Positions 1 to 64,000 of a stretch of DNA of 64,000 bases are shown here, piece after piece; the first letter of the stretch is position 1, and every line of letters begins with the position of its first letter. Below the pieces are notes generated by a model. It was given only the letters and a program-made list of their open reading frames with translations, made no database searches and was not told the origin of the DNA. The position numbers and the translations under genes were made by a program. The stretch is taken from the NCBI RefSeq assembly GCF_900103365.1, contig NZ_LT629703.1, forward strand, positions 4,946,501 through 5,010,500. The letters are read 5' to 3'. Source of the stretch: Afipia sp. GAS231. Lineage in GTDB: Bacteria; Pseudomonadota; Alphaproteobacteria; Rhizobiales; Xanthobacteraceae.

Positions 1-478
1 CCTCCTTAAACGGCCCTTCGTGTAGGGTCCGATAGAAATTCAAACTATCGACAAAGCCGCCTTTTCCGCACGTGACCGACAGCCGCTCGATGATACCTGG
101 CTTGTCGTAACATTCGCGCCGATACGGTGAATGGCTGAGGTCGCGCGACCGCAGGTGGGTCAATGCGACGTGCTGGGTCAGGGAATTTCCCCTGCCATTC
201 TCGCGCGCAGGATCGTTACGAAAATACTGTCGGGCATAGGCTTGCGCTATCATCGACGACGTGTCGTCGCGCGACCGGCTCGCGGCTGCGATCACCTGCA
301 CATCAGATTTGGCGTCCAGGAGCAAAGCCGCAAAATGGGCAACCGGCAGAAATCGACCGATCACCTCCATTACCGTGTCAGGGAATTCCGGCCGACCGAT
401 GGTTTCGATCAGCCGTGCGACCTCCGCGCGGGTTGCCAATTGCGCATCGAACACGGTCGTCGCGTTGACGATGTTCAT
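1..478 (-). CDS. LuxR-type transcriptional regulator, N-terminal part (cut by window edge)
   Basis: The frame opens at an ATG at 478 on the minus strand and stays open for about 159 codons to the window edge. The visible part is a sensor-like N-terminal domain with stretches such as 'RPEFPDTVMEVIGRFLPV' and 'LNFYRTLHEGPF'. This pattern is found in solo LuxR-family regulators, which carry a C-terminal helix-turn-helix. That HTH would lie beyond the left edge, so DNA binding is not shown here. Promoter DNA at 479-620 separates it from the TetR gene. The family call rests on the N-domain alone; the ligand is unknown. Confidence 0.6.
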   Translation of the reverse strand, partial: MNIVNATTVFDAQLATRAEVARLIETIGRPEFPDTVMEVIGRFLPVAHFAALLLDAKSDVQVIAAASRSRDDTSSMIAQAYARQYFRNDPARENGRGNSLTQHVALTHLRSRDLSHSPYRRECYDKPGIIERLSVTCGKGGFVDSLNFYRTLHEGPFKE

Positions 479-514
479 GGAGGCTTTCCTTGTCGATCGT
501 GGTTATATTTTGGA

Positions 515-531
515 TACGATACAGTGTCGTA
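515..531. promoter_or_regulatory. Short inverted repeat upstream of the LuxR-type gene
   Basis: TACGA (515-519) and TCGTA (527-531) are inverted around a 7-base spacer, in an AT-richer patch 37 bases upstream of the LuxR-type start. It could be an operator for that gene or its neighbour. The arms are short, so this is tentative. Confidence 0.25.
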
Positions 532-620
532 ATTAGATATGGCAAGGTCTGTTTCCTTGGAAACAGGCCAAGCATCTTGCATGATCAGAATTCGTTTGTG
601 ATTACAATAAGTTGCTGGTT

Positions 621-1280
621 TTATCGCTTGTGGGCGGCCAGCAGGGGCCGTTGCTCACCCATCGCCGCAAGGGTTCGACGCCCGAAATCTGTCAGCAGCC
701 CTGACCCATTGAGGAGCTCCAGCGGCCACTGATCGGAAAACGAGTCGCCGACGATCGCGCGCGCGTAGTACGCGCCGATCAGCATCTCCACGGTGACTGC
801 GACCGTGCCATCATCTCGCATTAGGCCTTCGCGACGCGCGCCCTCCACCAGTTCGATGAAGTGCGCTCGGAAACGCCGGATCGCGGAATCGCGAAACGCC
901 GTGAGCAGATCGGGTGTTTGGTTGCTCTCCTGCAGCAGGCTGCCAAGGGTCGTTAGCTGGATGTTCGCCTCGAAATGAGCTCGGAAATAGCTCAGCAACT
1001 CCACGATATCGTGCAGCGGACGACCGCTCGCCGGAGGCCCCTCGGGGCGGCACGCCTCGACGATCGCCGCAACCGCGAGATCGGTCTTCCCCGACCAACG
1101 CCGGTAGATGGTCGGTTTGCTGACGCCCGCGCGCGCGGCAACTTCGTCAAGCGACATCCGGGCGATGCCGACCTCTCGAATCACCGTCATCGCGGTCTGC
1201 AGGATGCGATCATTTGTCTCATCCAGGCGCGGTCGCCCGGGACGCAGTCGCACGATCGATGAGTCTTCCTTCGCGGCCAT
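621..1280 (-). CDS. TetR/AcrR-family transcriptional regulator
   Basis: A roughly 219-residue TetR repressor. The N-terminal three-helix DNA-binding domain is clear: 'ILQTAMTVIREVGIARMSLDEV' begins it and 'AGVSKPTIYRRWSGK' is the recognition helix region. The rest is a ligand-binding helical domain. The open frame extends upstream to 1340, but the ATG at 1280 gives the usual short leader before the HTH, and the longer version would run into the end of the upstream hydrolase gene. It lies just downstream of the alpha/beta hydrolase and VOC genes on the same strand, so those genes or the LuxR-type gene are plausible targets. The ligand cannot be told. Confidence 0.85.
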   Translation of the reverse strand: MAAKEDSSIVRLRPGRPRLDETNDRILQTAMTVIREVGIARMSLDEVAARAGVSKPTIYRRWSGKTDLAVAAIVEACRPEGPPASGRPLHDIVELLSYFRAHFEANIQLTTLGSLLQESNQTPDLLTAFRDSAIRRFRAHFIELVEGARREGLMRDDGTVAVTVEMLIGAYYARAIVGDSFSDQWPLELLNGSGLLTDFGRRTLAAMGEQRPLLAAHKR

Positions 1281-1302
1281 ACACGATGTAAACATGAATC
1301 GT

Positions 1303-1331
1303 GCCCGCGCGCTACCGTGCAGCGCGCGGGC
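1303..1331 (-). terminator. GC-rich hairpin between hydrolase and TetR genes
   Basis: Arms GCCCGCGCGCT (1303-1313) and AGCGCGCGGGC (1321-1331) pair perfectly over 11 bp around a 7-base loop. The hairpin sits directly after the hydrolase stop codon (1337-1339) and before the TetR start. No run of T follows on the minus strand, so it is not a textbook intrinsic terminator. It may reduce read-through into the regulator or protect the upstream message's 3' end. Confidence 0.45.
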
Positions 1332-1336
1332 GCGCG

Positions 1337-2455
1337 TCAAAGCCGCTTGACCCAGTTTGCGATCACATCGCCCGCTTCGCCCAGCAGTTCGGGCCTACCC
1401 TTGATGTAGTGGTCGGCGCCTTTCACCGCGTGGAAGGCCGCTCGCTTACCGAGAGCGTTCAACCACAGATCCCGCGTTGAGGGAAAACTGGCTTCGTCGG
1501 CGGTGAAATCGACGTACAGTACCGGGCACGAAGTCTTCGCAGCGTTATCCGGACCGTCGGCCTGCGATACCGATGCCCACTGGCTGAGAAACGCGGTGAG
1601 ACTCGTATATCGACCGATCGCATTCGAAGCATAATTTACGCCCTTGGCGTTGCCCCACATGCCACCGGGCTTTCGATCGCTGGGATCGATGGTCATGTCC
1701 TGAAAACGGGGATCCGCGAAGGTCCGATGGACGACGAACGCCTGGTCGGTAGCGCCATTAGGAACGGCCCGGAGCGCCCGCAGCTTTTCCCACACCCACG
1801 CCTCAATCCCGTCGCGGCGCTTCAACTGACCGGCGCGATACCGCGACAGGAATTCCGGCGAATACGGAACACCATTGGCGGGATCGTACATATCGAGCGC
1901 CGGATCGCGACTTGCGGCGTCGCTCTCATCGGTCACCGACGGATCGATCCATTCCAGCAGTAAGCGCGAACGCCCCGCATGCGCAGCGCAAAACACGAGG
2001 CCATCGACCGGCGGCAGATCGCCGGGCACCAGCGGCACCGGATCGCCCGAAGGCGTCGCCTGCACAGTTAGTTTTTCGGCTTGCGCTTGATAGAATGCCG
2101 AAAGCGCCGCGCCGCCGGAATACCCGAGCAGCACGACCTTGTCGCAACCCTGTGCGCGCAGCCATTTCACGCCGGCGCCTAGATCCTGGATCGCTCGTTC
2201 CATCAGCAGGACCGAGTCATTGTTCACGTAGCGATTGTTCAATCCCATGCACGCGATGCCGCGCTCCGACAGCGCGCGCACCATGTGATGGTTCATGAAA
2301 TTGCTGGCGGGATGCATCAAGATCACGCCGACCTTTGCGCCTGGCTCGCGCTCCAGCATTCCATAGATGCGAGGCCGCATCATCTGGATGCCGGATTGCG
2401 TTTCCTCTTTCGCGCCCGGCTTGACATCAATCTCGGCGAAAACGCGCTCAAGCAC
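1337..2455 (-). CDS. Alpha/beta hydrolase
   Basis: A serine hydrolase of the alpha/beta fold, about 372 residues from a GTG at 2455. The nucleophile elbow is 'LLGYSGGAALS' (Ser near 113), preceded by an oxyanion-side segment 'GVILMHPASN'. A late 'GADHYIKGR' segment probably carries the catalytic His. Substrate is unknown; esters or C-C bond substrates of ring catabolism are possible. An ATG at 2545 would give 402 residues but overlap the upstream VOC gene by 98 bases; the GTG overlaps by 8 bases and has a purine-rich stretch (GAAGGCAGGG on the minus strand) upstream. The two genes are likely co-transcribed. Confidence 0.75.
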   Translation of the reverse strand: MLERVFAEIDVKPGAKEETQSGIQMMRPRIYGMLEREPGAKVGVILMHPASNFMNHHMVRALSERGIACMGLNNRYVNNDSVLLMERAIQDLGAGVKWLRAQGCDKVVLLGYSGGAALSAFYQAQAEKLTVQATPSGDPVPLVPGDLPPVDGLVFCAAHAGRSRLLLEWIDPSVTDESDAASRDPALDMYDPANGVPYSPEFLSRYRAGQLKRRDGIEAWVWEKLRALRAVPNGATDQAFVVHRTFADPRFQDMTIDPSDRKPGGMWGNAKGVNYASNAIGRYTSLTAFLSQWASVSQADGPDNAAKTSCPVLYVDFTADEASFPSTRDLWLNALGKRAAFHAVKGADHYIKGRPELLGEAGDVIANWVKRL

Positions 2456-2999
2456 GGGCGGCCCTGCCTTCGGTTGCAGAGAGGCGCTCCGCTTTTTGAC
2501 GCGTCCAGGCAGCAAGACTTTTATGGGCGTGTTTGGCAGCTTCACCCATGTGTTCGTCGTCCTTCGTGCGCACGGTTAATTCGAGGCGCACGCCGTTCGG
2601 ATCGAAGAAATAGATGGAGTTGATGAAATCGTGATCGGTCACGCCTTTCACGTCCAGACCGGCGGCAACCAGCCGGTCGCGAGCGGCACGCACCTCATCT
2701 ACCGAATCCATCTCGAGAGCGATGTGGTTGACCCAGGACGGCGTGTTGGGAGACGGCTCGGACGCGATGTTGTCGCCAAGATCGAAGAAAGCGAGATACG
2801 AACCGTCCCTCATCTGAAAGAAGATGTGCACGAACGGGCAATGTTCGCCCACGCTCGGTACGGTTTCTGCCTGTACCAGATGCACCAGCGGCAGACCCAG
2901 CAGATCCTCATAGAAGGCGCGGGTCTCTTCCGCATCGCGGCATCGATACGCAAAATGGTGCAGCTTGTTGATGCTGTCTGGCGCCAAACCGGTGGCCAT
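2448..2999 (-). CDS. VOC-family (glyoxalase/extradiol dioxygenase fold) protein
   Basis: A 183-residue vicinal-oxygen-chelate protein. It shows the paired beta-alpha-beta modules: 'KLHHFAYRCRDAEETRAFYE' at the start of module one and 'WVNHIALEMDSVDEV' at the start of module two. Candidate metal ligands are His14 or His15, the His of 'NHIALE' and the Glu of 'GVRLELT', a 2-His-1-Glu set as in extradiol dioxygenases and glyoxalases. A C-terminal tail of about 35 residues is charged and probably outside the fold. It is first in a minus-strand pair with the alpha/beta hydrolase. A dioxygenase followed by a hydrolase recalls meta-cleavage pathways, but this one is single-repeat and its reaction is not established. 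Confidence 0.75.
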   Translation of the reverse strand: MATGLAPDSINKLHHFAYRCRDAEETRAFYEDLLGLPLVHLVQAETVPSVGEHCPFVHIFFQMRDGSYLAFFDLGDNIASEPSPNTPSWVNHIALEMDSVDEVRAARDRLVAAGLDVKGVTDHDFINSIYFFDPNGVRLELTVRTKDDEHMGEAAKHAHKSLAAWTRQKAERLSATEGRAARA

Positions 3000-3200
3000 G
3001 AGGCAACGCTCCCTTTCAATAGAAAATAGGCGGACGGCAGCGCGCCGCGCGCTGTCCCATTGAGCATTGGGCTGGGCATTTCGTCTGTCATTTGAGCGGA
3101 GGACAGTCGCCCGTGGTTGCGCCGCCTAGGCTTCTTGACGAGGGCAAACGGGATCGTGTTGGAAGCGGGGACGAAGCGCGTGAACACAGCGACTTTGAGC

Positions 3201-4235
3201 ATGCCGGCATCGGAGGCGAACGTCAGCGGTGCACTGCTGGTTGGCAGCATGCCGCTGGCCGATTCCGCTGCAGTCTTCACGTTTGCAGCGCAACATCTCG
3301 GTCGCCATCTCAGGCGCATCCCGGACGGCGAGACGGGCAGCCGGATCAATTGGACGCAATGGCAGGTAGGCGTGTTCAAAGCGGTCGATGCGCTCGAGTC
3401 GGAGATGTTCGACGCGGGCTATCTGCGCCGACCAAAGTTCCGGATAAAGGCCGGGAAGAGCGCAGGGGATATCGTCTTCCCTCCGCTTGGTTACGCGAGC
3501 GCAGCGCGAGAATCCTATAGGACCTTCAGAGCGCTGAAGCGATCCGGGGTAATTGCAGACCGGACCCGATTTCAAGTCTGCCTACCGACACCGGTTGCGC
3601 CGGTGACGATCTTCGTCTTCCCGGAATTCCAGCGAGCTATCGAGCCTCTTTATGAGGCGGCGATGCTCCACGAGCTGGATGCAATCGTGGCGTACATTCC
3701 GCCGAACGAACTTGCTATTCAGTGGGACACTGCGATCGAGTTCGCGATCCTCGAAGGCGTGTTGCCGCACTCATTCGACCACCCGGAAACGGACTTGATC
3801 GCGCGGCTGATCCGCCTTGGCAACAGCGTGCCGCTTCCCGTCGAACTCGGCTTCCACCTCTGCTACGGTGACAGCGGTGGCCGGCATTTCAAGGAACCGG
3901 CCGACGCATCGAAGCTTGTTGCGGTCACGAACGGCATTTTGAACGGTCTTACCCGATCTCTCGATTGGCTGCACCTTCCAGTGCCGAAGGAGCGCGCGGA
4001 CGAAGCATATTTCGCGCCACTGAAGAAGCTCGCTATCGAAGCGCGGACGGAACTTTATCTTGGCCTCGTCCATGCGGCGGACGGCGTCGCAGGAACGCAG
4101 GCGCGCATCGCTGCCGCGCGCAACTTCGCGCCGCGCTTTGGCGTTGCGACCGAATGCGGTTGTGGCCGCCGCATACCCGAAACGCTGCCTGAACTCATGG
4201 CCATTCACGCGGCTGTCAGCTCACCCATCGACTAA
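3201..4235 (+). CDS. MetE/UROD-like superfamily protein
   Basis: About 344 residues with features of the cobalamin-independent methionine synthase C-terminal (UROD/MetE-like) TIM barrel. 'LLVGSMPLADS' and 'RRIPDGETGSR' near the start are typical of the family. 'GFHLCYGD' (His219, Cys221) and 'TECGCGRR' (Cys319) match the MetE zinc site pattern H-x-C...C. Such stand-alone proteins are mostly uncharacterised; zinc-dependent alkyl transfer is the family theme, and the substrate is unknown. The frame is open from a TTG at 3117, but the ATG at 3201 places the barrel start normally. It heads a forward run with the symporter genes, so it may act on the imported compound. Confidence 0.65.
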   Translation: MPASEANVSGALLVGSMPLADSAAVFTFAAQHLGRHLRRIPDGETGSRINWTQWQVGVFKAVDALESEMFDAGYLRRPKFRIKAGKSAGDIVFPPLGYASAARESYRTFRALKRSGVIADRTRFQVCLPTPVAPVTIFVFPEFQRAIEPLYEAAMLHELDAIVAYIPPNELAIQWDTAIEFAILEGVLPHSFDHPETDLIARLIRLGNSVPLPVELGFHLCYGDSGGRHFKEPADASKLVAVTNGILNGLTRSLDWLHLPVPKERADEAYFAPLKKLAIEARTELYLGLVHAADGVAGTQARIAAARNFAPRFGVATECGCGRRIPETLPELMAIHAAVSSPID

Positions 4236-4248
4236 CAAGGAGTGAGAC

Positions 4249-4509
4249 ATGCATTACGGCGAGCCCCCTACCACCGCTATTGTCAAGCCAACATGGCTGG
4301 CGTTGCTCCTCAGCCTCTCAATCGTTATTGCCTACTTCGGTTTCATTCTGATGGTGGCGCTGGCAAAGCCGCTGCTCGGCACAATGATCGTTCCCGGCGT
4401 CAGTCTTGCTTTGGTCCTCGCCGCGGGTCTCTTACTATTTTGCATCTTGGCCAGCTCCATTTTTGTGATCATCGAAAATCGTAAGACGGGTAAGGGGGAA
4501 ACGCCATGA
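4249..4509 (+). CDS. DUF485 small membrane protein
   Basis: An 86-residue protein with two hydrophobic segments (about residues 17-40 and 48-74) and a short charged tail. It belongs to the DUF485/YjcH type, which is typically encoded next to ActP-like sodium:solute symporters. Here its TGA overlaps the symporter's ATG (ATGA at 4506-4509), indicating translational coupling. A clear GGAG Shine-Dalgarno precedes it. It probably forms part of, or stabilises, the transporter in the inner membrane. Confidence 0.85.
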   Translation: MHYGEPPTTAIVKPTWLALLLSLSIVIAYFGFILMVALAKPLLGTMIVPGVSLALVLAAGLLLFCILASSIFVIIENRKTGKGETP

Positions 4510-6056
4510 GCAATGCGGGGCTGGCACCTCTAAACACGACCACCATTGTGGTTTTTGGATTGTTTATGATCCTAACGCTGTCGATCACGCTCTGGGCGAT
4601 GCGACGCACGCGTACAAAGGAGGATTTCTTTGTTGCCGGACGCTCCGTGACCGCCGGGCAGAACGGTCTGGCGCTTGCCGGCGACTTCATGGGTGCGGCG
4701 ACTTTGCTTGGCGTCGTTGGCTTGGTCTCGTTGCGCGGATTCGACGGCTTGATATACGCGGTTGGCGGTCTCGTCGGCTGGCCGATCCTAGTGATGCTGA
4801 TCGCAGAACCCATGCGTCGCATCGGGCGCTTCACGCTTGCCGACGTCGTCTCCGCTCGTCTCGAACAGCGCCCTATTCGTCTTGCTATTAGCATTACAAC
4901 GCTTTTGCTCGTGCCTTGCTACCTGATTGCGCAGTTGATCGGAGCCGGAGGTCTAATTCGATTGATATTCGGTCTCGATGACAATACCGCCATCGTCACA
5001 GTCGGCGTGATCATGGTCGTCTATGTGTTGTTTGGAGGAATGATCGCGACGACATGGGTGCAGATCATTAAGGCAGTACTGCTTTTGATGGCCGGCGCCT
5101 GTCTAGCTGTCCTGGTTCTCACCCGGTATGGATTCGATCCGATCGGACCTTTCCGAGAGGCCTCTGCTCGCTATGGAGATGCCATCCTCGCTCCCGGTGC
5201 AATGATAAGTTCGCCTTGGGAAGGCCTTTCCCTTGCTATGGGACTGATGTTCGGCCTTATCGGGCTGCCGCACGTCGTGATGCGCTTCTTCACAGTCCCC
5301 GATGCGCGGGCGGCTCGAAACTCTGTCTTCTATGCGACCATCTGGATTGGCCTCTTCCTGCTCGTAACTTTCGTGCTTGGATACGGCTGCCTCGCGATAG
5401 TAGGGCGCGAGGCTGTTGCGAAGGCCGACCCAAGTGGAAACATGGCTACGCTGATCCTGGCTTCTGAGATCGGCGGGCCGATCATGCTCGGCTTTGTCGG
5501 CGCCGTCACATTCGCAACGATTTTGGCCTTGGTCGCAGGCCTTACCTTGTCCGCAAGCGCCAGTGTGGCCCATGACCTGTGGAACGGCGTCATTTGTCGC
5601 GGTAGCGCGAGCGAAAGGGGCCAGATCGCCGTAGCGCGCGTGACCGTACTCATTCTATGTGCCGTGGCTGTCACGCTCGCTATCACACTGCGCCAGCAGA
5701 ACGTTATTTTTCTAACGGGCCTAACGTTTGCGATCGCCGCATCGGCAAACTTTCCCGCACTCGTTCTGGCGTTGTTCTGGCGCGGTCTGACAACAGCGGG
5801 GGCCGCTATCAGCATCCTGTTCGGCGCGGTAGCAACGCTGGTTCTGATCTACGGATCGCCGTCGATTCAGGTTGACGTCCTGAAGTCGCCTCAGGATGTC
5901 TGGTTTCCGCTGCGCAACCCAGGTCTCGTGTCAATTCCCGCCTCCTTCCTAGTTGCGATCATTGTTTCATGGTGCCAGCGCGCCCGGGAAACCGTTCCGA
6001 CACGCGCGGGACCTCACGCAGCCGACCTGGTTGAGCGAGACGGTTCACCCGCCTAA
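4506..6056 (+). CDS. Sodium:solute symporter (SSS family, ActP-like)
   Basis: A 516-residue membrane transporter with about 13 predicted helices. 'RTKEDFFVAGRSV' followed by 'LALAGDFMGAATLLGVVG' is the SSS-family signature region, and overall layout and the DUF485 partner match acetate/carboxylate permeases such as ActP. It likely imports a monocarboxylate with Na+ across the inner membrane. It is coupled to the DUF485 gene and followed 17 bases later by an SDR gene. Its position beside an enolase-superfamily enzyme suggests a hydroxy-acid or sugar-acid type substrate rather than acetate, but that is inference. Confidence 0.88.
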   Translation: MSNAGLAPLNTTTIVVFGLFMILTLSITLWAMRRTRTKEDFFVAGRSVTAGQNGLALAGDFMGAATLLGVVGLVSLRGFDGLIYAVGGLVGWPILVMLIAEPMRRIGRFTLADVVSARLEQRPIRLAISITTLLLVPCYLIAQLIGAGGLIRLIFGLDDNTAIVTVGVIMVVYVLFGGMIATTWVQIIKAVLLLMAGACLAVLVLTRYGFDPIGPFREASARYGDAILAPGAMISSPWEGLSLAMGLMFGLIGLPHVVMRFFTVPDARAARNSVFYATIWIGLFLLVTFVLGYGCLAIVGREAVAKADPSGNMATLILASEIGGPIMLGFVGAVTFATILALVAGLTLSASASVAHDLWNGVICRGSASERGQIAVARVTVLILCAVAVTLAITLRQQNVIFLTGLTFAIAASANFPALVLALFWRGLTTAGAAISILFGAVATLVLIYGSPSIQVDVLKSPQDVWFPLRNPGLVSIPASFLVAIIVSWCQRARETVPTRAGPHAADLVERDGSPA

Positions 6057-6073
6057 TTACTGGAGACTGATAG

Positions 6074-6820
6074 ATGCGCCTAGCGGGCAAAACCGCACTC
6101 ATAGTCGGCGGTACGACCGGCATAGGATTCGCAGCAGCGCGCTTGATGATCGCCGAAGGCGCTCGAGTTGCCATTTGCGGCCAAGAGGCCGAGCGCCTCA
6201 GGGAGGCTTCGGCGGCTTTGGGTGAACAAGCCAAGGCATTTCGCGCCGATCTGCGAAGCGTTCCCGAGATTAGAGGCCTGGCTGAAGACGTTGGTCGTTG
6301 GACCGATCGACTGGATATCCTCTTCCTCAATGCCGGAATAAGTCGCCCAGGTGAATTCAATGGCGTCGACGAGGCATTTTTCGAGGACCACTTTGCCATC
6401 AACGTCAAAGGTCCCTTTTTTGTGTTTCAGCAAATGTTGGGACTTTTAGGGTCAAACGCGAGCGTTGTGATTACCACCTCTTGCCTCGATGAGATGGGCC
6501 GACCCGGAATGTCGGTGTACGCTGCGACGAAAGCAGCGCTTAGGTCCCTTGTGCGAACACTAGGCGCCGAGTTGGTCGGACGCGGCATACGCGTCAATGC
6601 AGTGGCCCCCGGACCGATCGACAGCGGCATTCACGCAAAGATGGGTATTCACGGGGACGCTTTGGTGCGATTGCGGGAGAAAATCGCGCAAGACGTTCCA
6701 ATGCAGCGCCTCGGTGTGCCGTTGGAGATCGCTGAGGCCGTATTGTTCTTGGCGAGTGACGCATCTTCGTTCGTGACAGGACATGAACTGGTCGTCGATG
6801 GTGGCTGGAGCGAGTTTTGA
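6074..6820 (+). CDS. SDR-family oxidoreductase
   Basis: A classical 248-residue short-chain dehydrogenase. The nucleotide-binding 'GGTTGIG' (residues 12-18), 'LNAGIS' and the catalytic set Ser136, Tyr149, Lys153 ('YAATK') are all present, and the C-terminal 'VTGHELVVDGGW' is standard. It should interconvert an alcohol and a ketone with NAD(P)H. It has a GGAG ribosome-binding site and follows the symporter gene closely, so it is probably co-expressed with uptake. The substrate cannot be read from sequence. Confidence 0.88.
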   Translation: MRLAGKTALIVGGTTGIGFAAARLMIAEGARVAICGQEAERLREASAALGEQAKAFRADLRSVPEIRGLAEDVGRWTDRLDILFLNAGISRPGEFNGVDEAFFEDHFAINVKGPFFVFQQMLGLLGSNASVVITTSCLDEMGRPGMSVYAATKAALRSLVRTLGAELVGRGIRVNAVAPGPIDSGIHAKMGIHGDALVRLREKIAQDVPMQRLGVPLEIAEAVLFLASDASSFVTGHELVVDGGWSEF

Positions 6821-6857
6821 AAGCAGGCATCGAGGGCCGGATCCGGATTGATTTGAC

Positions 6858-7922
6858 ATGCATCGAATTGTAAGCGCGAAAGCAGAGCTTCTCGAGCTCC
6901 GTCTCGACAAGCCTGTCGGGGGATCAGGTGTCGCACAGGTTGACGTCGTTATTGTCGACATCAGCGATGAGGAAGGAAGAACCGGTCTCGGCTTTACCTA
7001 CGCTCTCGGTGGCGGAGGAAACGTAGTATTGGAATGTGCGCGCACTCAACTCGACAAGATCGTGTGCGGACAGCAGCTCGTACATCCCAGCGCGTTGTGG
7101 GGGACCGTGGCCTCAACATTCAATCGGACGGGATATGGGCCAAATCTCGTTGCCTTGGCGGCAATCGACCTTGCTGCATGGGATCTGTACAGCAAGAGAT
7201 TGGAGGTACCTCTTGCTTCCGCGCTTGGTGGCGTTCCTCGGCCGATACGGCTGTATGGAAGCGGAGGATTTACAGCGACTCAAACCGCTATTGAAGCGGC
7301 GCATGTCGCAGACGGGTACGTCGAGCGGGGATTTCAGGCCGTCAAGCCACGCGTGCAGGGGAAGATTTCGCGCGATTCCGAGGTCCTGAGAGCTGTTCGC
7401 CATACAATCGGCGACAGCGTGGCGATGATGGTCGATGCTAACGAGAAATGTGATCTGGTCAGCGCAAAACAACTTCTACTCTTGGCTCTCGACCACAACG
7501 TTTCCTTTGTCGAAGAACCTTTGCCGGCGCAAGCCTTGTCTGCGTATCGCGCGCTCTCGGCGCATGCGCCCGTCGCGATCGCCACCGGAGAGCATCTGCA
7601 AACAGTTGCAGAGTTTTTGCCTTACTTCTGCGAAGGGCTGGCCGCCGTTGTTCAACCCGATCTGGCGATGATGGGCGGCATCACTCCGATCATGAAGCTT
7701 TGTACTCTTGCCGAGGCGTTTAACGTCGCTGTATCGCCGCACTTTCTGCCCGGCCTGTTCGTTCACGTTGCTGCCTCAAGTACCAGTATTCGGCAACTGG
7801 AGGATTTTCCCTTGATCGAGCCCCTTTTCGAAGGTTGGCCGACTTGTGACGCGCAAGGGCAGGTAACGCCCGGTACGGAATGTGGTCATGGTCTTCGGTT
7901 GCAGCGTTCGCGCCGTCAGTGA
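6858..7922 (+). CDS. Mandelate racemase/muconate lactonizing enzyme family protein
   Basis: A 354-residue enolase-superfamily enzyme. The N-terminal capping domain (1-120) is followed by the barrel. Metal ligands are at Asp193 ('MVDANEK'), Glu219/220 ('FVEEPL') and Glu245 ('IATGEH'). His295 ('VSPHF') and Lys163 with Arg165 ('VKPRVQG') fit the two general bases of the mandelate racemase subgroup, where the second Lys of K-x-K is replaced by Arg. The spacing matches mandelate racemase closely. Expected chemistry is proton abstraction alpha to a carboxylate, giving racemisation or dehydration. It is the fifth gene of the forward symporter unit. Acid-sugar dehydratase is a possible alternative. 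Confidence 0.85.
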   Translation: MHRIVSAKAELLELRLDKPVGGSGVAQVDVVIVDISDEEGRTGLGFTYALGGGGNVVLECARTQLDKIVCGQQLVHPSALWGTVASTFNRTGYGPNLVALAAIDLAAWDLYSKRLEVPLASALGGVPRPIRLYGSGGFTATQTAIEAAHVADGYVERGFQAVKPRVQGKISRDSEVLRAVRHTIGDSVAMMVDANEKCDLVSAKQLLLLALDHNVSFVEEPLPAQALSAYRALSAHAPVAIATGEHLQTVAEFLPYFCEGLAAVVQPDLAMMGGITPIMKLCTLAEAFNVAVSPHFLPGLFVHVAASSTSIRQLEDFPLIEPLFEGWPTCDAQGQVTPGTECGHGLRLQRSRRQ

Positions 7923-8184
7923 CGAGCATCCTCATCGGATGGGAAATCCAGATTGCTCTGGTTGTTGTCCTTTGAGTTGAGGACAGACTGGGAAGCCCAG
8001 AGATGCGACGCTTTCTCCGCGAAGGAGCAGAGGAAGCAATCGTGTTATCTCCGACGGTTAAATGCCGGGAAATGGAAACTACGGTCCAAGGTGCGGACGG
8101 TATTTCAGCGATGCGTCCGCGCTCTGCAAAACAGACACGTGAATCAATCTGCCACGCCGTGCTTGCAGCCGTAGGAAATCGCTT

Positions 8185-8901
8185 ATGATCCAGTTGTATA
8201 TGTGGGGCACGCCGAATGGATACAAAGCGTCTATCATGTTGGAAGAGACGGGCCTTCCGTACGAGGTATGTCCGATAGACATCGGCAAAGGCGCGCAATT
8301 CGCTCCGGAGTTCCTGGAGATAAGCCCGAACAACAAGATTCCCGCTATCGTCGATCCCGACGGCCCAGACGGCGAGCCGATTAGCGTATTCGAATCGGGA
8401 GCGATCCTGCTTTACCTGGCTGAAAAGACGGGTCAGTTCTTCGCATCCGATATGCGCGGGCGATATTCTGTCTTGCAATGGCTCATGTTTCAAATGGGCG
8501 GTGTCGGACCAATGCTGGGTCAAGCGCATCATTTTAGACACTACGCAAAGGAGCAACATCCCTATTCGATCGACCGATACACACTGGAATCGGCACGTCT
8601 TTACGGAGTCATGAACCGGCGATTGGAGAAATCAGCCTATCTGGCTAGTGATAATTACAGTATCGCGGATATAGCGACTTTCCCGTGGGTCCGTCGCCAC
8701 GAGAGGCACGGGCAGAAGCTCGAAGATTTCCCGCACGTGCACCGATGGTTCGATTCGATCAACGCGCGGCCGGCCGTTGTTCGAGGATTAAAACCACTGT
8801 CAGAGAGCGAGCAGCGCGGCATTCTTGCCGATGCTGGATCCCATGATTTGCTCTTTGGAAGCGGACAGTTCCCTCGCACCGATGCAATGTACGGCGGTTA
8901 G
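8185..8901 (+). CDS. Glutathione S-transferase family protein (nu-class-like)
   Basis: A 238-residue GST. The thioredoxin-like N-domain begins 'MIQLYMWGTPNGYKASIMLEE'-type sequence, where TPNG-x-K is the nu-class (YfcG/YghU) signature, and has 'NKIPAIVDPD' (cis-Pro) and 'VFESGAILLYL' (Glu-Ser for glutathione gamma-Glu binding). The helical C-domain contains 'NYSIADIATFPWV'. Nu-class enzymes are disulfide-bond reductases, and one in sphingomonads removes glutathione in lignin beta-aryl ether breakdown. A terminator follows at 8943, then glutathione reductase, so a glutathione-cycling role fits the context. Confidence 0.85.
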   Translation: MIQLYMWGTPNGYKASIMLEETGLPYEVCPIDIGKGAQFAPEFLEISPNNKIPAIVDPDGPDGEPISVFESGAILLYLAEKTGQFFASDMRGRYSVLQWLMFQMGGVGPMLGQAHHFRHYAKEQHPYSIDRYTLESARLYGVMNRRLEKSAYLASDNYSIADIATFPWVRRHERHGQKLEDFPHVHRWFDSINARPAVVRGLKPLSESEQRGILADAGSHDLLFGSGQFPRTDAMYGG

Positions 8902-8942
8902 CCGGCCAGTGTTTCAACATATCGTGTTCCTCCCTGACTGTA

Positions 8943-8974
8943 CCTGCCGTCCGCAAGGACGGCAGGCTTTTTTT
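8943..8974 (+). terminator. Rho-independent terminator after the GST gene
   Basis: CCTGCCGTCC (8943-8952) pairs perfectly with GGACGGCAGG (8957-8966) over a GCAA tetraloop, followed by C and seven T (8968-8974). It ends the forward unit running from the MetE-like gene to the GST. Confidence 0.93.
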
Positions 8975-9059
8975 ACAAGTATGTCGTCCGGAGGGAAGTC
9001 AGGACTGGCTTTGCAAACGGCATCATTTCCTGCCGCGTGTATTGATGTGAGTTGTGAAA

Positions 9060-10448
9060 ATGGCTGAGTTTGACGTCGATCTGTTTGTCATCGGGGGCGG
9101 TTCGGGCGGAGTTCGCGCCGCCCGCATCGCCGCCGGTCACGGCGCCAAGGTGATAGTCGCCGAAGAGTATCGGATGGGGGGCACCTGCGTGATCCGCGGC
9201 TGCGTGCCGAAGAAATTGTTCGTAATTGGCTCGCACGTTCAGCAAGAGATCGAGGATGCTGCCGGCTTCGGCTGGATCATTCCCGAGGTTAGGTTCGACT
9301 GGCCAACGTTGGTCAGGAACAAGGACAAGGAGATCGCCAGGCTTGAGGCGGCCTACACCACCAATGTGGAGAGGAGTGGCGCGCAGGTGGTCAAGTCGCG
9401 CGCGGTGTTCGAGGATACCCACACGCTGCGGCTCGCCACCGGCCAGACCGTAACTGCGAAATACGTGCTGATCGCCACCGGAGGCGCGCCCAATCACGGC
9501 GCGGCGATCCCCGGCATCGAACACGTGATCTCATCCGACGAGGCGTTCCATCTCCCTGAACTGCCGAAGCGGATAGTGATCCAGGGCGGCGGCTATATTG
9601 CGCTGGAATTCGCTGGCATCTTCGCCGGCTTCGGCGCCGTCGTCACCGTGATCTATCGCGGCGACAATATCCTGCGCGGCTTCGACGAGGACGTCCGCAA
9701 GCACGTCCGCGCCGAGATGGAAAAACAAGGCATCAACATCCTGACCGGCTGCACGATCGATAAGGTCGACAAGCACGGCCGCGAGTTCATCACGCATCTG
9801 TCGAACGGGTCGAGCATCGCCTGCGACAAGGTGATGTTTGCGATCGGCCGGCACCCCAACGTCGCCAATCTCGGGCTAGAGAAATCCGGCGTCGCCATCA
9901 ACCCGAAGAACGGCGGCATTCAGGTCGACGGCTGGTCGAAGACGTCCATCGACAACATCTACGCGATCGGCGACGTCACCCACCGCGTTAACCTTACACC
10001 GGTCGCGATCCGCGAGGGACACGCCTTCGCCGACACCGTGTTCGGCAATCGGAACGTCGCTGTCGACCACGCCACCATCCCGACCGCCGTGTTCTCGCTG
10101 CCGGAAGTCGGCACCGTCGGCCTGACGGAGCAGGAGGCGCGCGCCCAGTTCAGCCAGGTCGACATCTACAAGGCCGTCTTCCGCCCGATCAAGGCGACGA
10201 TGTCGGGCCGCGACACCCGCGTGCTGATGAAACTCGTGGTCGACTGCATCTCCGATCGCGTGCTCGGTTGCCACATTGTTGGCGACTCTGCGGCCGAGAT
10301 CGTGCAGGCGGTCGCCATCGCCGTGAAGATGAAGGCGACCAAGGCCGATTTCGATGCGACCTTCGCGCTGCACCCGACGGCGGCCGAAGAGCTGGTGACT
10401 ATGCGGACGCCATCGGCGCGCCACGTGCGGGAAGCGGCGGCGGAGTAA
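9060..10448 (+). CDS. gor: Glutathione-disulfide reductase
   Basis: A 462-residue FAD/NADPH disulfide reductase. 'FVIGGGSGGVRAAR' binds FAD, the redox pair is Cys43 and Cys48 in 'GGTCVIRGCVPKK', 'IQGGGYIALEFAG' is the NADPH-domain dinucleotide fold, and 'YAIGDV' and the C-terminal 'HPTAAEE' with the active-site His complete the family pattern. It regenerates reduced glutathione in the cytoplasm. Starts at ATG 9060 or an in-frame GTG at 9054; the ATG gives the usual N-terminus. It lies behind the GST terminator with its own upstream region of about 85 bases. High wobble GC compared with the genes to its left suggests a core-genome gene. Confidence 0.96.
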   Translation: MAEFDVDLFVIGGGSGGVRAARIAAGHGAKVIVAEEYRMGGTCVIRGCVPKKLFVIGSHVQQEIEDAAGFGWIIPEVRFDWPTLVRNKDKEIARLEAAYTTNVERSGAQVVKSRAVFEDTHTLRLATGQTVTAKYVLIATGGAPNHGAAIPGIEHVISSDEAFHLPELPKRIVIQGGGYIALEFAGIFAGFGAVVTVIYRGDNILRGFDEDVRKHVRAEMEKQGINILTGCTIDKVDKHGREFITHLSNGSSIACDKVMFAIGRHPNVANLGLEKSGVAINPKNGGIQVDGWSKTSIDNIYAIGDVTHRVNLTPVAIREGHAFADTVFGNRNVAVDHATIPTAVFSLPEVGTVGLTEQEARAQFSQVDIYKAVFRPIKATMSGRDTRVLMKLVVDCISDRVLGCHIVGDSAAEIVQAVAIAVKMKATKADFDATFALHPTAAEELVTMRTPSARHVREAAAE

Positions 10449-10973
10449 CGTAGGCCGGGTTGGCGTCAGCCGGCATTTATGAGCGAAAGAAGTGGTGATT
10501 TAGCATCGGTGGAGTCGCGTTCGGTTCTGAAGCATTGGCGCTAGTCCGCAAGGGCGAGCAATTGATTTCACGAGTGCCGGGCAGGATCTGAAATTCGACG
10601 AGTGCGGAGGATTGTGTGCGTCGGGCGGAGCCAGCGATAAGTATGGCCGTCGGGATGCAGCGATCACCGCTGTCATGCTCTATCTGTCGCGTCGACGACT
10701 CCGGCGTCTAAAACAGCCGCCCATCGGGCGCCTGGTCGTTCCCGGCGATCGATTGGGGGTGGCGCCACTTGCGGGGGCGATCGTGGCCTGCGGAATGCCT
10801 CTGCTCCACGCCGTTGCATGGGTTTGCTGAGCATCGACCACCCGCAAAACGAACCGTCTTCGGAAGGAGACGATTACAAGATCGTCGGCAGAGCCCCGTC
10901 ATTGAACGGAGTCAGAACGGAAAACCGTTTGAATTGAAGCGGATTCCGAGGCATGTCGTCCGGCGTCCCCGCC
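10449..10973. other. Intergenic region without a supported gene
   Basis: About 525 bases between the ends of the convergent gor and adk genes. Open frames here are short and do not resemble known proteins. I see no clear terminator or RNA. It may contain worn gene remnants, but I cannot identify any. Confidence 0.5.
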
Positions 10974-11555
10974 TCACGCTCCGATCGCGTTGCGTATCGC
11001 GGCAGCCACGGCGTCTGCAGCCTGCATCCCGTCGATGCTTCTCAGCACGCTCTTGGATCGATAATAGTCGACCAGTGGTGCGGTTTGCGCTTCATAGGCC
11101 TGCAACCTTAGCGCAAATGTCTCTGGGTTATCGTCGGCACGTTCTTTTCCGCCCTTGGCCTTGGCTTGTGAGGCCCGCGCCATGATCCGATCGATCAGGT
11201 CGTTCGCCACAACTTTAAGCTCAACCGCGGCGTCCAGGTTTTCGCCGCGATCTGCGAGAACCTTGTCCAGTGCAACGGCCTGAGAGACGGTACGCGGAAA
11301 GCCGTCCAGAACGTATCCGGTTTTGACATCTTCACCGTGCAGGCGTTCCGCAACGATACCAACGACGATCTCATCGGATACGAGTTCGCCCCGTTCCATG
11401 ATGGATTCCACGACGTGGCCGATTGGGCTTTTCGATGCAACGGCAGCGCGCAGCATCTCCCCAGTAGACAGATGGGCAATCTTGAGGCGCGAGACGATTT
11501 GCGCTGCTTGCGTTCCCTTTCCAGATCCCGGTGCTCCCAGCAATACCAATCTCAT
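10974..11555 (-). CDS. adk: Adenylate kinase
   Basis: A 193-residue adenylate kinase starting at ATG 11555 with 'MRLVLLGAPGSGKGTQ' (Walker A). 'AHLSTGEMLR' is the AMP-binding segment and 'YVLDGFPRTVSQA' the conserved DGFPR motif. The LID is short and lacks the zinc cysteines. It converts AMP + ATP to 2 ADP. In relatives the housekeeping adk sits in the ribosomal protein cluster; this copy sits 53 bases downstream of ppa, so it is probably an accessory copy. AMP made by the acyl-CoA ligases of this region would be a natural substrate. Upstream reading frame to 11711 is an artefact of openness. Confidence 0.93.
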   Translation of the reverse strand: MRLVLLGAPGSGKGTQAAQIVSRLKIAHLSTGEMLRAAVASKSPIGHVVESIMERGELVSDEIVVGIVAERLHGEDVKTGYVLDGFPRTVSQAVALDKVLADRGENLDAAVELKVVANDLIDRIMARASQAKAKGGKERADDNPETFALRLQAYEAQTAPLVDYYRSKSVLRSIDGMQAADAVAAAIRNAIGA

Positions 11556-11608
11556 TTCAAATTTCTCCCAATGACTGAAACGCGCAAAATGAACGGGCGG
11601 TCGCTTCG

Positions 11609-12157
11609 CTATCGATTTGGGTAGTGAGATTGTTTCCCCGCTCGTTCGATGGCCGCCACGATCAGCCGACGCGCTTCTTCCGGGCCGCCCCAGCCGATCA
11701 GCTTGACCCACTTCCCGGGCTCCAGGTCCTTGTAGTGCTCGAAGAAATGCTGGATCTGCTCGCGCGTAATGGTCGGTAGATCGTTGTAACTGTAAATACT
11801 CTCGTAACGCTTGGTCAGTCGGGGGACCGGGACGGCGATAATCTTCTCGTCCCCGCCACCGTCATCCTGCATCTTGAGGACGCCGATCGGACGAACGTTT
11901 ATAACGGCCCCCGGTATGATCGGACGGGTGTTCGCCACTAGCACGTCTATCGGGTCGCCATCGTCAGACAGGGTGTGCGGCACAAAGCCATAGTTGCCTG
12001 GATAGCGCATCGGCGTGTGCAGAAACCTGTCGACCACAAGCGTTCCGGATGCCTTGTCCATCTCATACTTTATCGGTTCGCCGCCGATCGGAACCTCGAT
12101 GATAACGTTGACGTCATCAGGTGGATTATGGCCGATATGGATCGCATCTATCTGCAT
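11609..12157 (-). CDS. ppa: Inorganic pyrophosphatase (family I)
   Basis: A 182-residue soluble pyrophosphatase. '[16 protein letters not shown]' and '[12 protein letters not shown]' precede the acidic metal-binding signature '[10 protein letters not shown]', all diagnostic of family I. It hydrolyses PPi to two phosphates with Mg2+. It is transcribed just ahead of adk, so PPi and AMP, the two by-products of AMP-forming ligases, are handled by one transcription unit. Housekeeping ppa elsewhere in the genome cannot be excluded. Confidence 0.95.
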
Positions 12158-12216
12158 ATTTCCGGTCTCCCGATCCCGAGGTCATGTTGCTCGCGCCTGC
12201 ACCTGCAGATAGGTGC

Positions 12217-12235
12217 GCGACAGAAAATCTGTCGC
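12217..12235. promoter_or_regulatory. Perfect inverted repeat upstream of ppa
   Basis: GCGACAGA (12217-12224) and TCTGTCGC (12228-12235) are perfectly inverted around AAA, 60 bases upstream of the ppa start. It could be a repressor or activator site for ppa-adk, or a hairpin in the 5' leader. Confidence 0.4.
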
Positions 12236-12299
12236 TGTGTCATCTGCGACTATTTCGACTGTTTGATTTGAAATCTGGACTATCCTGGCTGGCATGAAT

Positions 12300-12313
12300 T
12301 GTATCGCGATACA
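12300..12313. promoter_or_regulatory. 14-bp perfect palindrome TGTATCGCGATACA
   Basis: A spacerless 14-base palindrome between pntB (ends 12350) and ppa (starts 12157). It is typical in length and symmetry for a dimeric regulator site and would lie in the ppa-adk promoter region. The half-site TGTATCG recurs on the minus strand near 517-523, though that may be chance. Confidence 0.4.
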
Positions 12314-12349
12314 GAAACGCGGGTGACCGATCAGTGATTTATTGGCCGC

Positions 12350-13747
12350 TTACATCGCCTTGACGATGCTCTCGGTCACCTTCTTGGCGTCGCCGAGCAG
12401 CATCATGGTGTTGTCGCGGTAGAACAGCGGATTGTCGATGCCGGCATAACCCGACGCCAGCGAGCGCTTGATGAACATCACGGTGCCGGCCTTCCAGACC
12501 TGCAACACCGGCATGCCGTAGATCGGCGAGGTCTTGTCGTCCTCGGCCGCCGGGTTGGTAACGTCGTTGGCGCCGATCACGAAGGCGATGTCGGCCTGGG
12601 CGAATTCGGAGTTGATGTCCTCGAGTTCGAACACCTCGTCATAGGGCACGTTGGCTTCCGCCAGCAGCACGTTCATGTGGCCGGGCATGCGGCCGGCGAC
12701 CGGGTGAATCGCATACTTCACCTCGACGCCTTCCTTCTTCAGGATGTCGCCCATTTCGCGCAGCGCGTGCTGGGCCTGCGCCACCGCCATGCCGTAGCCG
12801 GGCACGATGATGACCTTCTGCGCATTCTTCATGATGAACGCCGCATCGTCGGCCGAGCCGAGTTTGACGGGCTTCTGTTCACCGCCGCCACCGCCGGCCA
12901 CGGCGGTTTCGCCGCCGAAGCCGCCGAGGATGACCGAGATAAAGGACCGGTTCATGGCGTGGCACATGATGTAGGACAGGATCGCGCCGGAAGAGCCGAC
13001 CAGCGCGCCGGTGATGATCAGCGCGGAGTTACCCAGCGTGAAGCCGATGCCGGCTGCGGCCCAGCCGGAATAGGAGTTCAGCATCGAGATCACGACCGGC
13101 ATGTCGGCGCCGCCGATCGGGATGATCAGGAGCGCGCCGAGCACCAGCGCCAGGATCGTGATCAGCCAGAAGTCGAGCGCAGAGCCCGAGATCACCAGGC
13201 CGACGATGAAGAACACCAGCGCCAGCCCGAGCGCGATGTTGATGATGTGACGCGCCGGCAGGATGATCGGTGCGCCGCTCATGCGGCCCGACAATTTCAG
13301 GAACGCGATCACCGAGCCGGTAAACGTCAAGGCGCCGATCGCGACGCCGAGCGACATTTCGACCAGGCTCTGGGCGTGGATGTGCCCAGGCGTGCCGATG
13401 TCGAATGCCTCGGGCGCATAGAACGCGCCGGCGGCGACCAGCACCGCGGCCATGCCGACCAGCGAGTGGAACGCGGCGACCAGTTCCGGCATCGAGGTCA
13501 TCGGCACCCGGCGCGCGATCACGGCGCCGATGCCGCCGCCGATGGCGATGCCGAGAATGACCAGGATCCAGGCAAGACCGTCCGCCGGCGGATGCGCCGC
13601 GAGCGTGGTCGCAACCGCGATCGCCATGCCGATCATGCCGAAGAAATTGCCCTGGCGCGACGAGGCGGGGCTGGACAACCCGCGCAGCGCCAGGATGAAC
13701 AGGACGCCGGCGATGAGATAGAATACTGCGGCCAGATTGGCGTTCAT
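12350..13747 (-). CDS. pntB: NAD(P) transhydrogenase subunit beta
   Basis: A 465-residue subunit with about nine membrane helices in the first 280 residues, then the soluble NADP(H)-binding domain III. 'KVIIVPGYGMAVAQAQHAL' and 'FVIGANDVTNPAAEDDK' are the hallmark domain III motifs, and 'GMPVLQVWKAGTVMFIKRS' follows. It couples proton entry to hydride transfer from NADH to NADP+. It is third in the minus-strand unit pntAA-pntAB-pntB. Codon use is strongly GC-biased, unlike nearby accessory genes, suggesting a core gene. Confidence 0.96.
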   Translation of the reverse strand: MNANLAAVFYLIAGVLFILALRGLSSPASSRQGNFFGMIGMAIAVATTLAAHPPADGLAWILVILGIAIGGGIGAVIARRVPMTSMPELVAAFHSLVGMAAVLVAAGAFYAPEAFDIGTPGHIHAQSLVEMSLGVAIGALTFTGSVIAFLKLSGRMSGAPIILPARHIINIALGLALVFFIVGLVISGSALDFWLITILALVLGALLIIPIGGADMPVVISMLNSYSGWAAAGIGFTLGNSALIITGALVGSSGAILSYIMCHAMNRSFISVILGGFGGETAVAGGGGGEQKPVKLGSADDAAFIMKNAQKVIIVPGYGMAVAQAQHALREMGDILKKEGVEVKYAIHPVAGRMPGHMNVLLAEANVPYDEVFELEDINSEFAQADIAFVIGANDVTNPAAEDDKTSPIYGMPVLQVWKAGTVMFIKRSLASGYAGIDNPLFYRDNTMMLLGDAKKVTESIVKAM

Positions 13748-13800
13748 CTAGAGGTCCCCATTGTCTTCGTCACCGCGAGGTGCGCGCCGATCGCTCTCAT

Positions 13801-14118
13801 CTACTTGGCCTTCTTCTTGTACATCGCCAGCATGCGCTGGGTGACAAGGAAGCCGCCGAAAATATTCACGCAGGCGAAGATCAGCGCGATGAAGCCGAAG
13901 CCCCGCGCCCAGCCCGAGCCGCTCGAGATCATGCCGACACCGACCGCGAGCAGCGCGCCGACCACGATCACCGAAGAGATCGCATTCGTCACCGACATCA
14001 GCGGCGTATGCAGCGCCGGGGTCACCGACCAGACCACGAAATAGCCGACGAACACGGCGAGGACGAAAATCGAAAGCCGGAATACAAAGGGATCGACGAC
14101 TTGGGCGAGGTGCTCCAT
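13801..14118 (-). CDS. pntAB: NAD(P) transhydrogenase subunit alpha part 2 (membrane)
   Basis: A 105-residue membrane protein, start ATG 14118, with three to four hydrophobic segments including '[18 protein letters not shown]'. It contains '[23 protein letters not shown]', characteristic of domain II of the alpha chain. It is encoded separately from the soluble part, as in Rhodospirillum rubrum. It lies 11 bases after pntAA and 53 bases before pntB in one unit. The open frame upstream to 14211 overlaps pntAA and is not used. Confidence 0.93.
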
Positions 14119-14129
14119 GGCTTCTCTCC

Positions 14130-15257
14130 TTACGCTTTCGGCTGGAAGTTCGGGTGGATGACGGCGCCGTCCTTGGTCAGCGCGGTCGCCTTGACCAGAT
14201 CGTCGTCCCAATTCACGGCGAGCGTCTTGTTCGCCTTGTCGATCAGGGTTTCGATGAAGTTGAACAAATTGCGTGCATACAGGCTCGAGGCGGATTGCGC
14301 GACGCGACCCGCCACGTTGGTATAGCCGACGATCTTGATGCCATCGATGTCCGCGACCTCACCGGCCCTGGCGCCTTCGACATTGCCGCCGCGTTCGACG
14401 GCAAGATCGACCAGCACCGAACCGGGCTTCATCGACTTCACCATCTCGGCGCTGACGAGCTTTGGCGCCGGCCGGCCCGGGATCAGGGCGGTCGTGATCA
14501 CGATGTCCTGTTTCTTGATATGTTCGGCGGTGAGCGCGGCCTGCTTGGCCTGATACTCTTTCGACATTTCCTTGGCGTAGCCGCCGGCGGTCTGGGCGTT
14601 CTTGAATTCCTCGTCCTCGACCGCGAGAAATTTGGCGCCGAGCGATTCGACCTGTTCCTTGGTCGCCGGCCGCACGTCGGTTGCGGTGACGACCGCGCCA
14701 AGCCGGCGCGCGGTCGCAATCGCCTGCAGACCGGCAACGCCGACGCCCATCACGAAGACCTTTGCCGCCGGAATGGTGCCGGCCGCGGTCATCATCATCG
14801 GAAAAGCGCGGCCAAAAGCTTCCGCCGCCTCGATCACGGCGCGATAACCGGCGAGGTTGGCCTGGCTCGACAACACGTCCATCACCTGCGCGCGGGTGAT
14901 GCGCGGCATCAATTCCATCGCAAACGCCGAGATGCCTGCATCCGCCATCGCCTTCAGCGCTGCGTCGTTGCCATAGGGATCCATGATGGCGATGACCAGC
15001 GCGCCGCGCTTGTATTGTGCAAGCTCCGAGGCCTCCGGCCGTTTCACCTTGATGATGATGTCGGCATCCTTGAGTGCATCCGCACTGACGGTGGCGCCGA
15101 CCGCCGTGAAGTCTCCGTCCGGCAGGCCCGACTTGATGCCCGCGCCCGGTTCGATCGCGATATCGACGCCCAGCGCCTTGAACTTTTTCACGGTGTCGGG
15201 CGAAACGGCGACCCGCGGTTCCGACGGATCGATTTCCTTGGCAACGGCAATCTTCAT
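14130..15257 (-). CDS. pntAA: NAD(P) transhydrogenase subunit alpha part 1
   Basis: A 375-residue soluble domain I, the NAD(H)-binding subunit. '[22 protein letters not shown]' is the standard start, '[24 protein letters not shown]' the NAD-binding Rossmann motif, and '[16 protein letters not shown]' the following loop; '[14 protein letters not shown]' is also typical of the alanine dehydrogenase/PNT family. With PntAB and PntB it forms the proton-translocating transhydrogenase supplying NADPH. First gene of its operon; its promoter must lie in 15258-15580. Confidence 0.95.
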
Positions 15258-15580
15258 GGGGCCTCCGGCGGCGCTGGAAATGCTGATTCAGGAACCCGCG
15301 GAAGCATTTGAGTCGCCGTAAAAATGCTGTTCCGATCGCTTATTTCAAAGGCATTTCGTTGCGTTGCATTCCGTCGCAGGCGGGGTTGCAAGGCTCGTTC
15401 CGGTGCGATCGCCCGGCCGTAAAGTCCAACTTGAACCGGCCCGCATGACATTCTATTAGTCTGCAACAAGCTCGTCGGCCGAAATCGATGTACTTTAAGC
15501 TTTCCCGGTCTCCGCGAACTGCTAAAGCGGTCAGAATTATTTCGCTTCAGAACGCAACCCCGATTGTTGAAAGAATTGCA
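15258..15580. other. Divergent intergenic region between pntAA and a TetR gene
   Basis: About 323 bases holding the outward promoters of pntAA (minus) and the TetR gene (plus). A frame is open upstream of the TetR start from 15488 but its content is not TetR-like. I see no clear inverted repeat. Confidence 0.5.
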
Positions 15581-16216
15581 ATGGCGAGAAGGATCGCAGC
15601 CAAAGGTCGTGCTCCAAAAGTGAAAAAGGCACGAAAGGGGCCGGACCGTCGTAAGCAGATCATCGCCGCTGCATCGGAGTTGTTTGCGAGCAAAGGATTT
15701 GAAGGCACCTCGATACGGGACATCGCCGCGGCATCCGGAGTTCTGTCCGGATCTCTCTACTATCACTTTCCATCGAAGGAGGATCTGCTCTTTACCGTCC
15801 ATCAGGAAAGCCTCACCGCAATGCGGCAACAGGTGGAGGCCGCCATTGCTGGCATCTCGGAGCCGTGGCAACGCCTCGAGGAGGCGATCGTTGCGCATTG
15901 TCATGTTTTGCTCGGAGGAAGCGTGACCCGCGCAATCCTTATGCCTCCGCGCTACTACACGTTTCCGGGAGTCAAAAAACTGGTTCGCCAAAGGGACGAG
16001 TACGAGCAGATCTTTGCTGGGCTCATCGACGATCTGCCGTTGTCGAGTAGGTGTGACCGTCATGCGTTCAGGCTCGCTCTTCTTGGCGCAATGAACTGGA
16101 CTGTGTTCTGGTTCGAATCGAGCGGGCGTTTGAAGATCGAGGAGGTCGGACGGCAGATCGCGCTTATGGTTCGTGGTGCTGAGTCGAGCCATTCGAAGGG
16201 GAAAAAGCGCAGTTGA
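15581..16216 (+). CDS. TetR/AcrR-family transcriptional regulator
   Basis: About 211 residues from ATG 15581. After a basic leader the DNA-binding domain reads 'RRKQIIAAASELFASKGFEG', then 'ASGVLSGSLYYHFPSKEDLL', close to the recognition helices of acyl-CoA-responsive TetR proteins. The C-domain contains 'MNWTVFWFESSGRLKIEEV', shared in pattern with the TetR at 59922-60566 ('LSWSLFWFKKER'). An upstream in-frame start at 15488 is possible but would add an unusual leader. It lies beside the PHA/acyl-CoA cluster, its most likely target. Not known: the ligand. Confidence 0.85.
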   Translation: MARRIAAKGRAPKVKKARKGPDRRKQIIAAASELFASKGFEGTSIRDIAAASGVLSGSLYYHFPSKEDLLFTVHQESLTAMRQQVEAAIAGISEPWQRLEEAIVAHCHVLLGGSVTRAILMPPRYYTFPGVKKLVRQRDEYEQIFAGLIDDLPLSSRCDRHAFRLALLGAMNWTVFWFESSGRLKIEEVGRQIALMVRGAESSHSKGKKRS

Positions 16217-16341
16217 CATATGGATCGCGCAATGACGAATTTCGGTGCTGCTCACGGTTCCGATAGTCATGCCCGTTTGTTTTCCGAAACTCTGACCTAT
16301 CGGAGCCAGGGAGTTGCGGCATCGCAACGCTCTATTCGCGA

Positions 16342-17625
16342 TTACGCCGCCCAATGGTTCGCTCCGTTTCCGAACGTTTCCCGAGCCTCGATCGTTGAAA
16401 CCGTGCGGGTCCCCCGGATATTTGCCGCAACGTTGAGCAGCCAGCTTGCGTCGACCAGATTGGCAGTAGCCGGCGCGAGTATCTTGAATATCCTGTTTCT
16501 CTGATATTCAAACCATTCGACCGCCATGAACGTCGCTGTAATGGTGTCCGCAGCGAAGGTCGGCAATGGCATGCGGGCTTGACGCGCGTTGATCATCTCC
16601 AACGTGCGGTTTGGGCACGTACGCCTGCCGTCACCGTCGGCTAGTGCCGCGCCGAGCGCGGAACCAATACGATAAAGGGCGTCCCGAGCGGCACTTAACA
16701 CGGTGTCGCAATTTATAAATCCGTGGAATTGCCCCGGGTAGTGCAGCAATTCCACCGGCACTCCCGCCTCCCGCAGCAATTGCGTGTAAGCCAAACCATC
16801 GTCGCGAATAGGATCAAAACCGGCAGTGACAACAAGCGCTGGCGCCAGTCCGCTAAAATCCTTGCCATAGGCGGGCGACAGGCGAGAATCTCGATAGTTC
16901 ACGTTGTCCCCGACGACCGATCTGACCCAATCAATCACCTCCGCCGTAAGCAGATAGCCGCTCGCGTTGTCGGCCTTCGACGCGGGCTCGTCAGCCAAAT
17001 TTGTTGCGGGATAAATCAGAACTTGCAGGCGCAGGGCGGGGAGCCCCCGCTTCCCGAATTGCTGCGCCAGAGCGGCGGCCAAATTGCCTCCCGCGGAGTC
17101 GCCGCCTATCGCAACGCTCGTTGGGTCGATTCCGAACTGCGGCCCGTTCTTGAAAATCCACTCGATCGCGGTCATGCCGTCCTCGCGTCCCGCATAGAGG
17201 TCGTGCTCCGGCGCAAGTCGATAATCCACGGCTACCACGGCGCATCCTGCGGTATTGGCGATGCTACGGCAGATGGAATCCGTCGTGCCCGCTTCACCGA
17301 TCAGAAACGCGCCGCCGTGAAACCACACGAAGGCAGGGCGCGCCCGGCCGTCTCCTCCTGCGGGGAAATAGATCCTCAGCTTGATTGGCCCGGAAGGACT
17401 GTCGATGACGACTTGGTCGATGTGTCCCACAGGATCCCGCCGGCCGACCGCGAGAGCGAAATATCGCCAACGTAATCGAAGTTGGGCCAGCGTGTATGAT
17501 CGCAACGGGCGCCAAGCCACGAGATTGAAAATGCGGAGAAAGGTTCGCGCCTCGGGGTCGGGGCGCGGTGTCTTCATTGCGCCAGGCATGCCCATTGTTG
17601 AGACATCGATACGATTGGCATTCAT
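16342..17625 (-). CDS. Alpha/beta hydrolase of the HSL esterase family with C-terminal extension
   Basis: About 427 residues. 'WFHGGAFLIG' supplies the oxyanion-hole HGG (near 103-105), 'GGDSAGGNLA' the nucleophile Ser177, 'AGFDPIRDDG' the Asp and 'PGQFHGF' the His of the triad. It should hydrolyse short esters or lactones. The fold normally ends around 'ALYRIGSALGAAL'; here about 90 more residues follow with no recognised domain, including 'WFEYQRNRIFKILAP'. Frame is open to 17694; the ATG at 17625 gives a reasonable leader. It is divergent from the PHA cluster and convergent with the TetR gene. Confidence 0.82.
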   Translation of the reverse strand: MNANRIDVSTMGMPGAMKTPRPDPEARTFLRIFNLVAWRPLRSYTLAQLRLRWRYFALAVGRRDPVGHIDQVVIDSPSGPIKLRIYFPAGGDGRARPAFVWFHGGAFLIGEAGTTDSICRSIANTAGCAVVAVDYRLAPEHDLYAGREDGMTAIEWIFKNGPQFGIDPTSVAIGGDSAGGNLAAALAQQFGKRGLPALRLQVLIYPATNLADEPASKADNASGYLLTAEVIDWVRSVVGDNVNYRDSRLSPAYGKDFSGLAPALVVTAGFDPIRDDGLAYTQLLREAGVPVELLHYPGQFHGFINCDTVLSAARDALYRIGSALGAALADGDGRRTCPNRTLEMINARQARMPLPTFAADTITATFMAVEWFEYQRNRIFKILAPATANLVDASWLLNVAANIRGTRTVSTIEARETFGNGANHWAA

Positions 17626-17825
17626 TCTTGCAAATCCAGTCTCTGGCCCCGGGGCCCCAAAATCGAGCCTGCAATTTCCGCTCTTGCTAATCAATCAAGC
17701 GAACGATAGATTAATAAATAAGCGCTGCATAGCCGGCGAGCGGCATTTTGTGTGCCGATTAAAAGCGATTTCGGGAAGGATTCGGGGAGAGAAGGATATC
17801 TCTCCGAAAAAAGGAGAGTACGAAG

Positions 17826-18227
17826 TTGAGCGACGGACCGAACTTCGACATCGCTGGCGTTTGGCGTGATTTCCTAAGCCAATGGGAAACAGCCGGAAAT
17901 TCCCTGGGTGGCCAGGCCATGGGTACGCCGGAATTCAGCAAAGCGATGAATCAAGCGGGCAATCTGTCTGCGGCTACGCAACATTTCTTCGCGGAGATCA
18001 GCGCTAAATACCTGTCTTCGCTCAATCTTCCGAGCCGTGCCGACATAACCGCGCTCGGCGATAGGATGCAATCGATCGAGGGGCGCCTAGACGAGGTCTT
18101 GTCGTTGCTGCGAGATTCGACCGGGCTTGATCCGGCCGGCGCGGCGCCCTCGATCCGGCCGACACGAAACCGCAAGCCGCCCGAGGCCGCAAATCAAGCT
18201 GTTGTTCACCCCGACCAGCGCACGTAA
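17826..18227 (+). CDS. PhaE-like poly(3-hydroxyalkanoate) synthase-associated protein
   Basis: A 133-residue protein starting at a TTG at 17826 with a good AAGGAG site 8-14 bases before. It is mostly helical, and the stretch 'SLNLPSRADITALGDRMQSI' followed by 'EGRLDEVLSLL' is the motif at the end of PhaE-type subunits of class III PHA synthases. It is much shorter than typical PhaE (around 350 residues). It ends 15 bases before the phaC gene, so it is probably the synthase partner, binding PhaC or the granule surface. A Pro/Arg-rich tail follows residue 100. Confidence 0.72.
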   Translation: MSDGPNFDIAGVWRDFLSQWETAGNSLGGQAMGTPEFSKAMNQAGNLSAATQHFFAEISAKYLSSLNLPSRADITALGDRMQSIEGRLDEVLSLLRDSTGLDPAGAAPSIRPTRNRKPPEAANQAVVHPDQRT

Positions 18228-18242
18228 AGCAGGGCTCGTCTC

Positions 18243-19322
18243 ATGAATCGTGTCGGCGAGGGAGAAGGGGGGATTGCTCAACGTTTCCAGAGCGAGATCG
18301 AGAAGGCGATCCAGCGAAACATCAAAGGCCTTGAATATTTCGCCTCTCCGGCGCCGGCTGTCGGTCTCACGCCCAAGAATGTCATTTACAAGCGCGGAAC
18401 GTTGAATCTCTATCACTACCGTCCGGTGACGAACGACGTCTATCGGGTGCCGCTCTTGCTCGTTATGGCAACCACCAACAAAGCGTACGTATTTGACCTT
18501 GCGCCGGGACAGAGTTTAATCGAGTTCCTGCTTCGGCAGGGGTACGATGTCTATGTGATCGACTGGGATCCTCCTCGGCCGGAAGAGAAGCGATTGAGGC
18601 TCGAAGACTACGTTCTGGATTTCATTCCAGACTGCATTAAGCGTGTCCAGAGCCGCTCGCAAACCGAAGACGTCACGCTGATCGGCTATTGCATGGGCGG
18701 CGTTTTGTCGGTGATCTATGCTTCCCTGCACCCCAATGGCCCCATCAAGAATCTGGCCTGCTTTACGACTCCCATCAACTGGGAGCCGATGAAACTTGTT
18801 CAAAACTGGACGGATCGCCGATATTTCGACGTCGATCGTCTGGTGGATACCCTCGGAATTATTCCATCCGACGTCGTAGCTGCCGGATTCGACATGCAGC
18901 GACCCACCCAGAAGATCGCGGGGACGCTGCGGCTGTGGGACAACATGTGGAACGATCAATTCGTCAAATCCTACCGCATGTTCGATCGATGGGGTAGCGA
19001 CACCCTTCCCCTTGCCGGCGAATACTTCAGGCAAGTGACAAAGGAACTGCTCTGGGAGAACCGGCTGGTGAAAGGCACTCTCGAGCTCCGGGGGCAACGG
19101 GTCGACCTGAGCGCGATCAAGGTCCCTCTGCTGCATGTCGTTGCAGAGCATGATCATATTGTTCCCTATGACTGTGCCAAGGAACTGATGTTCAAGGTCG
19201 GATCGGAAGACAAGGAAGAGGTTATTTTAAAGGGCGGGCACGTGAGCCTGGTCGCTGGACCGAACGCAGTCAAGAGGATGTGGCCTAAACTCGATCAATG
19301 GCTGGGAGAGCGTTCAACATGA
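18243..19322 (+). CDS. phaC: Poly(3-hydroxyalkanoate) synthase, class III-like
   Basis: A 359-residue PHA synthase. The catalytic Cys150 lies in the modified lipase box 'GYCMGG', with Asp304 in 'AEHDHIVP' and His333 in 'GGHVSLVAG'. 'VIDWDPP' and 'WDNMWNDQF' are strongly conserved in the family. The length and Cys position match class III PhaC. It polymerises 3-hydroxyacyl-CoA into storage polyester at the granule surface. It follows the PhaE-like gene and its TGA overlaps the ATG of the GNAT gene, so translation is probably coupled. Class I enzymes are about 600 residues, so this is a distinct synthase. Confidence 0.93.
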   Translation: MNRVGEGEGGIAQRFQSEIEKAIQRNIKGLEYFASPAPAVGLTPKNVIYKRGTLNLYHYRPVTNDVYRVPLLLVMATTNKAYVFDLAPGQSLIEFLLRQGYDVYVIDWDPPRPEEKRLRLEDYVLDFIPDCIKRVQSRSQTEDVTLIGYCMGGVLSVIYASLHPNGPIKNLACFTTPINWEPMKLVQNWTDRRYFDVDRLVDTLGIIPSDVVAAGFDMQRPTQKIAGTLRLWDNMWNDQFVKSYRMFDRWGSDTLPLAGEYFRQVTKELLWENRLVKGTLELRGQRVDLSAIKVPLLHVVAEHDHIVPYDCAKELMFKVGSEDKEEVILKGGHVSLVAGPNAVKRMWPKLDQWLGERST

Positions 19323-19909
19323 GCGAAGTGCAGCGAACGTATCCGCAAAATGTCGACTGCAATGGTGTCGACGTTCGATTGGACATGATGTCGGCTGGCG
19401 ACGAGCAGGACGTCCTCGCCTTCGCGCGGTCGCTGCCGGAGAAGGACCTTCTCTTCATGCGCCGGGACATCCGGCAGGCGAAGGTAGTGGCAGCCTGGTC
19501 CGAACTAATCGAGCAGGGGCGACTGGCAAGCCTGCTGGCCTGGAGCGGTGACAAGGTGGTAGGCTGCACCGCGCTTATCGTCGACCCCCTTTCGTGGTCA
19601 CCCCATGTCGGCGAGCTTCGTGTGATCGTCAGCCGTGACATGAGAGGGCTTGGGCTCGGCCGGGTAATGATCCAGGAGGGGTTCGCAATGGCTCTTTCCA
19701 AAGGGCTCGAAAAGCTCGTCGCACAGATGACCATCGATCAACAATCGGCCATTGCCGTATTTGAAGGTCTCGGGTTTCGCGGCGAGGCGCTGATGCGCAA
19801 TCACGTGAAAGATGCCGATGGCGGAAAGCACGACATCGTTCTTCTTAGTCATGACGTCGCGAGGGTTCAATCGCAAATGGAAGCGTATGGATTGACCGAC
19901 GCGTTCTAG
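19319..19909 (+). CDS. GNAT-family N-acetyltransferase
   Basis: A 196-residue acetyltransferase starting at an ATG (19319) that overlaps the phaC stop. The acetyl-CoA binding motif A is 'VSRDMRGLGLGRVMIQEG' (R-x-x-G-x-G), followed by 'AIAVFEGLGFRGEALMRNHV'. It should transfer an acetyl or acyl group from CoA to an amine. Coupling to phaC suggests a role linked to PHA or CoA metabolism, perhaps modification of a granule or pathway enzyme; the acceptor is unknown. Confidence 0.85.
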   Translation: MSEVQRTYPQNVDCNGVDVRLDMMSAGDEQDVLAFARSLPEKDLLFMRRDIRQAKVVAAWSELIEQGRLASLLAWSGDKVVGCTALIVDPLSWSPHVGELRVIVSRDMRGLGLGRVMIQEGFAMALSKGLEKLVAQMTIDQQSAIAVFEGLGFRGEALMRNHVKDADGGKHDIVLLSHDVARVQSQMEAYGLTDAF

Positions 19910-19928
19910 AAGCAACGGAGACACCCAG

Positions 19929-21575
19929 ATGCCGGATTCACTGATCGAATGGACGCCCTCGGCCTACAAGTATCCGTTGCTGATCAAGCAGTTGCTGCAC
20001 GCGCCAATGCTGCATGCTCTGGATCGGGAGATCGTCTATCGGGACGTCGGCCGATATACCTATCGCGACTTGAAGGAGCGAATCGGCCGCCTGGCAACTG
20101 CACTCGCCTTGAAAGGCGTCGTTCACGGCGACGTCGTCGGAGTGCTGGATTGGGATAGCCACCGCTACCTTGAGTGCTATTTCGCGATTCCGATGATGGG
20201 GGCGACCCTGCAGACGGTTAATGTGAGGCTTTCGCCCGAGCAGGTGCTTTTCACTCTGAACCACGCGCGGCCAAAGCTGTTGCTGGTCAATGTCGAGTTC
20301 CTGCCGCTGGTCGAACAGCTGCGCGACAAGCTCGAAACCGTCGAAGGCATTATCGTGATGACCGACGACGACGGCAGCCCGAAAATAAGCGATGGATTTG
20401 CCGGGAATTATGAAGCATTGCTCGCAGCCAGCGGAGCTAACTTCGAGTTTCCTGATTTTGACGAGAATACCCGCGCAACCATGTTCTATACGACAGGAAC
20501 GACGGGCGTTCCGAAAGGGGTCTATTTTAGCCACCGTCAGCTCGTGCTACATACCCTGATCGACTTGGTTGGCTTCGGGTCCCCGGCAGTGCAGGGACGA
20601 TTTCACCGCGAAGACGTCTATATGCCAATCACGCCAATGTTCCACGTCCATGGCTGGGGACTGCCCTATGCGGCGACGGCCGCCGGTGTGAAGCAGGTTT
20701 ATCCCGGCCGGTATCAGCCCGAACTTCTCCTGAACCTGATCAAGACCGAGGGCGTCACTTTCAGCCATTGTGTGCCGACGATCCTGCAAATGCTGTTGTC
20801 CGCACCCAATAGCGGGGACGTCGATCTTTCCAAACTGAAAATGGTGATCGGCGGTGCAGCACTCTCAAAGGCGCTGGCCAAGGCTGCGATGCAGCGCGGT
20901 ATCGATATTTTTGCCGGTTACGGCATGTCGGAATCCGGTCCCATCCTGACGATAGCGCAGCTAAGGGAGCATGAGCTGACCGGAAACCTCGACGAAGAGG
21001 TCGAGCTTCGCACCAAAACCGGGACGCCGGTGCCGTTAGTCGACTTCCGCATCGTCGATGGCCACATGAAAGATGTCGCTCACGACGGGCGAACCGCAGG
21101 AGAAATCGTCGTCCGCGCACCGTGGCTCACGATGGGATATCTTAATAACCCTTCTTCTTCGGAAAAGCTCTGGGAAGGCGGTTATCTGCATACCGGCGAC
21201 ATCGGCACCATGACCGCGAACGGCGTCGTCCAGATCACCGACCGCATCAAAGATGTGATCAAGACGGGGGGGGAGTGGATCTCGTCGATAGAGCTCGAGG
21301 ACATCCTGCTCCAGATGCCAGGCTTGAGCGAGGCGGCGATCATCGGCATTGCGGATGCAAAATGGGGCGAGCGACCGCTCGCCATCCTGGTCGCACGGCA
21401 AGCCGGCAGTGTCGACAATGCAACCGTGCAAAAGCACGTCAAAGCGTATGCCGATAAAGGTGTCATTTCGCGCTTTGCCATTCCAGACAAGATCATGTTT
21501 GTCGACGCGCTCGACAAGACAAGCGTCGGCAAGATCGACAAGAAGGTGCTGCGCGCCAAATACGGCGACGGCTGA
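19929..21575 (+). CDS. AMP-forming fatty-acyl-CoA synthetase
   Basis: A 548-residue ANL-superfamily ligase. The P-loop is 'YTTGTTGVPKGV' near residue 185, 'YGMSESGP' the adenine-binding A5 motif, 'LHTGDIG' and 'ITDRIKDVIKTGGEWIS' the A7-A8 hinge region, and 'KTSVGKIDKKVLR' holds the catalytic Lys. It activates a carboxylic acid to its acyl-CoA with release of AMP and PPi. It resembles medium/long-chain acyl-CoA synthetases. It lies 19 bases after the GNAT gene, and the products of this enzyme could feed both the 3-hydroxyacyl-CoA dehydrogenase and PhaC. Confidence 0.92.
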   Translation: MPDSLIEWTPSAYKYPLLIKQLLHAPMLHALDREIVYRDVGRYTYRDLKERIGRLATALALKGVVHGDVVGVLDWDSHRYLECYFAIPMMGATLQTVNVRLSPEQVLFTLNHARPKLLLVNVEFLPLVEQLRDKLETVEGIIVMTDDDGSPKISDGFAGNYEALLAASGANFEFPDFDENTRATMFYTTGTTGVPKGVYFSHRQLVLHTLIDLVGFGSPAVQGRFHREDVYMPITPMFHVHGWGLPYAATAAGVKQVYPGRYQPELLLNLIKTEGVTFSHCVPTILQMLLSAPNSGDVDLSKLKMVIGGAALSKALAKAAMQRGIDIFAGYGMSESGPILTIAQLREHELTGNLDEEVELRTKTGTPVPLVDFRIVDGHMKDVAHDGRTAGEIVVRAPWLTMGYLNNPSSSEKLWEGGYLHTGDIGTMTANGVVQITDRIKDVIKTGGEWISSIELEDILLQMPGLSEAAIIGIADAKWGERPLAILVARQAGSVDNATVQKHVKAYADKGVISRFAIPDKIMFVDALDKTSVGKIDKKVLRAKYGDG

Positions 21576-21623
21576 GAGTTCAAGAAATGGACATCTGTTT
21601 GAGCTATTGCTCGATTAATAAAA

Positions 21624-21657
21624 CGTGACCCTGGCTATAACTGAGGCCGGGATCACG
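21624..21657 (+). repeat. Imperfect hairpin before the phasin gene
   Basis: CGTGACCCTGGC (21624-21635) pairs with GCCGGGATCACG (21646-21657) with one mismatch and one wobble around a 10-base loop. It has no T run on the plus strand. It may be a weak terminator after the ligase gene, or a stabilising stem at the 5' end of the phasin message. Confidence 0.35.
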
Positions 21658-21710
21658 ACAGGATGCAAAGACGCGGCACGCAGAAAACAATCTGGAACCG
21701 GGAGAGTAAA

Positions 21711-22133
21711 ATGGCCGACAAGACCGTCATGGATATGTTCGCCGACATGGCCAAGCAGATTAATTTGCCGAAGATCGATTATGACGCGTTTCTCGACATC
21801 CATCGCAAGAACATTGAGGCACTGCAAAAATCTGCTTCAACCCTGTCTGACGGCGGGCGTGCCGTCTTCGCAAAGCAGCAGGAGATCCTGACGGAGGTGG
21901 CGCGGGAGGCACGGCAACAGATCGCTGACTTCAAGCCGGTCGGTTCACCCACAGAAGTCGCAGCCAAGCAGGCGGAGTTGGTGCGACGCGTTTTTGAGGC
22001 GACGGTCAGGAATACCAAGGATGTCGCCGAACTGGTCCGGACGTCAGGCAGCGAAGCGCCGAAGATTATTCTTGAGCGCATGCGTGAGAGCGTTGCCGAG
22101 GCGCGGGCGGCCGTGGAGTCAGGAAGAGCCTGA
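21711..22133 (+). CDS. Phasin family protein
   Basis: A 140-residue helical, heptad-rich protein starting at ATG 21711 after a GGGAGAG site. 'DYDAFLDIHRKNIEALQKSA' is the typical phasin N-terminal helix, followed by 'VAREARQQIADF' and a long amphipathic helix to the end. Phasins coat PHA granules and limit their size. Its place in the phaC cluster supports this. The frame is open upstream from 21663 but that leader is not phasin-like. Confidence 0.88.
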   Translation: MADKTVMDMFADMAKQINLPKIDYDAFLDIHRKNIEALQKSASTLSDGGRAVFAKQQEILTEVAREARQQIADFKPVGSPTEVAAKQAELVRRVFEATVRNTKDVAELVRTSGSEAPKIILERMRESVAEARAAVESGRA

Positions 22134-22355
22134 ACCGTGGTTGCCCGCCGTTGGAAGGGGACACGAAGAGTCTGCTGCAATGCGGAAGGACCGTGACTCG
22201 GAAGGAGCCTCTGAAGCGAAGTACGTGATTTTCGCGAGCCGGCTTGCGGAGACGAGCCCAAAGGTCCGTACTGCAAGTCGTCGAGCCCCTGACCATGTTG
22301 CCAGGGCCGTCGCCATGAAACGTTCAAACGCCTTAACCTGAGGGTGCGCACCAAG

Positions 22356-23120
22356 ATGAAAAAAGAGGACGTGCTCAAGCAGTACACGACGCCGACGGGA
22401 GCTCCGGCTTTTGTTCCAGGCCCGCATCGCTTCACATCGCGCGAGTATCTAAACATCACCTACCGGACGGACCGGGAGGCTCTCCTCAAGCAGGTTCCCG
22501 AACCCCTGGAAGTCGACGAGCCGCTGGTGCGCTTCGAAGTGATGAACATGCCCGACACCACCGGCTATGGCTCATATGTCGAATGTGGGCAGGCGGCGGT
22601 CGTGCGGCACAAGGACGAAGTCGGCGAATACATCATCGGGATGTATCTCGACAACCTGCCGGCAATTGCCGCTGGCCGCGAACTCAGTGCTTTCCCGAAG
22701 AAGCTCGGTTCGGCGAAGCTGTTCGTCGATTCCGATACGCTGGTTGGAACGCTGGATTACGGCACGCTCAGCGTCGCCCGTGCGACGATGGGCTACAAGC
22801 ACAAGCCGATGGATCTGGAGAAGGCGCGGCAGGAAATCTGCGTCCCCACCTTCATGCTGAAAATTCTTCCGAGCTATACGAAACGCCCGCGCATTTGCGA
22901 ACTGGTTCGCACCGAGATCACCAACATCTCCGTGAAGGGCGCGTGGCGCGGACCGGCCCGGCTGCAACTGTTCGAGCACGTGCTGGCGCCGCTTGCGGAT
23001 CTTCCCGTCCGCGAGATCATTTCGGCCACGCATATCCTGACCGATCTCACGCTTTCGCCGGCCGTTGTCATCTACGACTATCTCACCGACAGCGCGCCTT
23101 CGGCCGGTCCAGGGGAATAG
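22356..23120 (+). CDS. Acetoacetate decarboxylase family protein
   Basis: A 254-residue protein. With the ATG at 22356 as residue 1, Glu76 ('SYVECGQ') and the adjacent Lys115-Lys116 ('SAFPKKLGS') fall at the same numbers as the catalytic Glu76, Lys115 and Lys116 of Clostridium acetobutylicum acetoacetate decarboxylase, which supports both start and function. The Lys forms a Schiff base with a beta-keto acid, giving CO2 and a ketone. In this cluster it may drain acetoacetate released from acyl-CoA turnover. Some homologues act on other keto acids. Confidence 0.9.
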   Translation: MKKEDVLKQYTTPTGAPAFVPGPHRFTSREYLNITYRTDREALLKQVPEPLEVDEPLVRFEVMNMPDTTGYGSYVECGQAAVVRHKDEVGEYIIGMYLDNLPAIAAGRELSAFPKKLGSAKLFVDSDTLVGTLDYGTLSVARATMGYKHKPMDLEKARQEICVPTFMLKILPSYTKRPRICELVRTEITNISVKGAWRGPARLQLFEHVLAPLADLPVREIISATHILTDLTLSPAVVIYDYLTDSAPSAGPGE

Positions 23121-23129
23121 GCTGATATC

Positions 23130-24092
23130 ATGGCCACAGCTCAACAGGATATTCTGAACCGATATTCGAAGGTTACGGTGATCGGCGCCGGCGTCATTGG
23201 CGCGTCGTGGACGGCGCTGTTTCTGGCGCACGGTCTGGCGGTGGTTGTCAACGATCCGCGCCCGGATGTCGAAACCATCGTCCGCGATTATATCCGCAAC
23301 AATCTGTCGACGCTTGGGGAGCTAGGGCTGCCGACCGATAACCTGGAAAAGCGGCTGAGCTTCGAGGCCGATCTCGAACGCTCGGTGACAGGCGCCGATC
23401 TGGTTCAGGAAAACGGACCGGAGCGGATCGAGTTCAAACAGGACTTATGGGCGCGCATCGGCAAGGTCGTTGGAGAGCACGCGCTGATGCTTTCGTCGAG
23501 CTCCGCCAAGACTGCGACGGAGCAGGCGTTGAAGATGTCCCGGCCCGAGCGGCTGCTGGTGGGGCATCCCTTCAACCCGCCCCATTTGATACCATTGGTC
23601 GAAGTCGTGCCCGGCGAGAAGACGAGCCCGGAGGCGGTGGATGACGCGGTCGCGTTCTACGCCGCACTCGGCAAGGTGCCGCGCGTCGTGCGCAAGGAAA
23701 TGCCCGGCTTCGTTGCCAACCGCCTGCAACGGGCGATTTTCCGGGAATGCTGCTACCTCGTTATCCAGGGCGTCGTCAAAGTCGATGAACTCGACGACAT
23801 CGTGACCAGTTCGATCGGCCTGCGCTGGGCGGCGGACGGCCCGTTCCGCTCGTTCCATCTCGGTGGCGGCGCGGGTGGGTTCAAATCGTTCTTCAAGCAG
23901 TTCGGTCCGGGTCTCAACGAGGCCTGGAAGAACATGGCGGCTGTCGATCTGGACGAGGCGGCGCAGGACAAGATCATCGCGCAGGCCGAGGCATCCTTTG
24001 CCGCGCAACCTCCCGAGCAGCTCGAGAGTGAACGCGACGCCAAGCAACTGGCGATCATCCGCGCGCTTAGGGACGTGCAGGCGGGCAAATAA
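23130..24092 (+). CDS. 3-hydroxyacyl-CoA dehydrogenase NAD-binding family protein
   Basis: A 320-residue dehydrogenase. 'VTVIGAGVIGASWTALFL' is the NAD-binding Rossmann motif; 'LSSSSAKTATEQA' and 'GHPFNPPHLIPLVEVV' are the HAD/L-carnitine dehydrogenase family motifs carrying the catalytic Ser and His, and 'EMPGFVANRLQRAIFRE' starts the C-domain. It oxidises a 3-hydroxyacyl substrate to a 3-keto product with NAD+. It begins 9 bases after the acetoacetate decarboxylase gene, so the keto product may be the decarboxylase substrate. L-carnitine dehydrogenase is a close alternative. Confidence 0.88.
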   Translation: MATAQQDILNRYSKVTVIGAGVIGASWTALFLAHGLAVVVNDPRPDVETIVRDYIRNNLSTLGELGLPTDNLEKRLSFEADLERSVTGADLVQENGPERIEFKQDLWARIGKVVGEHALMLSSSSAKTATEQALKMSRPERLLVGHPFNPPHLIPLVEVVPGEKTSPEAVDDAVAFYAALGKVPRVVRKEMPGFVANRLQRAIFRECCYLVIQGVVKVDELDDIVTSSIGLRWAADGPFRSFHLGGGAGGFKSFFKQFGPGLNEAWKNMAAVDLDEAAQDKIIAQAEASFAAQPPEQLESERDAKQLAIIRALRDVQAGK

Positions 24093-24152
24093 CGCAGGCT
24101 GCAATCGCGTCGTCCAGGCCGGCGCCGGAGCACGACCAACGGGAGGAACGAG

Positions 24153-25355
24153 ATGGGACTTTTGTTCGAGGGTTTGAAGGTGATCGATTGCGGCAGCTTC
24201 ATCGCAGCGCCGGCAGCGGCCACGATTCTGTCCGACTTCGGCGCCGATGTTGTCAAGATCGAGCCGCCGGGGGCAGGGGATCCTTACCGGCATCTCACCA
24301 AGCTTCCCGGCCATCCGAAGAGCGACCAGAACTATGCGTGGATGCTCGGTTCGCGCAACAAGCGCAGCCTCGCGGTCGATATGGGGAAGCCCGAAGGCAG
24401 GGCCGCGGTCCAGCGTCTCGCCTCGCAAGCCGATGTGTTCATCACCAACTATCCCGCCGCGGTCCGCAAGAAGCTTGGCATCGGCTATGAAGCGCTGGCG
24501 GCGCTGAACGACCGGCTGATCTACGCGTCGTTCTCCGGCTATGGTGAGAACGGCGCCGAGGCGACCAAGCCGGGCTTCGATGTCACGGCATGGTGGGCGC
24601 GGTCGGGTTTGATGGACACCGTTCGCGCGTCGTCGGAAGCGGTGCCGGTGCGGCCCGCGAACGGCATGGGCGATCACTCTGCCGGCTTCACGCTCTATTC
24701 GGGCATCGTGATGGCGCTTTATCAGCGCCAGAATACGGGGAAAGGCACCGAGGTCTCGTCGTCGCTGGTGGCGAACGGGCTCTGGGCCAACGGCTACAAC
24801 GCGCAGGCGGCCTTGTGCGGCGCGACCTTCACGGACCGTCCGGCGCGCGAAGTCGCATTCAATGCGCTGACCAATTACTACAAGTGCCGTGACGGTCGCT
24901 GGCTGATCCTGACCATTCTCAATGAAGAAAAGCAGTGGCCGGAATTCATGAAATGCCTGGATCGCGGGGATCTGACCGAGGACCCGCGCTTCGCCAAGAA
25001 GGCGGACCGATTGACGCGATCTCACGAATTGATCGCCTTGCTCGACAAGGAATTCGCGAAATTCGATCGCCCGGAATTGCGAAAGCGCCTGACGGAAAGA
25101 GGGATCGTGTTCGACGTCGTGGCCACGCCGGAGGATATTCCGTCGGACCAGCAGCTCCTCGACAACGACATTCTTATACCCTTCGTCGACAGCGAAACCA
25201 GGACGATCAATAGCCCTATTGCCCTGCGTGGCGTGGACAAGGCGCAACCAAGGATGCCGCCTTCGGTAGGCCAGCACAGCGACGAGGTGCTGAAGGAGGC
25301 TGGATACGACGCGGCGGCGATCGCCCAGATGCGGGCTGCCGGTGCCATCGGCTGA
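24153..25355 (+). CDS. CaiB/BaiF family (class III) CoA transferase
   Basis: A 400-residue class III CoA transferase. It opens with the family pattern 'LKVIDCGSFIAAPAAATILS' and 'GADVVKIEPPGAGDPYR', has 'NKRSLAVDM' and the catalytic Asp174 in 'NGMGDHSAGF', matching the GD-x-x-x-G site of formyl-CoA transferase. It moves CoA between carboxylic acids without ATP. It sits between the hydroxyacyl-CoA dehydrogenase and an SDR gene on one strand. Acceptor and donor are not predictable. Confidence 0.92.
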   Translation: MGLLFEGLKVIDCGSFIAAPAAATILSDFGADVVKIEPPGAGDPYRHLTKLPGHPKSDQNYAWMLGSRNKRSLAVDMGKPEGRAAVQRLASQADVFITNYPAAVRKKLGIGYEALAALNDRLIYASFSGYGENGAEATKPGFDVTAWWARSGLMDTVRASSEAVPVRPANGMGDHSAGFTLYSGIVMALYQRQNTGKGTEVSSSLVANGLWANGYNAQAALCGATFTDRPAREVAFNALTNYYKCRDGRWLILTILNEEKQWPEFMKCLDRGDLTEDPRFAKKADRLTRSHELIALLDKEFAKFDRPELRKRLTERGIVFDVVATPEDIPSDQQLLDNDILIPFVDSETRTINSPIALRGVDKAQPRMPPSVGQHSDEVLKEAGYDAAAIAQMRAAGAIG

Positions 25356-25399
25356 GCAACGACCATCCAGAACCATTTTTGTTTCATCAGGAGCGACGC

Positions 25400-26176
25400 A
25401 TGAAAATCGAAGAGCTGTTCTCGGTCCGGGGGAAGGTGGCCCTGGTCACCGGCGGGAGTCGCGGTCTCGGCGAAATGATCGCCCGCGCCTACGTCGAAAA
25501 CGGCGCCAAGGTCTATATCACCGCCCGGCGCGCCGAGGCCTGCGAGGCGCTTGCAAAGGAGCTGTCGCAGTTCGGCGAATGCATTGCGATCCCGGCGGAT
25601 CTGTCACGGATGGAAGAGATTGCTCGGCTGGCCGGCGAGCTGCACAAGCGGGAGAAGAAGCTCGATATTCTCGTTAACAATGCCGGCGCAAGCTGGGGCG
25701 CGACCTTCGCCGAGTTCCCCGAGAATGGTTGGGACAAGGTGATGGATCTCAACGTGAAGTCGGTATTCTTCCTGACCCAGAGTCTGCTCGACCTGCTGGA
25801 AGCGGCAGGATCGGCGAATTCCTACTCGCGGGTGATCAACATCGGTTCGATCGAGGGCATCCGGACGTCGCATCTCGAAGCCTACTCATATGCGGCGTCG
25901 AAAGCAGGCGTGAACCACCTGACGCGCATCATGGCAAAGTTTCTCGCGCCAAAGCACATTGCGGTCAACGCAATTGCGCCTGGCTACTTCCCGTCGAAAA
26001 TGACCGATGCGATCGATGAGCATGGTGCCAAGGAAGTCGTCGACGATGCGCCCATGAAACGCATGGGACATGCGGACGATCTCGCGGGCATTGCGATCTA
26101 CCTCGCCTCGCGAGCCAGCGGCTTCGTCTGCGGTGCGGTCATTCCGGTCGACGGTGGTTTGGCCACGACGGCGTAA
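25400..26176 (+). CDS. SDR-family oxidoreductase
   Basis: A 258-residue SDR from ATG 25400 after an AGGAG site. 'LVTGGSRGLGEMIA' binds the cofactor, 'NNAGASWG' the NNAG motif, and 'INIGSIEGIRTS' with 'YSYAASKAGVNHL' provide Ser, Tyr and Lys. 'CGAVIPVDGG' closes the fold. It reduces or oxidises a hydroxy/keto pair; being last gene of the PHA/acyl-CoA unit, an acyl-CoA intermediate is plausible (a 3-ketoacyl reductase role would feed PhaC). It is close in sequence pattern to the SDR at 37700-38491. Confidence 0.9.
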   Translation: MKIEELFSVRGKVALVTGGSRGLGEMIARAYVENGAKVYITARRAEACEALAKELSQFGECIAIPADLSRMEEIARLAGELHKREKKLDILVNNAGASWGATFAEFPENGWDKVMDLNVKSVFFLTQSLLDLLEAAGSANSYSRVINIGSIEGIRTSHLEAYSYAASKAGVNHLTRIMAKFLAPKHIAVNAIAPGYFPSKMTDAIDEHGAKEVVDDAPMKRMGHADDLAGIAIYLASRASGFVCGAVIPVDGGLATTA

Positions 26177-26220
26177 GGCTCCTGCCGAGAGGAGCGAGTG
26201 CGGACTTCGAGAACCCCTCC

Positions 26221-26255
26221 AAAAAACGGCGCCGAATGATGCGGCGCCGTTTTTT
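26221..26255. terminator. Bidirectional intrinsic terminator
   Basis: A run of six A (26221-26226), CGGCGCCG (26227-26234), a 7-base loop, CGGCGCCG (26242-26249) and six T (26250-26255). The stem is self-complementary, so it works on both strands. It ends the forward PHA cluster and the convergent MFS gene. Confidence 0.93.
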
Positions 26256-26289
26256 GACCTTGAACCATCAGCATTGGGGGGTGTCTGCC

Positions 26290-27660
26290 TTAAGACGTCA
26301 ATCCGGTCTCGATAGCTGGTTCGTTCAGGACCTCGGTTGGGTCCGCAGCCTTTACGATTATCAGCAACAGCAAGCCGGACAGCAGGTAGGCTCCCACAAT
26401 AAGATAGGTGCTGTAGAGCGAGCTGCCCGTCGTCGCGGAAATGTAGCCCGTGAGGGAAGGTGCGACGGCCGGGCCCAGATTGCCGAGGCTGCTTATGAGC
26501 GCGATGCCGCCGGCGGCGCTCGCCTTGGACAGGTACTCGGTGATGGTGGTGAAGAACAAAGGCGTCGCCGAAATGAACCCGAGGCCGGCGAGCGTCAAGC
26601 CTATGATCGATGCCAATAAATTGCCGTTGGAAAATGTGATGGCCAACAAGCCGACTGCCGCGACGGCTACGCAGGTGGCGTAGTGCCATCGCCGCTCTCT
26701 GGTCTTGTCCGAGTGACGTCCCATCAGAATCGTGCCGATGATGCCTGCAATCTGCGGCAAGGTGGCGAGCAGTCCGACGTGCAACAGATCGGCGACGCCC
26801 CAGCTTTTGATCAGCGAGGGAATCCAGAACACCATGGTGTAGGTCGCGCCCAGCAGCAGAAAGTAGGTGAAGGCGAGGCCGTAGACTTTCGGATCTTTCA
26901 GCATCTGGAAGAACCCGGCGTGGTGAGCGGTCTCGACGTCCTTGTGATCGTGGTCGAGCTGGAAGCGCAGCGCTGTTTTTTCCTCGGTGCTCAGCCACTT
27001 GGCGTCTTCAGGTTTGTCCTGAAGATAGAAGTAAGCGACGAGACCGAGGATTGACGCTGGCACGCCTTGGGAAATGAAGAGCCACTGCCAGCCGTGCCAA
27101 CCCTCGATGTCGTTGAAATATTTCATCGTTGCGCCGGAAAGCGGGCCGGCAATCACGGACGCGATGGCCGTTGCGGTCATGAACATCGCGATGATCTGGC
27201 CGCGCCGCGCTGAGGGGTACCAGTATGTCAGATAGAGTATGATGCCCGGAAAGAAGCCCGCTTCGAGCACGCCAAGCAGGAACCGTGCGATATAGAATTG
27301 CACCGGCGTCTGCACGAATGCCATTGCACAAGCGACAATGCCCCAGGTGAACATGATGCGTAGCAGGGTCTTGCGAACCCCGATGCGCTCGAGCAGCAGG
27401 TTGCTGGGTACTTCGAACAGGAAGTAGCCGACGAAGAATATGCCCGCGCCGAAGCCGTAAGTCGCATCGCTGAAAGTCAGCGTCTGCTTCATTTGAAGCT
27501 GGGCATATCCGATATTGATGCGATCCAGGAACGCGATCATGTAACAAAGAATCAGGAAGGGTAGAATCCGCCAGCCTATCTTGGAGAACAGCCTTGTGAC
27601 GGCAATTGGCTCCTTGTCAGCAGAAGGAACCGTACGGACGCCGGTTGCGTGCATAGCCAT
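26290..27660 (-). CDS. MFS transporter, anion:cation symporter (ACS) family
   Basis: A 456-residue permease with 12 predicted helices. 'YMIAFLDRINIGYAQLQM' in helix 1 and 'LFEVPSNLLLERIGVRK' in the loop 2-3 area are hallmarks of the ACS family (phthalate, glucarate, tartrate permeases). 'RFLLGVLEAGFFPGIILYLTYWYP' is also typical. It imports an organic anion with H+. It faces the PHA cluster tail-to-tail and shares its terminator. The upstream region 27661-28600 carries no gene, so it appears to be transcribed alone. Confidence 0.9.
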   Translation of the reverse strand: MAMHATGVRTVPSADKEPIAVTRLFSKIGWRILPFLILCYMIAFLDRINIGYAQLQMKQTLTFSDATYGFGAGIFFVGYFLFEVPSNLLLERIGVRKTLLRIMFTWGIVACAMAFVQTPVQFYIARFLLGVLEAGFFPGIILYLTYWYPSARRGQIIAMFMTATAIASVIAGPLSGATMKYFNDIEGWHGWQWLFISQGVPASILGLVAYFYLQDKPEDAKWLSTEEKTALRFQLDHDHKDVETAHHAGFFQMLKDPKVYGLAFTYFLLLGATYTMVFWIPSLIKSWGVADLLHVGLLATLPQIAGIIGTILMGRHSDKTRERRWHYATCVAVAAVGLLAITFSNGNLLASIIGLTLAGLGFISATPLFFTTITEYLSKASAAGGIALISSLGNLGPAVAPSLTGYISATTGSSLYSTYLIVGAYLLSGLLLLIIVKAADPTEVLNEPAIETGLTS

Positions 27661-28600
27661 TGTTTACTCCCCTCGTTTGTATTCCCGCGGAGTCTTTTGC
27701 TCCGAGTTGGAATGTATTTGCTGTCTTACTCCTTGACGCCGGTTGCGCCGCGAGAATCACGGCGGCTGACGTTCCGCGTAACAAAAATCTGAAATGTTGG
27801 ACGAGGGCCGTTCGGGATCGTGGCCGGTCGCGCCGGGCGCGCAGCTCCAGATCCTTTGAGCGCCCTCGGGCACACGGTCGGCATCGTCCGCATCGTGATC
27901 GACTTTCGCGCAAGAACCAAGGCCAAATGGCCAGCCAAGTTCAAAAGGTCGTCATTAATCTATCAGTCGCTTGATTGTTTAGCAACATGCCCGGCGCGGA
28001 GGCACTGTGGACAGGGCGAGCGCTGCCCCGGAAGCGATCGCTGATACTGAGCCGGCCCGGTCGTTTGCGCGACCAGATCGGCGCTGACCTGGGGTGGCCG
28101 ATCTGGCAGCCCGCAGCCAGATGGTCCTTGCCAATCCCGATTTCGTTGCACGGGCGGAGCGCGCAGGCATCGGGCGGCTAGGCAGAAACGACGCTTCTGC
28201 CGCCCTACCGGCGCGTTTCTCCCTGGACTAAATCGCGACAATCGCGATCGCACTCGCTGCCCTCGGTGGCAAAACTGCAGCGAAAGTCGGCTTGGCCCGG
28301 ACGTACCCCGTGCACTTGGGCCGAGAAGCTGCCACCATTCAGGTGCCATCCCATTTCTCGATGGCAGAGAGTCCGGTTTTCGTCAGGCTTCACGATAAGA
28401 AGCTTCAGGTCGAGAACAGTTGACACTTCCGAGTGAATTTCAGAGGCATCACTGACGTCTACGCGACAATCATTTCATTCATTGATGTCTTTGCCCACAC
28501 CTGAGCGCGCCCTCTGGTTGGCATTCGTACGCCGTAGCCGTAGTTGCCGCAATCAAGAGTCCGCTAGATCGGTCAGTTCAAGCCCACAACCCCAAGCTTA
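27661..28600. other. Long gap with no supported gene, possible remnants
   Basis: About 940 bases between the MFS start and the end of the binding-protein gene. Frames are short and uneven. A plus-strand open stretch at 28094-28231 encodes 'VLANPDFVARAERAG', which recalls the tail of Old Yellow Enzymes ('[11 protein letters not shown]'); this may be a remnant. Nothing else recognisable was seen. The MFS promoter must lie near 27661-27800. Confidence 0.4.
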
Positions 28601-29824
28601 TCATTGGGTCACAAGCCGGCATCTGCTGGTAGAGAGTGGTTGGAAAGCTTCATCGCCCGGGATGATCTCTTTCACGTTGTAATAGTCCCACTTCTCCTTG
28701 ACCTCTCGAGGTGTCTTCACCTGCACTAGGTACATGTCGTGGACCATGCGGCCGTCGGCGCGGATCTTGCCGTTGCGCGCGAACATGTCGTTGATCGGCG
28801 TAGACTTGAGCTGCTTCATGACTGCGCCCGCTTCGTCGGTCTTCACCGCCTGCACGGCTTTCAAGTAGCTCGTCACTGCTGAATAGGCGCCAGCTTGCAC
28901 GAAGTTCGGCATCTTGCCGAATTTGGCGAAGAAGCGCCGGCTCCACTGCCGCGAGAGATCATCGAGGTCCCAGTAGAACGGCTCGACCAGGATCATGCCC
29001 TGCGTCGCCGCGGCACCAAGCGCATTGACCTCGGTGATGGTGCCGACCAGCGGCACGATGGTCTGGCCCGGCGTGATGCCGAAATCCTGTGCCGACTTGA
29101 TCGAATTCAACAGGTCTGCGCCGGCATTGGCGAACCCGATCACCTTGGCCTTCGAGGCTTGCGCCTGCAGAAGGAACGAGGATAGATCGGTGGTGCTGAT
29201 CGGGTGGTAGACCGTGCCGACCACTTTCCCGCCGGAGCGGGCAATCGCATCGGACGCTTCCGCCACCAACGACTTGCCAAGCGCATAGTCGACCGCGACG
29301 AAATACCAGGTGTCGAGGCCGAGCGACTTCACGATGCGCGACTGGCCGTTGGCGTAGGAATAGGTATCCCATGTGTAGCTGATGGCGTTGGGCGAACACT
29401 GCTCGTTGGTCAGCCGGGTCGAGCCCGAGCCGGTAACGATCAACATCCGGTTCTTGCTTTCCGCGACGCTCGAGACGGCCAGCGCTACGCCGGAATTGAT
29501 TACGTCGGTGATCATGTCGACGTTGCCGGTATCGTACCATTGCCGTGCGATGCCGGTGGCGATGTCCGGCTTGTTCTGGTGGTCGGCCGAGACCAACTCG
29601 ACCTTGAACGAGGGCTTCTCGTTCTCGACGAAATCATCGATCGCCATCTGCGCTGCGGTGACCGCGCCGGCGCCGGCGATATCGGAGAACAGGCCGGCCA
29701 TGTCGGTGAGGACACCGATCTTGACCGTGCCGTCGGAAATGCCTTGCGTTTGCGCAGGCGCGACCGTGCCGGCAGCCGTCAGCATTGCGGCCGTGACGGC
29801 CGCCCGTATGAGTCCTACCTTCAT
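28601..29824 (-). CDS. ABC transporter substrate-binding protein (branched-chain amino acid/aromatic type)
   Basis: A 407-residue periplasmic type I binding protein. A signal peptide ('MKVGLIRAAVTAAMLTAAGT' then 'VAPAQTQ') is followed by 'VKIGVLTDMAGLFSDIAGAG', the usual first lobe start, 'INSGVALAVSSVAESKNRML' and 'DYALGKSLVAEASDAI'. The C-terminus 'EKWDYYNVKEIIPGDEAF' is typical of the subgroup that binds aromatic acids and similar compounds in rhizobia and Rhodopseudomonas. No permease or ATPase genes are nearby, so it is an orphan that must use a distant ABC system. It lies 56 bases downstream of the FAD monooxygenase-esterase gene on the same strand. Confidence 0.9.
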   Translation of the reverse strand: MKVGLIRAAVTAAMLTAAGTVAPAQTQGISDGTVKIGVLTDMAGLFSDIAGAGAVTAAQMAIDDFVENEKPSFKVELVSADHQNKPDIATGIARQWYDTGNVDMITDVINSGVALAVSSVAESKNRMLIVTGSGSTRLTNEQCSPNAISYTWDTYSYANGQSRIVKSLGLDTWYFVAVDYALGKSLVAEASDAIARSGGKVVGTVYHPISTTDLSSFLLQAQASKAKVIGFANAGADLLNSIKSAQDFGITPGQTIVPLVGTITEVNALGAAATQGMILVEPFYWDLDDLSRQWSRRFFAKFGKMPNFVQAGAYSAVTSYLKAVQAVKTDEAGAVMKQLKSTPINDMFARNGKIRADGRMVHDMYLVQVKTPREVKEKWDYYNVKEIIPGDEAFQPLSTSRCRLVTQ

Positions 29825-29880
29825 TGCATTCTCCCTTGCCGCGCGATTTGCTCCGCGCTCGTTTCGGTACCCATCGCGAC

Positions 29881-32037
29881 CTATTCGGCGGCCTGTGTCC
29901 TCGTATCGTTCCGACGCAAGTTTCGGCGGGCCCAGGCCGCGACTTCGTCCATCGTCGCCTTTGTCTCGGGCAGGAACGGGAAGATCGGGTAGACGTGGAC
30001 GGAGTCCTCGACGATGCGTAGCGTCACGTCGACGCCGGCCTTGTCCGCGCGTTCGGCGAGCCGCGTGGCGTCGCTGAGCAGCACCTCGCCCTGGCTTGCC
30101 GTGACGAACAGCGGAGGTAGACCGGCCAGGTCGCCGAACAGCGGCGACACCAGCGGATCGGTCGGCTCGTGGCCCTGGAAGTAGGACGCGCCCATGAACG
30201 TCAGCAGGTCGCGGTTGGCGGCGGGATCGTCGCCGTTGAAGGCGCGCATGCTCGGTCCCGACAGCGTCAGATCCGTGAACGGCGCAGCGGCAAAGATCGC
30301 CCCCGGCAAGGGATCGCCGGCATTGCGCAGAGCCAGTACAAGTGCCAGCGCCAAGCCTCCGCCGGCGGATTCGCCGGAGACCATGATCGAGCTCGCGGGA
30401 ATACCGCGCGTAAGCAAAGCGCGATAGGCCGCCACCGCATCATCGATCGCCGCCGGATAGGGATGTTCAGGCGCCAGCCGATAATCGACGGTGTAGCAGG
30501 TGCCGTCGACCGCCGCGGCCAGCCGGCTGGCATATTCGAGCGAACCCTTCGCCGATCCGATCAGATAGCCGCCGCCATGGAAATGCAGCACGACATTGCC
30601 GCGCAGCGCATCCAGTGCCGCGACGCGCCAAGCCTTGACGTCGCCAAGCTCGTCCTCGACCGCACTCACGCCGTCAGGCAAAGGAAAATTGGTGCTGAGG
30701 AAGCGGTCATAGGCTTCGCGCAGCCCGTCATGGCCGCGCGCGACGTCCTCGGGGCGGAACGCGAATTTCCAGAGATCGAGGGCGCGTTGGCTCTCCGGGC
30801 GTTGCAATCGCTTGCCTTCGCGCAAGCCGGTGACATTGAGAACTTCGCCGGGCGGCCCCTCGACCGACTTCACGACATTATAATCCCAGGCCAGGCCCCA
30901 GCTCGTTTCTGCCAGCGGATCGATCCGCGCCATTCCTTTCCAGCGGCCGTTACGATCGCGTAGCCGGTTCTCTTCCGTCTCGTGCATCAATTTCACGACC
31001 GCGCGTGCGCCGGCCTGGATCCGCGTCGTGCGCGGCAAACGTCGGCGCTCATACTCCTTGAGCGCGCCGGGCACGTCGTCCTGGCGCCGCGCCAATACGC
31101 GCGCAAGGGTCCAGGCATCCTCGATGCTCTGGCCGGCACCGGCGGCGAGGAACGGCACCATCGGATGCGCGGCATCGCCGAGCAGCGTGATGCGGCCGGA
31201 GCTCCAGCTATCGATTGGGTCGCGGTAATACATGCCGGTGATGAAGACACTGCGGCACTCCTCGAGCATCGCGCGGGCGCGTGGCTCGGCATCGTCGAAG
31301 GAGCGCAGCATCTCGGATATGTCGCCGCTTTCGTCCCAGGATTCACGCGTCACTTCGCTCGCGGGCACCGAGGCCAGAATGCTGTAGAGGTTCTTCGGCC
31401 GCACCCAATAGGTGATTAGCGTGCGGCCGGGGCCAAACCAGTAATTGCCGCGCTCTTCCAGATTGAGGCCCTCAAGCTGCTCCGCGGGGATCAGCGAGCG
31501 CCACATCAGGATGTTGGCAAAATGCTTCTGCTCCTCGCCGCGCAGATGGTGGCGCACCACTGAGTGGATGCCGTCGCAGCCGACAAGCACGTCGCCGTGC
31601 ACGGTCGAGCCGTCCTGCAGCGTGACGTCGACGCCGTCGGCATCCTGCGACACCGCGGCGACGCGGGCGCCAAACCGCTTGGCCTCCACCGGCACGGCCT
31701 CGGAGAGGATCTGGACCAGGTCGGCGCGATGAATGTTGTACATCGGCGCGCCATAGCGATCCGCCGCCTCGTCGCCGAGCGGCGCCTGGTAGAGCATCTT
31801 GCCGCTGCGCAGATCGCGATAATCGTAGGATAGCGGCTTGACGCCGACCGCGCGAATGGCGGTTTCCACGCCGAGCTCGCGCAGCACAATCGCCGCATTG
31901 GCGGCGATCTGGATGCCGGCGCCGATCTCGGTCAGCACCTTGGCCTGTTCGAGCACGAGGACTTCGATGCCTTGATGGCGCAGCGCAATCGCAGTAGTCA
32001 GTCCGCCGATGCCGCCGCCTGCAATGAGTACGCGCAT
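29881..32037 (-). CDS. Fused FAD-dependent aromatic monooxygenase and HSL-family esterase
   Basis: A 718-residue two-domain protein in one uninterrupted frame. Residues 1-360 are a class A flavoprotein hydroxylase: 'IAGGGIGGLTTAIAL' (FAD), 'GCDGIHSVVR' (153-162, DG motif) and 'LLGDAAHPMVPFLAAGAGQS' (285-304). After a linker (about 360-440), residues 440-718 are an HSL-type hydrolase: 'FHGGGYLIG' (486-494), 'VSGESAGGGL' with nucleophile Ser557, Glu651 in 'SQGEVLLSD' and His681 in 'DSVHVYP'. Usual lengths are about 400 and 300, so both are complete. It would hydroxylate an aromatic ring and cleave an ester. It is first in a unit with a binding protein and is divergent from a TetR gene. Confidence 0.92.
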   Translation of the reverse strand: MRVLIAGGGIGGLTTAIALRHQGIEVLVLEQAKVLTEIGAGIQIAANAAIVLRELGVETAIRAVGVKPLSYDYRDLRSGKMLYQAPLGDEAADRYGAPMYNIHRADLVQILSEAVPVEAKRFGARVAAVSQDADGVDVTLQDGSTVHGDVLVGCDGIHSVVRHHLRGEEQKHFANILMWRSLIPAEQLEGLNLEERGNYWFGPGRTLITYWVRPKNLYSILASVPASEVTRESWDESGDISEMLRSFDDAEPRARAMLEECRSVFITGMYYRDPIDSWSSGRITLLGDAAHPMVPFLAAGAGQSIEDAWTLARVLARRQDDVPGALKEYERRRLPRTTRIQAGARAVVKLMHETEENRLRDRNGRWKGMARIDPLAETSWGLAWDYNVVKSVEGPPGEVLNVTGLREGKRLQRPESQRALDLWKFAFRPEDVARGHDGLREAYDRFLSTNFPLPDGVSAVEDELGDVKAWRVAALDALRGNVVLHFHGGGYLIGSAKGSLEYASRLAAAVDGTCYTVDYRLAPEHPYPAAIDDAVAAYRALLTRGIPASSIMVSGESAGGGLALALVLALRNAGDPLPGAIFAAAPFTDLTLSGPSMRAFNGDDPAANRDLLTFMGASYFQGHEPTDPLVSPLFGDLAGLPPLFVTASQGEVLLSDATRLAERADKAGVDVTLRIVEDSVHVYPIFPFLPETKATMDEVAAWARRNLRRNDTRTQAAE

Positions 32038-32068
32038 GGATGGTCTCCGCCCGAATTTTATTGAGTGG

Positions 32069-32080
32069 ACTTAATTAAGT
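32069..32080. promoter_or_regulatory. 12-bp palindrome ACTTAATTAAGT between the monooxygenase-esterase and TetR genes
   Basis: A perfect 12-base palindrome in the AT-rich divergent promoter (32038-32113), followed by a related GCTTAAATTAGG. It is a good candidate operator for the adjacent TetR protein and would control both directions. Confidence 0.55.
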
Positions 32081-32113
32081 GATTTCGCTTAAATTAGGAC
32101 AGGAGTGATTTGG

Positions 32114-32815
32114 ATGTCAAGCAGGTCACGACCGGGGGCGCGCGCGACCTCGGAAGAAACCAGGAACCAGATTAAAGCGGCAGCGCAGATGCTGTTCGCG
32201 CGCCGCGGCGTGGACGGTGTGACCTTGCAGGAGATCGTCAATGCCGCCGGACAACGCAACAATGCGGCGCTGCACTATCATTTTGGCTCCAAGGAGGAAT
32301 TGATCCGCCAGATGGTGGTCGATGGTGCCACCGTGCTCGACCAGCGCCGTAGGGATATGCTGGACGAAATCGAGGCCCGCGGCGGACCCAAGAGTATCCG
32401 CGAGGTGATGCTGGTGCTGATGATGCCGGTGATCGAACTCGGCGAGGATGAACGCTGGCGCGGCTATATCCGCTTCACCTCGAACCTTCAGGCGTCCGAT
32501 CCGAAGACGCTGCGTGCCGCGCTCAACAACCGCTGGAACTCGGGCTATGTCGCCTGTTTCAATTATCTGAAGCTGATGCTGCCACTGCCAGCCGCGATCA
32601 TCGAGCAGCGCCTGTCGATGTTTACGATCTATGCCAATTCGATCCTTTCCGCGCATGAAGCCGCGCTGGAATCCCACAACACCAGGAACAGCCGGCTGTG
32701 GGGGCAGCCCTTCACGATCGAGAACATGCTCGATACGCTCGAGGCCGCCCTGACGTGCCCTCTTTCCAGCCAGACGTTGACGAAGCTGCGCGAAGCGAAG
32801 GCGCCGACCGGATGA
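32114..32815 (+). CDS. TetR-family transcriptional regulator
   Basis: A 233-residue TetR regulator from ATG 32114. The DNA-binding domain reads 'IKAAAQMLFARRGVDGVTLQEI', then 'AGQRNNAALHYHFGSKEELI'; the insertion 'QRNNAAL' before the Tyr-His-Phe is seen in a TetR subgroup linked to aromatic-compound catabolism. The C-domain contains 'MPVIELGEDERWRGYIRF'. It is divergent from the monooxygenase-esterase/binding-protein unit with a shared operator region, so it probably represses it until the substrate is present. A GTG at 32105 is an alternative start. Confidence 0.88.
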   Translation: MSSRSRPGARATSEETRNQIKAAAQMLFARRGVDGVTLQEIVNAAGQRNNAALHYHFGSKEELIRQMVVDGATVLDQRRRDMLDEIEARGGPKSIREVMLVLMMPVIELGEDERWRGYIRFTSNLQASDPKTLRAALNNRWNSGYVACFNYLKLMLPLPAAIIEQRLSMFTIYANSILSAHEAALESHNTRNSRLWGQPFTIENMLDTLEAALTCPLSSQTLTKLREAKAPTG

Positions 32816-32869
32816 GCGCGAACGTGACGCACAGCGCCGGCTGCCGGACGAGCCATGACGAGCCATGGT

Positions 32870-33259
32870 TCAAGCGACCGCGGCCGTGCTGCTGTGCGGC
32901 GGCTCAGGAAGGCGCTGGCCGCCCCTGACCGTTTGGGCGGCGGGAGCTTCGATGACGGCAACTTCGATCGCGTCCTCAGGCGTTCCGACTTCTTTGTGCC
33001 ACGCGGCTGACACGCGCAGCGCCAGCTCGGTCTTGAGCGCCATGGGACGCCCCGCGCGAATATAGCAGAGGATCAAAACGTCTTGTGAAGGCTGCCCGGC
33101 AAGCCAGATCTGGTCCTGCCCAAGTTCGTGAAAAACGACGCTGATCAAGTTGAGATCGGAACCGATCACATCATGCACGGATTCGGTAATGGATTTCGCG
33201 AGTGTCTTGCGCGTCGTCGACTCTAAGCGTTGTGCGGTCTCGCAGACCATGATCGGCAT
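32870..33259 (-). CDS. 4-oxalocrotonate tautomerase-superfamily protein
   Basis: A 129-residue protein starting at ATG 33259 behind a GGAGGGG site. After Met removal the N-terminus is Pro, the catalytic base of the tautomerase superfamily ('MPIMVCETAQRL'). 'KTLAKSITESVHDVIG' and 'ISVVFHELGQDQIWLAG' fit the beta-alpha-beta fold, seen with a longer C-terminal part than the 62-residue enzymes. It would isomerise a keto/enol pair in ring breakdown. It has its own divergent AraC regulator and is convergent with the TetR gene. The frame continues upstream to 33742 only as an antisense artefact of the AraC gene. Confidence 0.78.
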   Translation of the reverse strand: MPIMVCETAQRLESTTRKTLAKSITESVHDVIGSDLNLISVVFHELGQDQIWLAGQPSQDVLILCYIRAGRPMALKTELALRVSAAWHKEVGTPEDAIEVAVIEAPAAQTVRGGQRLPEPPHSSTAAVA

Positions 33260-33280
33260 TGGGTCCCCTCCACAAATGTT

Positions 33281-33297
33281 ATAAGCTGGTCGCTTAT
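33281..33297. promoter_or_regulatory. Inverted repeat in the tautomerase/AraC divergent promoter
   Basis: ATAAGC (33281-33286) and GCTTAT (33292-33297) are inverted around a 5-base spacer, in the 54-base gap between the tautomerase and AraC starts. It is likely an operator for one or both genes. Confidence 0.5.
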
Positions 33298-33313
33298 CGG
33301 TCAGCGACGCCTT

Positions 33314-34249
33314 ATGAGGACCAGCATGGCAAACGCAACGCGGGGCTGCGTTCGTGAGGCGGACAATTCGTTCGCAAACCGGACGCAGAAACATGAATTT
33401 TTCCGGGATGTCGGTGCGCCTCTCATTCAGAAGAAGGCACTGTCGGGGCCAGCTGTGACGATCGAGTGGATCGAGCGGCGCGGCACGGGATCGGTCGATT
33501 GGCGCTACAGGCAGGATCGAGACGCTCTCTTCTATTTTGAGCAGGGCGTTGTTGCATGCCACGGCGCACTTGATGGCGGACGGATCGATCGCCCGTTGGA
33601 CGGGGCGACAAGACTCGCATTCGTTGAGGCCTGCAGCACCATTGAAACAGAAGTCGAAATTTCGGGCCGTTGCTTGTACTGGGTTGCATTTATTGACAAG
33701 GAACGGCTCCTCGGGAATGGAAAGGAAATCCTCAAGCTGCAACGGCTCGATTCGCGGATTGGTTTCGACAATGCTGCGTTGGCGGCGGCGGTTAAGCGCT
33801 TGAGAGCCGAGCTGACCCGAACAGACGAACTCTCGAACTTATACATCGAGTCGTGGGCCATACAGGCATTGGTTCTCTTGCACAGACTGTTCGATGATTT
33901 TCAGCGCGAATCGCCGACGCGACTAACCAGGATTGAAATTTCCAAGGTCATGGAATTTATGGAAGCTAGTATAGCCAGGAACATTACGTTGGAATGCATT
34001 GCGGCTCTGGTGGGCCTGAGTCCTCGACATTTTAGACGCCTGTTTCGGGCTTCGACCGGTGTCGGGCCAAATGAAATGTTCACAAATATGCGTCTCGAAA
34101 GGGCCGCGCGCGACTTGCGGGATAGCCGGAAGAACGTCACGGAAATATCCTTGGATTGCGGCTTCAGCCAGCCACAGCATCTCGCGACCGCCTTTCGTCG
34201 GAAGTTTGGACTGACGCCGACCGAGTTTCGTCGAAGCGTCGCGTCTTGA
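33314..34249 (+). CDS. AraC-family transcriptional regulator
   Basis: About 311 residues from ATG 33314. The C-terminal 100 residues carry two helix-turn-helix units: 'ITLECIAALVGLSPRHFRRLFRAS' type sequence and 'ITEISLDCGFSQPQHLATAFRRKFG'-like sequence (written here as 'VTEISLDCGFSQPQHLA'). The N-domain is a sensor of unknown ligand with 'GRCLYWVAFIDKERLLG'. It is divergent from the tautomerase gene, with an inverted repeat in the 54-base promoter gap, so it probably activates it. An ATG four codons later is an alternative start. Confidence 0.88.
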   Translation: MRTSMANATRGCVREADNSFANRTQKHEFFRDVGAPLIQKKALSGPAVTIEWIERRGTGSVDWRYRQDRDALFYFEQGVVACHGALDGGRIDRPLDGATRLAFVEACSTIETEVEISGRCLYWVAFIDKERLLGNGKEILKLQRLDSRIGFDNAALAAAVKRLRAELTRTDELSNLYIESWAIQALVLLHRLFDDFQRESPTRLTRIEISKVMEFMEASIARNITLECIAALVGLSPRHFRRLFRASTGVGPNEMFTNMRLERAARDLRDSRKNVTEISLDCGFSQPQHLATAFRRKFGLTPTEFRRSVAS

Positions 34250-34592
34250 GGCCAGCCAGTGGGGTCCTCGCGTGACGCAACGGCAGGCCGCATGGGCGAG
34301 TGATAGCTTTCGGCGCGAGCTACCCCGGGTTCCGGTGAACTCGTGGTGTGCGACTGACGATATCGACGCCTCCGCGGTGCAGTTCAGGATCTCCAGGAAG
34401 AGATGCTTGTCGCCGACTGATCGCGCTGTCTTTCGCTGACCATGGGGTTCGACATTGCGCTTCCTAAAAAGGAAAAGACGCCCAAACCGAGCTAGACAGC
34501 CTGCAACCTTAAACTTGCAAGACGCAAATGATTGAATCGTAGGCCAAATTTTAGAGTTTATGTTCGCGCTTGGTCTCGCGTAATATGCGCCC
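34250..34592. other. Intergenic region without a supported gene
   Basis: About 343 bases between the AraC gene and an HxlR gene on the same strand. It holds no convincing frame. The last 80 bases are AT-rich and probably contain the HxlR promoter. Confidence 0.5.
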
Positions 34593-35081
34593 ATGCAACG
34601 AAAAAGCTGGGCCGACGCCAATTGCCCGATGGCACGTTCTGTTGATCTAATTGGGGAATGGGGGAGCCTCCTTATCCTGCGGGAAGCATTCGGCGGAATT
34701 CGCCGATTCGATGATTTTCAGAAGCGGATTGGAATCTCCCGCAATCTTCTAACGACCCGTCTCAAAAAGCTCGTAGATGGGGGCGTTCTGGAGCGGCGGC
34801 CTGTTCACAGTGATGCCAAACGTCACGAATATGTTTTGACGGAGAAAGGCGAGGATCTATTTGCGACAATCATTGCGTTGCGGCAATGGGGGGATCGGTG
34901 GCTGTTTCCGAAAGGAAATTATCCAGCCAACATGTTGGACGGCCGGGACCAATCACCCGTTGCTCGCATTGAGGTGCGCTCTGAACGGGGAAGAAAGCTC
35001 ACACTGGCCAATCTCACCTTGAAGGCGCGCCAAGCCAAAAAATCGCCGACGCGTCCGATCTCGCGGTCAAAGAAAGTCTGA
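34593..35081 (+). CDS. HxlR-family winged-helix regulator
   Basis: A 162-residue regulator. 'CPMARSVDLIGEWGSLLILREA' holds the conserved early Cys of HxlR proteins, and 'RRFDDFQKRIGISRNLLTTR' with 'LKKLVDGGVLERRPV' forms the winged helix. The C-terminal 50 residues are basic and not part of the fold. It resembles the HxlR at 46028-46507. It is convergent with an SDR gene that it might control. The redox or ligand signal is unknown. Confidence 0.88.
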   Translation: MQRKSWADANCPMARSVDLIGEWGSLLILREAFGGIRRFDDFQKRIGISRNLLTTRLKKLVDGGVLERRPVHSDAKRHEYVLTEKGEDLFATIIALRQWGDRWLFPKGNYPANMLDGRDQSPVARIEVRSERGRKLTLANLTLKARQAKKSPTRPISRSKKV

Positions 35082-35165
35082 GCTTCCAGGAGTTTCATTC
35101 CACTCAACACCGTAAGAAACGATCGGATCAGCGCCAGGCCTGCCGTCGAGACCGACTGTTGGTGT

Positions 35166-35903
35166 CTATGTTGACTGTGCGGTGGGCCGAACCACGATTT
35201 CGTTGACGTCGATATCTGCGGGCTGCTCGATGGCAAATGCGATCGCGCGGGCAATGGTCGCGGGTGGAATTGCGATCGCCTGAAACGCATTGATTCGCTT
35301 CTTCAGATCGGGATTGCTGATGGTTTCAGCGAGTTCGGTTTCCACTGCCCCCGGGCAAATCGTTGTGACGCGAATCTTGCTGCCGGCTTCCTGCCGGAGG
35401 CCCTCGGAAATCGCTCGGACCGCGAACTTGGTGCCCGAATAGACCGCCGTGGTCGGCGCTACCTGCAGGCCGGAGACCGATGACACGTTAACAAAATGAC
35501 CCGATCCGGCTGCGCGAAAGACCGGCAATGCGGCCGCGATGCCGTGAAGCACGCCCCTGATGTTGACATCGATCATGCGGTCCCATTCATCGACCTTCAA
35601 CTCGTCAAGCAACGAAAGCGGCATCAGGCCCGCATTGCTGACGAGAACATCGAGCCGGCCGAACCGGTCCTGCGCCCGCTTGACGAACGCGGCGACGTCG
35701 TCGCGCCTGGTGACGTCAAGCTTCAGCGGCTCGGCCTCGCCGCCCGCCTTCTCGAGCTCTGCGGCGACCGCCTTCAGCCTGTCATCCCGTCTCGCGCCCA
35801 ACACCACCTTGGCGCCCTGCGCAGCGAGGTGACGCGCAGTGGCTTCACCGATTCCGCTGCTCGCTCCGGTGATCGCGACGACCTTACCCTTTATTCCGGA
35901 CAT
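35166..35903 (-). CDS. SDR-family oxidoreductase
   Basis: A 245-residue SDR of the YdfG/serine-dehydrogenase-like type. 'ITGASSGIGEATA', 'VSNAGLMPLSLLDEL', 'VNVSSVSGLQV' and 'YSGTKFAVRAISEGLRQE' carry the cofactor and Ser-Tyr-Lys motifs. It ends with 'ADIDVNEIVVRPTAQ', typical for this subgroup. It oxidises or reduces hydroxy compounds with NADP. It is the last gene of a minus-strand run with an OpgC-like and a monooxygenase-like gene, though 43 bases separate it from the OpgC-like gene. Confidence 0.9.
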   Translation of the reverse strand: MSGIKGKVVAITGASSGIGEATARHLAAQGAKVVLGARRDDRLKAVAAELEKAGGEAEPLKLDVTRRDDVAAFVKRAQDRFGRLDVLVSNAGLMPLSLLDELKVDEWDRMIDVNIRGVLHGIAAALPVFRAAGSGHFVNVSSVSGLQVAPTTAVYSGTKFAVRAISEGLRQEAGSKIRVTTICPGAVETELAETISNPDLKKRINAFQAIAIPPATIARAIAFAIEQPADIDVNEIVVRPTAQST

Positions 35904-35946
35904 GACATCACTCCTTTGGCAGCTCGATACTTCGACGGGTCAATCG

Positions 35947-37119
35947 TCACGCATTGGCGATATTGGGAGACGCCGCGGGGAGGGCCTTTTGAGCCGGCTT
36001 GTCCAGCTTCTTCGACCATGAGCGGTAGTAGGCCAGGCTTGTCATCAACGCGATCCCGACGACGCTCACCAGCACCTGCATCCAGATGGCGTCCGAAACT
36101 TCAACAAGAATGATGTGTGCTGCGCCAGCAAGGAAGATGCCGTAGCAGAAGACCTCAAGTGACTGCTGCCCACAAAGGATCATTGGCCGGAAGATCGGTC
36201 GGTCAAATCCGGCCCAATCACGCGGCACGTACCTGATGATGAAGAACGTGACAATCAGGAAATGAACGATGCGGGACGGGTCGAGGTTGGTCTTGTCGTT
36301 CGGAATAGACGCGACGTAGAGCCAATGGGGCAGGATGTCCTGCATGTTCAGGAAGCGTCCGCCCAGCGTGACGAACAACGCAAACAGGAGATACACAGCG
36401 CCAGGGATCGTAAGCCAGCGCGATTGCACCAGCGGCATGGACTGCCTGGTGCCGCCCAGCGCAAACCATGCGCCGATCGTGAAAAGGAACTGCCAGGTGA
36501 ACGGATTGAAGTACCAGGAGCCTGCAGGATAGGCCGCCAGATTCCAGCCAAAATGGCGGGCCGCGAGATACAGGGCAAGGGACGCGAACAGCGTCAGGTT
36601 CGGCTTGCGCAGCAGCGCCCACAGCACTGGCGGAAACACCACCATCAGAACGATATAGAGCGGCAACACGTCCATGTTGACCGGTTTGAACGCTAGGATA
36701 AGACCCTGATATAGCGTTTCGGCGGGGTCGTGCATGAAGCCCGCTACGTTGAATTCGCCCAGCAACTTCGGATCGTTATATTTCTTCGCGAGATAACCGA
36801 CCTCAGCGATATAGATGACAAACAACACGAGGTGTGCGACGTAAATTTGCCAAGCCCGTTTGAAGACGCGACTGCCGGCAATGATGAAGCCGCGGCCGAT
36901 CATCATTCGCCCATAGACGAACGCGACGGTGTATCCCGAAATGAAAATAAACAGATCGGCAGCGTCCGCGAATCCGTAGTTCCGTGTCGTGATCCAGTTG
37001 ACCACATTGTTCGGAATGTGATCGAGAAAGATGGCCCAGTTCGCGATCCCGCGAAGCATATCGAGCCGATAGTCGCGCCCTTGCGGGGGCAGTTGGACCT
37101 GGGGTGAGACTTGCATCAC
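35947..37119 (-). CDS. OpgC-domain membrane protein
   Basis: A 390-residue integral membrane protein with about ten helices. The start 'RDYRLDMLRGIANWAIFLDH' and 'FADAADLFIFISGYTVAFVYG' are the signature of OpgC-type acyltransferases, which succinylate periplasmic glucans in proteobacteria. 'KRAWQIYVAHLVLF' is also characteristic. It probably modifies a periplasmic glycan or is a membrane acyltransferase of unknown target. It begins 4 bases after the stop of the small monooxygenase-like gene, so the two are co-transcribed. Confidence 0.87.
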   Translation of the reverse strand: MMQVSPQVQLPPQGRDYRLDMLRGIANWAIFLDHIPNNVVNWITTRNYGFADAADLFIFISGYTVAFVYGRMMIGRGFIIAGSRVFKRAWQIYVAHLVLFVIYIAEVGYLAKKYNDPKLLGEFNVAGFMHDPAETLYQGLILAFKPVNMDVLPLYIVLMVVFPPVLWALLRKPNLTLFASLALYLAARHFGWNLAAYPAGSWYFNPFTWQFLFTIGAWFALGGTRQSMPLVQSRWLTIPGAVYLLFALFVTLGGRFLNMQDILPHWLYVASIPNDKTNLDPSRIVHFLIVTFFIIRYVPRDWAGFDRPIFRPMILCGQQSLEVFCYGIFLAGAAHIILVEVSDAIWMQVLVSVVGIALMTSLAYYRSWSKKLDKPAQKALPAASPNIANA

Positions 37120-37123
37120 GGAT

Positions 37124-37423
37124 CTATCGGATGTCGACTTTTGCGGGCGTGATGATTTCGATCCTTGGCGGAGCCGCGAGACATTTGGCCACGGTACGGA
37201 GGAACACCTTTACGTGCTCACTGGCCTCGTGTGCAGGAAGCGCCTCATGGCTTTCCCATTTCTCGACGAATACCATCTTCGTCGGCTCGGTGACGCTTTC
37301 ATGCATGTCGTAGGCGATGTTGCCGGCTTCCTTGCAGGTTTCCGCAACACAGGCTTGCGCGCCGGCGATCAGTTCGGCGCGCTTTTCAGGCTTTACGGTC
37401 AGCGTGGCAATGACGTAAATCAC
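37124..37423 (-). CDS. YgiN-like putative quinol monooxygenase (ABM domain)
   Basis: A 99-residue antibiotic-biosynthesis-monooxygenase fold protein. 'MIYVIATLTVKPEKRAELI' followed by 'EAGNIAYDMHESVTEPTKMVFVEKW' and 'HVKVFLRTVAKCLAAPP' is the family layout (ferredoxin-like dimer). Such proteins oxidise quinols or act as cofactor-free monooxygenases; many are uncharacterised. It lies directly upstream of the OpgC-like gene. Confidence 0.88.
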   Translation of the reverse strand: MIYVIATLTVKPEKRAELIAGAQACVAETCKEAGNIAYDMHESVTEPTKMVFVEKWESHEALPAHEASEHVKVFLRTVAKCLAAPPRIEIITPAKVDIR

Positions 37424-37699
37424 GAAATCCTCCGATCAAGCCTATGTTGGCAAGTGCGCTTCGGATCCGATCGGACTGAAGTCACCGGATCGTCGATGAT
37501 GGACGATCGATTTTTCTTCAACCAGACGACTTCGGCTTTTGCCAGCGGAGTCTCGGTATCTGAAAGCTCCACTGCTAGTTGCATTATTGAACCTACGTTT
37601 AATCCCATTATTGCACATTGCAAATGCCTCACAGGCATGGAGGCAGGCCTAGGAGGCTTGGACACGGCTTCCTTGCAGCAAGGGTCCGGTCATCGGTCA

Positions 37700-38491
37700 T
37701 CAATTCAGGATGACCACCGATCCGCCGCCATCGATCGCCAGCGCCTGTCCGGTGATATGGCGCGAGGCCTCGGATGCAAAGAAGACCGCGGCCCCCTTAA
37801 TGTCATGCTCGCCGCCAACCCGGCCGATCGGAGTGACCTTGGCGATCCCGGCCGCGGCCTTGGCCAGGCCGGCCGACAGCTTGGTCGGAAAATAACCCGG
37901 GCATAGCGCGTTGACGTTGATGTTGTACTTGCCCCATTCGGTCGCCAGCGCCTGGGTCAGCGTGATGAGCGCGCCTTTGCTAGTGTTGTAGGCGACCGCG
38001 AAAATCTCGCCGTCCGGCCGGGGGCCGCCAAGTCCCGCAATCGAGGAGATGTTGATAATCTTGCCCGACTTTCGCGGGATCATCGATTTCCGTGCCACGG
38101 TCTGGGCGACCCTGAAACAGGCATCGACGTTCAATGCCATCACCTTGCGCCAGTTCTCGGGCGTAAGATCTGTCGCCGCGCCGCCCCAGACCATTCCGGC
38201 ATTATTGATCAGGATGTCGACCGCGCCGAAGCGATCCAGAACGCTGCTCACTAGCTGCTCATCAGGTCTGGAGGCGGCATCGCTGAGATCATTGACGATG
38301 GTCAGGACCTCGACGCCCTTGGCCGCCAAATAGGACGATGCACTATCGAGTTCGGTCTGCTTGCGGGCGCTGATCGCGACCTTTGCGCCCATATCCCCCA
38401 GGGCTTCCGCCATTTGTAGGCCGAGGCCTCGCGAGCCTCCGGTAATCAGCGCCACCTTTCCACTCAGATCGAACAGTTCTTTCGTAATCAT
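37700..38491 (-). CDS. SDR-family oxidoreductase
   Basis: A 263-residue SDR from ATG 38491 after a GAAGGAT site. It has 'LITGGSRGLGLQMAEAL', 'NNAGMVWGG', 'INISSIAGLGG' and 'YNTSKGALITLTQAL' (Ser, Tyr, Lys), and ends 'ITGQALAIDGG'. It closely resembles the SDR ending the PHA cluster (25400-26176), including the Gly-Gly-Ser-Arg-Gly-Leu-Gly start, and may be a paralogue. It is downstream of an enoyl-CoA hydratase gene on the same strand (132-base gap), so a 3-hydroxyacyl-CoA substrate is plausible. Confidence 0.9.
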   Translation of the reverse strand: MITKELFDLSGKVALITGGSRGLGLQMAEALGDMGAKVAISARKQTELDSASSYLAAKGVEVLTIVNDLSDAASRPDEQLVSSVLDRFGAVDILINNAGMVWGGAATDLTPENWRKVMALNVDACFRVAQTVARKSMIPRKSGKIINISSIAGLGGPRPDGEIFAVAYNTSKGALITLTQALATEWGKYNINVNALCPGYFPTKLSAGLAKAAAGIAKVTPIGRVGGEHDIKGAAVFFASEASRHITGQALAIDGGGSVVILN

Positions 38492-38623
38492 TGCGGATCC
38501 TTCATCCTGCAAAGCCGGCTGTCCGGCGGATTATCGGCGCGTGGCGGCCGGACTTACGACATCACCGCTACATGGCAGGTGCGGCGCTGGAAGCTGTTCT
38601 GCCAGGTCTTGCGCAGAGAGCTC

Positions 38624-39409
38624 TCAAGTTCCGGAGAAAACGCGTGGCGAGCGGCTCGGCCCGTTTGCGACAAAGGACTTGATTGCGCCAGTCGCATCGT
38701 TGCTCGCCATGACCGGACCGACCATTTCAAGGGTCGTCCGGTCGGCAGCCCTGACGCCTTCCTTCTCCCATGTGCGAAGTATGGCCTTTACGGCGTCGTA
38801 CGCCTTTGTCGGGCCCGCCGCCAACCGGGTCGCGAAAGCTTCTGATTCACTTTCGAGAACATCGGCAGCTAACACGCGATTGACGATGTTCCACTTCTCG
38901 AACGTCTCTACATCGTAGAGCGCGCCGGCCGTCGCAATTTCGAACGCCCGGACGTGACCGGCTCGGGAAGCCACACGCTGCGCGCCGCCGGCTAGTGGGA
39001 AAATCGCCAGCAGAGGCTCGAGAAAACCGATCTTGGTGCCTGCGGCTGCCCAAAGATGATCGAATGCGAGCGCAAACTCCAATCCGCCGGAGGAGCATAC
39101 ACCATGAACTGCAGCGATCGTCGGTAATGGAAGCGCTTCAATCGCCTGTATTAGCTCGACATATTCCCTGACGGCGGACAGCATCGCATCGCCGGGTTCC
39201 GACAGCATTTCGTTGACGTCCGCTCCGAGGGAGAAAACTGCTCCCTCCGCCCTCACGAGAACGGCGCGCACATCGGGTTTCCTGGCCTGCGCGAGAGCTT
39301 CCTGAAGTCCGCGCAGCACGGCGCGGTTCATACGGTTGCCGTCCGGATTTGCCAGCGTAACGATCAGAAGCCCCTCTTTGCGCGCGGTGCGTACCTGCTC
39401 GATCGACAT
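38624..39409 (-). CDS. Enoyl-CoA hydratase/isomerase family protein
   Basis: A 261-residue crotonase-fold protein from ATG 39409. 'GADVNEMLSEPG' and 'HGVCSSGGLEFALAFDHLWA' form the oxyanion hole, and the two Glu residues expected of hydratases align: one in 'GGLEFAL', one in 'GFLEPLLAIFPLAGG'. It would hydrate or isomerise an enoyl-CoA. The frame is open upstream to 39505, but the extra residues are not family-like. It leads a minus-strand pair with the SDR at 37700-38491. Two tandem 23-bp repeats lie about 130 bases upstream. Confidence 0.88.
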   Translation of the reverse strand: MSIEQVRTARKEGLLIVTLANPDGNRMNRAVLRGLQEALAQARKPDVRAVLVRAEGAVFSLGADVNEMLSEPGDAMLSAVREYVELIQAIEALPLPTIAAVHGVCSSGGLEFALAFDHLWAAAGTKIGFLEPLLAIFPLAGGAQRVASRAGHVRAFEIATAGALYDVETFEKWNIVNRVLAADVLESESEAFATRLAAGPTKAYDAVKAILRTWEKEGVRAADRTTLEMVGPVMASNDATGAIKSFVANGPSRSPRVFSGT

Positions 39410-39933
39410 TCGTAACTCCCTGAAGATTATTGAGGATCGCCCGTCGATGAGCGAGCGCGTCGCGACAGCAAAGCTTCCGCGCGCAGGGGACATGCCCTTG
39501 CGCAATTCGCCGGAGCAAGCCCCGCCCTTCTAAGTTCAATAATAAGACTAAATAAAGTTTAATAACAAGACTAAATTTTTGAACGGATCTTGCGTTGAGT
39601 TTTGGCCAGACCTAGCCGTAGGCCGATTGGCCCAACCGAGAGGCCGGCTTCGAACCGTTGCGTTTTCGCTTTTTTGAAGTTTCGCCGGCTCGATCGTCGC
39701 CGAAGGATGGCGGGCAGGGCTGCATCGCTACGCCGGGCGTCGACATGTCCGCGCATCGCCGGATAGAAGAAAAAGTGACAGGGCGCGGCGACCGGCAGCG
39801 TTCTTGCATTCTGCCGGCCGCTAAATGCTAAGCTATTTCGAGAAAGCCTGAGCTTGCTTACGTGACAAGAATTACGTGTATGCGAGGCTGAACGTGAAGC
39901 GATACTGAATGCCTTGCAGGCAACAGCCGCGTC
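39410..39933. other. Intergenic region between the enoyl-CoA hydratase and SnoaL-like genes
   Basis: About 524 bases without a supported gene. It contains the promoter of the hydratase and two tandem 23-bp AT-rich repeats (39538-39583). Small minus-strand frames at 39571-39809 do not resemble proteins. Confidence 0.5.
39538..39583. repeat. Two tandem 23-bp direct repeats upstream of the enoyl-CoA hydratase
   Basis: Two units of 23 bases in tandem (39538-39560 and 39561-39583). The first 16 bases are 15/16 identical (AATAA-Y-AAGACTAAAT), the remaining seven differ. They lie about 130 bases upstream of the hydratase start. A two-turn spacing fits cooperative binding by a regulator. Confidence 0.55.
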
Positions 39934-40326
39934 TCACGACCCAATGAACATGCTGTTTCCATTGGCGCTTTGCGCAGCCGGAACCTCTTCCTGCATCACG
40001 TCCCAATGTTCGACAATCTTGCCGCCAGCGACCCGGAAGATATCGACCGCAATCATGGGTTTCGGACCCCACCCCGTATAACGGCCATGAATACTGACAT
40101 AATCACCGTCCGCCATCACTAGGCCGGGTTCGTATTTGAAGTCACGCGACAAGTTTCCCAACAAAGCCTTGATCGCTGCGGGACCGTTTGGAATCTGCGG
40201 GTTGTGTTGGCGATAATCGGGACTGAAGACGCGATCGATCACAGCGGGATCGCGTTCGATGAAAACGCCCTTGAGCCCCTCTAGAACGAGTGTCTTGTTG
40301 GCTTCGGTCGAATTTGAGGTTGTCAT
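39934..40326 (-). CDS. Nuclear transport factor 2/SnoaL-like protein
   Basis: A 130-residue cone-shaped alpha+beta fold protein. 'NKTLVLEGLKGVFIERDPAVI' then 'DYRQHNPQIPNG' and 'GGKIVEHWDVMQEE' are the SnoaL-like polyketide cyclase pattern, with His and Asp residues that can act as acid/base in small-molecule isomerisation or hydrolysis. The substrate is unknown. It is divergent from a TetR gene with a three-unit tandem operator in the gap. A paralogue lies at 58690-59091. Confidence 0.87.
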   Translation of the reverse strand: MTTSNSTEANKTLVLEGLKGVFIERDPAVIDRVFSPDYRQHNPQIPNGPAAIKALLGNLSRDFKYEPGLVMADGDYVSIHGRYTGWGPKPMIAVDIFRVAGGKIVEHWDVMQEEVPAAQSANGNSMFIGS

Positions 40327-40397
40327 GTCACAGTGCTCCGTTCACGGCCAGGGCTTGCCAGCTCCCGCCTTGCCACAGTAAAGGTGCGATCCCAAAT

Positions 40398-40463
40398 TAG
40401 GTACTTACCTGTTCTTTTATAGGTACAGGTCGGTTCGTTTATAGGTACTGATCTGTTCTTTTG
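40398..40463. promoter_or_regulatory. Three tandem 22-bp direct repeats (operator array)
   Basis: Units at 40398-40419, 40420-40441 and 40442-40463 are exactly contiguous. All share TAGGTAC, then four variable bases, C, one base, GTTC, one base and TTT: 15 of 22 positions are invariant. Repeat length is two helical turns, so a regulator would bind on one face three times. They occupy the divergent promoter of the SnoaL-like and TetR genes, and repeat 3 ends 33 bases before the TetR start. The most likely binder is that TetR protein. Confidence 0.8.
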
Positions 40464-40496
40464 TCAAGCGGCCGGCTCCGCAGAGAAAGCGCAAGC

Positions 40497-41099
40497 ATGA
40501 GCATTAAAAAAAGACGGCGAGGCGCGCCGCGGCGAGATGAACCTTCCGCACGAGCCCGTCTGGTCGAAACAGCGACCGAGCTCTTCTATCAGGAAGGAAT
40601 CCGCGCCGTCGGCATCGACGCTGTTATAGCGCACGCCGGCGTATCCAAGTCCTCGCTCTATCGGACTTTTAGCTCGAAAGACGAACTGATCGCGGCCTTT
40701 GCGGATAGTGAGAATCAGCGGTTTTGGCGCTGGTGGGACGAAACTTTGGAGCGTCACGCTGACACACCGTCCCGACAGGTGAGGGCTTTGCTCGAAGGCA
40801 TCGGCGAACAGATCGCCAGCCCGCAATTCCGCGGTTGCCCGTTTATCAACTTGGCCAACGAATTCCCGGATCGCCAACACCCAGGCACAGCCATTGCCTG
40901 CGCCAATAAGCGAGAAATGCGCGAACGTTTGCGTGCGATCGCTCGCGCTCTTGGCGCGCGCAATCCCCAACGACTTGGAGATCAACTTGCGCTGCTAATT
41001 AACGGCGCTTACGGTCACGCTGCTACGCTCGGACCCGATGGATTGAAACGCGAACTGATCGATACAGCGACAGTGCTGATTGAGGCCCAGATTCGGTAG
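40497..41099 (+). CDS. TetR-family transcriptional regulator
   Basis: A 200-residue TetR protein from ATG 40497. 'ARLVETATELFYQEGIRAVGID' and 'AGVSKSSLYRTFSSKDELIAAF' form the HTH. 'PQFRGCPFINLANEFPD' is characteristic of the TetR subgroup with a C-terminal 'YcdC/TetR_C' domain that senses small organics. A TTG at 40461 is in frame but lies inside the operator array. It is divergent from the SnoaL-like gene and probably represses it and itself. Confidence 0.88.
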   Translation: MSIKKRRRGAPRRDEPSARARLVETATELFYQEGIRAVGIDAVIAHAGVSKSSLYRTFSSKDELIAAFADSENQRFWRWWDETLERHADTPSRQVRALLEGIGEQIASPQFRGCPFINLANEFPDRQHPGTAIACANKREMRERLRAIARALGARNPQRLGDQLALLINGAYGHAATLGPDGLKRELIDTATVLIEAQIR

Positions 41100-41235
41100 T
41101 TCGCACTCGCGACGACTTCATAAGTTGGCAAGCCCAGTCGCATGATGTGCCAGGGCTGGACCGATGAGCTTGTTCAGGTGTAGCAGCAGTAAGTGGACGA
41201 TACCTGCACATATATCCAGTAGAGGAGGGGGACAC

Positions 41236-41451
41236 ATGTCTGCGGCCGACATCGCCAGTCGTCATTTTACTGCGGCTCTCACGGATGCCGAAGCCGAAGG
41301 CGTGGATGCTGACGCGCTCTGCCGATCGCTGTTGGGCCTGGTCGTCTCCACCTATCTGGAGACGCGGAGCGTGGCCGACGTGCAGTCGGAGTTACGCTTT
41401 CTCGCCGACAACTGCGATCCCGACGCGGACTTTGCATTCATGCGTCCGTAG
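41236..41451 (+). CDS. Small hypothetical protein
   Basis: A 71-residue acidic, helical protein starting at ATG 41236 behind a strong GGAGGGGG Shine-Dalgarno. Sequence includes 'SLLGLVVSTYLETRSVADV' and 'RFLADNCDPDADFAFMRP'. The strong ribosome-binding site and codon use support a real gene. I do not recognise the family. It stands alone between the TetR gene and the convergent SDR gene. Confidence 0.65.
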   Translation: MSAADIASRHFTAALTDAEAEGVDADALCRSLLGLVVSTYLETRSVADVQSELRFLADNCDPDADFAFMRP

Positions 41452-41564
41452 CAAGGGACGCTACAGAAATTGCGGCGCGCCGGACATCGTGACGAGGCTG
41501 TTCTGGCCTGAGTTCGCAGTTTTGTTCAATGGATGCCTCTCGATGTTCGGTTCATCGGCACCGA

Positions 41565-42308
41565 CTAGAACGATTCGCCGGACGGGCGCAGATCGATTTC
41601 TTGCGTCCAAGCCGTCGCGGGTTGCCGATGGACGCACCAGTAGGCCTCAGCGATTGCATCGGGTCCGAGCAGGCCGGTCTCACCCTTCTCGGCGACCCGT
41701 GCAGGCTGCAAGGTACGCAGGCGATCGCCGTTGATGCCGCCGTCGATCACCGCATGCGCGACATGGATTCCGAATGGTCCGAATTCGCGCGCCATACTCT
41801 GACTGATCATCCGCAGACCCGCCTTCGCGGCGGCGAAGTGAGCATAACCTGGCTTGCCCCGGATGCTGCCGGATGCTCCTGTAAACAACACGGTGCCACG
41901 CCCCAATGGAACGAGCCGACGTGCTGCTTCTCGCCCGATCAAAAAGCCTGCAAAGCAGCCCACCCGCCAGAAGTCCTCGAATAGCTCAGCCGACAGCTCG
42001 CGGAAGTCGAGGCGCTGGTTATTGCCCGCATTGAAAACGACCAGGTCTGGCGCAGCAAGGTGATCTGTTTCTGTGAAAGCCCGATCGAAAAGAGAAATAA
42101 CGCTTTCTTCTCGTGCGGCGTCCACCTCGACTGGCTCGGCGCTGCCGCCGGTTGCCTTGATGCTGCCGACGACTTGCCTGAGCTTCGCGGCGGTCCGCCC
42201 GCCGACGAAGACGTGGTACTGCTCCGCGGCAAACTTGCGGCAGAGGGCGGCGCCCAGCCCCTGCTCAGCCCCAACGCCGACGACGATCGCCGATGGTTTC
42301 TTGTTCAT
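41565..42308 (-). CDS. Atypical SDR-family protein with Phe at the catalytic Tyr position
   Basis: A 247-residue SDR. The start 'AIVVGVGAEQGLGAALCRKF' is a degenerate dinucleotide motif and 'VFNAGNN' the NAG site, but the catalytic Y-x-x-x-K reads 'GYAHFAAAKAG' with Phe158 and Lys162. The nearby Tyr155 is not at the right spacing. The C-terminus 'ATAWTQEIDLRPSGE' is shared with two other SDRs here. Its ATG overlaps the stop of the upstream MDR gene (ATGA), so they are coupled. Whether it keeps dehydrogenase activity is open. Confidence 0.88.
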   Translation of the reverse strand: MNKKPSAIVVGVGAEQGLGAALCRKFAAEQYHVFVGGRTAAKLRQVVGSIKATGGSAEPVEVDAAREESVISLFDRAFTETDHLAAPDLVVFNAGNNQRLDFRELSAELFEDFWRVGCFAGFLIGREAARRLVPLGRGTVLFTGASGSIRGKPGYAHFAAAKAGLRMISQSMAREFGPFGIHVAHAVIDGGINGDRLRTLQPARVAEKGETGLLGPDAIAEAYWCVHRQPATAWTQEIDLRPSGESF

Positions 42309-43351
42309 GCACCTCTCCGTTCTCGATCGGGTCTCTCAACGTCGACGATCAGCTTTCCGAAATTTCTGCCCTCGAGCAGCCCGATGAAGGCGTTAGGCGC
42401 GTTGGCGAACCCCTGGACAATATCCTCGCGAAATTGCACTTGACCCTTCGAGATCCATGCACCCACCTCATGCAGGAAGGCCGGGCGCTGATCCCAGAAC
42501 TCGCGAAAGATGAATCCGCGCAGCATCAGGCTGCGGGATAGGATTTCACCAATCATAGCGGGAAGACGATCCGGCCGGTCGCCGCTTTCGAGACCGTTGT
42601 ATTGAGCGACAAGGCCGCAGATAGGCACGCGGGCATGTTCGTTTAGCAGCGGCAGTACCGCCTGCCAGACAGCGCCCCCGACGAGTTCGAAATAGACATC
42701 GATTCCGTTCGGACAGGCGGCAGCGAGGTCTTCGGCGAAGCCAGGCAGTCGATGGTCGATGGCGGCATCAAAGCGGAGTTCGTCTTTCAGGTAGGCGCAT
42801 TTGGCGGCGCCTCCCGCAATCCCGATCGCTCTTGCGCCCTTGATCTTGGCGATCTGTCCAACGAGAGAGCCTACCGGGCCGCTCGCCGCGGCCACTACGA
42901 CGGTCTCGCCGGGTTTGGGCTTGCCGATGGTGAGCAGGCCCCCATAGGCGGTGAGTCCGGGCATGCCGAGCACCCCAAGAGCTGTCGTGATCGGGGTGAA
43001 CCGTTCATCGAGCAGGGTCAGGCCGGAGCCATCGGAAACTGCGTGGGTGCACCAGCCCAACCGCGCCGCCACGCGGTCGCCCGCTCGATATCGTGGATCG
43101 CGGGACTGCTCGACCCGGGCGATAACCTCACCTTCCATCACACCGTTGATGGGAGTCGGCGGGGAGTAGGATTTGCGATCGTCCATCCTCCCACGCATGT
43201 AGGGATCGAGTGAAAGATATTCGGTGGCCAGCAGGACTTCGCCTTCGCTCGGCTCACGGAGGGTGACATCCTCCAGCCGAAAATCGGTCGGGCGAGGGGT
43301 CCCTCGCGGACGCGCCGCGAGCACGATCTGACGTCCCTTGATCGTTGCCAT
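42305..43351 (-). CDS. NADP-dependent oxidoreductase (zinc-free MDR, curcumin-reductase-like)
   Basis: A 348-residue medium-chain reductase. 'LATEYLSLDPYMRGRMDD' is the signature of the leukotriene-B4 dehydrogenase/CurA group, 'GETVVVAAASGPVGSLVGQIAK' the NADP Rossmann motif, and 'DVYFELVGGAVWQAVLPLL' the following beta-alpha. It reduces alpha,beta-unsaturated ketones or aldehydes. No structural zinc cysteines are present. It is translationally coupled to the atypical SDR downstream. Confidence 0.93.
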   Translation of the reverse strand: MATIKGRQIVLAARPRGTPRPTDFRLEDVTLREPSEGEVLLATEYLSLDPYMRGRMDDRKSYSPPTPINGVMEGEVIARVEQSRDPRYRAGDRVAARLGWCTHAVSDGSGLTLLDERFTPITTALGVLGMPGLTAYGGLLTIGKPKPGETVVVAAASGPVGSLVGQIAKIKGARAIGIAGGAAKCAYLKDELRFDAAIDHRLPGFAEDLAAACPNGIDVYFELVGGAVWQAVLPLLNEHARVPICGLVAQYNGLESGDRPDRLPAMIGEILSRSLMLRGFIFREFWDQRPAFLHEVGAWISKGQVQFREDIVQGFANAPNAFIGLLEGRNFGKLIVDVERPDRERRGA

Positions 43352-43659
43352 TGTTTGCGAATTCTCTGGTGTTCTGTCCTCTGGTCATTGAAGCCATCGA
43401 TTGGAAGAGTAGCCATGAGCATAAGGCGCAATAGCATGGCAATTCGTCTCATTTTGCCCCACCTCGAGCATTTGATCGAAAGCGCGGCGCCGCGATGAGA
43501 TTGGGATGAATCGTCACCCCGCTTTTGAGCGGGATCTTTTCGGAAAGCCGCTGCGCGCCGCTCCGGATCGTGTTCTACGGTGATATCGGTGCTCACGCAC
43601 GTGGCGGACCCGTAGGATTCTCGGTTCGGCCGCGCGACTGCTCCTGTTTTCGGTGCCGC
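43352..43659. other. Intergenic region without a supported gene
   Basis: About 308 bases between two minus-strand genes (MDR downstream, AraC upstream). Frames here are short and unrelated to known families. It presumably holds the MDR promoter. Confidence 0.5.
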
Positions 43660-44571
43660 TTATCCAGGATTTGGTGCCGCGCGGCGATAGTGAATCGGCG
43701 AGATGCCCCGAACCGACTTGAAAGCGCGACTGAACGAAAATTCCGATTGGTAGCCGACACGCGGAGCGATCTCAGCGACCCGCAGATCGGTTTCCTTGAG
43801 TAACTGTGCGGCAATTCCCATGCGCCATCTCGTTAGATAACTATGCGGTGGCTCGCCTATCAAGGCCGTGAAGTGGCGGGCGAAGGCGGCGCGCGACAAA
43901 CCGGCTTCTCGCGCCAGCTCCTCTATTGTCCAGGCGCAATTGGGTGACCCATGCATGCGCGTGAGGGCTTGCGCAAGGGACGGAGAGCCCATGGCCGAAA
44001 ACCAGTCGCCCGCTCCGGACGACGATGCCTCAGCCCACTCTCGTATGAAATAGACGAACAAGGATGCTATCAGGCTCCGCACCACGATTTCATTGCCGAA
44101 ATTAGGCGTCTCCACTTCGTCGCTAAGCATACGTAGCGTGTCGCCCAACGGTGAACGTCCGGGCTCGATACCAGCGTGCAGCGATACGGCCAGTGGCAGT
44201 GCGCGCAGGGCCGGAAGTGCGAGGTGCTGATCCAGGTTGTATTGACCGCAGATCAGCGTAGTTGCCTTTGCATCCCTATCAGCAACGCCGTCCCGCTTGG
44301 CCAAAAATGCATCCACCGGCACTGTCTTGCCGCGCGCAGAGTGCGCCACCTCATGTGCACTACCCCGCGGAAACAAAACCAGCTCTCCGGAGCGCAATTC
44401 CACTGTTTCAGCGTCACGTTGGCGTACGAACGCATGTCCATTCGCGACGAAATGAAACACCACTGCGTCACGCGGAGGGACGGAGAACCCCCAAGAGCCA
44501 GCTACGCGGGTACGCACTAGCACCACGCCCTCAGCCCGAATTGCCCTTATCCAGTCGTTCAATGCATCCAT
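43660..44571 (-). CDS. AraC-family regulator with cupin sensor
   Basis: A 303-residue regulator from ATG 44571. The N-domain is a cupin_6 sensor ('VVFHFVANGHAFVRQRDAE', 'LFPRGSAHEVAHS'). The C-terminal AraC DNA-binding domain has 'WTIEELAREAGLSRAAFARHF' and 'VAEIAPRVGYQSEFSFSRAF'. Such proteins usually control nearby reductase or hydrolase genes. It is divergent from the alpha/beta hydrolase at 44712 and upstream of the MDR/SDR pair. The frame is open to 44628 but the shorter start fits the family. Confidence 0.9.
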   Translation of the reverse strand: MDALNDWIRAIRAEGVVLVRTRVAGSWGFSVPPRDAVVFHFVANGHAFVRQRDAETVELRSGELVLFPRGSAHEVAHSARGKTVPVDAFLAKRDGVADRDAKATTLICGQYNLDQHLALPALRALPLAVSLHAGIEPGRSPLGDTLRMLSDEVETPNFGNEIVVRSLIASLFVYFIREWAEASSSGAGDWFSAMGSPSLAQALTRMHGSPNCAWTIEELAREAGLSRAAFARHFTALIGEPPHSYLTRWRMGIAAQLLKETDLRVAEIAPRVGYQSEFSFSRAFKSVRGISPIHYRRAAPNPG

Positions 44572-44711
44572 GATGGGGTTCACTGTGAGACGATTTGCTA
44601 TGTTATTGCCCCATATGCGCATGGTCAATCTTTCTCGGAAGTGTTCCGATTGTTTGCTCCGTTCGATGAAGACGAGAAGTTGCAGCCAACATTTGCACGC
44701 GAGAAACAGAC

Positions 44712-45548
44712 ATGCATGAAGATCTCCCCGATGTTGGGGTAGTAGAGCTCACCGTGATTGACGGCTTGCGCATCCGCTTGGCTCGATCGGGAACGAACCA
44801 GGGCATTCCTATATTGCTCACCAGCCCGTGGCCGGAAAGCCTCTACGCCTTTCGTGATCTGCTTCCCGTGCTCGGACGCCGGAGCCCGCTAATTGCGCTC
44901 GATCTTCCGGGCTTCGGACTCTCAGACAGTCGCCCTGACGTGATGTCACCCGAAGGTATGGCTAATTTCATCCTCCGGACTGCCGTACACTTTGGTATCA
45001 GTCGTATGCATGCGATTGGTCCCGATATCGGTACGCCGTCTCTGCTGTTTGCGGCGGCGCAGAGGCCTGACTTATTTGAGAGTCTCGTGGTTGGCGGTGG
45101 TGCAACCAAACCAGACCTCGCCGCAGGACAGTTGAAGGATCTAATCGCTTCCGAGCCCGGCGCGTTTGCCGAGATCGATGGCGCTCCGATCGGAGCGGAA
45201 TTCGTCTCGCAATCGGCGCGAATTGCTCCCCCTCCGGCAGTCCTCGATGACTACCGGCAGGCCTCCGCCGGGAAGCGCTTCGAAGATGCCACCAATTTCG
45301 TTCGCGCTTATCCCCGCGATTTGCCGCGCCTCGAGCGGATTATGGGTGGAATCAAAACCCCGGTTCTGATTTTGGCTGGCCGAGACGACCCGATTGTGCC
45401 GCCCGAGAATGGCCGATTTCTTGCGGCTCGCCTTCCGCGGAATCGCTATGTTGAGCTCGATGGTGGCCACCTCGTGTGGGAGGATGCACCGGAAGCCTAT
45501 GCCGCCGAGATTGAACGATGGCTTGCAAGCGACTACGGCGCTCTTTAG
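44712..45548 (+). CDS. Alpha/beta hydrolase, haloalkane dehalogenase/epoxide hydrolase-like
   Basis: A 278-residue alpha/beta hydrolase. The nucleophile position holds Asp105 in 'AIGPDIGTPSLLF', as in haloalkane dehalogenases and epoxide hydrolases, not Ser. 'IALDLPGFGLSD' and 'LILAGRDDPIVPPENG' (acid) and 'ELDGGHLVWEDAP' (His) complete the triad. A Trp in 'LLTSPWPESL' takes the oxyanion/HG-x-P place. It may open epoxides or remove halogens; the substrate is unknown. It is divergent from the AraC gene. Confidence 0.88.
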   Translation: MHEDLPDVGVVELTVIDGLRIRLARSGTNQGIPILLTSPWPESLYAFRDLLPVLGRRSPLIALDLPGFGLSDSRPDVMSPEGMANFILRTAVHFGISRMHAIGPDIGTPSLLFAAAQRPDLFESLVVGGGATKPDLAAGQLKDLIASEPGAFAEIDGAPIGAEFVSQSARIAPPPAVLDDYRQASAGKRFEDATNFVRAYPRDLPRLERIMGGIKTPVLILAGRDDPIVPPENGRFLAARLPRNRYVELDGGHLVWEDAPEAYAAEIERWLASDYGAL

Positions 45549-46027
45549 TCCCGTTGCGATGTTCCTGCCGGACTGCTGTCACACCTTTCAGATCACGGGT
45601 GATCTCCATGATCGTGTTGTCTTTGACGAAGCGATCGGGCTGCATCCGCGCAATTGCTTCCACGACCGGCATCCCGATAGGGGCGGTTCCGTAGACCAAA
45701 TGACAGACGGACCATCTTTCAAAAGGCGAGTAATGGAAGCTACTGAGGCGCTCATCCAGGCCGTCGCATTGCAATTCGTTCACGGAGCGCATGAGGAACG
45801 CGACACTTAATCTAGGCATCACGAGGAGGATGCCGAACGGATCAAGCCTAGCGAACTTCGTGCAGGCAATGCGGGTCCAGAGCGACCCTCACGGATCCTC
45901 CAAATCTGGTAGACTACGCCTCGCACTGTACGCACTGCAATTCACGAGGCCTCTGCTTGGCAGTACATCGTGCCGGAAAACGGCCTGGAATTGCGTGCGA
46001 CCATCCCGCCTTTGTCGAGGTTTGAGC
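45549..46027. other. Intergenic region with a possible protein-like remnant
   Basis: About 479 bases between the hydrolase and the HxlR gene. On the minus strand a frame opening at 45822 encodes protein-like text ('VVEAIARMQPDRFVKDNTIM'), but it runs antisense into the hydrolase and matches nothing I recognise. It could be a truncated gene. No other feature was seen. Confidence 0.35.
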
Positions 46028-46507
46028 CTACTTCGCGTGCGAAGCCGAAGATCGTCCTGTTCCGGGTCCGGGGTGCACATGCACAGCCTTTGCCAAAAGC
46101 GGTTCGCCGCATTCCGAGCAGACCATCACGGGGTCGAACATGTGCCCGCAGTTCTTGTGCTCGTGCAGCAGTGGCCGTCCGCGCGAATCGACCATATGGA
46201 TGTTGCCCCAGTGCACGATCGACATGATGATCGGATAGAGGTCGAGGCCCTTCTGCGTCAGGATATATTCGTAGCGCTTTGGCGCTTCCTGATAGGGGAT
46301 CCGGCGCAGCACTCCGAAGCGCACCAGTTTCTTCAGGCGGTCGGCGAGCAAATGTCGGGTGACGCCGAGCGACGCCTGGAATTCATCGAACCTGCGGATG
46401 CGAAGAAAGCATTCGCGCAGGATGAGCAGGCTCCAGCGGTCACCAATAACCGCCACGGTGCGGGCCAACGAGCACGGCTCCTCTTCGAGGGCATCCCATT
46501 TCATCAA
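46028..46507 (-). CDS. HxlR-family regulator with C-terminal Cys motif
   Basis: A 159-residue HxlR protein. 'CSLARTVAVIGDRWSLLILREC' and 'RRFDEFQASLGVTRHLLADRL' form the winged-helix core. The C-terminal part contains 'CGHMFDPVMVCSECGEPL', a zinc-ribbon-like cysteine cluster with a preceding 'HEHKNC'. Such a tail is seen in some HxlR proteins and may bind metal or sense redox state. It is divergent from the HCCA-isomerase/ligase unit, whose promoter carries a perfect operator. Confidence 0.9.
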   Translation of the reverse strand: MMKWDALEEEPCSLARTVAVIGDRWSLLILRECFLRIRRFDEFQASLGVTRHLLADRLKKLVRFGVLRRIPYQEAPKRYEYILTQKGLDLYPIIMSIVHWGNIHMVDSRGRPLLHEHKNCGHMFDPVMVCSECGEPLLAKAVHVHPGPGTGRSSASHAK

Positions 46508-46612
46508 CGTCTCCAGCGATCTGCGATCGACTATACGGGTAAATGCTAAATCAGAACTTATGATATTTCAATAGGATGCGATGAGAAACGTCATTGCATG
46601 CCAAACATCGTA

Positions 46613-46641
46613 TTGACAGTTCTAAAATAGAACTCTATCGC
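46613..46641 (+). promoter_or_regulatory. Promoter with overlapping operator upstream of the HCCA-isomerase gene
   Basis: TTGACA (46613-46618) and TATCGC (46636-46641) are spaced by 17 bases, a good sigma-70-type promoter. Between them AGTTCTA (46618-46624) and TAGAACT (46628-46634) are perfectly inverted around AAA. A repressor on this site would block polymerase; the divergent HxlR protein is the natural candidate. Confidence 0.75.
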
Positions 46642-46699
46642 TTGCAGCACAATCAATAGGCGGCAAATAACCGCCGCTTGTCGAAGGAAAGGGCGCCCC

Positions 46700-47338
46700 A
46701 TGGCTGCTTCGCTCAAAGTCGAGTTTCACTTTGATTTCGGCAGTCCCAACGCCTTCCTCGCCGAATTTGCGCTGCCTGCAATCGAGCAGCGAACGGGCGT
46801 CAAATTTGAATACGTGCCGGTCCTGCTGGGCGGCGTCTACAAGGCGACCGGCAACATGTCGCCCGCCGAGTCGCTGCGCGGAATCAAGAACAAGGCGGAA
46901 TACAATGCGCTTGAGATCGAGCGTTTTCTGCGCCGCCACAACATCGCGAAGTTTACGATGAACCCGTTCTTCCCGGTGAACACGCTTGCGCTGATGCGCG
47001 GTGCTGTTGCGGCCGAGTTCGAGGGGCTGTTCGAGCCCTATTTCCGCGCCGCCTATCATCACATGTGGGTGGAGCCCAAGAAGATGGACGATCCGCAGAT
47101 CTTCCGCGATGCGTTTCTGTCTTCCGGGCTCGACATCGATCGCATCATTGCTCGCGCCCAGCAGGACGACGTCAAGAAGAAACTGATCGAGAACACCAAT
47201 AGCGCCGTGGCGCGCGGCACGTTTGGCTCGCCGACATTCTTCGTCGGAAACGAGATCTATTTCGGCAAGGACAGCCTGCGCGACGTCGAAGAAGAAATCG
47301 CCGCGCAATTGGCCGCGGCGCAGCGCAAGACCGCCTAA
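46700..47338 (+). CDS. 2-hydroxychromene-2-carboxylate isomerase/DsbA-family protein
   Basis: A 212-residue kappa-class thioredoxin-fold protein. 'FHFDFGSPNAFLAEF' places the catalytic Ser (residue 15) where DsbA has CxxC, as in the glutathione-dependent HCCA isomerases of naphthalene breakdown. 'PFFPVNTLALMRGAVAA' and 'GTFGSPTFFVGNEIYFGKD' (cis-Pro) are also typical. It would isomerise or handle an aromatic intermediate with glutathione. It leads a forward unit with a CoA ligase, two SDRs and a GST, under the operator at 46618-46634. Confidence 0.9.
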   Translation: MAASLKVEFHFDFGSPNAFLAEFALPAIEQRTGVKFEYVPVLLGGVYKATGNMSPAESLRGIKNKAEYNALEIERFLRRHNIAKFTMNPFFPVNTLALMRGAVAAEFEGLFEPYFRAAYHHMWVEPKKMDDPQIFRDAFLSSGLDIDRIIARAQQDDVKKKLIENTNSAVARGTFGSPTFFVGNEIYFGKDSLRDVEEEIAAQLAAAQRKTA

Positions 47339-47400
47339 ATGCGTCTTTGCGCCCAAACGAACCGAGCCCCGATGGGGCCTTGCAACGGGAGGTGTCATTG

Positions 47401-48945
47401 GTGAGTTGGCAGCAGGCTGCAGCGGAGATCTTGAATGTGTTGCCGCACCGCATTCATGAGGTGATGGACCCGTACGTGGCCGCCACACCCGACCGGACAG
47501 CGCTGATCGATGATAACGCTACCCTGACCTATCACGAGCTTGATCGCGCGGTTAGCGGCACGGTGGATGCGCTGCGTGCGCTCGGCATCCGCGCCGGCGA
47601 TCGCATAATGCTGGTCAGCGAGAACTCGATTCCGCTCGCCTGCCTCCTGTTGGCCGCAAGCCGGCTCGATGCCTGGGCGATTGTTGCCAATCCTCGACTT
47701 TCGCCGCGCGAACTTGACCAGATCAGGGACCACAGCGGCGCCCGACGCATACTCCTCACGGCGGATGTTTCGGAAGAGGCTGCCGCGCACGCGGTGCGCT
47801 ACGACGCGCCGGTCCAGGAAGTTGGACCGTTCAGCGGCATTGGTGTGTCCGCGCTGAACCGGGAGACGCTACCCGAGCCGGTCGAGGCTGACGGCGCGCG
47901 CCAGGTCGCCGTCCTCATTTACACCTCCGGCACGACCGGAACCCCAAAGGGCGTCATGCTCACGCACCGGAACCTGCTATTTTCGGCCAGGACCACGGCG
48001 AATTTGCGCACCATGACGGCGGACGACGTGCAGTATTGCGTGCTGCCGATCTCACATATCGTCGGCATCTCGCTGTTGACCATGACGCTGATGGTCGGTG
48101 CGGTGACCCGGCTGGTCACCAAATATAGCCCCGCCGCGCTTGCCAAGGCGCTGGCCGAAGAAGGTATCACGCTTCTGAACGGCGTGCCCGCCACCTATCA
48201 GCGCCTTCTGGAATATAAGCAGATAGCGGGCTTGCCGAAACTGGAGCGCGGTGCGCTACGCCTCATGAGCGTCGCCGGCGCTCCGCTTGACCTCGAACTC
48301 AAGGCGAAGGTTGAGAAGGAACTCGGTCTTCCGCTTGGCAACGCGTTTGGCATCACCGAATGTTCGCCCGGGATTTCCGGCGTTCGACCGGAGGCGCCGC
48401 GCAACGACAATTCGGTCGGCGTTCTGATACCGGGCATCGACGCCCGAATCGTCGGGCGTGACGGCGCTGTAGTGGCGGACGGCGAGATCGGCGAATTGCA
48501 TGTCCGTGGGCCGAACGTGATGCTCGGCTATTACCGCGCGCCAGACCTCACGTCGAAAGCGATCGATCCTGACGGCTGGTTCAACAGCGGCGACCTCGCG
48601 CGATTCGAAGACGAGGCGTTGTTCATCGTTGGCCGTACCAAGGAGATGATCATCCGTTCCGGCTTCAACGTCTATCCGGCCGAGATCGAGGCGGTGCTGA
48701 GCACCCATTCCGCCGTGGTGCAATGTGCCGTGGTCGGCCGGCCAGTCGAGGGCAATGAAGAGATCGTGGCCTTCGTGCAGCTGTTGAAGGGTTCCACGGC
48801 CACCACGCAAGACCTGACGACTCACATCGCGCCGCTGCTCACCTCCTACAAGCGGCCGTCCGAGATCATCCTGATGGACGCGCTGCCGGCCACCTCGACG
48901 GGCAAGCTCCTGAAACACAAGCTGGCGGAGTCGCTGCGCAGATAA
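47401..48945 (+). CDS. AMP-forming acyl-CoA ligase
   Basis: A 514-residue ANL ligase from a GTG at 47401 with GGGAGG 7 bases before. 'LIYTSGTTGTPKGVML' is the P-loop, 'NAFGITECSPG' the A5 motif, 'NSGDLARFE' and 'GRTKEMIIRSGFNVYPAEIE' the A7-A8 hinge, and 'TSTGKLLKHKL' the catalytic Lys. It activates an aryl or fatty acid to its CoA ester, releasing AMP and PPi. It follows the HCCA-isomerase gene and precedes an atypical SDR gene on the same strand. Confidence 0.92.
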   Translation: MSWQQAAAEILNVLPHRIHEVMDPYVAATPDRTALIDDNATLTYHELDRAVSGTVDALRALGIRAGDRIMLVSENSIPLACLLLAASRLDAWAIVANPRLSPRELDQIRDHSGARRILLTADVSEEAAAHAVRYDAPVQEVGPFSGIGVSALNRETLPEPVEADGARQVAVLIYTSGTTGTPKGVMLTHRNLLFSARTTANLRTMTADDVQYCVLPISHIVGISLLTMTLMVGAVTRLVTKYSPAALAKALAEEGITLLNGVPATYQRLLEYKQIAGLPKLERGALRLMSVAGAPLDLELKAKVEKELGLPLGNAFGITECSPGISGVRPEAPRNDNSVGVLIPGIDARIVGRDGAVVADGEIGELHVRGPNVMLGYYRAPDLTSKAIDPDGWFNSGDLARFEDEALFIVGRTKEMIIRSGFNVYPAEIEAVLSTHSAVVQCAVVGRPVEGNEEIVAFVQLLKGSTATTQDLTTHIAPLLTSYKRPSEIILMDALPATSTGKLLKHKLAESLRR

Positions 48946-48991
48946 ATGCGGGCGAGATCGCTTCAACACCTCACAAAGCCGGAGAAGCCCC

Positions 48992-49729
48992 TTGCAGAAG
49001 AGAAACAGAACGGTCGCAGTGATCGGCGCCGGCGACTTTATCGGCGGCGAGATCGCCAAGAAGTTCGCCTCCGAAGGCTTCACCATCTTCGCTGGCCGCC
49101 GTAACGGCGCCAAGCTCGACCCGCTGGTCAAGGAGATCGAGGCCGCCGGCGGCGAGATCCATGCCCGTTCGCTCGATGCGCGCAAGGAAGAAGAGATAAT
49201 CTCCTTCCTTAACGACGCCGACAAGCATGGGCCCATGGAGGTCTGCATCTTCAATATCGGTGCCAACGTCAACTTCCCGATCCTCGACACCACCGACCGG
49301 GTGTTCCGGAAAGTCTGGGAGATGGCGTGCTACTCCGGCTTCCTGGCGGGGCGCGAGGCCGCGCGGCTGATGCTGCCGCGCGGGGGCGGCAACATCTTCT
49401 TCACCGGAGCCACCGCGTCCCTGCGCGGCGGCAGCGGCTTCGCGGCATTCGCTAGCGCCAAGTTCGGTCTTCGCGCCGTAGCGCAGGCGATGGCGCGTGA
49501 GTTGGGGCCGAAGAACATCCATGTCGCGCACCTCATTATTGACTCAGGTGTCGATACCGAGTGGGTGCGACAGCGCCACATCGAGGCCCACGGCCCCGAC
49601 GCGCTCGACAATCCCGACCTCTTGATGCCGCCGTCGTCGGTCGCAACATCGTACTGGCAGCTCTATCAGCAGCCGAAGAGCGCTTGGACGTTCGAGCTGG
49701 AAATCCGTCCCTTCGGCGAGAAGTGGTAG
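48992..49729 (+). CDS. Atypical SDR-family protein with Phe at the catalytic Tyr position
   Basis: A 245-residue SDR from a TTG at 48992 with a GGAGAAG site. 'VAVIGAGDFIGGEIAKKFA' is the cofactor motif and 'FNIGAN' replaces NNAG. The catalytic position reads 'GFAAFASAKFGLR' with Phe153 and Lys157. The tail 'SAWTFELEIRPFGEKW' matches those of the SDRs at 41565 and 51256. It lies in the HCCA-isomerase/ligase unit, 12 bases before a chimeric dehydrogenase ORF. Confidence 0.88.
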   Translation: MQKRNRTVAVIGAGDFIGGEIAKKFASEGFTIFAGRRNGAKLDPLVKEIEAAGGEIHARSLDARKEEEIISFLNDADKHGPMEVCIFNIGANVNFPILDTTDRVFRKVWEMACYSGFLAGREAARLMLPRGGGNIFFTGATASLRGGSGFAAFASAKFGLRAVAQAMARELGPKNIHVAHLIIDSGVDTEWVRQRHIEAHGPDALDNPDLLMPPSSVATSYWQLYQQPKSAWTFELEIRPFGEKW

Positions 49730-49741
49730 GGAGCATCGCCG

Positions 49742-50386
49742 ATGGAACTCGCGCTTTCCCCTGAGGATGCTGCGTTCCGTGACGAGGTGCGCACCTTCAT
49801 CGCGGAGAATTATCCGCAGGAAATGCGTGTTGCCAATCCTGACACCGACCTAAGCAAGGAGCAGATGCTGCTGTGGCATCGCATCCTGAACCAGAAGGGC
49901 TGGGTCGCGCCGCTCTGGCCCAGGGAGTATGGAGGCCCTGGCTGGTCAATCACCCGCCGTTTCATTTTCGATCAGGAGACGACGCGCGCCGGCACCATGC
50001 CGCCGCTGGCCTATAGCGTCACCATGGTCGGCCCCGCCATCTATACGTTCGGTGATGAGGCGCAGAAGAAGAGGTTTCTGCCGCGCATCCTTTCCGGCGA
50101 AGACTGGTGGTGTCAGGGTTATTTCGAGCCGGGCTCGGGTTCCGACCTCAACACTGTCCGCACCATCGCATTCGCGCTCGGCGCGCCGGGTCGCGATGCC
50201 AGTGAGGCCTTTGCCGCCTTTATCGTGGAACTCGACCTGCCGCGCAGGCTCGCCGTTGTCGGCGTTACCGAGGATAGCTTCGAACTGATCGTCAAGAACG
50301 CGATGCTCTCGATCTTCACCCGCGCCGATCCGCAGCCGATTCGCGATCCCGCCGACGTCGTAAAGATACTCAGATTGGCCGCCTAA
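49742..50386 (+). CDS. Chimeric ORF: acyl-CoA dehydrogenase N-terminus joined to Fe-alcohol dehydrogenase C-terminus
   Basis: A 214-residue intact frame built from two unrelated families. Residues 1 to about 140 are an acyl-CoA dehydrogenase N-terminal half ('APLWPREYGGPGWS', 'GYFEPGSGSDLNTVR'). From about 141 the sequence becomes the C-terminus of an iron-containing alcohol dehydrogenase/maleylacetate reductase ('ALGAPGRDASEAFAAFIV', 'DPQPIRDPADVVKILRLAA'). The join is near base 50160. Neither half keeps its active site (no ACAD base, no Fe-binding His), so it is most likely a deletion scar kept in frame, not a working enzyme. Confidence 0.82.
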   Translation: MELALSPEDAAFRDEVRTFIAENYPQEMRVANPDTDLSKEQMLLWHRILNQKGWVAPLWPREYGGPGWSITRRFIFDQETTRAGTMPPLAYSVTMVGPAIYTFGDEAQKKRFLPRILSGEDWWCQGYFEPGSGSDLNTVRTIAFALGAPGRDASEAFAAFIVELDLPRRLAVVGVTEDSFELIVKNAMLSIFTRADPQPIRDPADVVKILRLAA

Positions 50387-50415
50387 CGAGGTTGGCGTAC
50401 CCGGAGGACTCCAAG

Positions 50416-51222
50416 ATGGCTCAGTTGCGAATATTCTCGTACCTGCCAAACCCACGCGTGTGGAAGGCGACCATCGCCGCCCGCTTCTGCGGCGTGGACG
50501 TCGAAGTCAGGGGCGCTTCGAACAAGGAATTGCGCGATTGGCTGTGGGATTATGACGCGCGTCCGCTGGGCGAGGAAGAACGTCAGTCGCTTGCATCCCT
50601 TGCCCGGACCGGGCGGGTCGGGCTGACTGGCGCAAAGCTCTTCAAAACCGACGCCTTCCTGGAGGCGCAACCGTTCGGCAATGTGCCCGCTGCCTTTGGC
50701 CGTGATGGACAGATTGGGATTTTCGAGTCGAACAGCATCATGCGCGCGGTGGCCCGGTTGGGCGAGGCGGCATTCCCGCTTTACGGCCTTGACGCCTATG
50801 AGGCATCGAGGATCGATAGCTTTCTGGATGTCAGCCTCGTCTTCGCGCGGGACTCGCAGATCTATCTGCTTGCGCTATCGGACGGGATGGTCGATGAAGC
50901 CATTCATGCGCGCGCCAAACAGGCATTCGAGATCTATGCATCGGGGCTCGAACAGGCGTTGTCGCCGCGGCGCGACACACTGGTAGGGAACGGGATCACG
51001 CTGGCCGACATCTGCTTCTCCGCCGAGCTTTCCCTGTTCATGAACGAGCACGCGCGGGTCGAACAGTTAAGAAAGCATGGGCTGGACAAGATTCTCCACG
51101 CCGGGGTTCGGAACGAGTACCCGCAGGTGTTCGCCCATTTCGACCGGTTGATTGAACACGAGCACTTCCGGCCGAACCTCAAGCCTTATGTCGAGAAACT
51201 GCTGTCCAAGGCTGCGGCCTGA
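50416..51222 (+). CDS. Glutathione S-transferase family protein
   Basis: A 268-residue GST from ATG 50416 after a CGGAGG site. The N-domain is 'LRIFSYLPNPRVWKATIAAR' with 'GNVPAAFGRDGQIGIFESNS' (cis-Pro, then Glu-Ser of the glutathione gamma-Glu site), and the C-domain includes 'VGNGITLADICFSAELSLF'. It resembles the EF1-gamma/long GST layout, with an insert around 50-85 between beta2 and the cis-Pro. It likely conjugates or removes glutathione on a pathway compound, in the HCCA-isomerase unit. Confidence 0.88.
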   Translation: MAQLRIFSYLPNPRVWKATIAARFCGVDVEVRGASNKELRDWLWDYDARPLGEEERQSLASLARTGRVGLTGAKLFKTDAFLEAQPFGNVPAAFGRDGQIGIFESNSIMRAVARLGEAAFPLYGLDAYEASRIDSFLDVSLVFARDSQIYLLALSDGMVDEAIHARAKQAFEIYASGLEQALSPRRDTLVGNGITLADICFSAELSLFMNEHARVEQLRKHGLDKILHAGVRNEYPQVFAHFDRLIEHEHFRPNLKPYVEKLLSKAAA

Positions 51223-51255
51223 CGGCCGCCGGCTGGAATCTGGAGGGTTGATTGC

Positions 51256-51957
51256 ATGGCCATGCCAGTTTGCCTGATATCCGGCACCGGACCCGGCACG
51301 GGCTCCGCACTCGCCAGGCGGTTCGCCGAGGGTGGTTATCGCGTGGCTCTTCTCGCGAGGAACGAGGAGCGGCTTGCCGCGCTCGAGAAGGAGCTTCCGA
51401 ACGCCAAGGGATATCGATGCGATGTGTCTGATGCCGCGCAGATCGAACTCGTGGCTTCCGCTGTCGAGCACGATCTCGGAAAGCCCTGCGTCGTCATCCA
51501 CAATGCCGTAGGCGGAGCATTCGGCACGTTCCGCGAGATCGATCCCGCGGTCTTGAACCGCAACTTCCAGGTCAACACGATGGGGCTGTTGTATCTTGCC
51601 AGGCGATTTTCCCCCGCGATGGTTGATGCCGGGAAGGGCGCCATCGTTGCCACCGGCAATACGTCGGCATTGCGAGGCAAGCCAGGCTTCGCTGGTTTCG
51701 CACCGACCAAGGCGGCGCAGCGCATCTTGGCCGAGGCGATGGCGCGGGATCTCGGGCCGCAAGGCGTTCACGTCGCCTATGTCGTCGTCGACGCCGTGAT
51801 CGATCTCGAATGGACAAGGAAACGCTGGCCGGATCGGCCGGACGACTTCTTCATCAAGCCGCGGGCAATCGCTGACGAGATCTGGCACGTCGTTCACCAG
51901 GATCGCAGCGCGTGGTCGTTCAACGTCGAGCTGCGGCCGTTTGGCGAAGCGTGGTAG
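51256..51957 (+). CDS. Atypical SDR-family protein with Phe at the catalytic Tyr position
   Basis: A 233-residue SDR. 'CLISGTGPGTGSALARRF' is the cofactor motif and 'IHNAVGG' replaces NNAG. The catalytic site reads 'GFAGFAPTKAAQR' with Phe148 and Lys152. The tail 'SAWSFNVELRPFGEAW' is nearly the same as in the SDR at 48992. It is the last intact gene of the HCCA-isomerase unit; a decayed binding-protein fragment follows. Confidence 0.88.
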   Translation: MAMPVCLISGTGPGTGSALARRFAEGGYRVALLARNEERLAALEKELPNAKGYRCDVSDAAQIELVASAVEHDLGKPCVVIHNAVGGAFGTFREIDPAVLNRNFQVNTMGLLYLARRFSPAMVDAGKGAIVATGNTSALRGKPGFAGFAPTKAAQRILAEAMARDLGPQGVHVAYVVVDAVIDLEWTRKRWPDRPDDFFIKPRAIADEIWHVVHQDRSAWSFNVELRPFGEAW

Positions 51958-52295
51958 CGGCAAATGCGGGCGGAAACGCCCGGTATTTCGGAATCGGAGA
52001 CCAAGGTTGGGGCGACGTTCCCGTTCAGCGGTCCGGCGTCGCCGCTGAGCAATACCGGAAAGGCCTCATTGCCTACGTCAATTCGATCCCCGAATGCACG
52101 TCGCGAATGACGTCGCCGGGCTTGGACAGCTTTCGGTCGGACACCGCAAATCTCCTTGTTGTCAGGCAGGAGATTTCACCTGTTGCAGCACTGGCCAGTA
52201 GCCGGCCTTTCCAGCTATCTTGTATGCATCGATCACATCAATGCGACGGCCGAGCCGGTCAGTCTGCCCTCTTTCGTCATGAATGCGCGCCCGAC
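51958..52295. other. Region between the SDR and LysR genes
   Basis: About 338 bases. The first part holds the decayed binding-protein fragment. The rest, up to the LysR start, shows no recognisable gene and presumably contains the LysR promoter. Confidence 0.5.
51964..52120 (+). pseudogene. Remnant of an ABC substrate-binding protein N-terminus
   Basis: From ATG 51964 the plus strand encodes 'KVGATFPFSGPASPLSNTGK' and, after a shift to another frame near 52055-52065, 'KGLIAYVNSI'. Together these match the first lobe of type I periplasmic binding proteins (SGPAS... then a helix with AYVNSIND). No signal peptide or remaining lobe is present. It is a frameshifted fragment, not a gene. Confidence 0.6.
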
Positions 52296-53204
52296 ATGAA
52301 AGATATCTTCGCTCTGAAGCTTTATACGCGCGTCGCCCGCCTGGGCAGTTTTTCGGCGGCGGCGCGCGAGTGTAATCTCTCGCAGTCTCAGGCATCCCGC
52401 ATCGTTGCCGAGCTCGAGGAATCGCTCGGCACCCGCCTCCTGTCGCGCACTACGCGCGCGGTCGTTCCCACCGAGGCTGGGGCCGAGTTTCTCGCGCGGA
52501 TGGAGCCGATCCTCGACGCGCTCGATGAGGCCGAACAGAGCATCCGCGAAGGCGGGGAGTTGCGCGGCACGCTTCGCCTCGGAATGCCGAGCAGCATGGC
52601 GATCCGAGAAGTCATCCCCCGGCTGACGCCGTTCGCCGCGCGCCATCCCAAGCTGAACATCCAGATACTGCTCGATGACAAGCGGCAGGATCTGGTGCGA
52701 GAGGCCGTCGACGTCGCAATTCGGATTGGCCGTCTCACTGACTCTCGCGCAACTGCTCGGCTTATCGCCAAGGTGACGCGGGTGATCATCGCCTCGCCCT
52801 CCTATCTCGGGAAGGCGGGCACGCCGACTTCGCCCGCCGATTTGTCACAACACCGGATCATCGGCGGTCCCGCGACGTTGGTGCCCAATGCCTGGGTGTT
52901 CGAGCGCGATGGCAAGACCGAAACCCTCGAATTGTCGCCCCATGTCTCGACCAACGACAATGAGGCGACGGTTACGGCTGCAACCGCCGGGATGGGAATC
53001 ACCTCGACGCAACAATGGGCCTGCCGTCGCGAATTGCGGGACGGTTCGCTGATCCGTCTGCTGGCTGAGTGGCGGACCCGGGACATTCCGGTGCACGCCT
53101 ATTTTCCCGCCGGCCGCGCCACGCGCGCCGCGGCGCGCGCCCTGATCGACTTCCTCGCTGCCGAGTTTCGTAGCCAACAGGAAGCCGACACGGAAGCGGG
53201 CTAA
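52296..53204 (+). CDS. LysR-family transcriptional regulator
   Basis: A 302-residue LysR protein from ATG 52296. The HTH is 'SFSAAARECNLSQSQASRIV' and 'AELEESLGTRLLSRTTRAVV', followed by the hinge and an effector domain ('LRLGMPSSMAIREVIPRL', 'VDVAIRIGRLTDS') that looks like the CrgA/DmlR subgroup. The frame is open upstream to 51912 but only from 52296 is it LysR-like. It has no divergent neighbour; targets may be the HCCA-isomerase unit or the gene downstream. Confidence 0.9.
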   Translation: MKDIFALKLYTRVARLGSFSAAARECNLSQSQASRIVAELEESLGTRLLSRTTRAVVPTEAGAEFLARMEPILDALDEAEQSIREGGELRGTLRLGMPSSMAIREVIPRLTPFAARHPKLNIQILLDDKRQDLVREAVDVAIRIGRLTDSRATARLIAKVTRVIIASPSYLGKAGTPTSPADLSQHRIIGGPATLVPNAWVFERDGKTETLELSPHVSTNDNEATVTAATAGMGITSTQQWACRRELRDGSLIRLLAEWRTRDIPVHAYFPAGRATRAAARALIDFLAAEFRSQQEADTEAG

Positions 53205-53342
53205 ATCCAAGGCCGGCGGATCGCTTATGCGGGCTGTACATAAATCTTAGCGGAAACGGATGGCTACAGGGCGCCCCTGAGGCCGCATACCCGTTCTCCA
53301 TTGACGACGGGCTTCCAGCCGGTCCTCGACAGGAGAACGAAG

Positions 53343-54321
<979 letters not shown>

Positions 54322-54418
54322 CGTCGCCAACGAAGTCCGAGGTGATTCGGGCCCCGCTGCATAAGGGCTCATCGAAGCGCAGCGACCTCCGATAACGCCG
54401 AGAGGCAGCCCGTGGCAT

Positions 54419-55309
54419 CTAGGCTGGCGCCCCAGCAAGCTCACCGATCTTCGAGAGAAGTAACCTCAGGATCGGGGACTTGTTTGCCTTGTGGTGGGCG
54501 AGGATCAAGTCGACCGTCGGAACTTCTCCACTGACCGGGCGCGTTGTCATGGACTCGGGCAGATAACGCTGCGTATAGGCCGGCAACAGCATCATCCCGC
54601 GCATTGACGTGATCATCGATATAGCGTGGACCACGTTATGGACTTCGTATTCGGGTTTGATATCCACACCGGCACGTCTGAAGAATTCCAGAACGGCGCG
54701 GCGCACCGAAGGTGCGGACTTGGACGGGACGAAGAAAGTCTCGTTCGCGATCTCTTTTGGCTCGATGCTCGTTTTCGATGCCAGGCGGTGGTCGCTGGGG
54801 AAGACGAAGACCAGCGGGTCCGTGCGCACGCGCGCATAACGCAAATCTTCCATGGACTCTTCCGGTCGCATGAAAGCTACATCGAGCCTACGCCTCATCA
54901 AGGCCTTTGCAAGAACCGGGGAGTATTCGCTCGATAAGCGGATGTCGATCCCGGCAAACTCGTCGCGAAGGACGCGATCCACGGTGGGCAACAGACTGAT
55001 TTCGGCCCCCGAAATGAAACCGATCGCGAACGTCGGCCTCGCAGGCTGGACGGCGCGCAATGCCGCTTCTTTGGCCGCTTCCGCCTGAACCAGCGCCATT
55101 CGTGCGTGGTCGAGAAAGGCTTTGCCGGCCGGCGTCAGCTCGATTCCGTGAGAGCTGCGATGCATCAGTTGAACGCCGACTTCCTGCTCGAGGTCGCGGA
55201 TTTGCCGACTGAGAGACGGTTGGGAGGTATTCAACTTGCGCTCGGCGGCAACGGTCAAGCTGCCGGCATCGGCGACGGCGACGAAGTAACGGAGATGCCG
55301 AAGCTCCAT
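54419..55309 (-). CDS. LysR-family transcriptional regulator
   Basis: A 296-residue LysR protein. 'MELRHLRYFVAVADAGSLTV' and 'NTSQPSLSRQIRDLEQEVG' form the HTH, followed by 'VQLMHRSSHGIELTPAGKAFL'. The effector domain ('FAIGFISGAEISLLPTVDRV') is of the CynR/HcaR type. It is divergent from a secreted protein gene; a T-N11-A inverted repeat at 55318-55338 lies just upstream of its start. Confidence 0.92.
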   Translation of the reverse strand: MELRHLRYFVAVADAGSLTVAAERKLNTSQPSLSRQIRDLEQEVGVQLMHRSSHGIELTPAGKAFLDHARMALVQAEAAKEAALRAVQPARPTFAIGFISGAEISLLPTVDRVLRDEFAGIDIRLSSEYSPVLAKALMRRRLDVAFMRPEESMEDLRYARVRTDPLVFVFPSDHRLASKTSIEPKEIANETFFVPSKSAPSVRRAVLEFFRRAGVDIKPEYEVHNVVHAISMITSMRGMMLLPAYTQRYLPESMTTRPVSGEVPTVDLILAHHKANKSPILRLLLSKIGELAGAPA

Positions 55310-55317
55310 ACGAACCT

Positions 55318-55338
55318 CCCATGTCTCGCAGGCATGGG
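55318..55338. promoter_or_regulatory. LysR-type T-N11-A box
   Basis: CCCATG (55318-55323) and CATGGG (55333-55338) are inverted around nine bases, giving T (55322) to A (55334) with 11 bases between, the classic LysR binding pattern. It lies between the LysR start (55309) and the secreted protein gene (55461). Confidence 0.65.
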
Positions 55339-55460
55339 GCCAGCCTACAAAGTCTTATTCACGCCGGCCAGTGCTCTTTATTAGCAAAGAAGGCACCGCT
55401 CGCAGGCCTGCTAGCCAGGCACTGCGTCCTCCAGCTTTTGACATAGACGAAAGTGTTCAG

Positions 55461-56135
55461 ATGCGAAATGGCATTAAGGCGTCGCTGCTTTTCCTGCTGG
55501 TGATGACGGCAATCGACGGCGCCGCGGCGCAATCGTCAAACAACCAACCAAAGGCGAGTGGCATGGAAGCAGACATCACGAAGATCAAGCAGGCGATGCT
55601 CGGAAACTGGGAGAGCATCGCCCCGGAGGTGCGGCCGAGCGCGGCAAAGAACGCGGACGGCTCGCTCAAGCCATTCTACCTCAAGCGCTCCTTCAAATAT
55701 CTGCCGTCTGATCGGTTCGAGCTTGAGATCATCAATTCGGCTGACCCCTACGGTGCTGTACCGCTCGCGCGCATCAAAATCGGTGGGCATATGCTGTGGC
55801 AGGGCCAGCATCCAATCGCTCCGGGCGCGCTGAAGGTCGACTTTGTGGCGGACGAGAGCTACGAGGTTACTCCCCTTGCCCAGGGATTCGTAGACGTCCT
55901 CAACAAGGTGGCGGCGGATGGATATAGCGCGTGGGCTGTCAATGCTCCTCAGAGCATATTCGGAAAGAACTTCGTCCCGTTCGGTCTGAAGCAAGGGACG
56001 AATTTCATGGAGTACGACCTCGCGTACCTTAGGGGCGATCTGCTGTTCTGGGGCGCCCGCAACATTGACGGCCGCGGCTTCGATACCGAGCAGAACCGTC
56101 CCACCAACCTGCAGATCCCGATGATCCGGAAGTAG
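55461..56135 (+). CDS. Secreted protein of unknown function
   Basis: A 224-residue protein from ATG 55461 with a signal peptide ('MRNGIKASLLFLLVMTAIDG' then 'AAAQ'). The mature part is beta-rich with 'LGNWESIAPEVRPSA', 'LKRSFKYLPSDRFELEIIN' and 'WQGQHPIAPGALKVDFV'. It recalls small-molecule-binding secreted domains (APHP-like) but I cannot name the family. The LysR gene is divergent and an SDR follows 35 bases later, so it may belong to that catabolic unit and act in the periplasm. Confidence 0.78.
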   Translation: MRNGIKASLLFLLVMTAIDGAAAQSSNNQPKASGMEADITKIKQAMLGNWESIAPEVRPSAAKNADGSLKPFYLKRSFKYLPSDRFELEIINSADPYGAVPLARIKIGGHMLWQGQHPIAPGALKVDFVADESYEVTPLAQGFVDVLNKVAADGYSAWAVNAPQSIFGKNFVPFGLKQGTNFMEYDLAYLRGDLLFWGARNIDGRGFDTEQNRPTNLQIPMIRK

Positions 56136-56170
56136 GCGTACAATCCGCGAGGCGTTGAGTAGGTCGGTTC

Positions 56171-57082
56171 ATGGCTGGTTCAACACAGGGCGAAGTTCCT
56201 TCTCAGGTCGGCAAGACGATTGTCGTGACCGGCGCCACTGGCGGTCTCGGGTTTGAGATGGCGCTCGCGCTCGCCAAGGCTGGTGCTGACGTCATTCTGA
56301 CCGGTCGCGACGATGGCAAAGGACAGTCGGCGATCGAGAAGATCGGTCGCCAGGTGACCGGCGCCAAGGTGAACTACGAACGTCTCGATCTGGCTAGCCT
56401 CGCGTCGATCGTCGACTTCGTGCAGCGGATGGGCGCCCGGCGGTCGCTCGATCTCCTGATCAACAATGCGGGAGTCATGGCGTTGCCTCGCCGGCAGGTC
56501 ACGGCGGATGGCTTCGAGATGCAGTTCGGAACGAACCATCTGGGCCACTTCGCTCTCACGGCCATGCTGATGCCCCTGCTACGCCGCACCAGTGGATCGA
56601 GAGTGGTCAGCGTCAGCAGTCTGGCGCACCGAACCGGATTCATCGATTTCGATGATCTCCAGGGTGAGCGGCTGTACTCGCCATGGAAGGCATATGGGCA
56701 ATCGAAGCTCGCGTGTTTGATGTTCGCGCTTGAATTTCAACGGCGGAGCGATGCGGCAGGCTGGAACCTGATCAGCAACGCAGCCCATCCGGGATTTGCC
56801 CGGACCAACCTGTTCGCGAGCGGCCCAGGTGGTCTTCTTTCTCTTGCAACCGATTTTGCCGCGCCGTTCTTAGCGCATTCCGCAGCGGACGGAGCTCGAC
56901 CGATCCTGTTCGCGGCGACAAGCCTTGAGGCGGGGCAGGGCACCTATTACGGGCCCGGAGGGTTCGGCGAGCTGCGAGGAGCACCGGCGCGCGCACTGAT
57001 CATGCCGCAGGCGAGAAGTCCTGCTATGGCCGCCAGGCTTTGGAATGTCTCCGAGAAGCTTACGGGTACATCGTTCGAATAA
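56171..57082 (+). CDS. SDR-family oxidoreductase (retinol dehydrogenase-like)
   Basis: A 303-residue SDR. 'VVTGATGGLGFEMALALAK', 'LINNAGVMALPRR', 'FGTNHLGHFALTAML', 'VVSVSSLAHRTG' and 'YGQSKLACLMFALEF' (Ser-Tyr-Lys) place it with the longer retinol dehydrogenase/WW-oxidoreductase group. It acts on a hydrophobic alcohol or ketone with NADP. It is the second gene after the LysR, behind the secreted protein. Confidence 0.92.
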   Translation: MAGSTQGEVPSQVGKTIVVTGATGGLGFEMALALAKAGADVILTGRDDGKGQSAIEKIGRQVTGAKVNYERLDLASLASIVDFVQRMGARRSLDLLINNAGVMALPRRQVTADGFEMQFGTNHLGHFALTAMLMPLLRRTSGSRVVSVSSLAHRTGFIDFDDLQGERLYSPWKAYGQSKLACLMFALEFQRRSDAAGWNLISNAAHPGFARTNLFASGPGGLLSLATDFAAPFLAHSAADGARPILFAATSLEAGQGTYYGPGGFGELRGAPARALIMPQARSPAMAARLWNVSEKLTGTSFE

Positions 57083-57550
57083 CCGCGGATGCCGGCGGGA
57101 GCAGTCGCGCGCTGCCGATATTCGGCGACAAGTGATTGCGGGGACAGCCGAAGCGCCACGCCTTTGGCTTTCGTACGCTTAACTTCACGAACGAAGAGGT
57201 CAAAGGATGTCGGGGCTCGATGGCAAGGTGATTGCAATCACCGGCGCAAGCAGCGGAATTGGTGAAGCGCGCTGCTCGCCATAACCTGAGATTGCCATGC
57301 AGGCCTATTCCGATTGGTCCGACGACCGGCGCGGCCGCTCACGCTGTCATCGATCATCTGGGTCGCGAATTTCGAACGGGAACCACCCTCCGGGCCGAGC
57401 CTGCGGCCGCCAGCTGCATATTTCGCGTCGGACCGGCCTTCCGATTGATGCATCTCGTACATAGAAGTTAGTGAAAAGCGGTGGCTACCAGCCGAAGCCT
57501 CCACGGACGATCTTGCCCTCAAGTAACCGACGCGATGAGGGAAGCCGCTC
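57083..57550. other. Intergenic region with an SDR remnant
   Basis: About 468 bases between the SDR and OYE genes. It contains the truncated SDR start at 57207-57284. The rest up to the OYE shows no recognisable gene. The OYE promoter should be in the last 150 bases. Confidence 0.5.
57207..57284 (+). pseudogene. Truncated start of an SDR gene
   Basis: ATG 57207, preceded by AAAGG, encodes 'MSGLDGKVIAITGASSGIGE', the perfect N-terminus of an SDR, then meets a stop at 57282-57284 after 'ARCSP'. The remaining 220 residues are absent. It is a deletion remnant. Confidence 0.82.
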
Positions 57551-58660
57551 ATGTCAACCCAGCCTCTGTTCACGCCCTATCGGATGGGTGATCTCGATCT
57601 GTCCAACCGGATAGTGATGGCGCCGCTTACCCGGATGCGTGCTCGGTCGGACGACCAGGTGCCAACTACGCTGCAGGCCGAGTATTACGCCCAGCGCGCT
57701 ACAGCAGGCTTGATCGTGACCGAAGGGGTTGCGATCAGCCCGGAGGGGTTCGGGTGGGCCGATACACCGGGCCTGTGGACCGAAGACCAGGTTCGTGGTT
57801 GGCGCCACGTGACCGATGCAGTCCACGCCGCCAGCGGGCGCATCATCGCCCAGCTTTGGCACACAGGTGCCATCTCGCATCCCGACCTGCGCGGCGGTGC
57901 AAGGCCGCTATCGGCCTCTGATGTCGATCCCGAGCAGATTTCTGTCGTCGCGGCGGGCCGCGTTCGCACCGTCACGCCGCGCCCGATGACGAAGGATGAA
58001 ATCCGCCGGACTGTAGCCGATTATGCCCGCGCCGCGCGCAACGCAATGGATGCCGGCTTCGACGGCGTGCAGATCCAGGCGAACTATCTGTATCTGCTGG
58101 CGCAGTTTCTCAACAAAGCGACCAATCGCCGTACGGACGAGTATGGCGGCGAGATCGAGGGACGGGCCCGCCTGCTCTTCGAGGTGGTCGAGGCCATTTT
58201 CGGCGAAGTCGAGCCGTCGAGAGTTGGCGTGAAGATCGGTCCGATGCATGAAACCGGTCCGTTCGCAGCGAACGACGAGACCCTGCCGATGGCCGAGTTT
58301 GCCATCCGTGAATTGAGCGGCTACGGCCTCTCGCATCTTCTCATCATGGGCAATACGACCGACTTCACTGGCACGCCGCTTGAGCCCCTGATGGGTGACG
58401 GCATGTTCCGACACTTTCGGCCGATCTTCCGCGGAACACTGATCGCCAATACTCTAATGGATGCGGAGCGCGGCAATCGGCTGGTCACTGAAGGTCTCGC
58501 GGACCTCGTGGCATTTGGTCGCCCGTTCATCGCCAATCCAGACTTAGTCGAGCGACTCAAGAACGGAGCGCCACTGGCCGAGATCGACTGGACGACCGTC
58601 TACGGTTCCGGACCAACGGGCTATTCCGACTACCCGGCCCTGCAACCGGAAAGCGTTTGA
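57551..58660 (+). CDS. Old Yellow Enzyme-family alkene reductase with altered His/Asn pair
   Basis: A 369-residue FMN-dependent TIM-barrel reductase. 'LSNRIVMAPLTRMRA', 'IIAQLWHTGAISHPD' and '[18 protein letters not shown]' are family motifs, and the proton donor Tyr181 is present. The substrate-binding pair usually written H-x-x-N reads 'QIQANYLY': Gln176 and Tyr179 stand in for His and Asn. It should reduce activated C=C bonds with NAD(P)H, but substrate preference may be altered. It precedes a SnoaL-like gene by 29 bases. Confidence 0.93.
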   Translation: MSTQPLFTPYRMGDLDLSNRIVMAPLTRMRARSDDQVPTTLQAEYYAQRATAGLIVTEGVAISPEGFGWADTPGLWTEDQVRGWRHVTDAVHAASGRIIAQLWHTGAISHPDLRGGARPLSASDVDPEQISVVAAGRVRTVTPRPMTKDEIRRTVADYARAARNAMDAGFDGVQIQANYLYLLAQFLNKATNRRTDEYGGEIEGRARLLFEVVEAIFGEVEPSRVGVKIGPMHETGPFAANDETLPMAEFAIRELSGYGLSHLLIMGNTTDFTGTPLEPLMGDGMFRHFRPIFRGTLIANTLMDAERGNRLVTEGLADLVAFGRPFIANPDLVERLKNGAPLAEIDWTTVYGSGPTGYSDYPALQPESV

Positions 58661-58689
58661 TTTCCGATCGACCGAACAGGAGAATCATC

Positions 58690-59091
58690 ATGTCCAAGAC
58701 GACCCCCGCGCAAAACAAGGCGCTCGTCCTCGAAGCTTTCGATACGCTCTTCAACAAGCGGGACTACACCTCCGCCGAGCGCTTCTGGTCCGATCGCTAC
58801 ATTCAGCACAGCGCGCACATCGCGCCCGGCCGCAACGGTCTGTTCAACCTGATCCGCACACTGCCCGACTCCCTGAAATACGAAAATCATCTTGTCCTCG
58901 CGGAAGGCGACTATGTGATCGCGCATGGGCGCTTCTCCGGCAACGGCCGGCCAGCGGCCTGGATCGCCGCCGACGTCGTCCGCATGGAGGACGGCAAGCT
59001 TGCCGAGCACTGGGACGTGCTTCAGGACGAGGCGACCAAGGACCAATCCGTCAGCGGCTTACCGATGTTCGGCAACCGTTTCCCCAACTGA
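58690..59091 (+). CDS. Nuclear transport factor 2/SnoaL-like protein
   Basis: A 133-residue SnoaL-like protein from ATG 58690 after an AGGAG site. 'NKALVLEAFDTLFNKRDYT' then 'RYIQHSAHIAPGRNGLFNLI' and 'DGKLAEHWDVLQDE' match the family, with catalytic-type His and Asp. It is paralogous to the protein at 39934-40326, though their contexts differ. It is probably co-transcribed with the OYE and the following SDR. Confidence 0.9.
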   Translation: MSKTTPAQNKALVLEAFDTLFNKRDYTSAERFWSDRYIQHSAHIAPGRNGLFNLIRTLPDSLKYENHLVLAEGDYVIAHGRFSGNGRPAAWIAADVVRMEDGKLAEHWDVLQDEATKDQSVSGLPMFGNRFPN

Positions 59092-59120
59092 TCCGACAGC
59101 CTGCCTACATGGAGACCATC

Positions 59121-59879
59121 ATGAAACTCACTGGCAACACCATCTTCATCACCGGCGGCGGATCAGGCATTGGCCGAGCGCTCGCCGAGGCCTTCCACGC
59201 GAACGGCAACAAGGTCATCATCTCCGGCCGCCGCCGCGCCAATCTCGACGAGGTCGTCGCCGCCAACCCCGGTATGGAGGCGGTCGAGCTTGATATCACC
59301 GACCCCAACAGCATCGACACCGTGGCGGCTCGGCTGATCGCGGATTACCCGGATCTCAATGTGCTGATCAACAATGCCGGCATCATGCTGCCGGATCGGG
59401 CTGCATCCCGGATCGACGACAAGCTGCTGGTCGATACCGTGACCACCAATCTGGTCGGGCCGATCCGGTTGACGTCTGCCTTGGTTGAACACCTGAAGGG
59501 CAGGAAGGGCGCCATCATCGCATACACGAGTTCCGTGCTGGGGTTCGTGCCGATGGCGGTCACGGCGGTCTACTCCGCGACGAAGGCGGCTCTTCATTCC
59601 TTCGCCTTGTCGCAGCGGTTTCTGCTGAAGGATTCCGGAATCCGCGTGCTCGAGATCGCTCCGCCCTGGGTGCGCACCGACCTCATGAACAGCCGCGAGG
59701 CGGAGCAGGCGATGCCGCTGGATCAGTTCATCGCCGAAACCTTGACTGTCCTGGCCACAGACGCCGACGAAATCGTGGTGGAAGCCGCCAAGGCATTCCG
59801 CGGTAACCCCGGCCCGAACGAGCACGCACTCGTCAACGGCTTCAATCAACAGGCGATGGCGCTTTTCGCGGCTGGCTAG
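59121..59879 (+). CDS. SDR-family oxidoreductase (DltE-like)
   Basis: A 252-residue SDR from ATG 59121. 'IFITGGGSGIGRALAEAFH', 'LINNAGIMLPDRA' and 'YTSSVLGFVPM' with 'YSATKAALHSFALSQRFLL' provide the motifs; 'IAPPWVRTDLM' is typical of the DltE-like group. It reduces carbonyls with NADPH. Last gene of the OYE/SnoaL unit and convergent with a TetR gene. An ATG at 59109 is a less likely start. Confidence 0.92.
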   Translation: MKLTGNTIFITGGGSGIGRALAEAFHANGNKVIISGRRRANLDEVVAANPGMEAVELDITDPNSIDTVAARLIADYPDLNVLINNAGIMLPDRAASRIDDKLLVDTVTTNLVGPIRLTSALVEHLKGRKGAIIAYTSSVLGFVPMAVTAVYSATKAALHSFALSQRFLLKDSGIRVLEIAPPWVRTDLMNSREAEQAMPLDQFIAETLTVLATDADEIVVEAAKAFRGNPGPNEHALVNGFNQQAMALFAAG

Positions 59880-59921
59880 CATTTCCGTGGCGCGGCATCG
59901 GCGCGGATCGACGGTCGTGAC

Positions 59922-60566
59922 CTATTCGGCAACGTCGATGCCGCCACGGAGAAGCGAAAGTATCTGTTTTGCTATCGCGGAAGGCGTATCCCGTTCCTTC
60001 TTGAACCAGAAGAGGGACCAGGAAAGCGCTCCTATGACGGTGAGACGAAGATAACGCCGATCGACTCCTTTCCGCAACGGAAGGTCGTCGATGAGGTCGG
60101 CGAAAATTTTCTCGTATTGGTCACGCAGCGCGATGACCCTTGCCTTGATACTTTCCGGATAGTGCCACGGGGGCATCACGAAGAGCGCCTGGTTTGCCCG
60201 ACGCCAATCGAGCAAGCCGGTCGTATGCGCGATGCAGGCCGTCTCCATGCGTTGCCAGGGGTCGGTTTTAGCTGCAATCGCATCGTTGACCCTGTTGAGC
60301 AGTTCGATACCGCCTTTTTCCCAAACCGCCCACAAGAGCTCTTCCTTCGATTCGAAGTGGTAGTAGACGGAGGCCGGCTGCATGTCCGCAGCCGCGGCGA
60401 TGTCCCGCATCGAAGCGCCGTCGAAACCCTGCTTGTTGAACAGGGTTTCCGCTTCGGAAATGATCCGCGCCTTGGCCTGAGCGCCCTTCGTCAGCGGCGG
60501 TCTGTCGCCCTGTATCTTCTTGGCGTTTCTCGACTTTTGCCGCTTTGTCGCCGTTTCCGATGTCAT
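59922..60566 (-). CDS. TetR-family transcriptional regulator
   Basis: A 214-residue TetR protein. After a basic N-terminal tail the HTH reads 'ARIISEAETLFNKQGFDGAS' and 'AAADMQPASVYYHFESKEELLWAV'. The C-domain ('LSWSLFWFKKERDTPSAIA') resembles the TetR at 15581-16216 and acyl-CoA-responsive regulators. It is divergent from the MaoC/ligase unit; an inverted repeat at 60607-60628 lies in the shared promoter. Probably a repressor of that unit. Confidence 0.92.
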   Translation of the reverse strand: MTSETATKRQKSRNAKKIQGDRPPLTKGAQAKARIISEAETLFNKQGFDGASMRDIAAAADMQPASVYYHFESKEELLWAVWEKGGIELLNRVNDAIAAKTDPWQRMETACIAHTTGLLDWRRANQALFVMPPWHYPESIKARVIALRDQYEKIFADLIDDLPLRKGVDRRYLRLTVIGALSWSLFWFKKERDTPSAIAKQILSLLRGGIDVAE

Positions 60567-60606
60567 CGCTAATGAATTCCGTTCTTGACCCTTGATTTTC
60601 TACCGA

Positions 60607-60635
60607 TCGTTAGGTAAAAATCTAACGAACGTTCG
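60607..60635. promoter_or_regulatory. Operator-like inverted repeats in the TetR/MaoC promoter
   Basis: TCGTTAG (60607-60613) and CTAACGA (60622-60628) are inverted around eight bases, partly overlapping the 10-base palindrome CGAACGTTCG (60626-60635). It sits between the TetR start (60566) and the MaoC start (60670), and fits a TetR site controlling both directions. Confidence 0.65.
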
Positions 60636-60669
60636 ACAAATTAAAGTTCACGCATGAGGAAACGTAACC

Positions 60670-61230
60670 ATGCCCGTTCCTAGCAGGTTGGACCGGTACA
60701 TCGAAACAGAGAAGCAGCGGCATTTCCCCCGGGATTTCATGGTTGGGTGGGAAGCCTACGAGACGTGGGACGAAGCTACCGTCGGCCAGAGCGGTCCGGG
60801 GCAACGTACGTTCAGGATCACGGAAGAAGACATCCTGGACTACAACCGTGCGTGCGGTGAAACCGACCCCCTGATGGTCGATCCGGAGTATGCCGGAAAG
60901 AACTCTCCCACGGGTGAACTCCTTCAACATCCGATCTTCGTCACAACGATCGCCTTCTACAGCTTGGGCGAGAGCGGAATCGGGACCTGGATCCGGACCC
61001 CCGGCGCCCGCAATCCCCAGCAGCGCATCGAGATCGTCGAGCCGTTCCGGTACGGCGAGATCGTCACCACGACCGTCACCACGGCCGACAAGTTCACCCA
61101 GCGCAGCAAGCCCTATCTTCAGATGCTTCTCGACTTCCGGAACGAGAAGAATGCCCTGAAGGCTCGTTGGTGGTGCTCGCTGATCCTCCCCGAGACGCGT
61201 GCGGATGTCGCCCGTTTCGCCAACGCTTGA
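60670..61230 (+). CDS. MaoC-like (FAS1-type dehydratase) hot-dog protein
   Basis: A 186-residue hot-dog protein. 'FRITEEDILDYNRACGETDP' recalls the hydratase motif, but the catalytic His position is Met ('DPLMVDPEYA'), as in the non-catalytic half of two-part MaoC hydratases. 'WIRTPGARNPQQRIEIVEPF' continues the fold. It begins the forward unit controlled by the divergent TetR and is followed 13 bases later by the catalytic half, suggesting a heterodimeric enoyl-CoA hydratase. Confidence 0.9.
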   Translation: MPVPSRLDRYIETEKQRHFPRDFMVGWEAYETWDEATVGQSGPGQRTFRITEEDILDYNRACGETDPLMVDPEYAGKNSPTGELLQHPIFVTTIAFYSLGESGIGTWIRTPGARNPQQRIEIVEPFRYGEIVTTTVTTADKFTQRSKPYLQMLLDFRNEKNALKARWWCSLILPETRADVARFANA

Positions 61231-61243
61231 AAGGAGCCGGCAG

Positions 61244-61687
61244 ATGTCGATTTTGTTCAGGAATATCGAGGCAGGTTACCAGTTTCAGCCGGTCGTCCAG
61301 CTCTATGCCCAGTCCGCCATCGATCACTATGCTCTGGCTTCGCTGGACATGAACCCCGTTCACACCAACGAGGAATGGGCTGCGCGCGCGAAAGTATTCG
61401 GCGTTCCCGAGACGGTTGGTCACGGAATGATGACCATGTCGACGCTGGCTTCGGTCGTGACGCGCGAGTGGGGGGTGATCGGAAAGCACGGTGGTTCGCT
61501 TCGATTCGTCGATGCGAAATTCACGAAGCCGGTCAAGGTGGGCGAGACCGTGACCGCCACAGGGACGGTCAAGCGAAAGCATCACCATGGACCGGGAAAG
61601 AATTGGGTTCTGATCGCGGTCGAGGCAAAGGACTCCGCAGGTGACCTCATCGGACTCGCCGAGGTCGGATACAACCTGCCCGACTAG
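61244..61687 (+). CDS. MaoC-like hot-dog hydratase (catalytic partner)
   Basis: A 147-residue hot-dog protein from ATG 61244 after AAGGAG. 'YALASLDMNPVHTNEEWA' contains the hydratase Asp and His (D-x-N-P-x-H), followed by 'VGHGMMTMSTLASVV' and 'GEKV'-like loops. It would hydrate an enoyl-CoA together with the preceding protein. Its frame opens earlier (61199) but the RBS supports 61244. Confidence 0.9.
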   Translation: MSILFRNIEAGYQFQPVVQLYAQSAIDHYALASLDMNPVHTNEEWAARAKVFGVPETVGHGMMTMSTLASVVTREWGVIGKHGGSLRFVDAKFTKPVKVGETVTATGTVKRKHHHGPGKNWVLIAVEAKDSAGDLIGLAEVGYNLPD

Positions 61688-61765
61688 ATCGGCCAGGGCC
61701 GGGGCTTCCCGCGGCTTTTCGCGCGGTTGCTCCGAGCGTTCGAAAAGAACATCAGGGAGGTCGTC

Positions 61766-63307
61766 ATGCCGAACAGAATTGGCGATGCGTTGTACTGGCA
61801 CGCCACCTACACGCCCAACAAGATCGCACTCATCTCCTCTTTGGGCGATCAGACTTACGCGCAGCTATGGTCCCGCGTCTGCCGTCTGAGCAACGCTTTG
61901 GCAGGGTTGGGACTAAGGCCGGGCGACCGGATCGCCCTGCTCATGCAGAACAGCAGCCGCTATATCGAGGTCTATCAGGCCGCGGCACTGATGGGGCTCG
62001 CCGTCGTGCCCCTCAACTTCCGGTTCGTCGCCACCGAGATCGAATATGTCGTCAACCACGCCGGCGCGCGGGCGCTGGTCTTCGACGCTGCCCTTGCGGA
62101 TACGGTCAATCCACTCCGGACAGTGCTGCCCTCGGCCGCCAGCCGATACATCGTCACTGACGGCGACGGGACTTCCACCACTCACTCTTACGAAGCGTTG
62201 ATCGCATCGGCAAGCGAAGCGCCGCCTCCCGAGCCGGCCGATCTGTCGGCGTGCTATTTCCAGGGCTACACGTCCGGCACGACCGGATTCCCGAAGGGGT
62301 GCGTCAACCCGCATAGAGAATTCGCCGACTGCCTGCGCCGGATCGCGACGATCTACGGCATCACCGCTGACGATCGGGAACTGGTAGCGGCGCCTCTCTT
62401 CCATGAGGCGCCCGCGCTGTTCGCGCTGCTGCAGATTTTCCGCGGCGGTACCGTCATCGTAACGAGCGACACTTCGCCGGCCAACGTCTTCGCAACGATC
62501 GACCGGGAGAGTGCGACGTGGACCTTCATGGTGCCGACCATGTGGGCTGCGATGGTCAGCAGCGAAGAGATCGACCGGTTCGACCTCGGGTCCCTGCACC
62601 TTCTTTTGAGCGGCGGATCGCCCCTGCTGACTCACACGAAGGAGGCGATCCTGAAACGACTTCCGAATGCCGGCCTCAACGAGTTCTACGGCGCTACCGA
62701 AGTCGGCCTGGTGACAAACCTGCCTCCCGAGGACCAGAGACGCAAGGTCCGGTCGGTCGGCAAGCCGGTGATCGGGATGTTCGTCGAATTGAGGGACGAA
62801 GACGGCAACGTCGTTCCGAGCGGAGAGGTCGGAGAAATCCACATCGGCGGGGCCACGATCATTCGGGAATACTTCAACAATCCGGAAGCGACGGCCCAGG
62901 CGCGAAAGGGCAGCTTCTTCACCCTGGGCGATATGGGCCGCTTCGACGAGGAGGGCCATCTCTATATCGTCGATCGCAAGAAGGACATGATCATCAGCGG
63001 CGGCGAGAACATATTTCCGAATGACATCGAAGAGGTGATTTATCGGCACCCAGCGGTCGAAATGGCTGCCGTGGTCGGCGCTCCGGATCCCAAATGGGGT
63101 GAGATCGTCGTGGCTGCCGTCACGCTGAAGCCAGGCCATTCCCTCGACGAGGCTGAACTCATCGCCCACTGCAAGAATTTTCTGTCGAGCTTCAAGGTTC
63201 CGAAGAAGATCGATTTCCGGGACCAGATGCCGATGTCGTCGTTCGGCAAGATACTTCGGCGAGACGTTCGAAAATCATACTGGCAACAGCAGGAAGCGCA
63301 GGTTTGA
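61766..63307 (+). CDS. AMP-forming acyl-CoA ligase
   Basis: A 513-residue ANL ligase from ATG 61766 with an AGGGAGG site. 'YTSGTTGFPKGCVN' is the P-loop, 'NEFYGATEVGLV' the A5 motif, 'TLGDMGRFDEEGHLYIVDRK' with 'DMIISGGENIFPNDIEEV' the A7-A8 region, and 'SSFGKILRRDV' carries the catalytic Lys. It activates a carboxylic acid to CoA thioester, feeding the MaoC hydratase. Convergent with the GlxA-like gene. Confidence 0.93.
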   Translation: MPNRIGDALYWHATYTPNKIALISSLGDQTYAQLWSRVCRLSNALAGLGLRPGDRIALLMQNSSRYIEVYQAAALMGLAVVPLNFRFVATEIEYVVNHAGARALVFDAALADTVNPLRTVLPSAASRYIVTDGDGTSTTHSYEALIASASEAPPPEPADLSACYFQGYTSGTTGFPKGCVNPHREFADCLRRIATIYGITADDRELVAAPLFHEAPALFALLQIFRGGTVIVTSDTSPANVFATIDRESATWTFMVPTMWAAMVSSEEIDRFDLGSLHLLLSGGSPLLTHTKEAILKRLPNAGLNEFYGATEVGLVTNLPPEDQRRKVRSVGKPVIGMFVELRDEDGNVVPSGEVGEIHIGGATIIREYFNNPEATAQARKGSFFTLGDMGRFDEEGHLYIVDRKKDMIISGGENIFPNDIEEVIYRHPAVEMAAVVGAPDPKWGEIVVAAVTLKPGHSLDEAELIAHCKNFLSSFKVPKKIDFRDQMPMSSFGKILRRDVRKSYWQQQEAQV

Positions 63308-63350
63308 TCCGGGGAGACGGTCGCAGGGCAGCGTTGGAAAGGAAATGAGG

Positions 63351-64000
63351 TCAATTGCTTCCTTGGCCTGCCAGCCGTCGCATGTCAGTCGCTCGCCGCA
63401 ATGCGCGCGGCGGATGGCCGTACAGGCGCAAGAAGGCTCGGCGCATCCGCTCCTTATCGCCGAACCCGACGTTGCGCGCGATGACTTCGATCGGCTCGAT
63501 CCCCTCCTGCACACGTGGAAGGGCCACCTCGGCCCGCAAGCGCTCGACGGCCCGCGCAGGCGTGTCGCCTGTCTCCTTGAGAAACAAACGGGCGAATTGA
63601 CGGGAGCTGATCCGCGCAGCGCCGGCCATCCTTTCAACGGAAAGCGGTTCGTGGAGATGCTCGCGTGCGAACTTCAGCGCGTCTCTGACCCGATCGGAGG
63701 GAGGCTCAAGTTCGAGCATCGTCGAAAATTGCGACTGGCCGCCCGATCTGCGATGATAGACGACCATTTCACGTGCGACCGCCTTTGACGCATCAATCCC
63801 GAAATCGTCTTCAATCAGGGCCAACGTCAAATCGATGCCGGACGTTATCCCCGCGGATGTCCAGATATTGCCGTCCCTAGCGAAGATCTGATCTGCGCTG
63901 ACACGCACTTTGGGGAAACGCCTCTGCAACTCGGCTGCGTATCTCCAGTGCGTCGTCGCCACGCGACCATCCAGCAGTCCCGCCGCGGCCAGCAGAAAAG
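63351..64000 (-). CDS. GlxA-type AraC transcriptional regulator (cut by window edge)
   Basis: The frame enters from the right edge and ends at 63351, giving about 216 visible residues. 'LLDGRVATTHWRYAAELQRR' belongs to the DJ-1/PfpI-like sensor of GlxA regulators. The C-terminal AraC domain shows 'LSVERMAGAARISSRQFARL' and 'PIEVIARNVGFGDKERMRRA'. The N-terminal part is outside the window. It would sense a small molecule and activate or repress nearby genes, possibly the ligase unit, which it faces tail-to-tail. Confidence 0.9.
   Translation of the reverse strand, partial: FLLAAAGLLDGRVATTHWRYAAELQRRFPKVRVSADQIFARDGNIWTSAGITSGIDLTLALIEDDFGIDASKAVAREMVVYHRRSGGQSQFSTMLELEPPSDRVRDALKFAREHLHEPLSVERMAGAARISSRQFARLFLKETGDTPARAVERLRAEVALPRVQEGIEPIEVIARNVGFGDKERMRRAFLRLYGHPPRALRRATDMRRLAGQGSN

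Follow-up and report, generated by a model that had tools for sequence, protein, structure and literature searches.

A conserved fusion protein of flavin monooxygenase and HSL-type hydrolase, with a putative TetR switch, in Afipia sp. GAS231

The locus described here lies in the one-contig, 7.58 Mb genome of Afipia sp. GAS231, within a 64,000-nucleotide stretch (positions 4946501-5010500) that was analyzed as a whole and is called the window below. Its central gene encodes a flavin monooxygenase and a hydrolase in one reading frame. The features are as follows, in window coordinates:

29881..32037, minus strand: fusion gene, flavin monooxygenase plus HSL-type hydrolase, 718 aa (from the ORF list, Pfam, motifs and a structural model)
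30859..32037, minus strand: group A flavin monooxygenase domain, residues 1-393
30808..30858, minus strand: linker, residues 394-410 (AlphaFold2 pLDDT <50 at 400-405)
29914..30807, minus strand: HSL-type alpha/beta hydrolase domain including its cap, residues 411-708
31498..31500, minus strand: Arg180, aligned with TrlE Arg185, a proposed carboxylate ligand (Arg in 282/282 aligned rows)
31420..31422, minus strand: Thr206, aligned with His213 of TrlE and of 3-hydroxybenzoate 6-hydroxylase (3HB6H)
30367..30369, minus strand: Ser557, predicted nucleophile of GESAG (Ser in 160/160 rows of the window's subfamily)
30085..30087, minus strand: Glu651, predicted triad acid (Glu in 281/282 rows, Asp in one)
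29995..29997, minus strand: His681, predicted triad histidine (His in 277/282 rows)
28601..29824, minus strand: periplasmic binding protein, 407 aa, 56 bases downstream of the fusion (Peripla_BP_6, 326.1 bits; cut-off 31.7)
32075..32092, no strand: operator-like palindrome, consensus TTAAGYGAAATNRCTTAA (from window, genome and locus comparison)
32114..32815, plus strand: divergent TetR-family regulator (ATG start; a GTG start at 32105 is possible; TetR_N 43.5 bits, over cut-off)

The single 718-residue frame reported by the initial annotation was confirmed in the ORF list, and both Pfam domains exceed their cut-offs: FAD_binding_3 over residues 2-340 (104.9 bits; cut-off 22) and Abhydrolase_3 over residues 483-683 (175.1 bits; cut-off 25). 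The first domain score, together with the FAD motifs GGGIGG (residues 7-12), D155-G156 and GDAAHP (287-292), places the N-terminal half among the group A flavoprotein aromatic hydroxylases. In a 282-row alignment of the fusion family, GD and His291 are found in every row and the GxGxxG glycines in 278, the other four being gaps. The C-terminal half carries HGGG (487-490), GESAG (555-559), Glu651 and His681, and by score and motifs it is an HSL-type alpha/beta hydrolase domain, as complete as was first described. The AlphaFold2 model of the fusion has a mean pLDDT of 91.2 and a pTM of 0.89. These features place a flavin monooxygenase of group A in one protein with a serine hydrolase of the HSL type whose triad is predicted to be intact.

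The same two domains recur together in other organisms. Three protein searches (E<=0.001) returned 2521, 2821 and 2373 relatives, and PF01494 and PF07859 were both present in the best 120 of each, which comprise 267 different proteins. Sources named among the matches listed were Bradyrhizobium, Chelatococcus, Novosphingobium, Solirubrobacteraceae and Trebonia. Fused relatives P0105, P0107, P0113 (799 aa) and P0196 (805 aa) are about 80 residues longer. The genome itself has a second full copy, 85% identical. Fusion matches occur in 17 of 146 genomes of the genus at E<=1e-100 (own genome counted), and 27 of 391 genomes in a family sample match at 1e-85, 21 with a fusion and six with a standalone hydroxylase of 40-45% identity. 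The fusion is rare in the sampled genomes at these E limits, since only the window's genome and one of the same genus matched in a phylum sample (2/398, E<=1e-85) and in an order sample (2/397, E<=1e-100, with a query from locus L084).

Ratios of dN/dS between the fusion and its paralog are 0.166 for the hydroxylase, 0.114 for the linker and 0.101 for the hydrolase, and those of the hydrolase half range from 0.057 to 0.134 across five comparisons. Mean pairwise identity among nine chosen rows of the window's subfamily is 65.6% in the hydrolase versus 61.3% in the hydroxylase. The dN/dS values support one real polypeptide under purifying selection. The idea that a lost stop or an assembly error fused two genes can be practically dismissed: nothing in the window suggests it, no stop or frameshift lies near codons 360-440, homologues are not all split into two genes, and independent genomes share length and frame with the window's fusion, as the second copy confirms from within the same genome, against which stands only a broken frame in the hydrolase half of one relative, L083.

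One branch separates 38 fused from 15 standalone rows in the hydroxylase-domain tree (SH-aLRT 85; standalone rows long-branched), and one branch separates 38 fused from only five standalone rows in the hydrolase-domain tree (SH-aLRT 99). Because fused rows occupy one side of a branch in both trees, a single origin of the fusion is likely but not proven. No hydrolase-domain match (E<1) flanks the six standalone hydroxylases of 40-45% identity within 20 kb (L071, L074), 17.6 kb (L075), 11 kb (L073), 4.7 kb (L072) or 4.1 kb (L067), where a split ancestral pair might have been seen. The fusion is true and conserved, and in the open-access literature searched we found neither a report of such a hydroxylase-hydrolase fusion nor an experiment on one, in keeping with the initial annotation, which knew of no characterized example. 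Passages of PMC11878206 on monooxygenases, FAD and nucleophiles likewise name none.

Many of the named relatives listed are labelled “salicylate hydroxylase”, a label the window's member fails to earn by score: it reaches 154.9 bits with TIGR03219 (salicylate 1-monooxygenase; cut-off 446.35). Identity with 3HB6H is ruled out in the same way (NF006021, 277.6 bits; cut-off 459), and the active-site His213 of that enzyme is replaced by Thr206; a true NF006021 member lies elsewhere in the genome (C1:3192017, 550 bits). The best hydrolase model, NF058651 (GESAG subfamily HSL), gives 266.7 bits, yet its cut-off is 430.

The residue-role passages of PMC11110157 and PMC11921375 describe the His at the position equivalent to Thr206 as a putative general base in NahG, NicC and 3HB6H. 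In the tropone 2-monooxygenase TrlE, the H213A variant lost product formation, and the authors assign His213 a subsidiary role; the counterparts of Arg180 and Tyr210 are proposed there to hold the substrate carboxylate (PMC11110157). Tyr210 is kept in 266 of the 282 aligned rows, with Phe in the remaining 16. The hydroxylase first called complete has its FAD motifs, but the pocket His of 3HB6H and TrlE is Thr206. Gln at column 299 was considered as another catalytic loss and set aside, since Ser occupies that column in 3HB6H.

Most of the closest flavoproteins of solved structure are ring hydroxylases. TrlE (PDB 8rqh, from Streptomyces) differs from the window's protein in having His213 for Thr206 and no fused hydrolase in the solved chain, and 3HB6H (PDB 4bjz) differs by the score and the Thr noted above. 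The hydrolase fold matches the true esterases E40, EstD11 and Est8, which are standalone bacterial HSL (family IV) enzymes, whereas the window's domain forms the C-terminal part of a fusion. Vitamin B6 and nicotinate breakdown use separate proteins for their flavin hydroxylase step and their alpha/beta hydrolase step. These pathways resemble the window's fusion in placing a flavin monooxygenase step before or after a hydrolase step; they differ in using two proteins, and MHPCO matches the fusion weakly, at about 85 bits.

For the neighbourhood comparison, 71 fusion matches in fetched loci were reduced to 36 distinct ones, 25 of which have a hydroxylase identity of at least 73%. A divergent, adjacent TetR gene is found in 23 of these 25 loci, the exceptions being L025 (10 kb flank) and L029 (313 bases of flank). 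The TetR frame and the palindrome at 32075-32092 are as initially described, and the palindrome recurs at <=1 mismatch in 22 of the 25 loci, with 2 mismatches on the other strand in L039, 4 in L029 and 8 in L025. Scanning both strands of the window at <=3 mismatches located it at one place (0.20 expected; 2 matches were reached by 2 of 100 shuffles). Throughout the genome, at <=2 mismatches, it is confined to the two modules, with an exact match on one strand at each, which rules out a regulon beyond these modules at that threshold, there being no third operator. The same pattern read backwards gave 5 genome matches at <=2 mismatches, so matches at this level mean little alone, and the weight rests on the two exact sites at two modules and on recurrence in other genomes. 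A promoter and terminator scan found no sigma-70-like promoter and no terminator near the operator. With its TetR_N domain and conserved intergenic palindrome, the regulator would be a TetR repressor with its own operator, the binding being putative, and the pair looks like a dedicated switch.

Downstream of the fusion, the binding protein begins with what resembles, as judged by eye, a Sec signal. Its Peripla_BP_6 domain is that expected of a binding protein in HAAT (branched-chain type) ABC uptake, and its best solved relatives, 3i09 (386 bits) and 3n0w (289 bits), are entries named as branched-chain amino-acid binding proteins. The aromatic-binding protein 4f06 matches at 2.9e-7 only, and the description of the window's protein as aromatic-type is not supported. 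There are 18 matches to it in the genome at E<=1e-20, itself counted. In 15 of the 25 loci the gene that directly follows the fusion in the same orientation encodes the binding protein; of the other ten, L018 carries a 51% binding protein at that place in the opposite orientation, and L041 offers 63 bases of flank. On the co-occurrence that the initial annotation proposed to test, the TetR travels with the fusion and the binding protein often does. No HAAT permease or ATPase was found among the window genes scanned, a scan that left out frames such as 35947-37059, 38624-39409 and 41565-42308, and the module was consequently not borne out as a self-contained unit.

The second full module of the genome (C1:3014356-3018547; L042) has a TetR of 73% identity, the operator, the fusion at 85% and the binding protein at 88%. 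Its outer neighbours differ: an amidohydrolase, a metallo-beta-lactamase fold protein, an M29 peptidase and two alpha/beta hydrolases. In the window, the plus-strand genes at 18243-26176 match PHA synthase, acyl-CoA ligase, the acetoacetate decarboxylase family, 3-hydroxyacyl-CoA or carnitine dehydrogenase, CoA transferase and SDR, and are likely a CoA-linked catabolic operon. An MFS transporter gene (26290-27660, minus strand) lies downstream of the module on the same strand; its matches to the permease models for D-galactonate and 4-hydroxyphenylacetate stay below cut-off. Another HSL-type esterase has a frame of its own (16342-17430, minus strand), which scores 281.6 bits with the LipP1 family model (cut-off 350). 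A wider fixed operon around the module was rejected, as the MFS gene has no relative (E<=1e-15) in the other fetched loci and the nearby SDR reaches only 28-32% elsewhere.

The fusion family divides into 160 rows like the window's fusion and a sister subfamily of 122 rows with <44.5% identity. Loci of more distant fusions lie in other surroundings. In L084, a Bradyrhizobium guangzhouense plasmid with a 37% sister-subfamily fusion that seven Bradyrhizobium plasmids matched alike, the genes are FAA hydrolase, SDR, fusion, FAA hydrolase, gentisate-dioxygenase-like cupin, leuC and leuD, a member of the isocitrate lyase family and ABC genes of the branched-chain type. A similar cupin is divergent from the 38% sister fusion of L045, near which there is also an aldehyde dehydrogenase. 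The best NCBIfam model of both cupins is gentisate 1,2-dioxygenase, at 252.1 bits (L084) and 215.7 bits (L045), neither of which reaches the cut-off of 442.1. The fetched window-type loci, with flanks between 63 bases and 32 kb, hold nothing related to the L084 cupin at E<=1e-15. Elsewhere the Afipia genome encodes a true gentisate 1,2-dioxygenase (613.9 bits), and in 14 control genomes that model matched in 4 and passed its cut-off in none. The 46% fusions of L043 and L044 are near ABC genes of the branched-chain type and a P450 that carries a ferredoxin-type domain (assigned in L044 through clustering with L043), and L044 also has a CoA-transferase-like gene. Genes for leuC and the isocitrate lyase family recur near the fusion in two distant subfamilies (L084:9515-20930 and L082:16169-19979), perhaps as a side branch of gentisate breakdown through maleylpyruvate or citraconate. 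The contexts of relatives suggest aromatic acid breakdown with differing entry substrates.

Our tentatively favoured reading, which we hold at somewhat less than even confidence, is that the fusion serves catabolism as a ligand-inducible cytoplasmic enzyme with two steps, the release of an aromatic acid from its ester and then the hydroxylation of that acid, where we infer both substrate and order. TetR would repress the module until an imported aromatic compound binds it, and the binding protein would probably hand the substrate to a shared transporter. The hydrolase would cut an ester or closely similar acyl bond to give an aromatic acid, which Arg180 and Tyr210 would hold by its carboxylate in the flavin site. 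Hydroxylation there could yield a dihydroxy acid of the gentisate kind, which may pass to ordinary ring-cleavage enzymes encoded elsewhere in the genome. The identity of the ester, and cutting before hydroxylation, are guesses. The conserved fusion, intact triad, esterase fold match, Arg180 and Tyr210, TetR with its palindrome and gentisate-type neighbours argue for this two-step enzyme. Thr206, the lack of an L084-type cupin in window-type loci, the ten of 25 loci in which the fusion is not directly followed by a binding protein gene in its own orientation, the promoter scan and the five backwards-control operator matches argue against it. The simple ester reading is weakened because the pocket is without its usual His, the sister subfamily is mostly without Ser and CoA ligases are found in the clade of 63-65% identity. 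The initial interpretation is thereby supported in part: the fused polypeptide, the TetR with its operator-like site and, often, the binding protein stand, and the self-contained unit, an aromatic ligand of the binding protein and an aromatic ester or lactone as substrate stay conjectural.

The two subfamilies differ at both active sites. Thr occupies the Thr206 column in 157 of the window's 160 rows, versus His in 119 of the 122 sister rows. The Ser-Glu-His triad is entire in 159 of the 160, with Asp for Glu in one, while the sister nucleophile column reads Cys in 90 rows, Asp in 16, Gly in 10, Ser in 4, Asn in 1 and Glu in 1. Since the sister subfamily is mostly without Ser, Ser-based ester cutting is not the common job of the whole family. 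It is possible, if on the doubtful side, that this is one old family whose active sites changed together, with a hydrolase chemistry that is subfamily-specific, acts, with intra-chain transfer, on a flavin-site intermediate or on the acid that feeds this site, and is not always ester hydrolysis. By this co-change, the window's half may have kept the Ser hydrolase and lost the flavin-site His, and the other half may have done the reverse, acquiring Cys, Asp or Gly many times with Glu and His retained; we regard this too as rather less probable than its opposite.

The same column bears on an alternative in which the hydrolase acts after the monooxygenase, on an ester, lactone or ring-opened oxygenation product, and the nucleophile variants reflect different products, as the Cys nucleophile does in dienelactone hydrolase. 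At least 12 changes at the nucleophile column are required on a 38-row tree, and the sister subfamily nonetheless keeps Glu651 in all 122 rows and His681 in 117, with its hydrolase as conserved as its hydroxylase (48.8% versus 47.5% identity), which fits this order. The invariant Ser of the window's subfamily and the predominance of ring hydroxylases among the nearest solved flavoproteins make it rather unlikely.

A CoA-thioester route would have a ligase activate an aromatic acid, the flavin half hydroxylate the aryl-CoA and the hydrolase half free the acid from CoA, for which the salicylyl-CoA to gentisate route is the model. An AMP-forming CoA ligase (c12) is close downstream of the fusion in all five loci of 63-65% identity with enough flank (L076, L077, L078, L082 and L083), and L043 has AMP-binding ligase and acyl-CoA dehydrogenase genes nearby. 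In the six loci of the 65% clade, all from the same bacterial family, a binding protein is next downstream in five and the window-type TetR adjacent in none; L077 has a 31% TetR match about 5 kb off. L082 (65%) groups the ligase with a VanA-type Rieske oxygenase, a different TetR, a 4HBT thioesterase, an isochorismatase, an isocitrate lyase family gene and leuC. On L083, a related Paraburkholderia plasmid, the relative of about 60% (9977-12066) has a 43% TetR beside it and no adjoining binding protein of this kind; its hydrolase half is interrupted, the plasmid gene table has no gene there, and upstream of it lie a TetR gene and an inverted repeat. The ligase and thioesterase neighbours of this clade point to CoA esters. 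The thioesterase of L076 and L082 is, however, a separate protein that would leave no need for a fused one, and the HSL relatives of solved structure are esterases. The modules of the window's own clade showed no ligase of this kind; the window ligases (20475-21536, 47428-48933 and 61712-63277) match c12 at only about 28-29%. We therefore consider this route unlikely for the window's protein.

The hydrolase domain might instead chiefly shape or stabilize the flavin enzyme, as a dimer contact or substrate gate, its own catalysis being dispensable. The domain is retained in the 10 of 282 rows with a Gly nucleophile, and the pTM of the model suggests a set packing. The triad kept in the window's subfamily and the low dN/dS of the hydrolase half speak against it and leave it quite improbable.

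The two-step enzyme thus remains our tentative preference, and the linked divergence of the two active sites is the most interesting open point of the family. The nucleophile swaps of the sister subfamily form a natural series for exploring how an esterase fold shifts its chemistry once it is joined to an oxygenase. The TetR and its palindrome could be a ready-made sensor. Equipped with a regulator and in many loci a binding protein of its own, the fusion would offer a handle on a still unnamed aromatic compound of soil.
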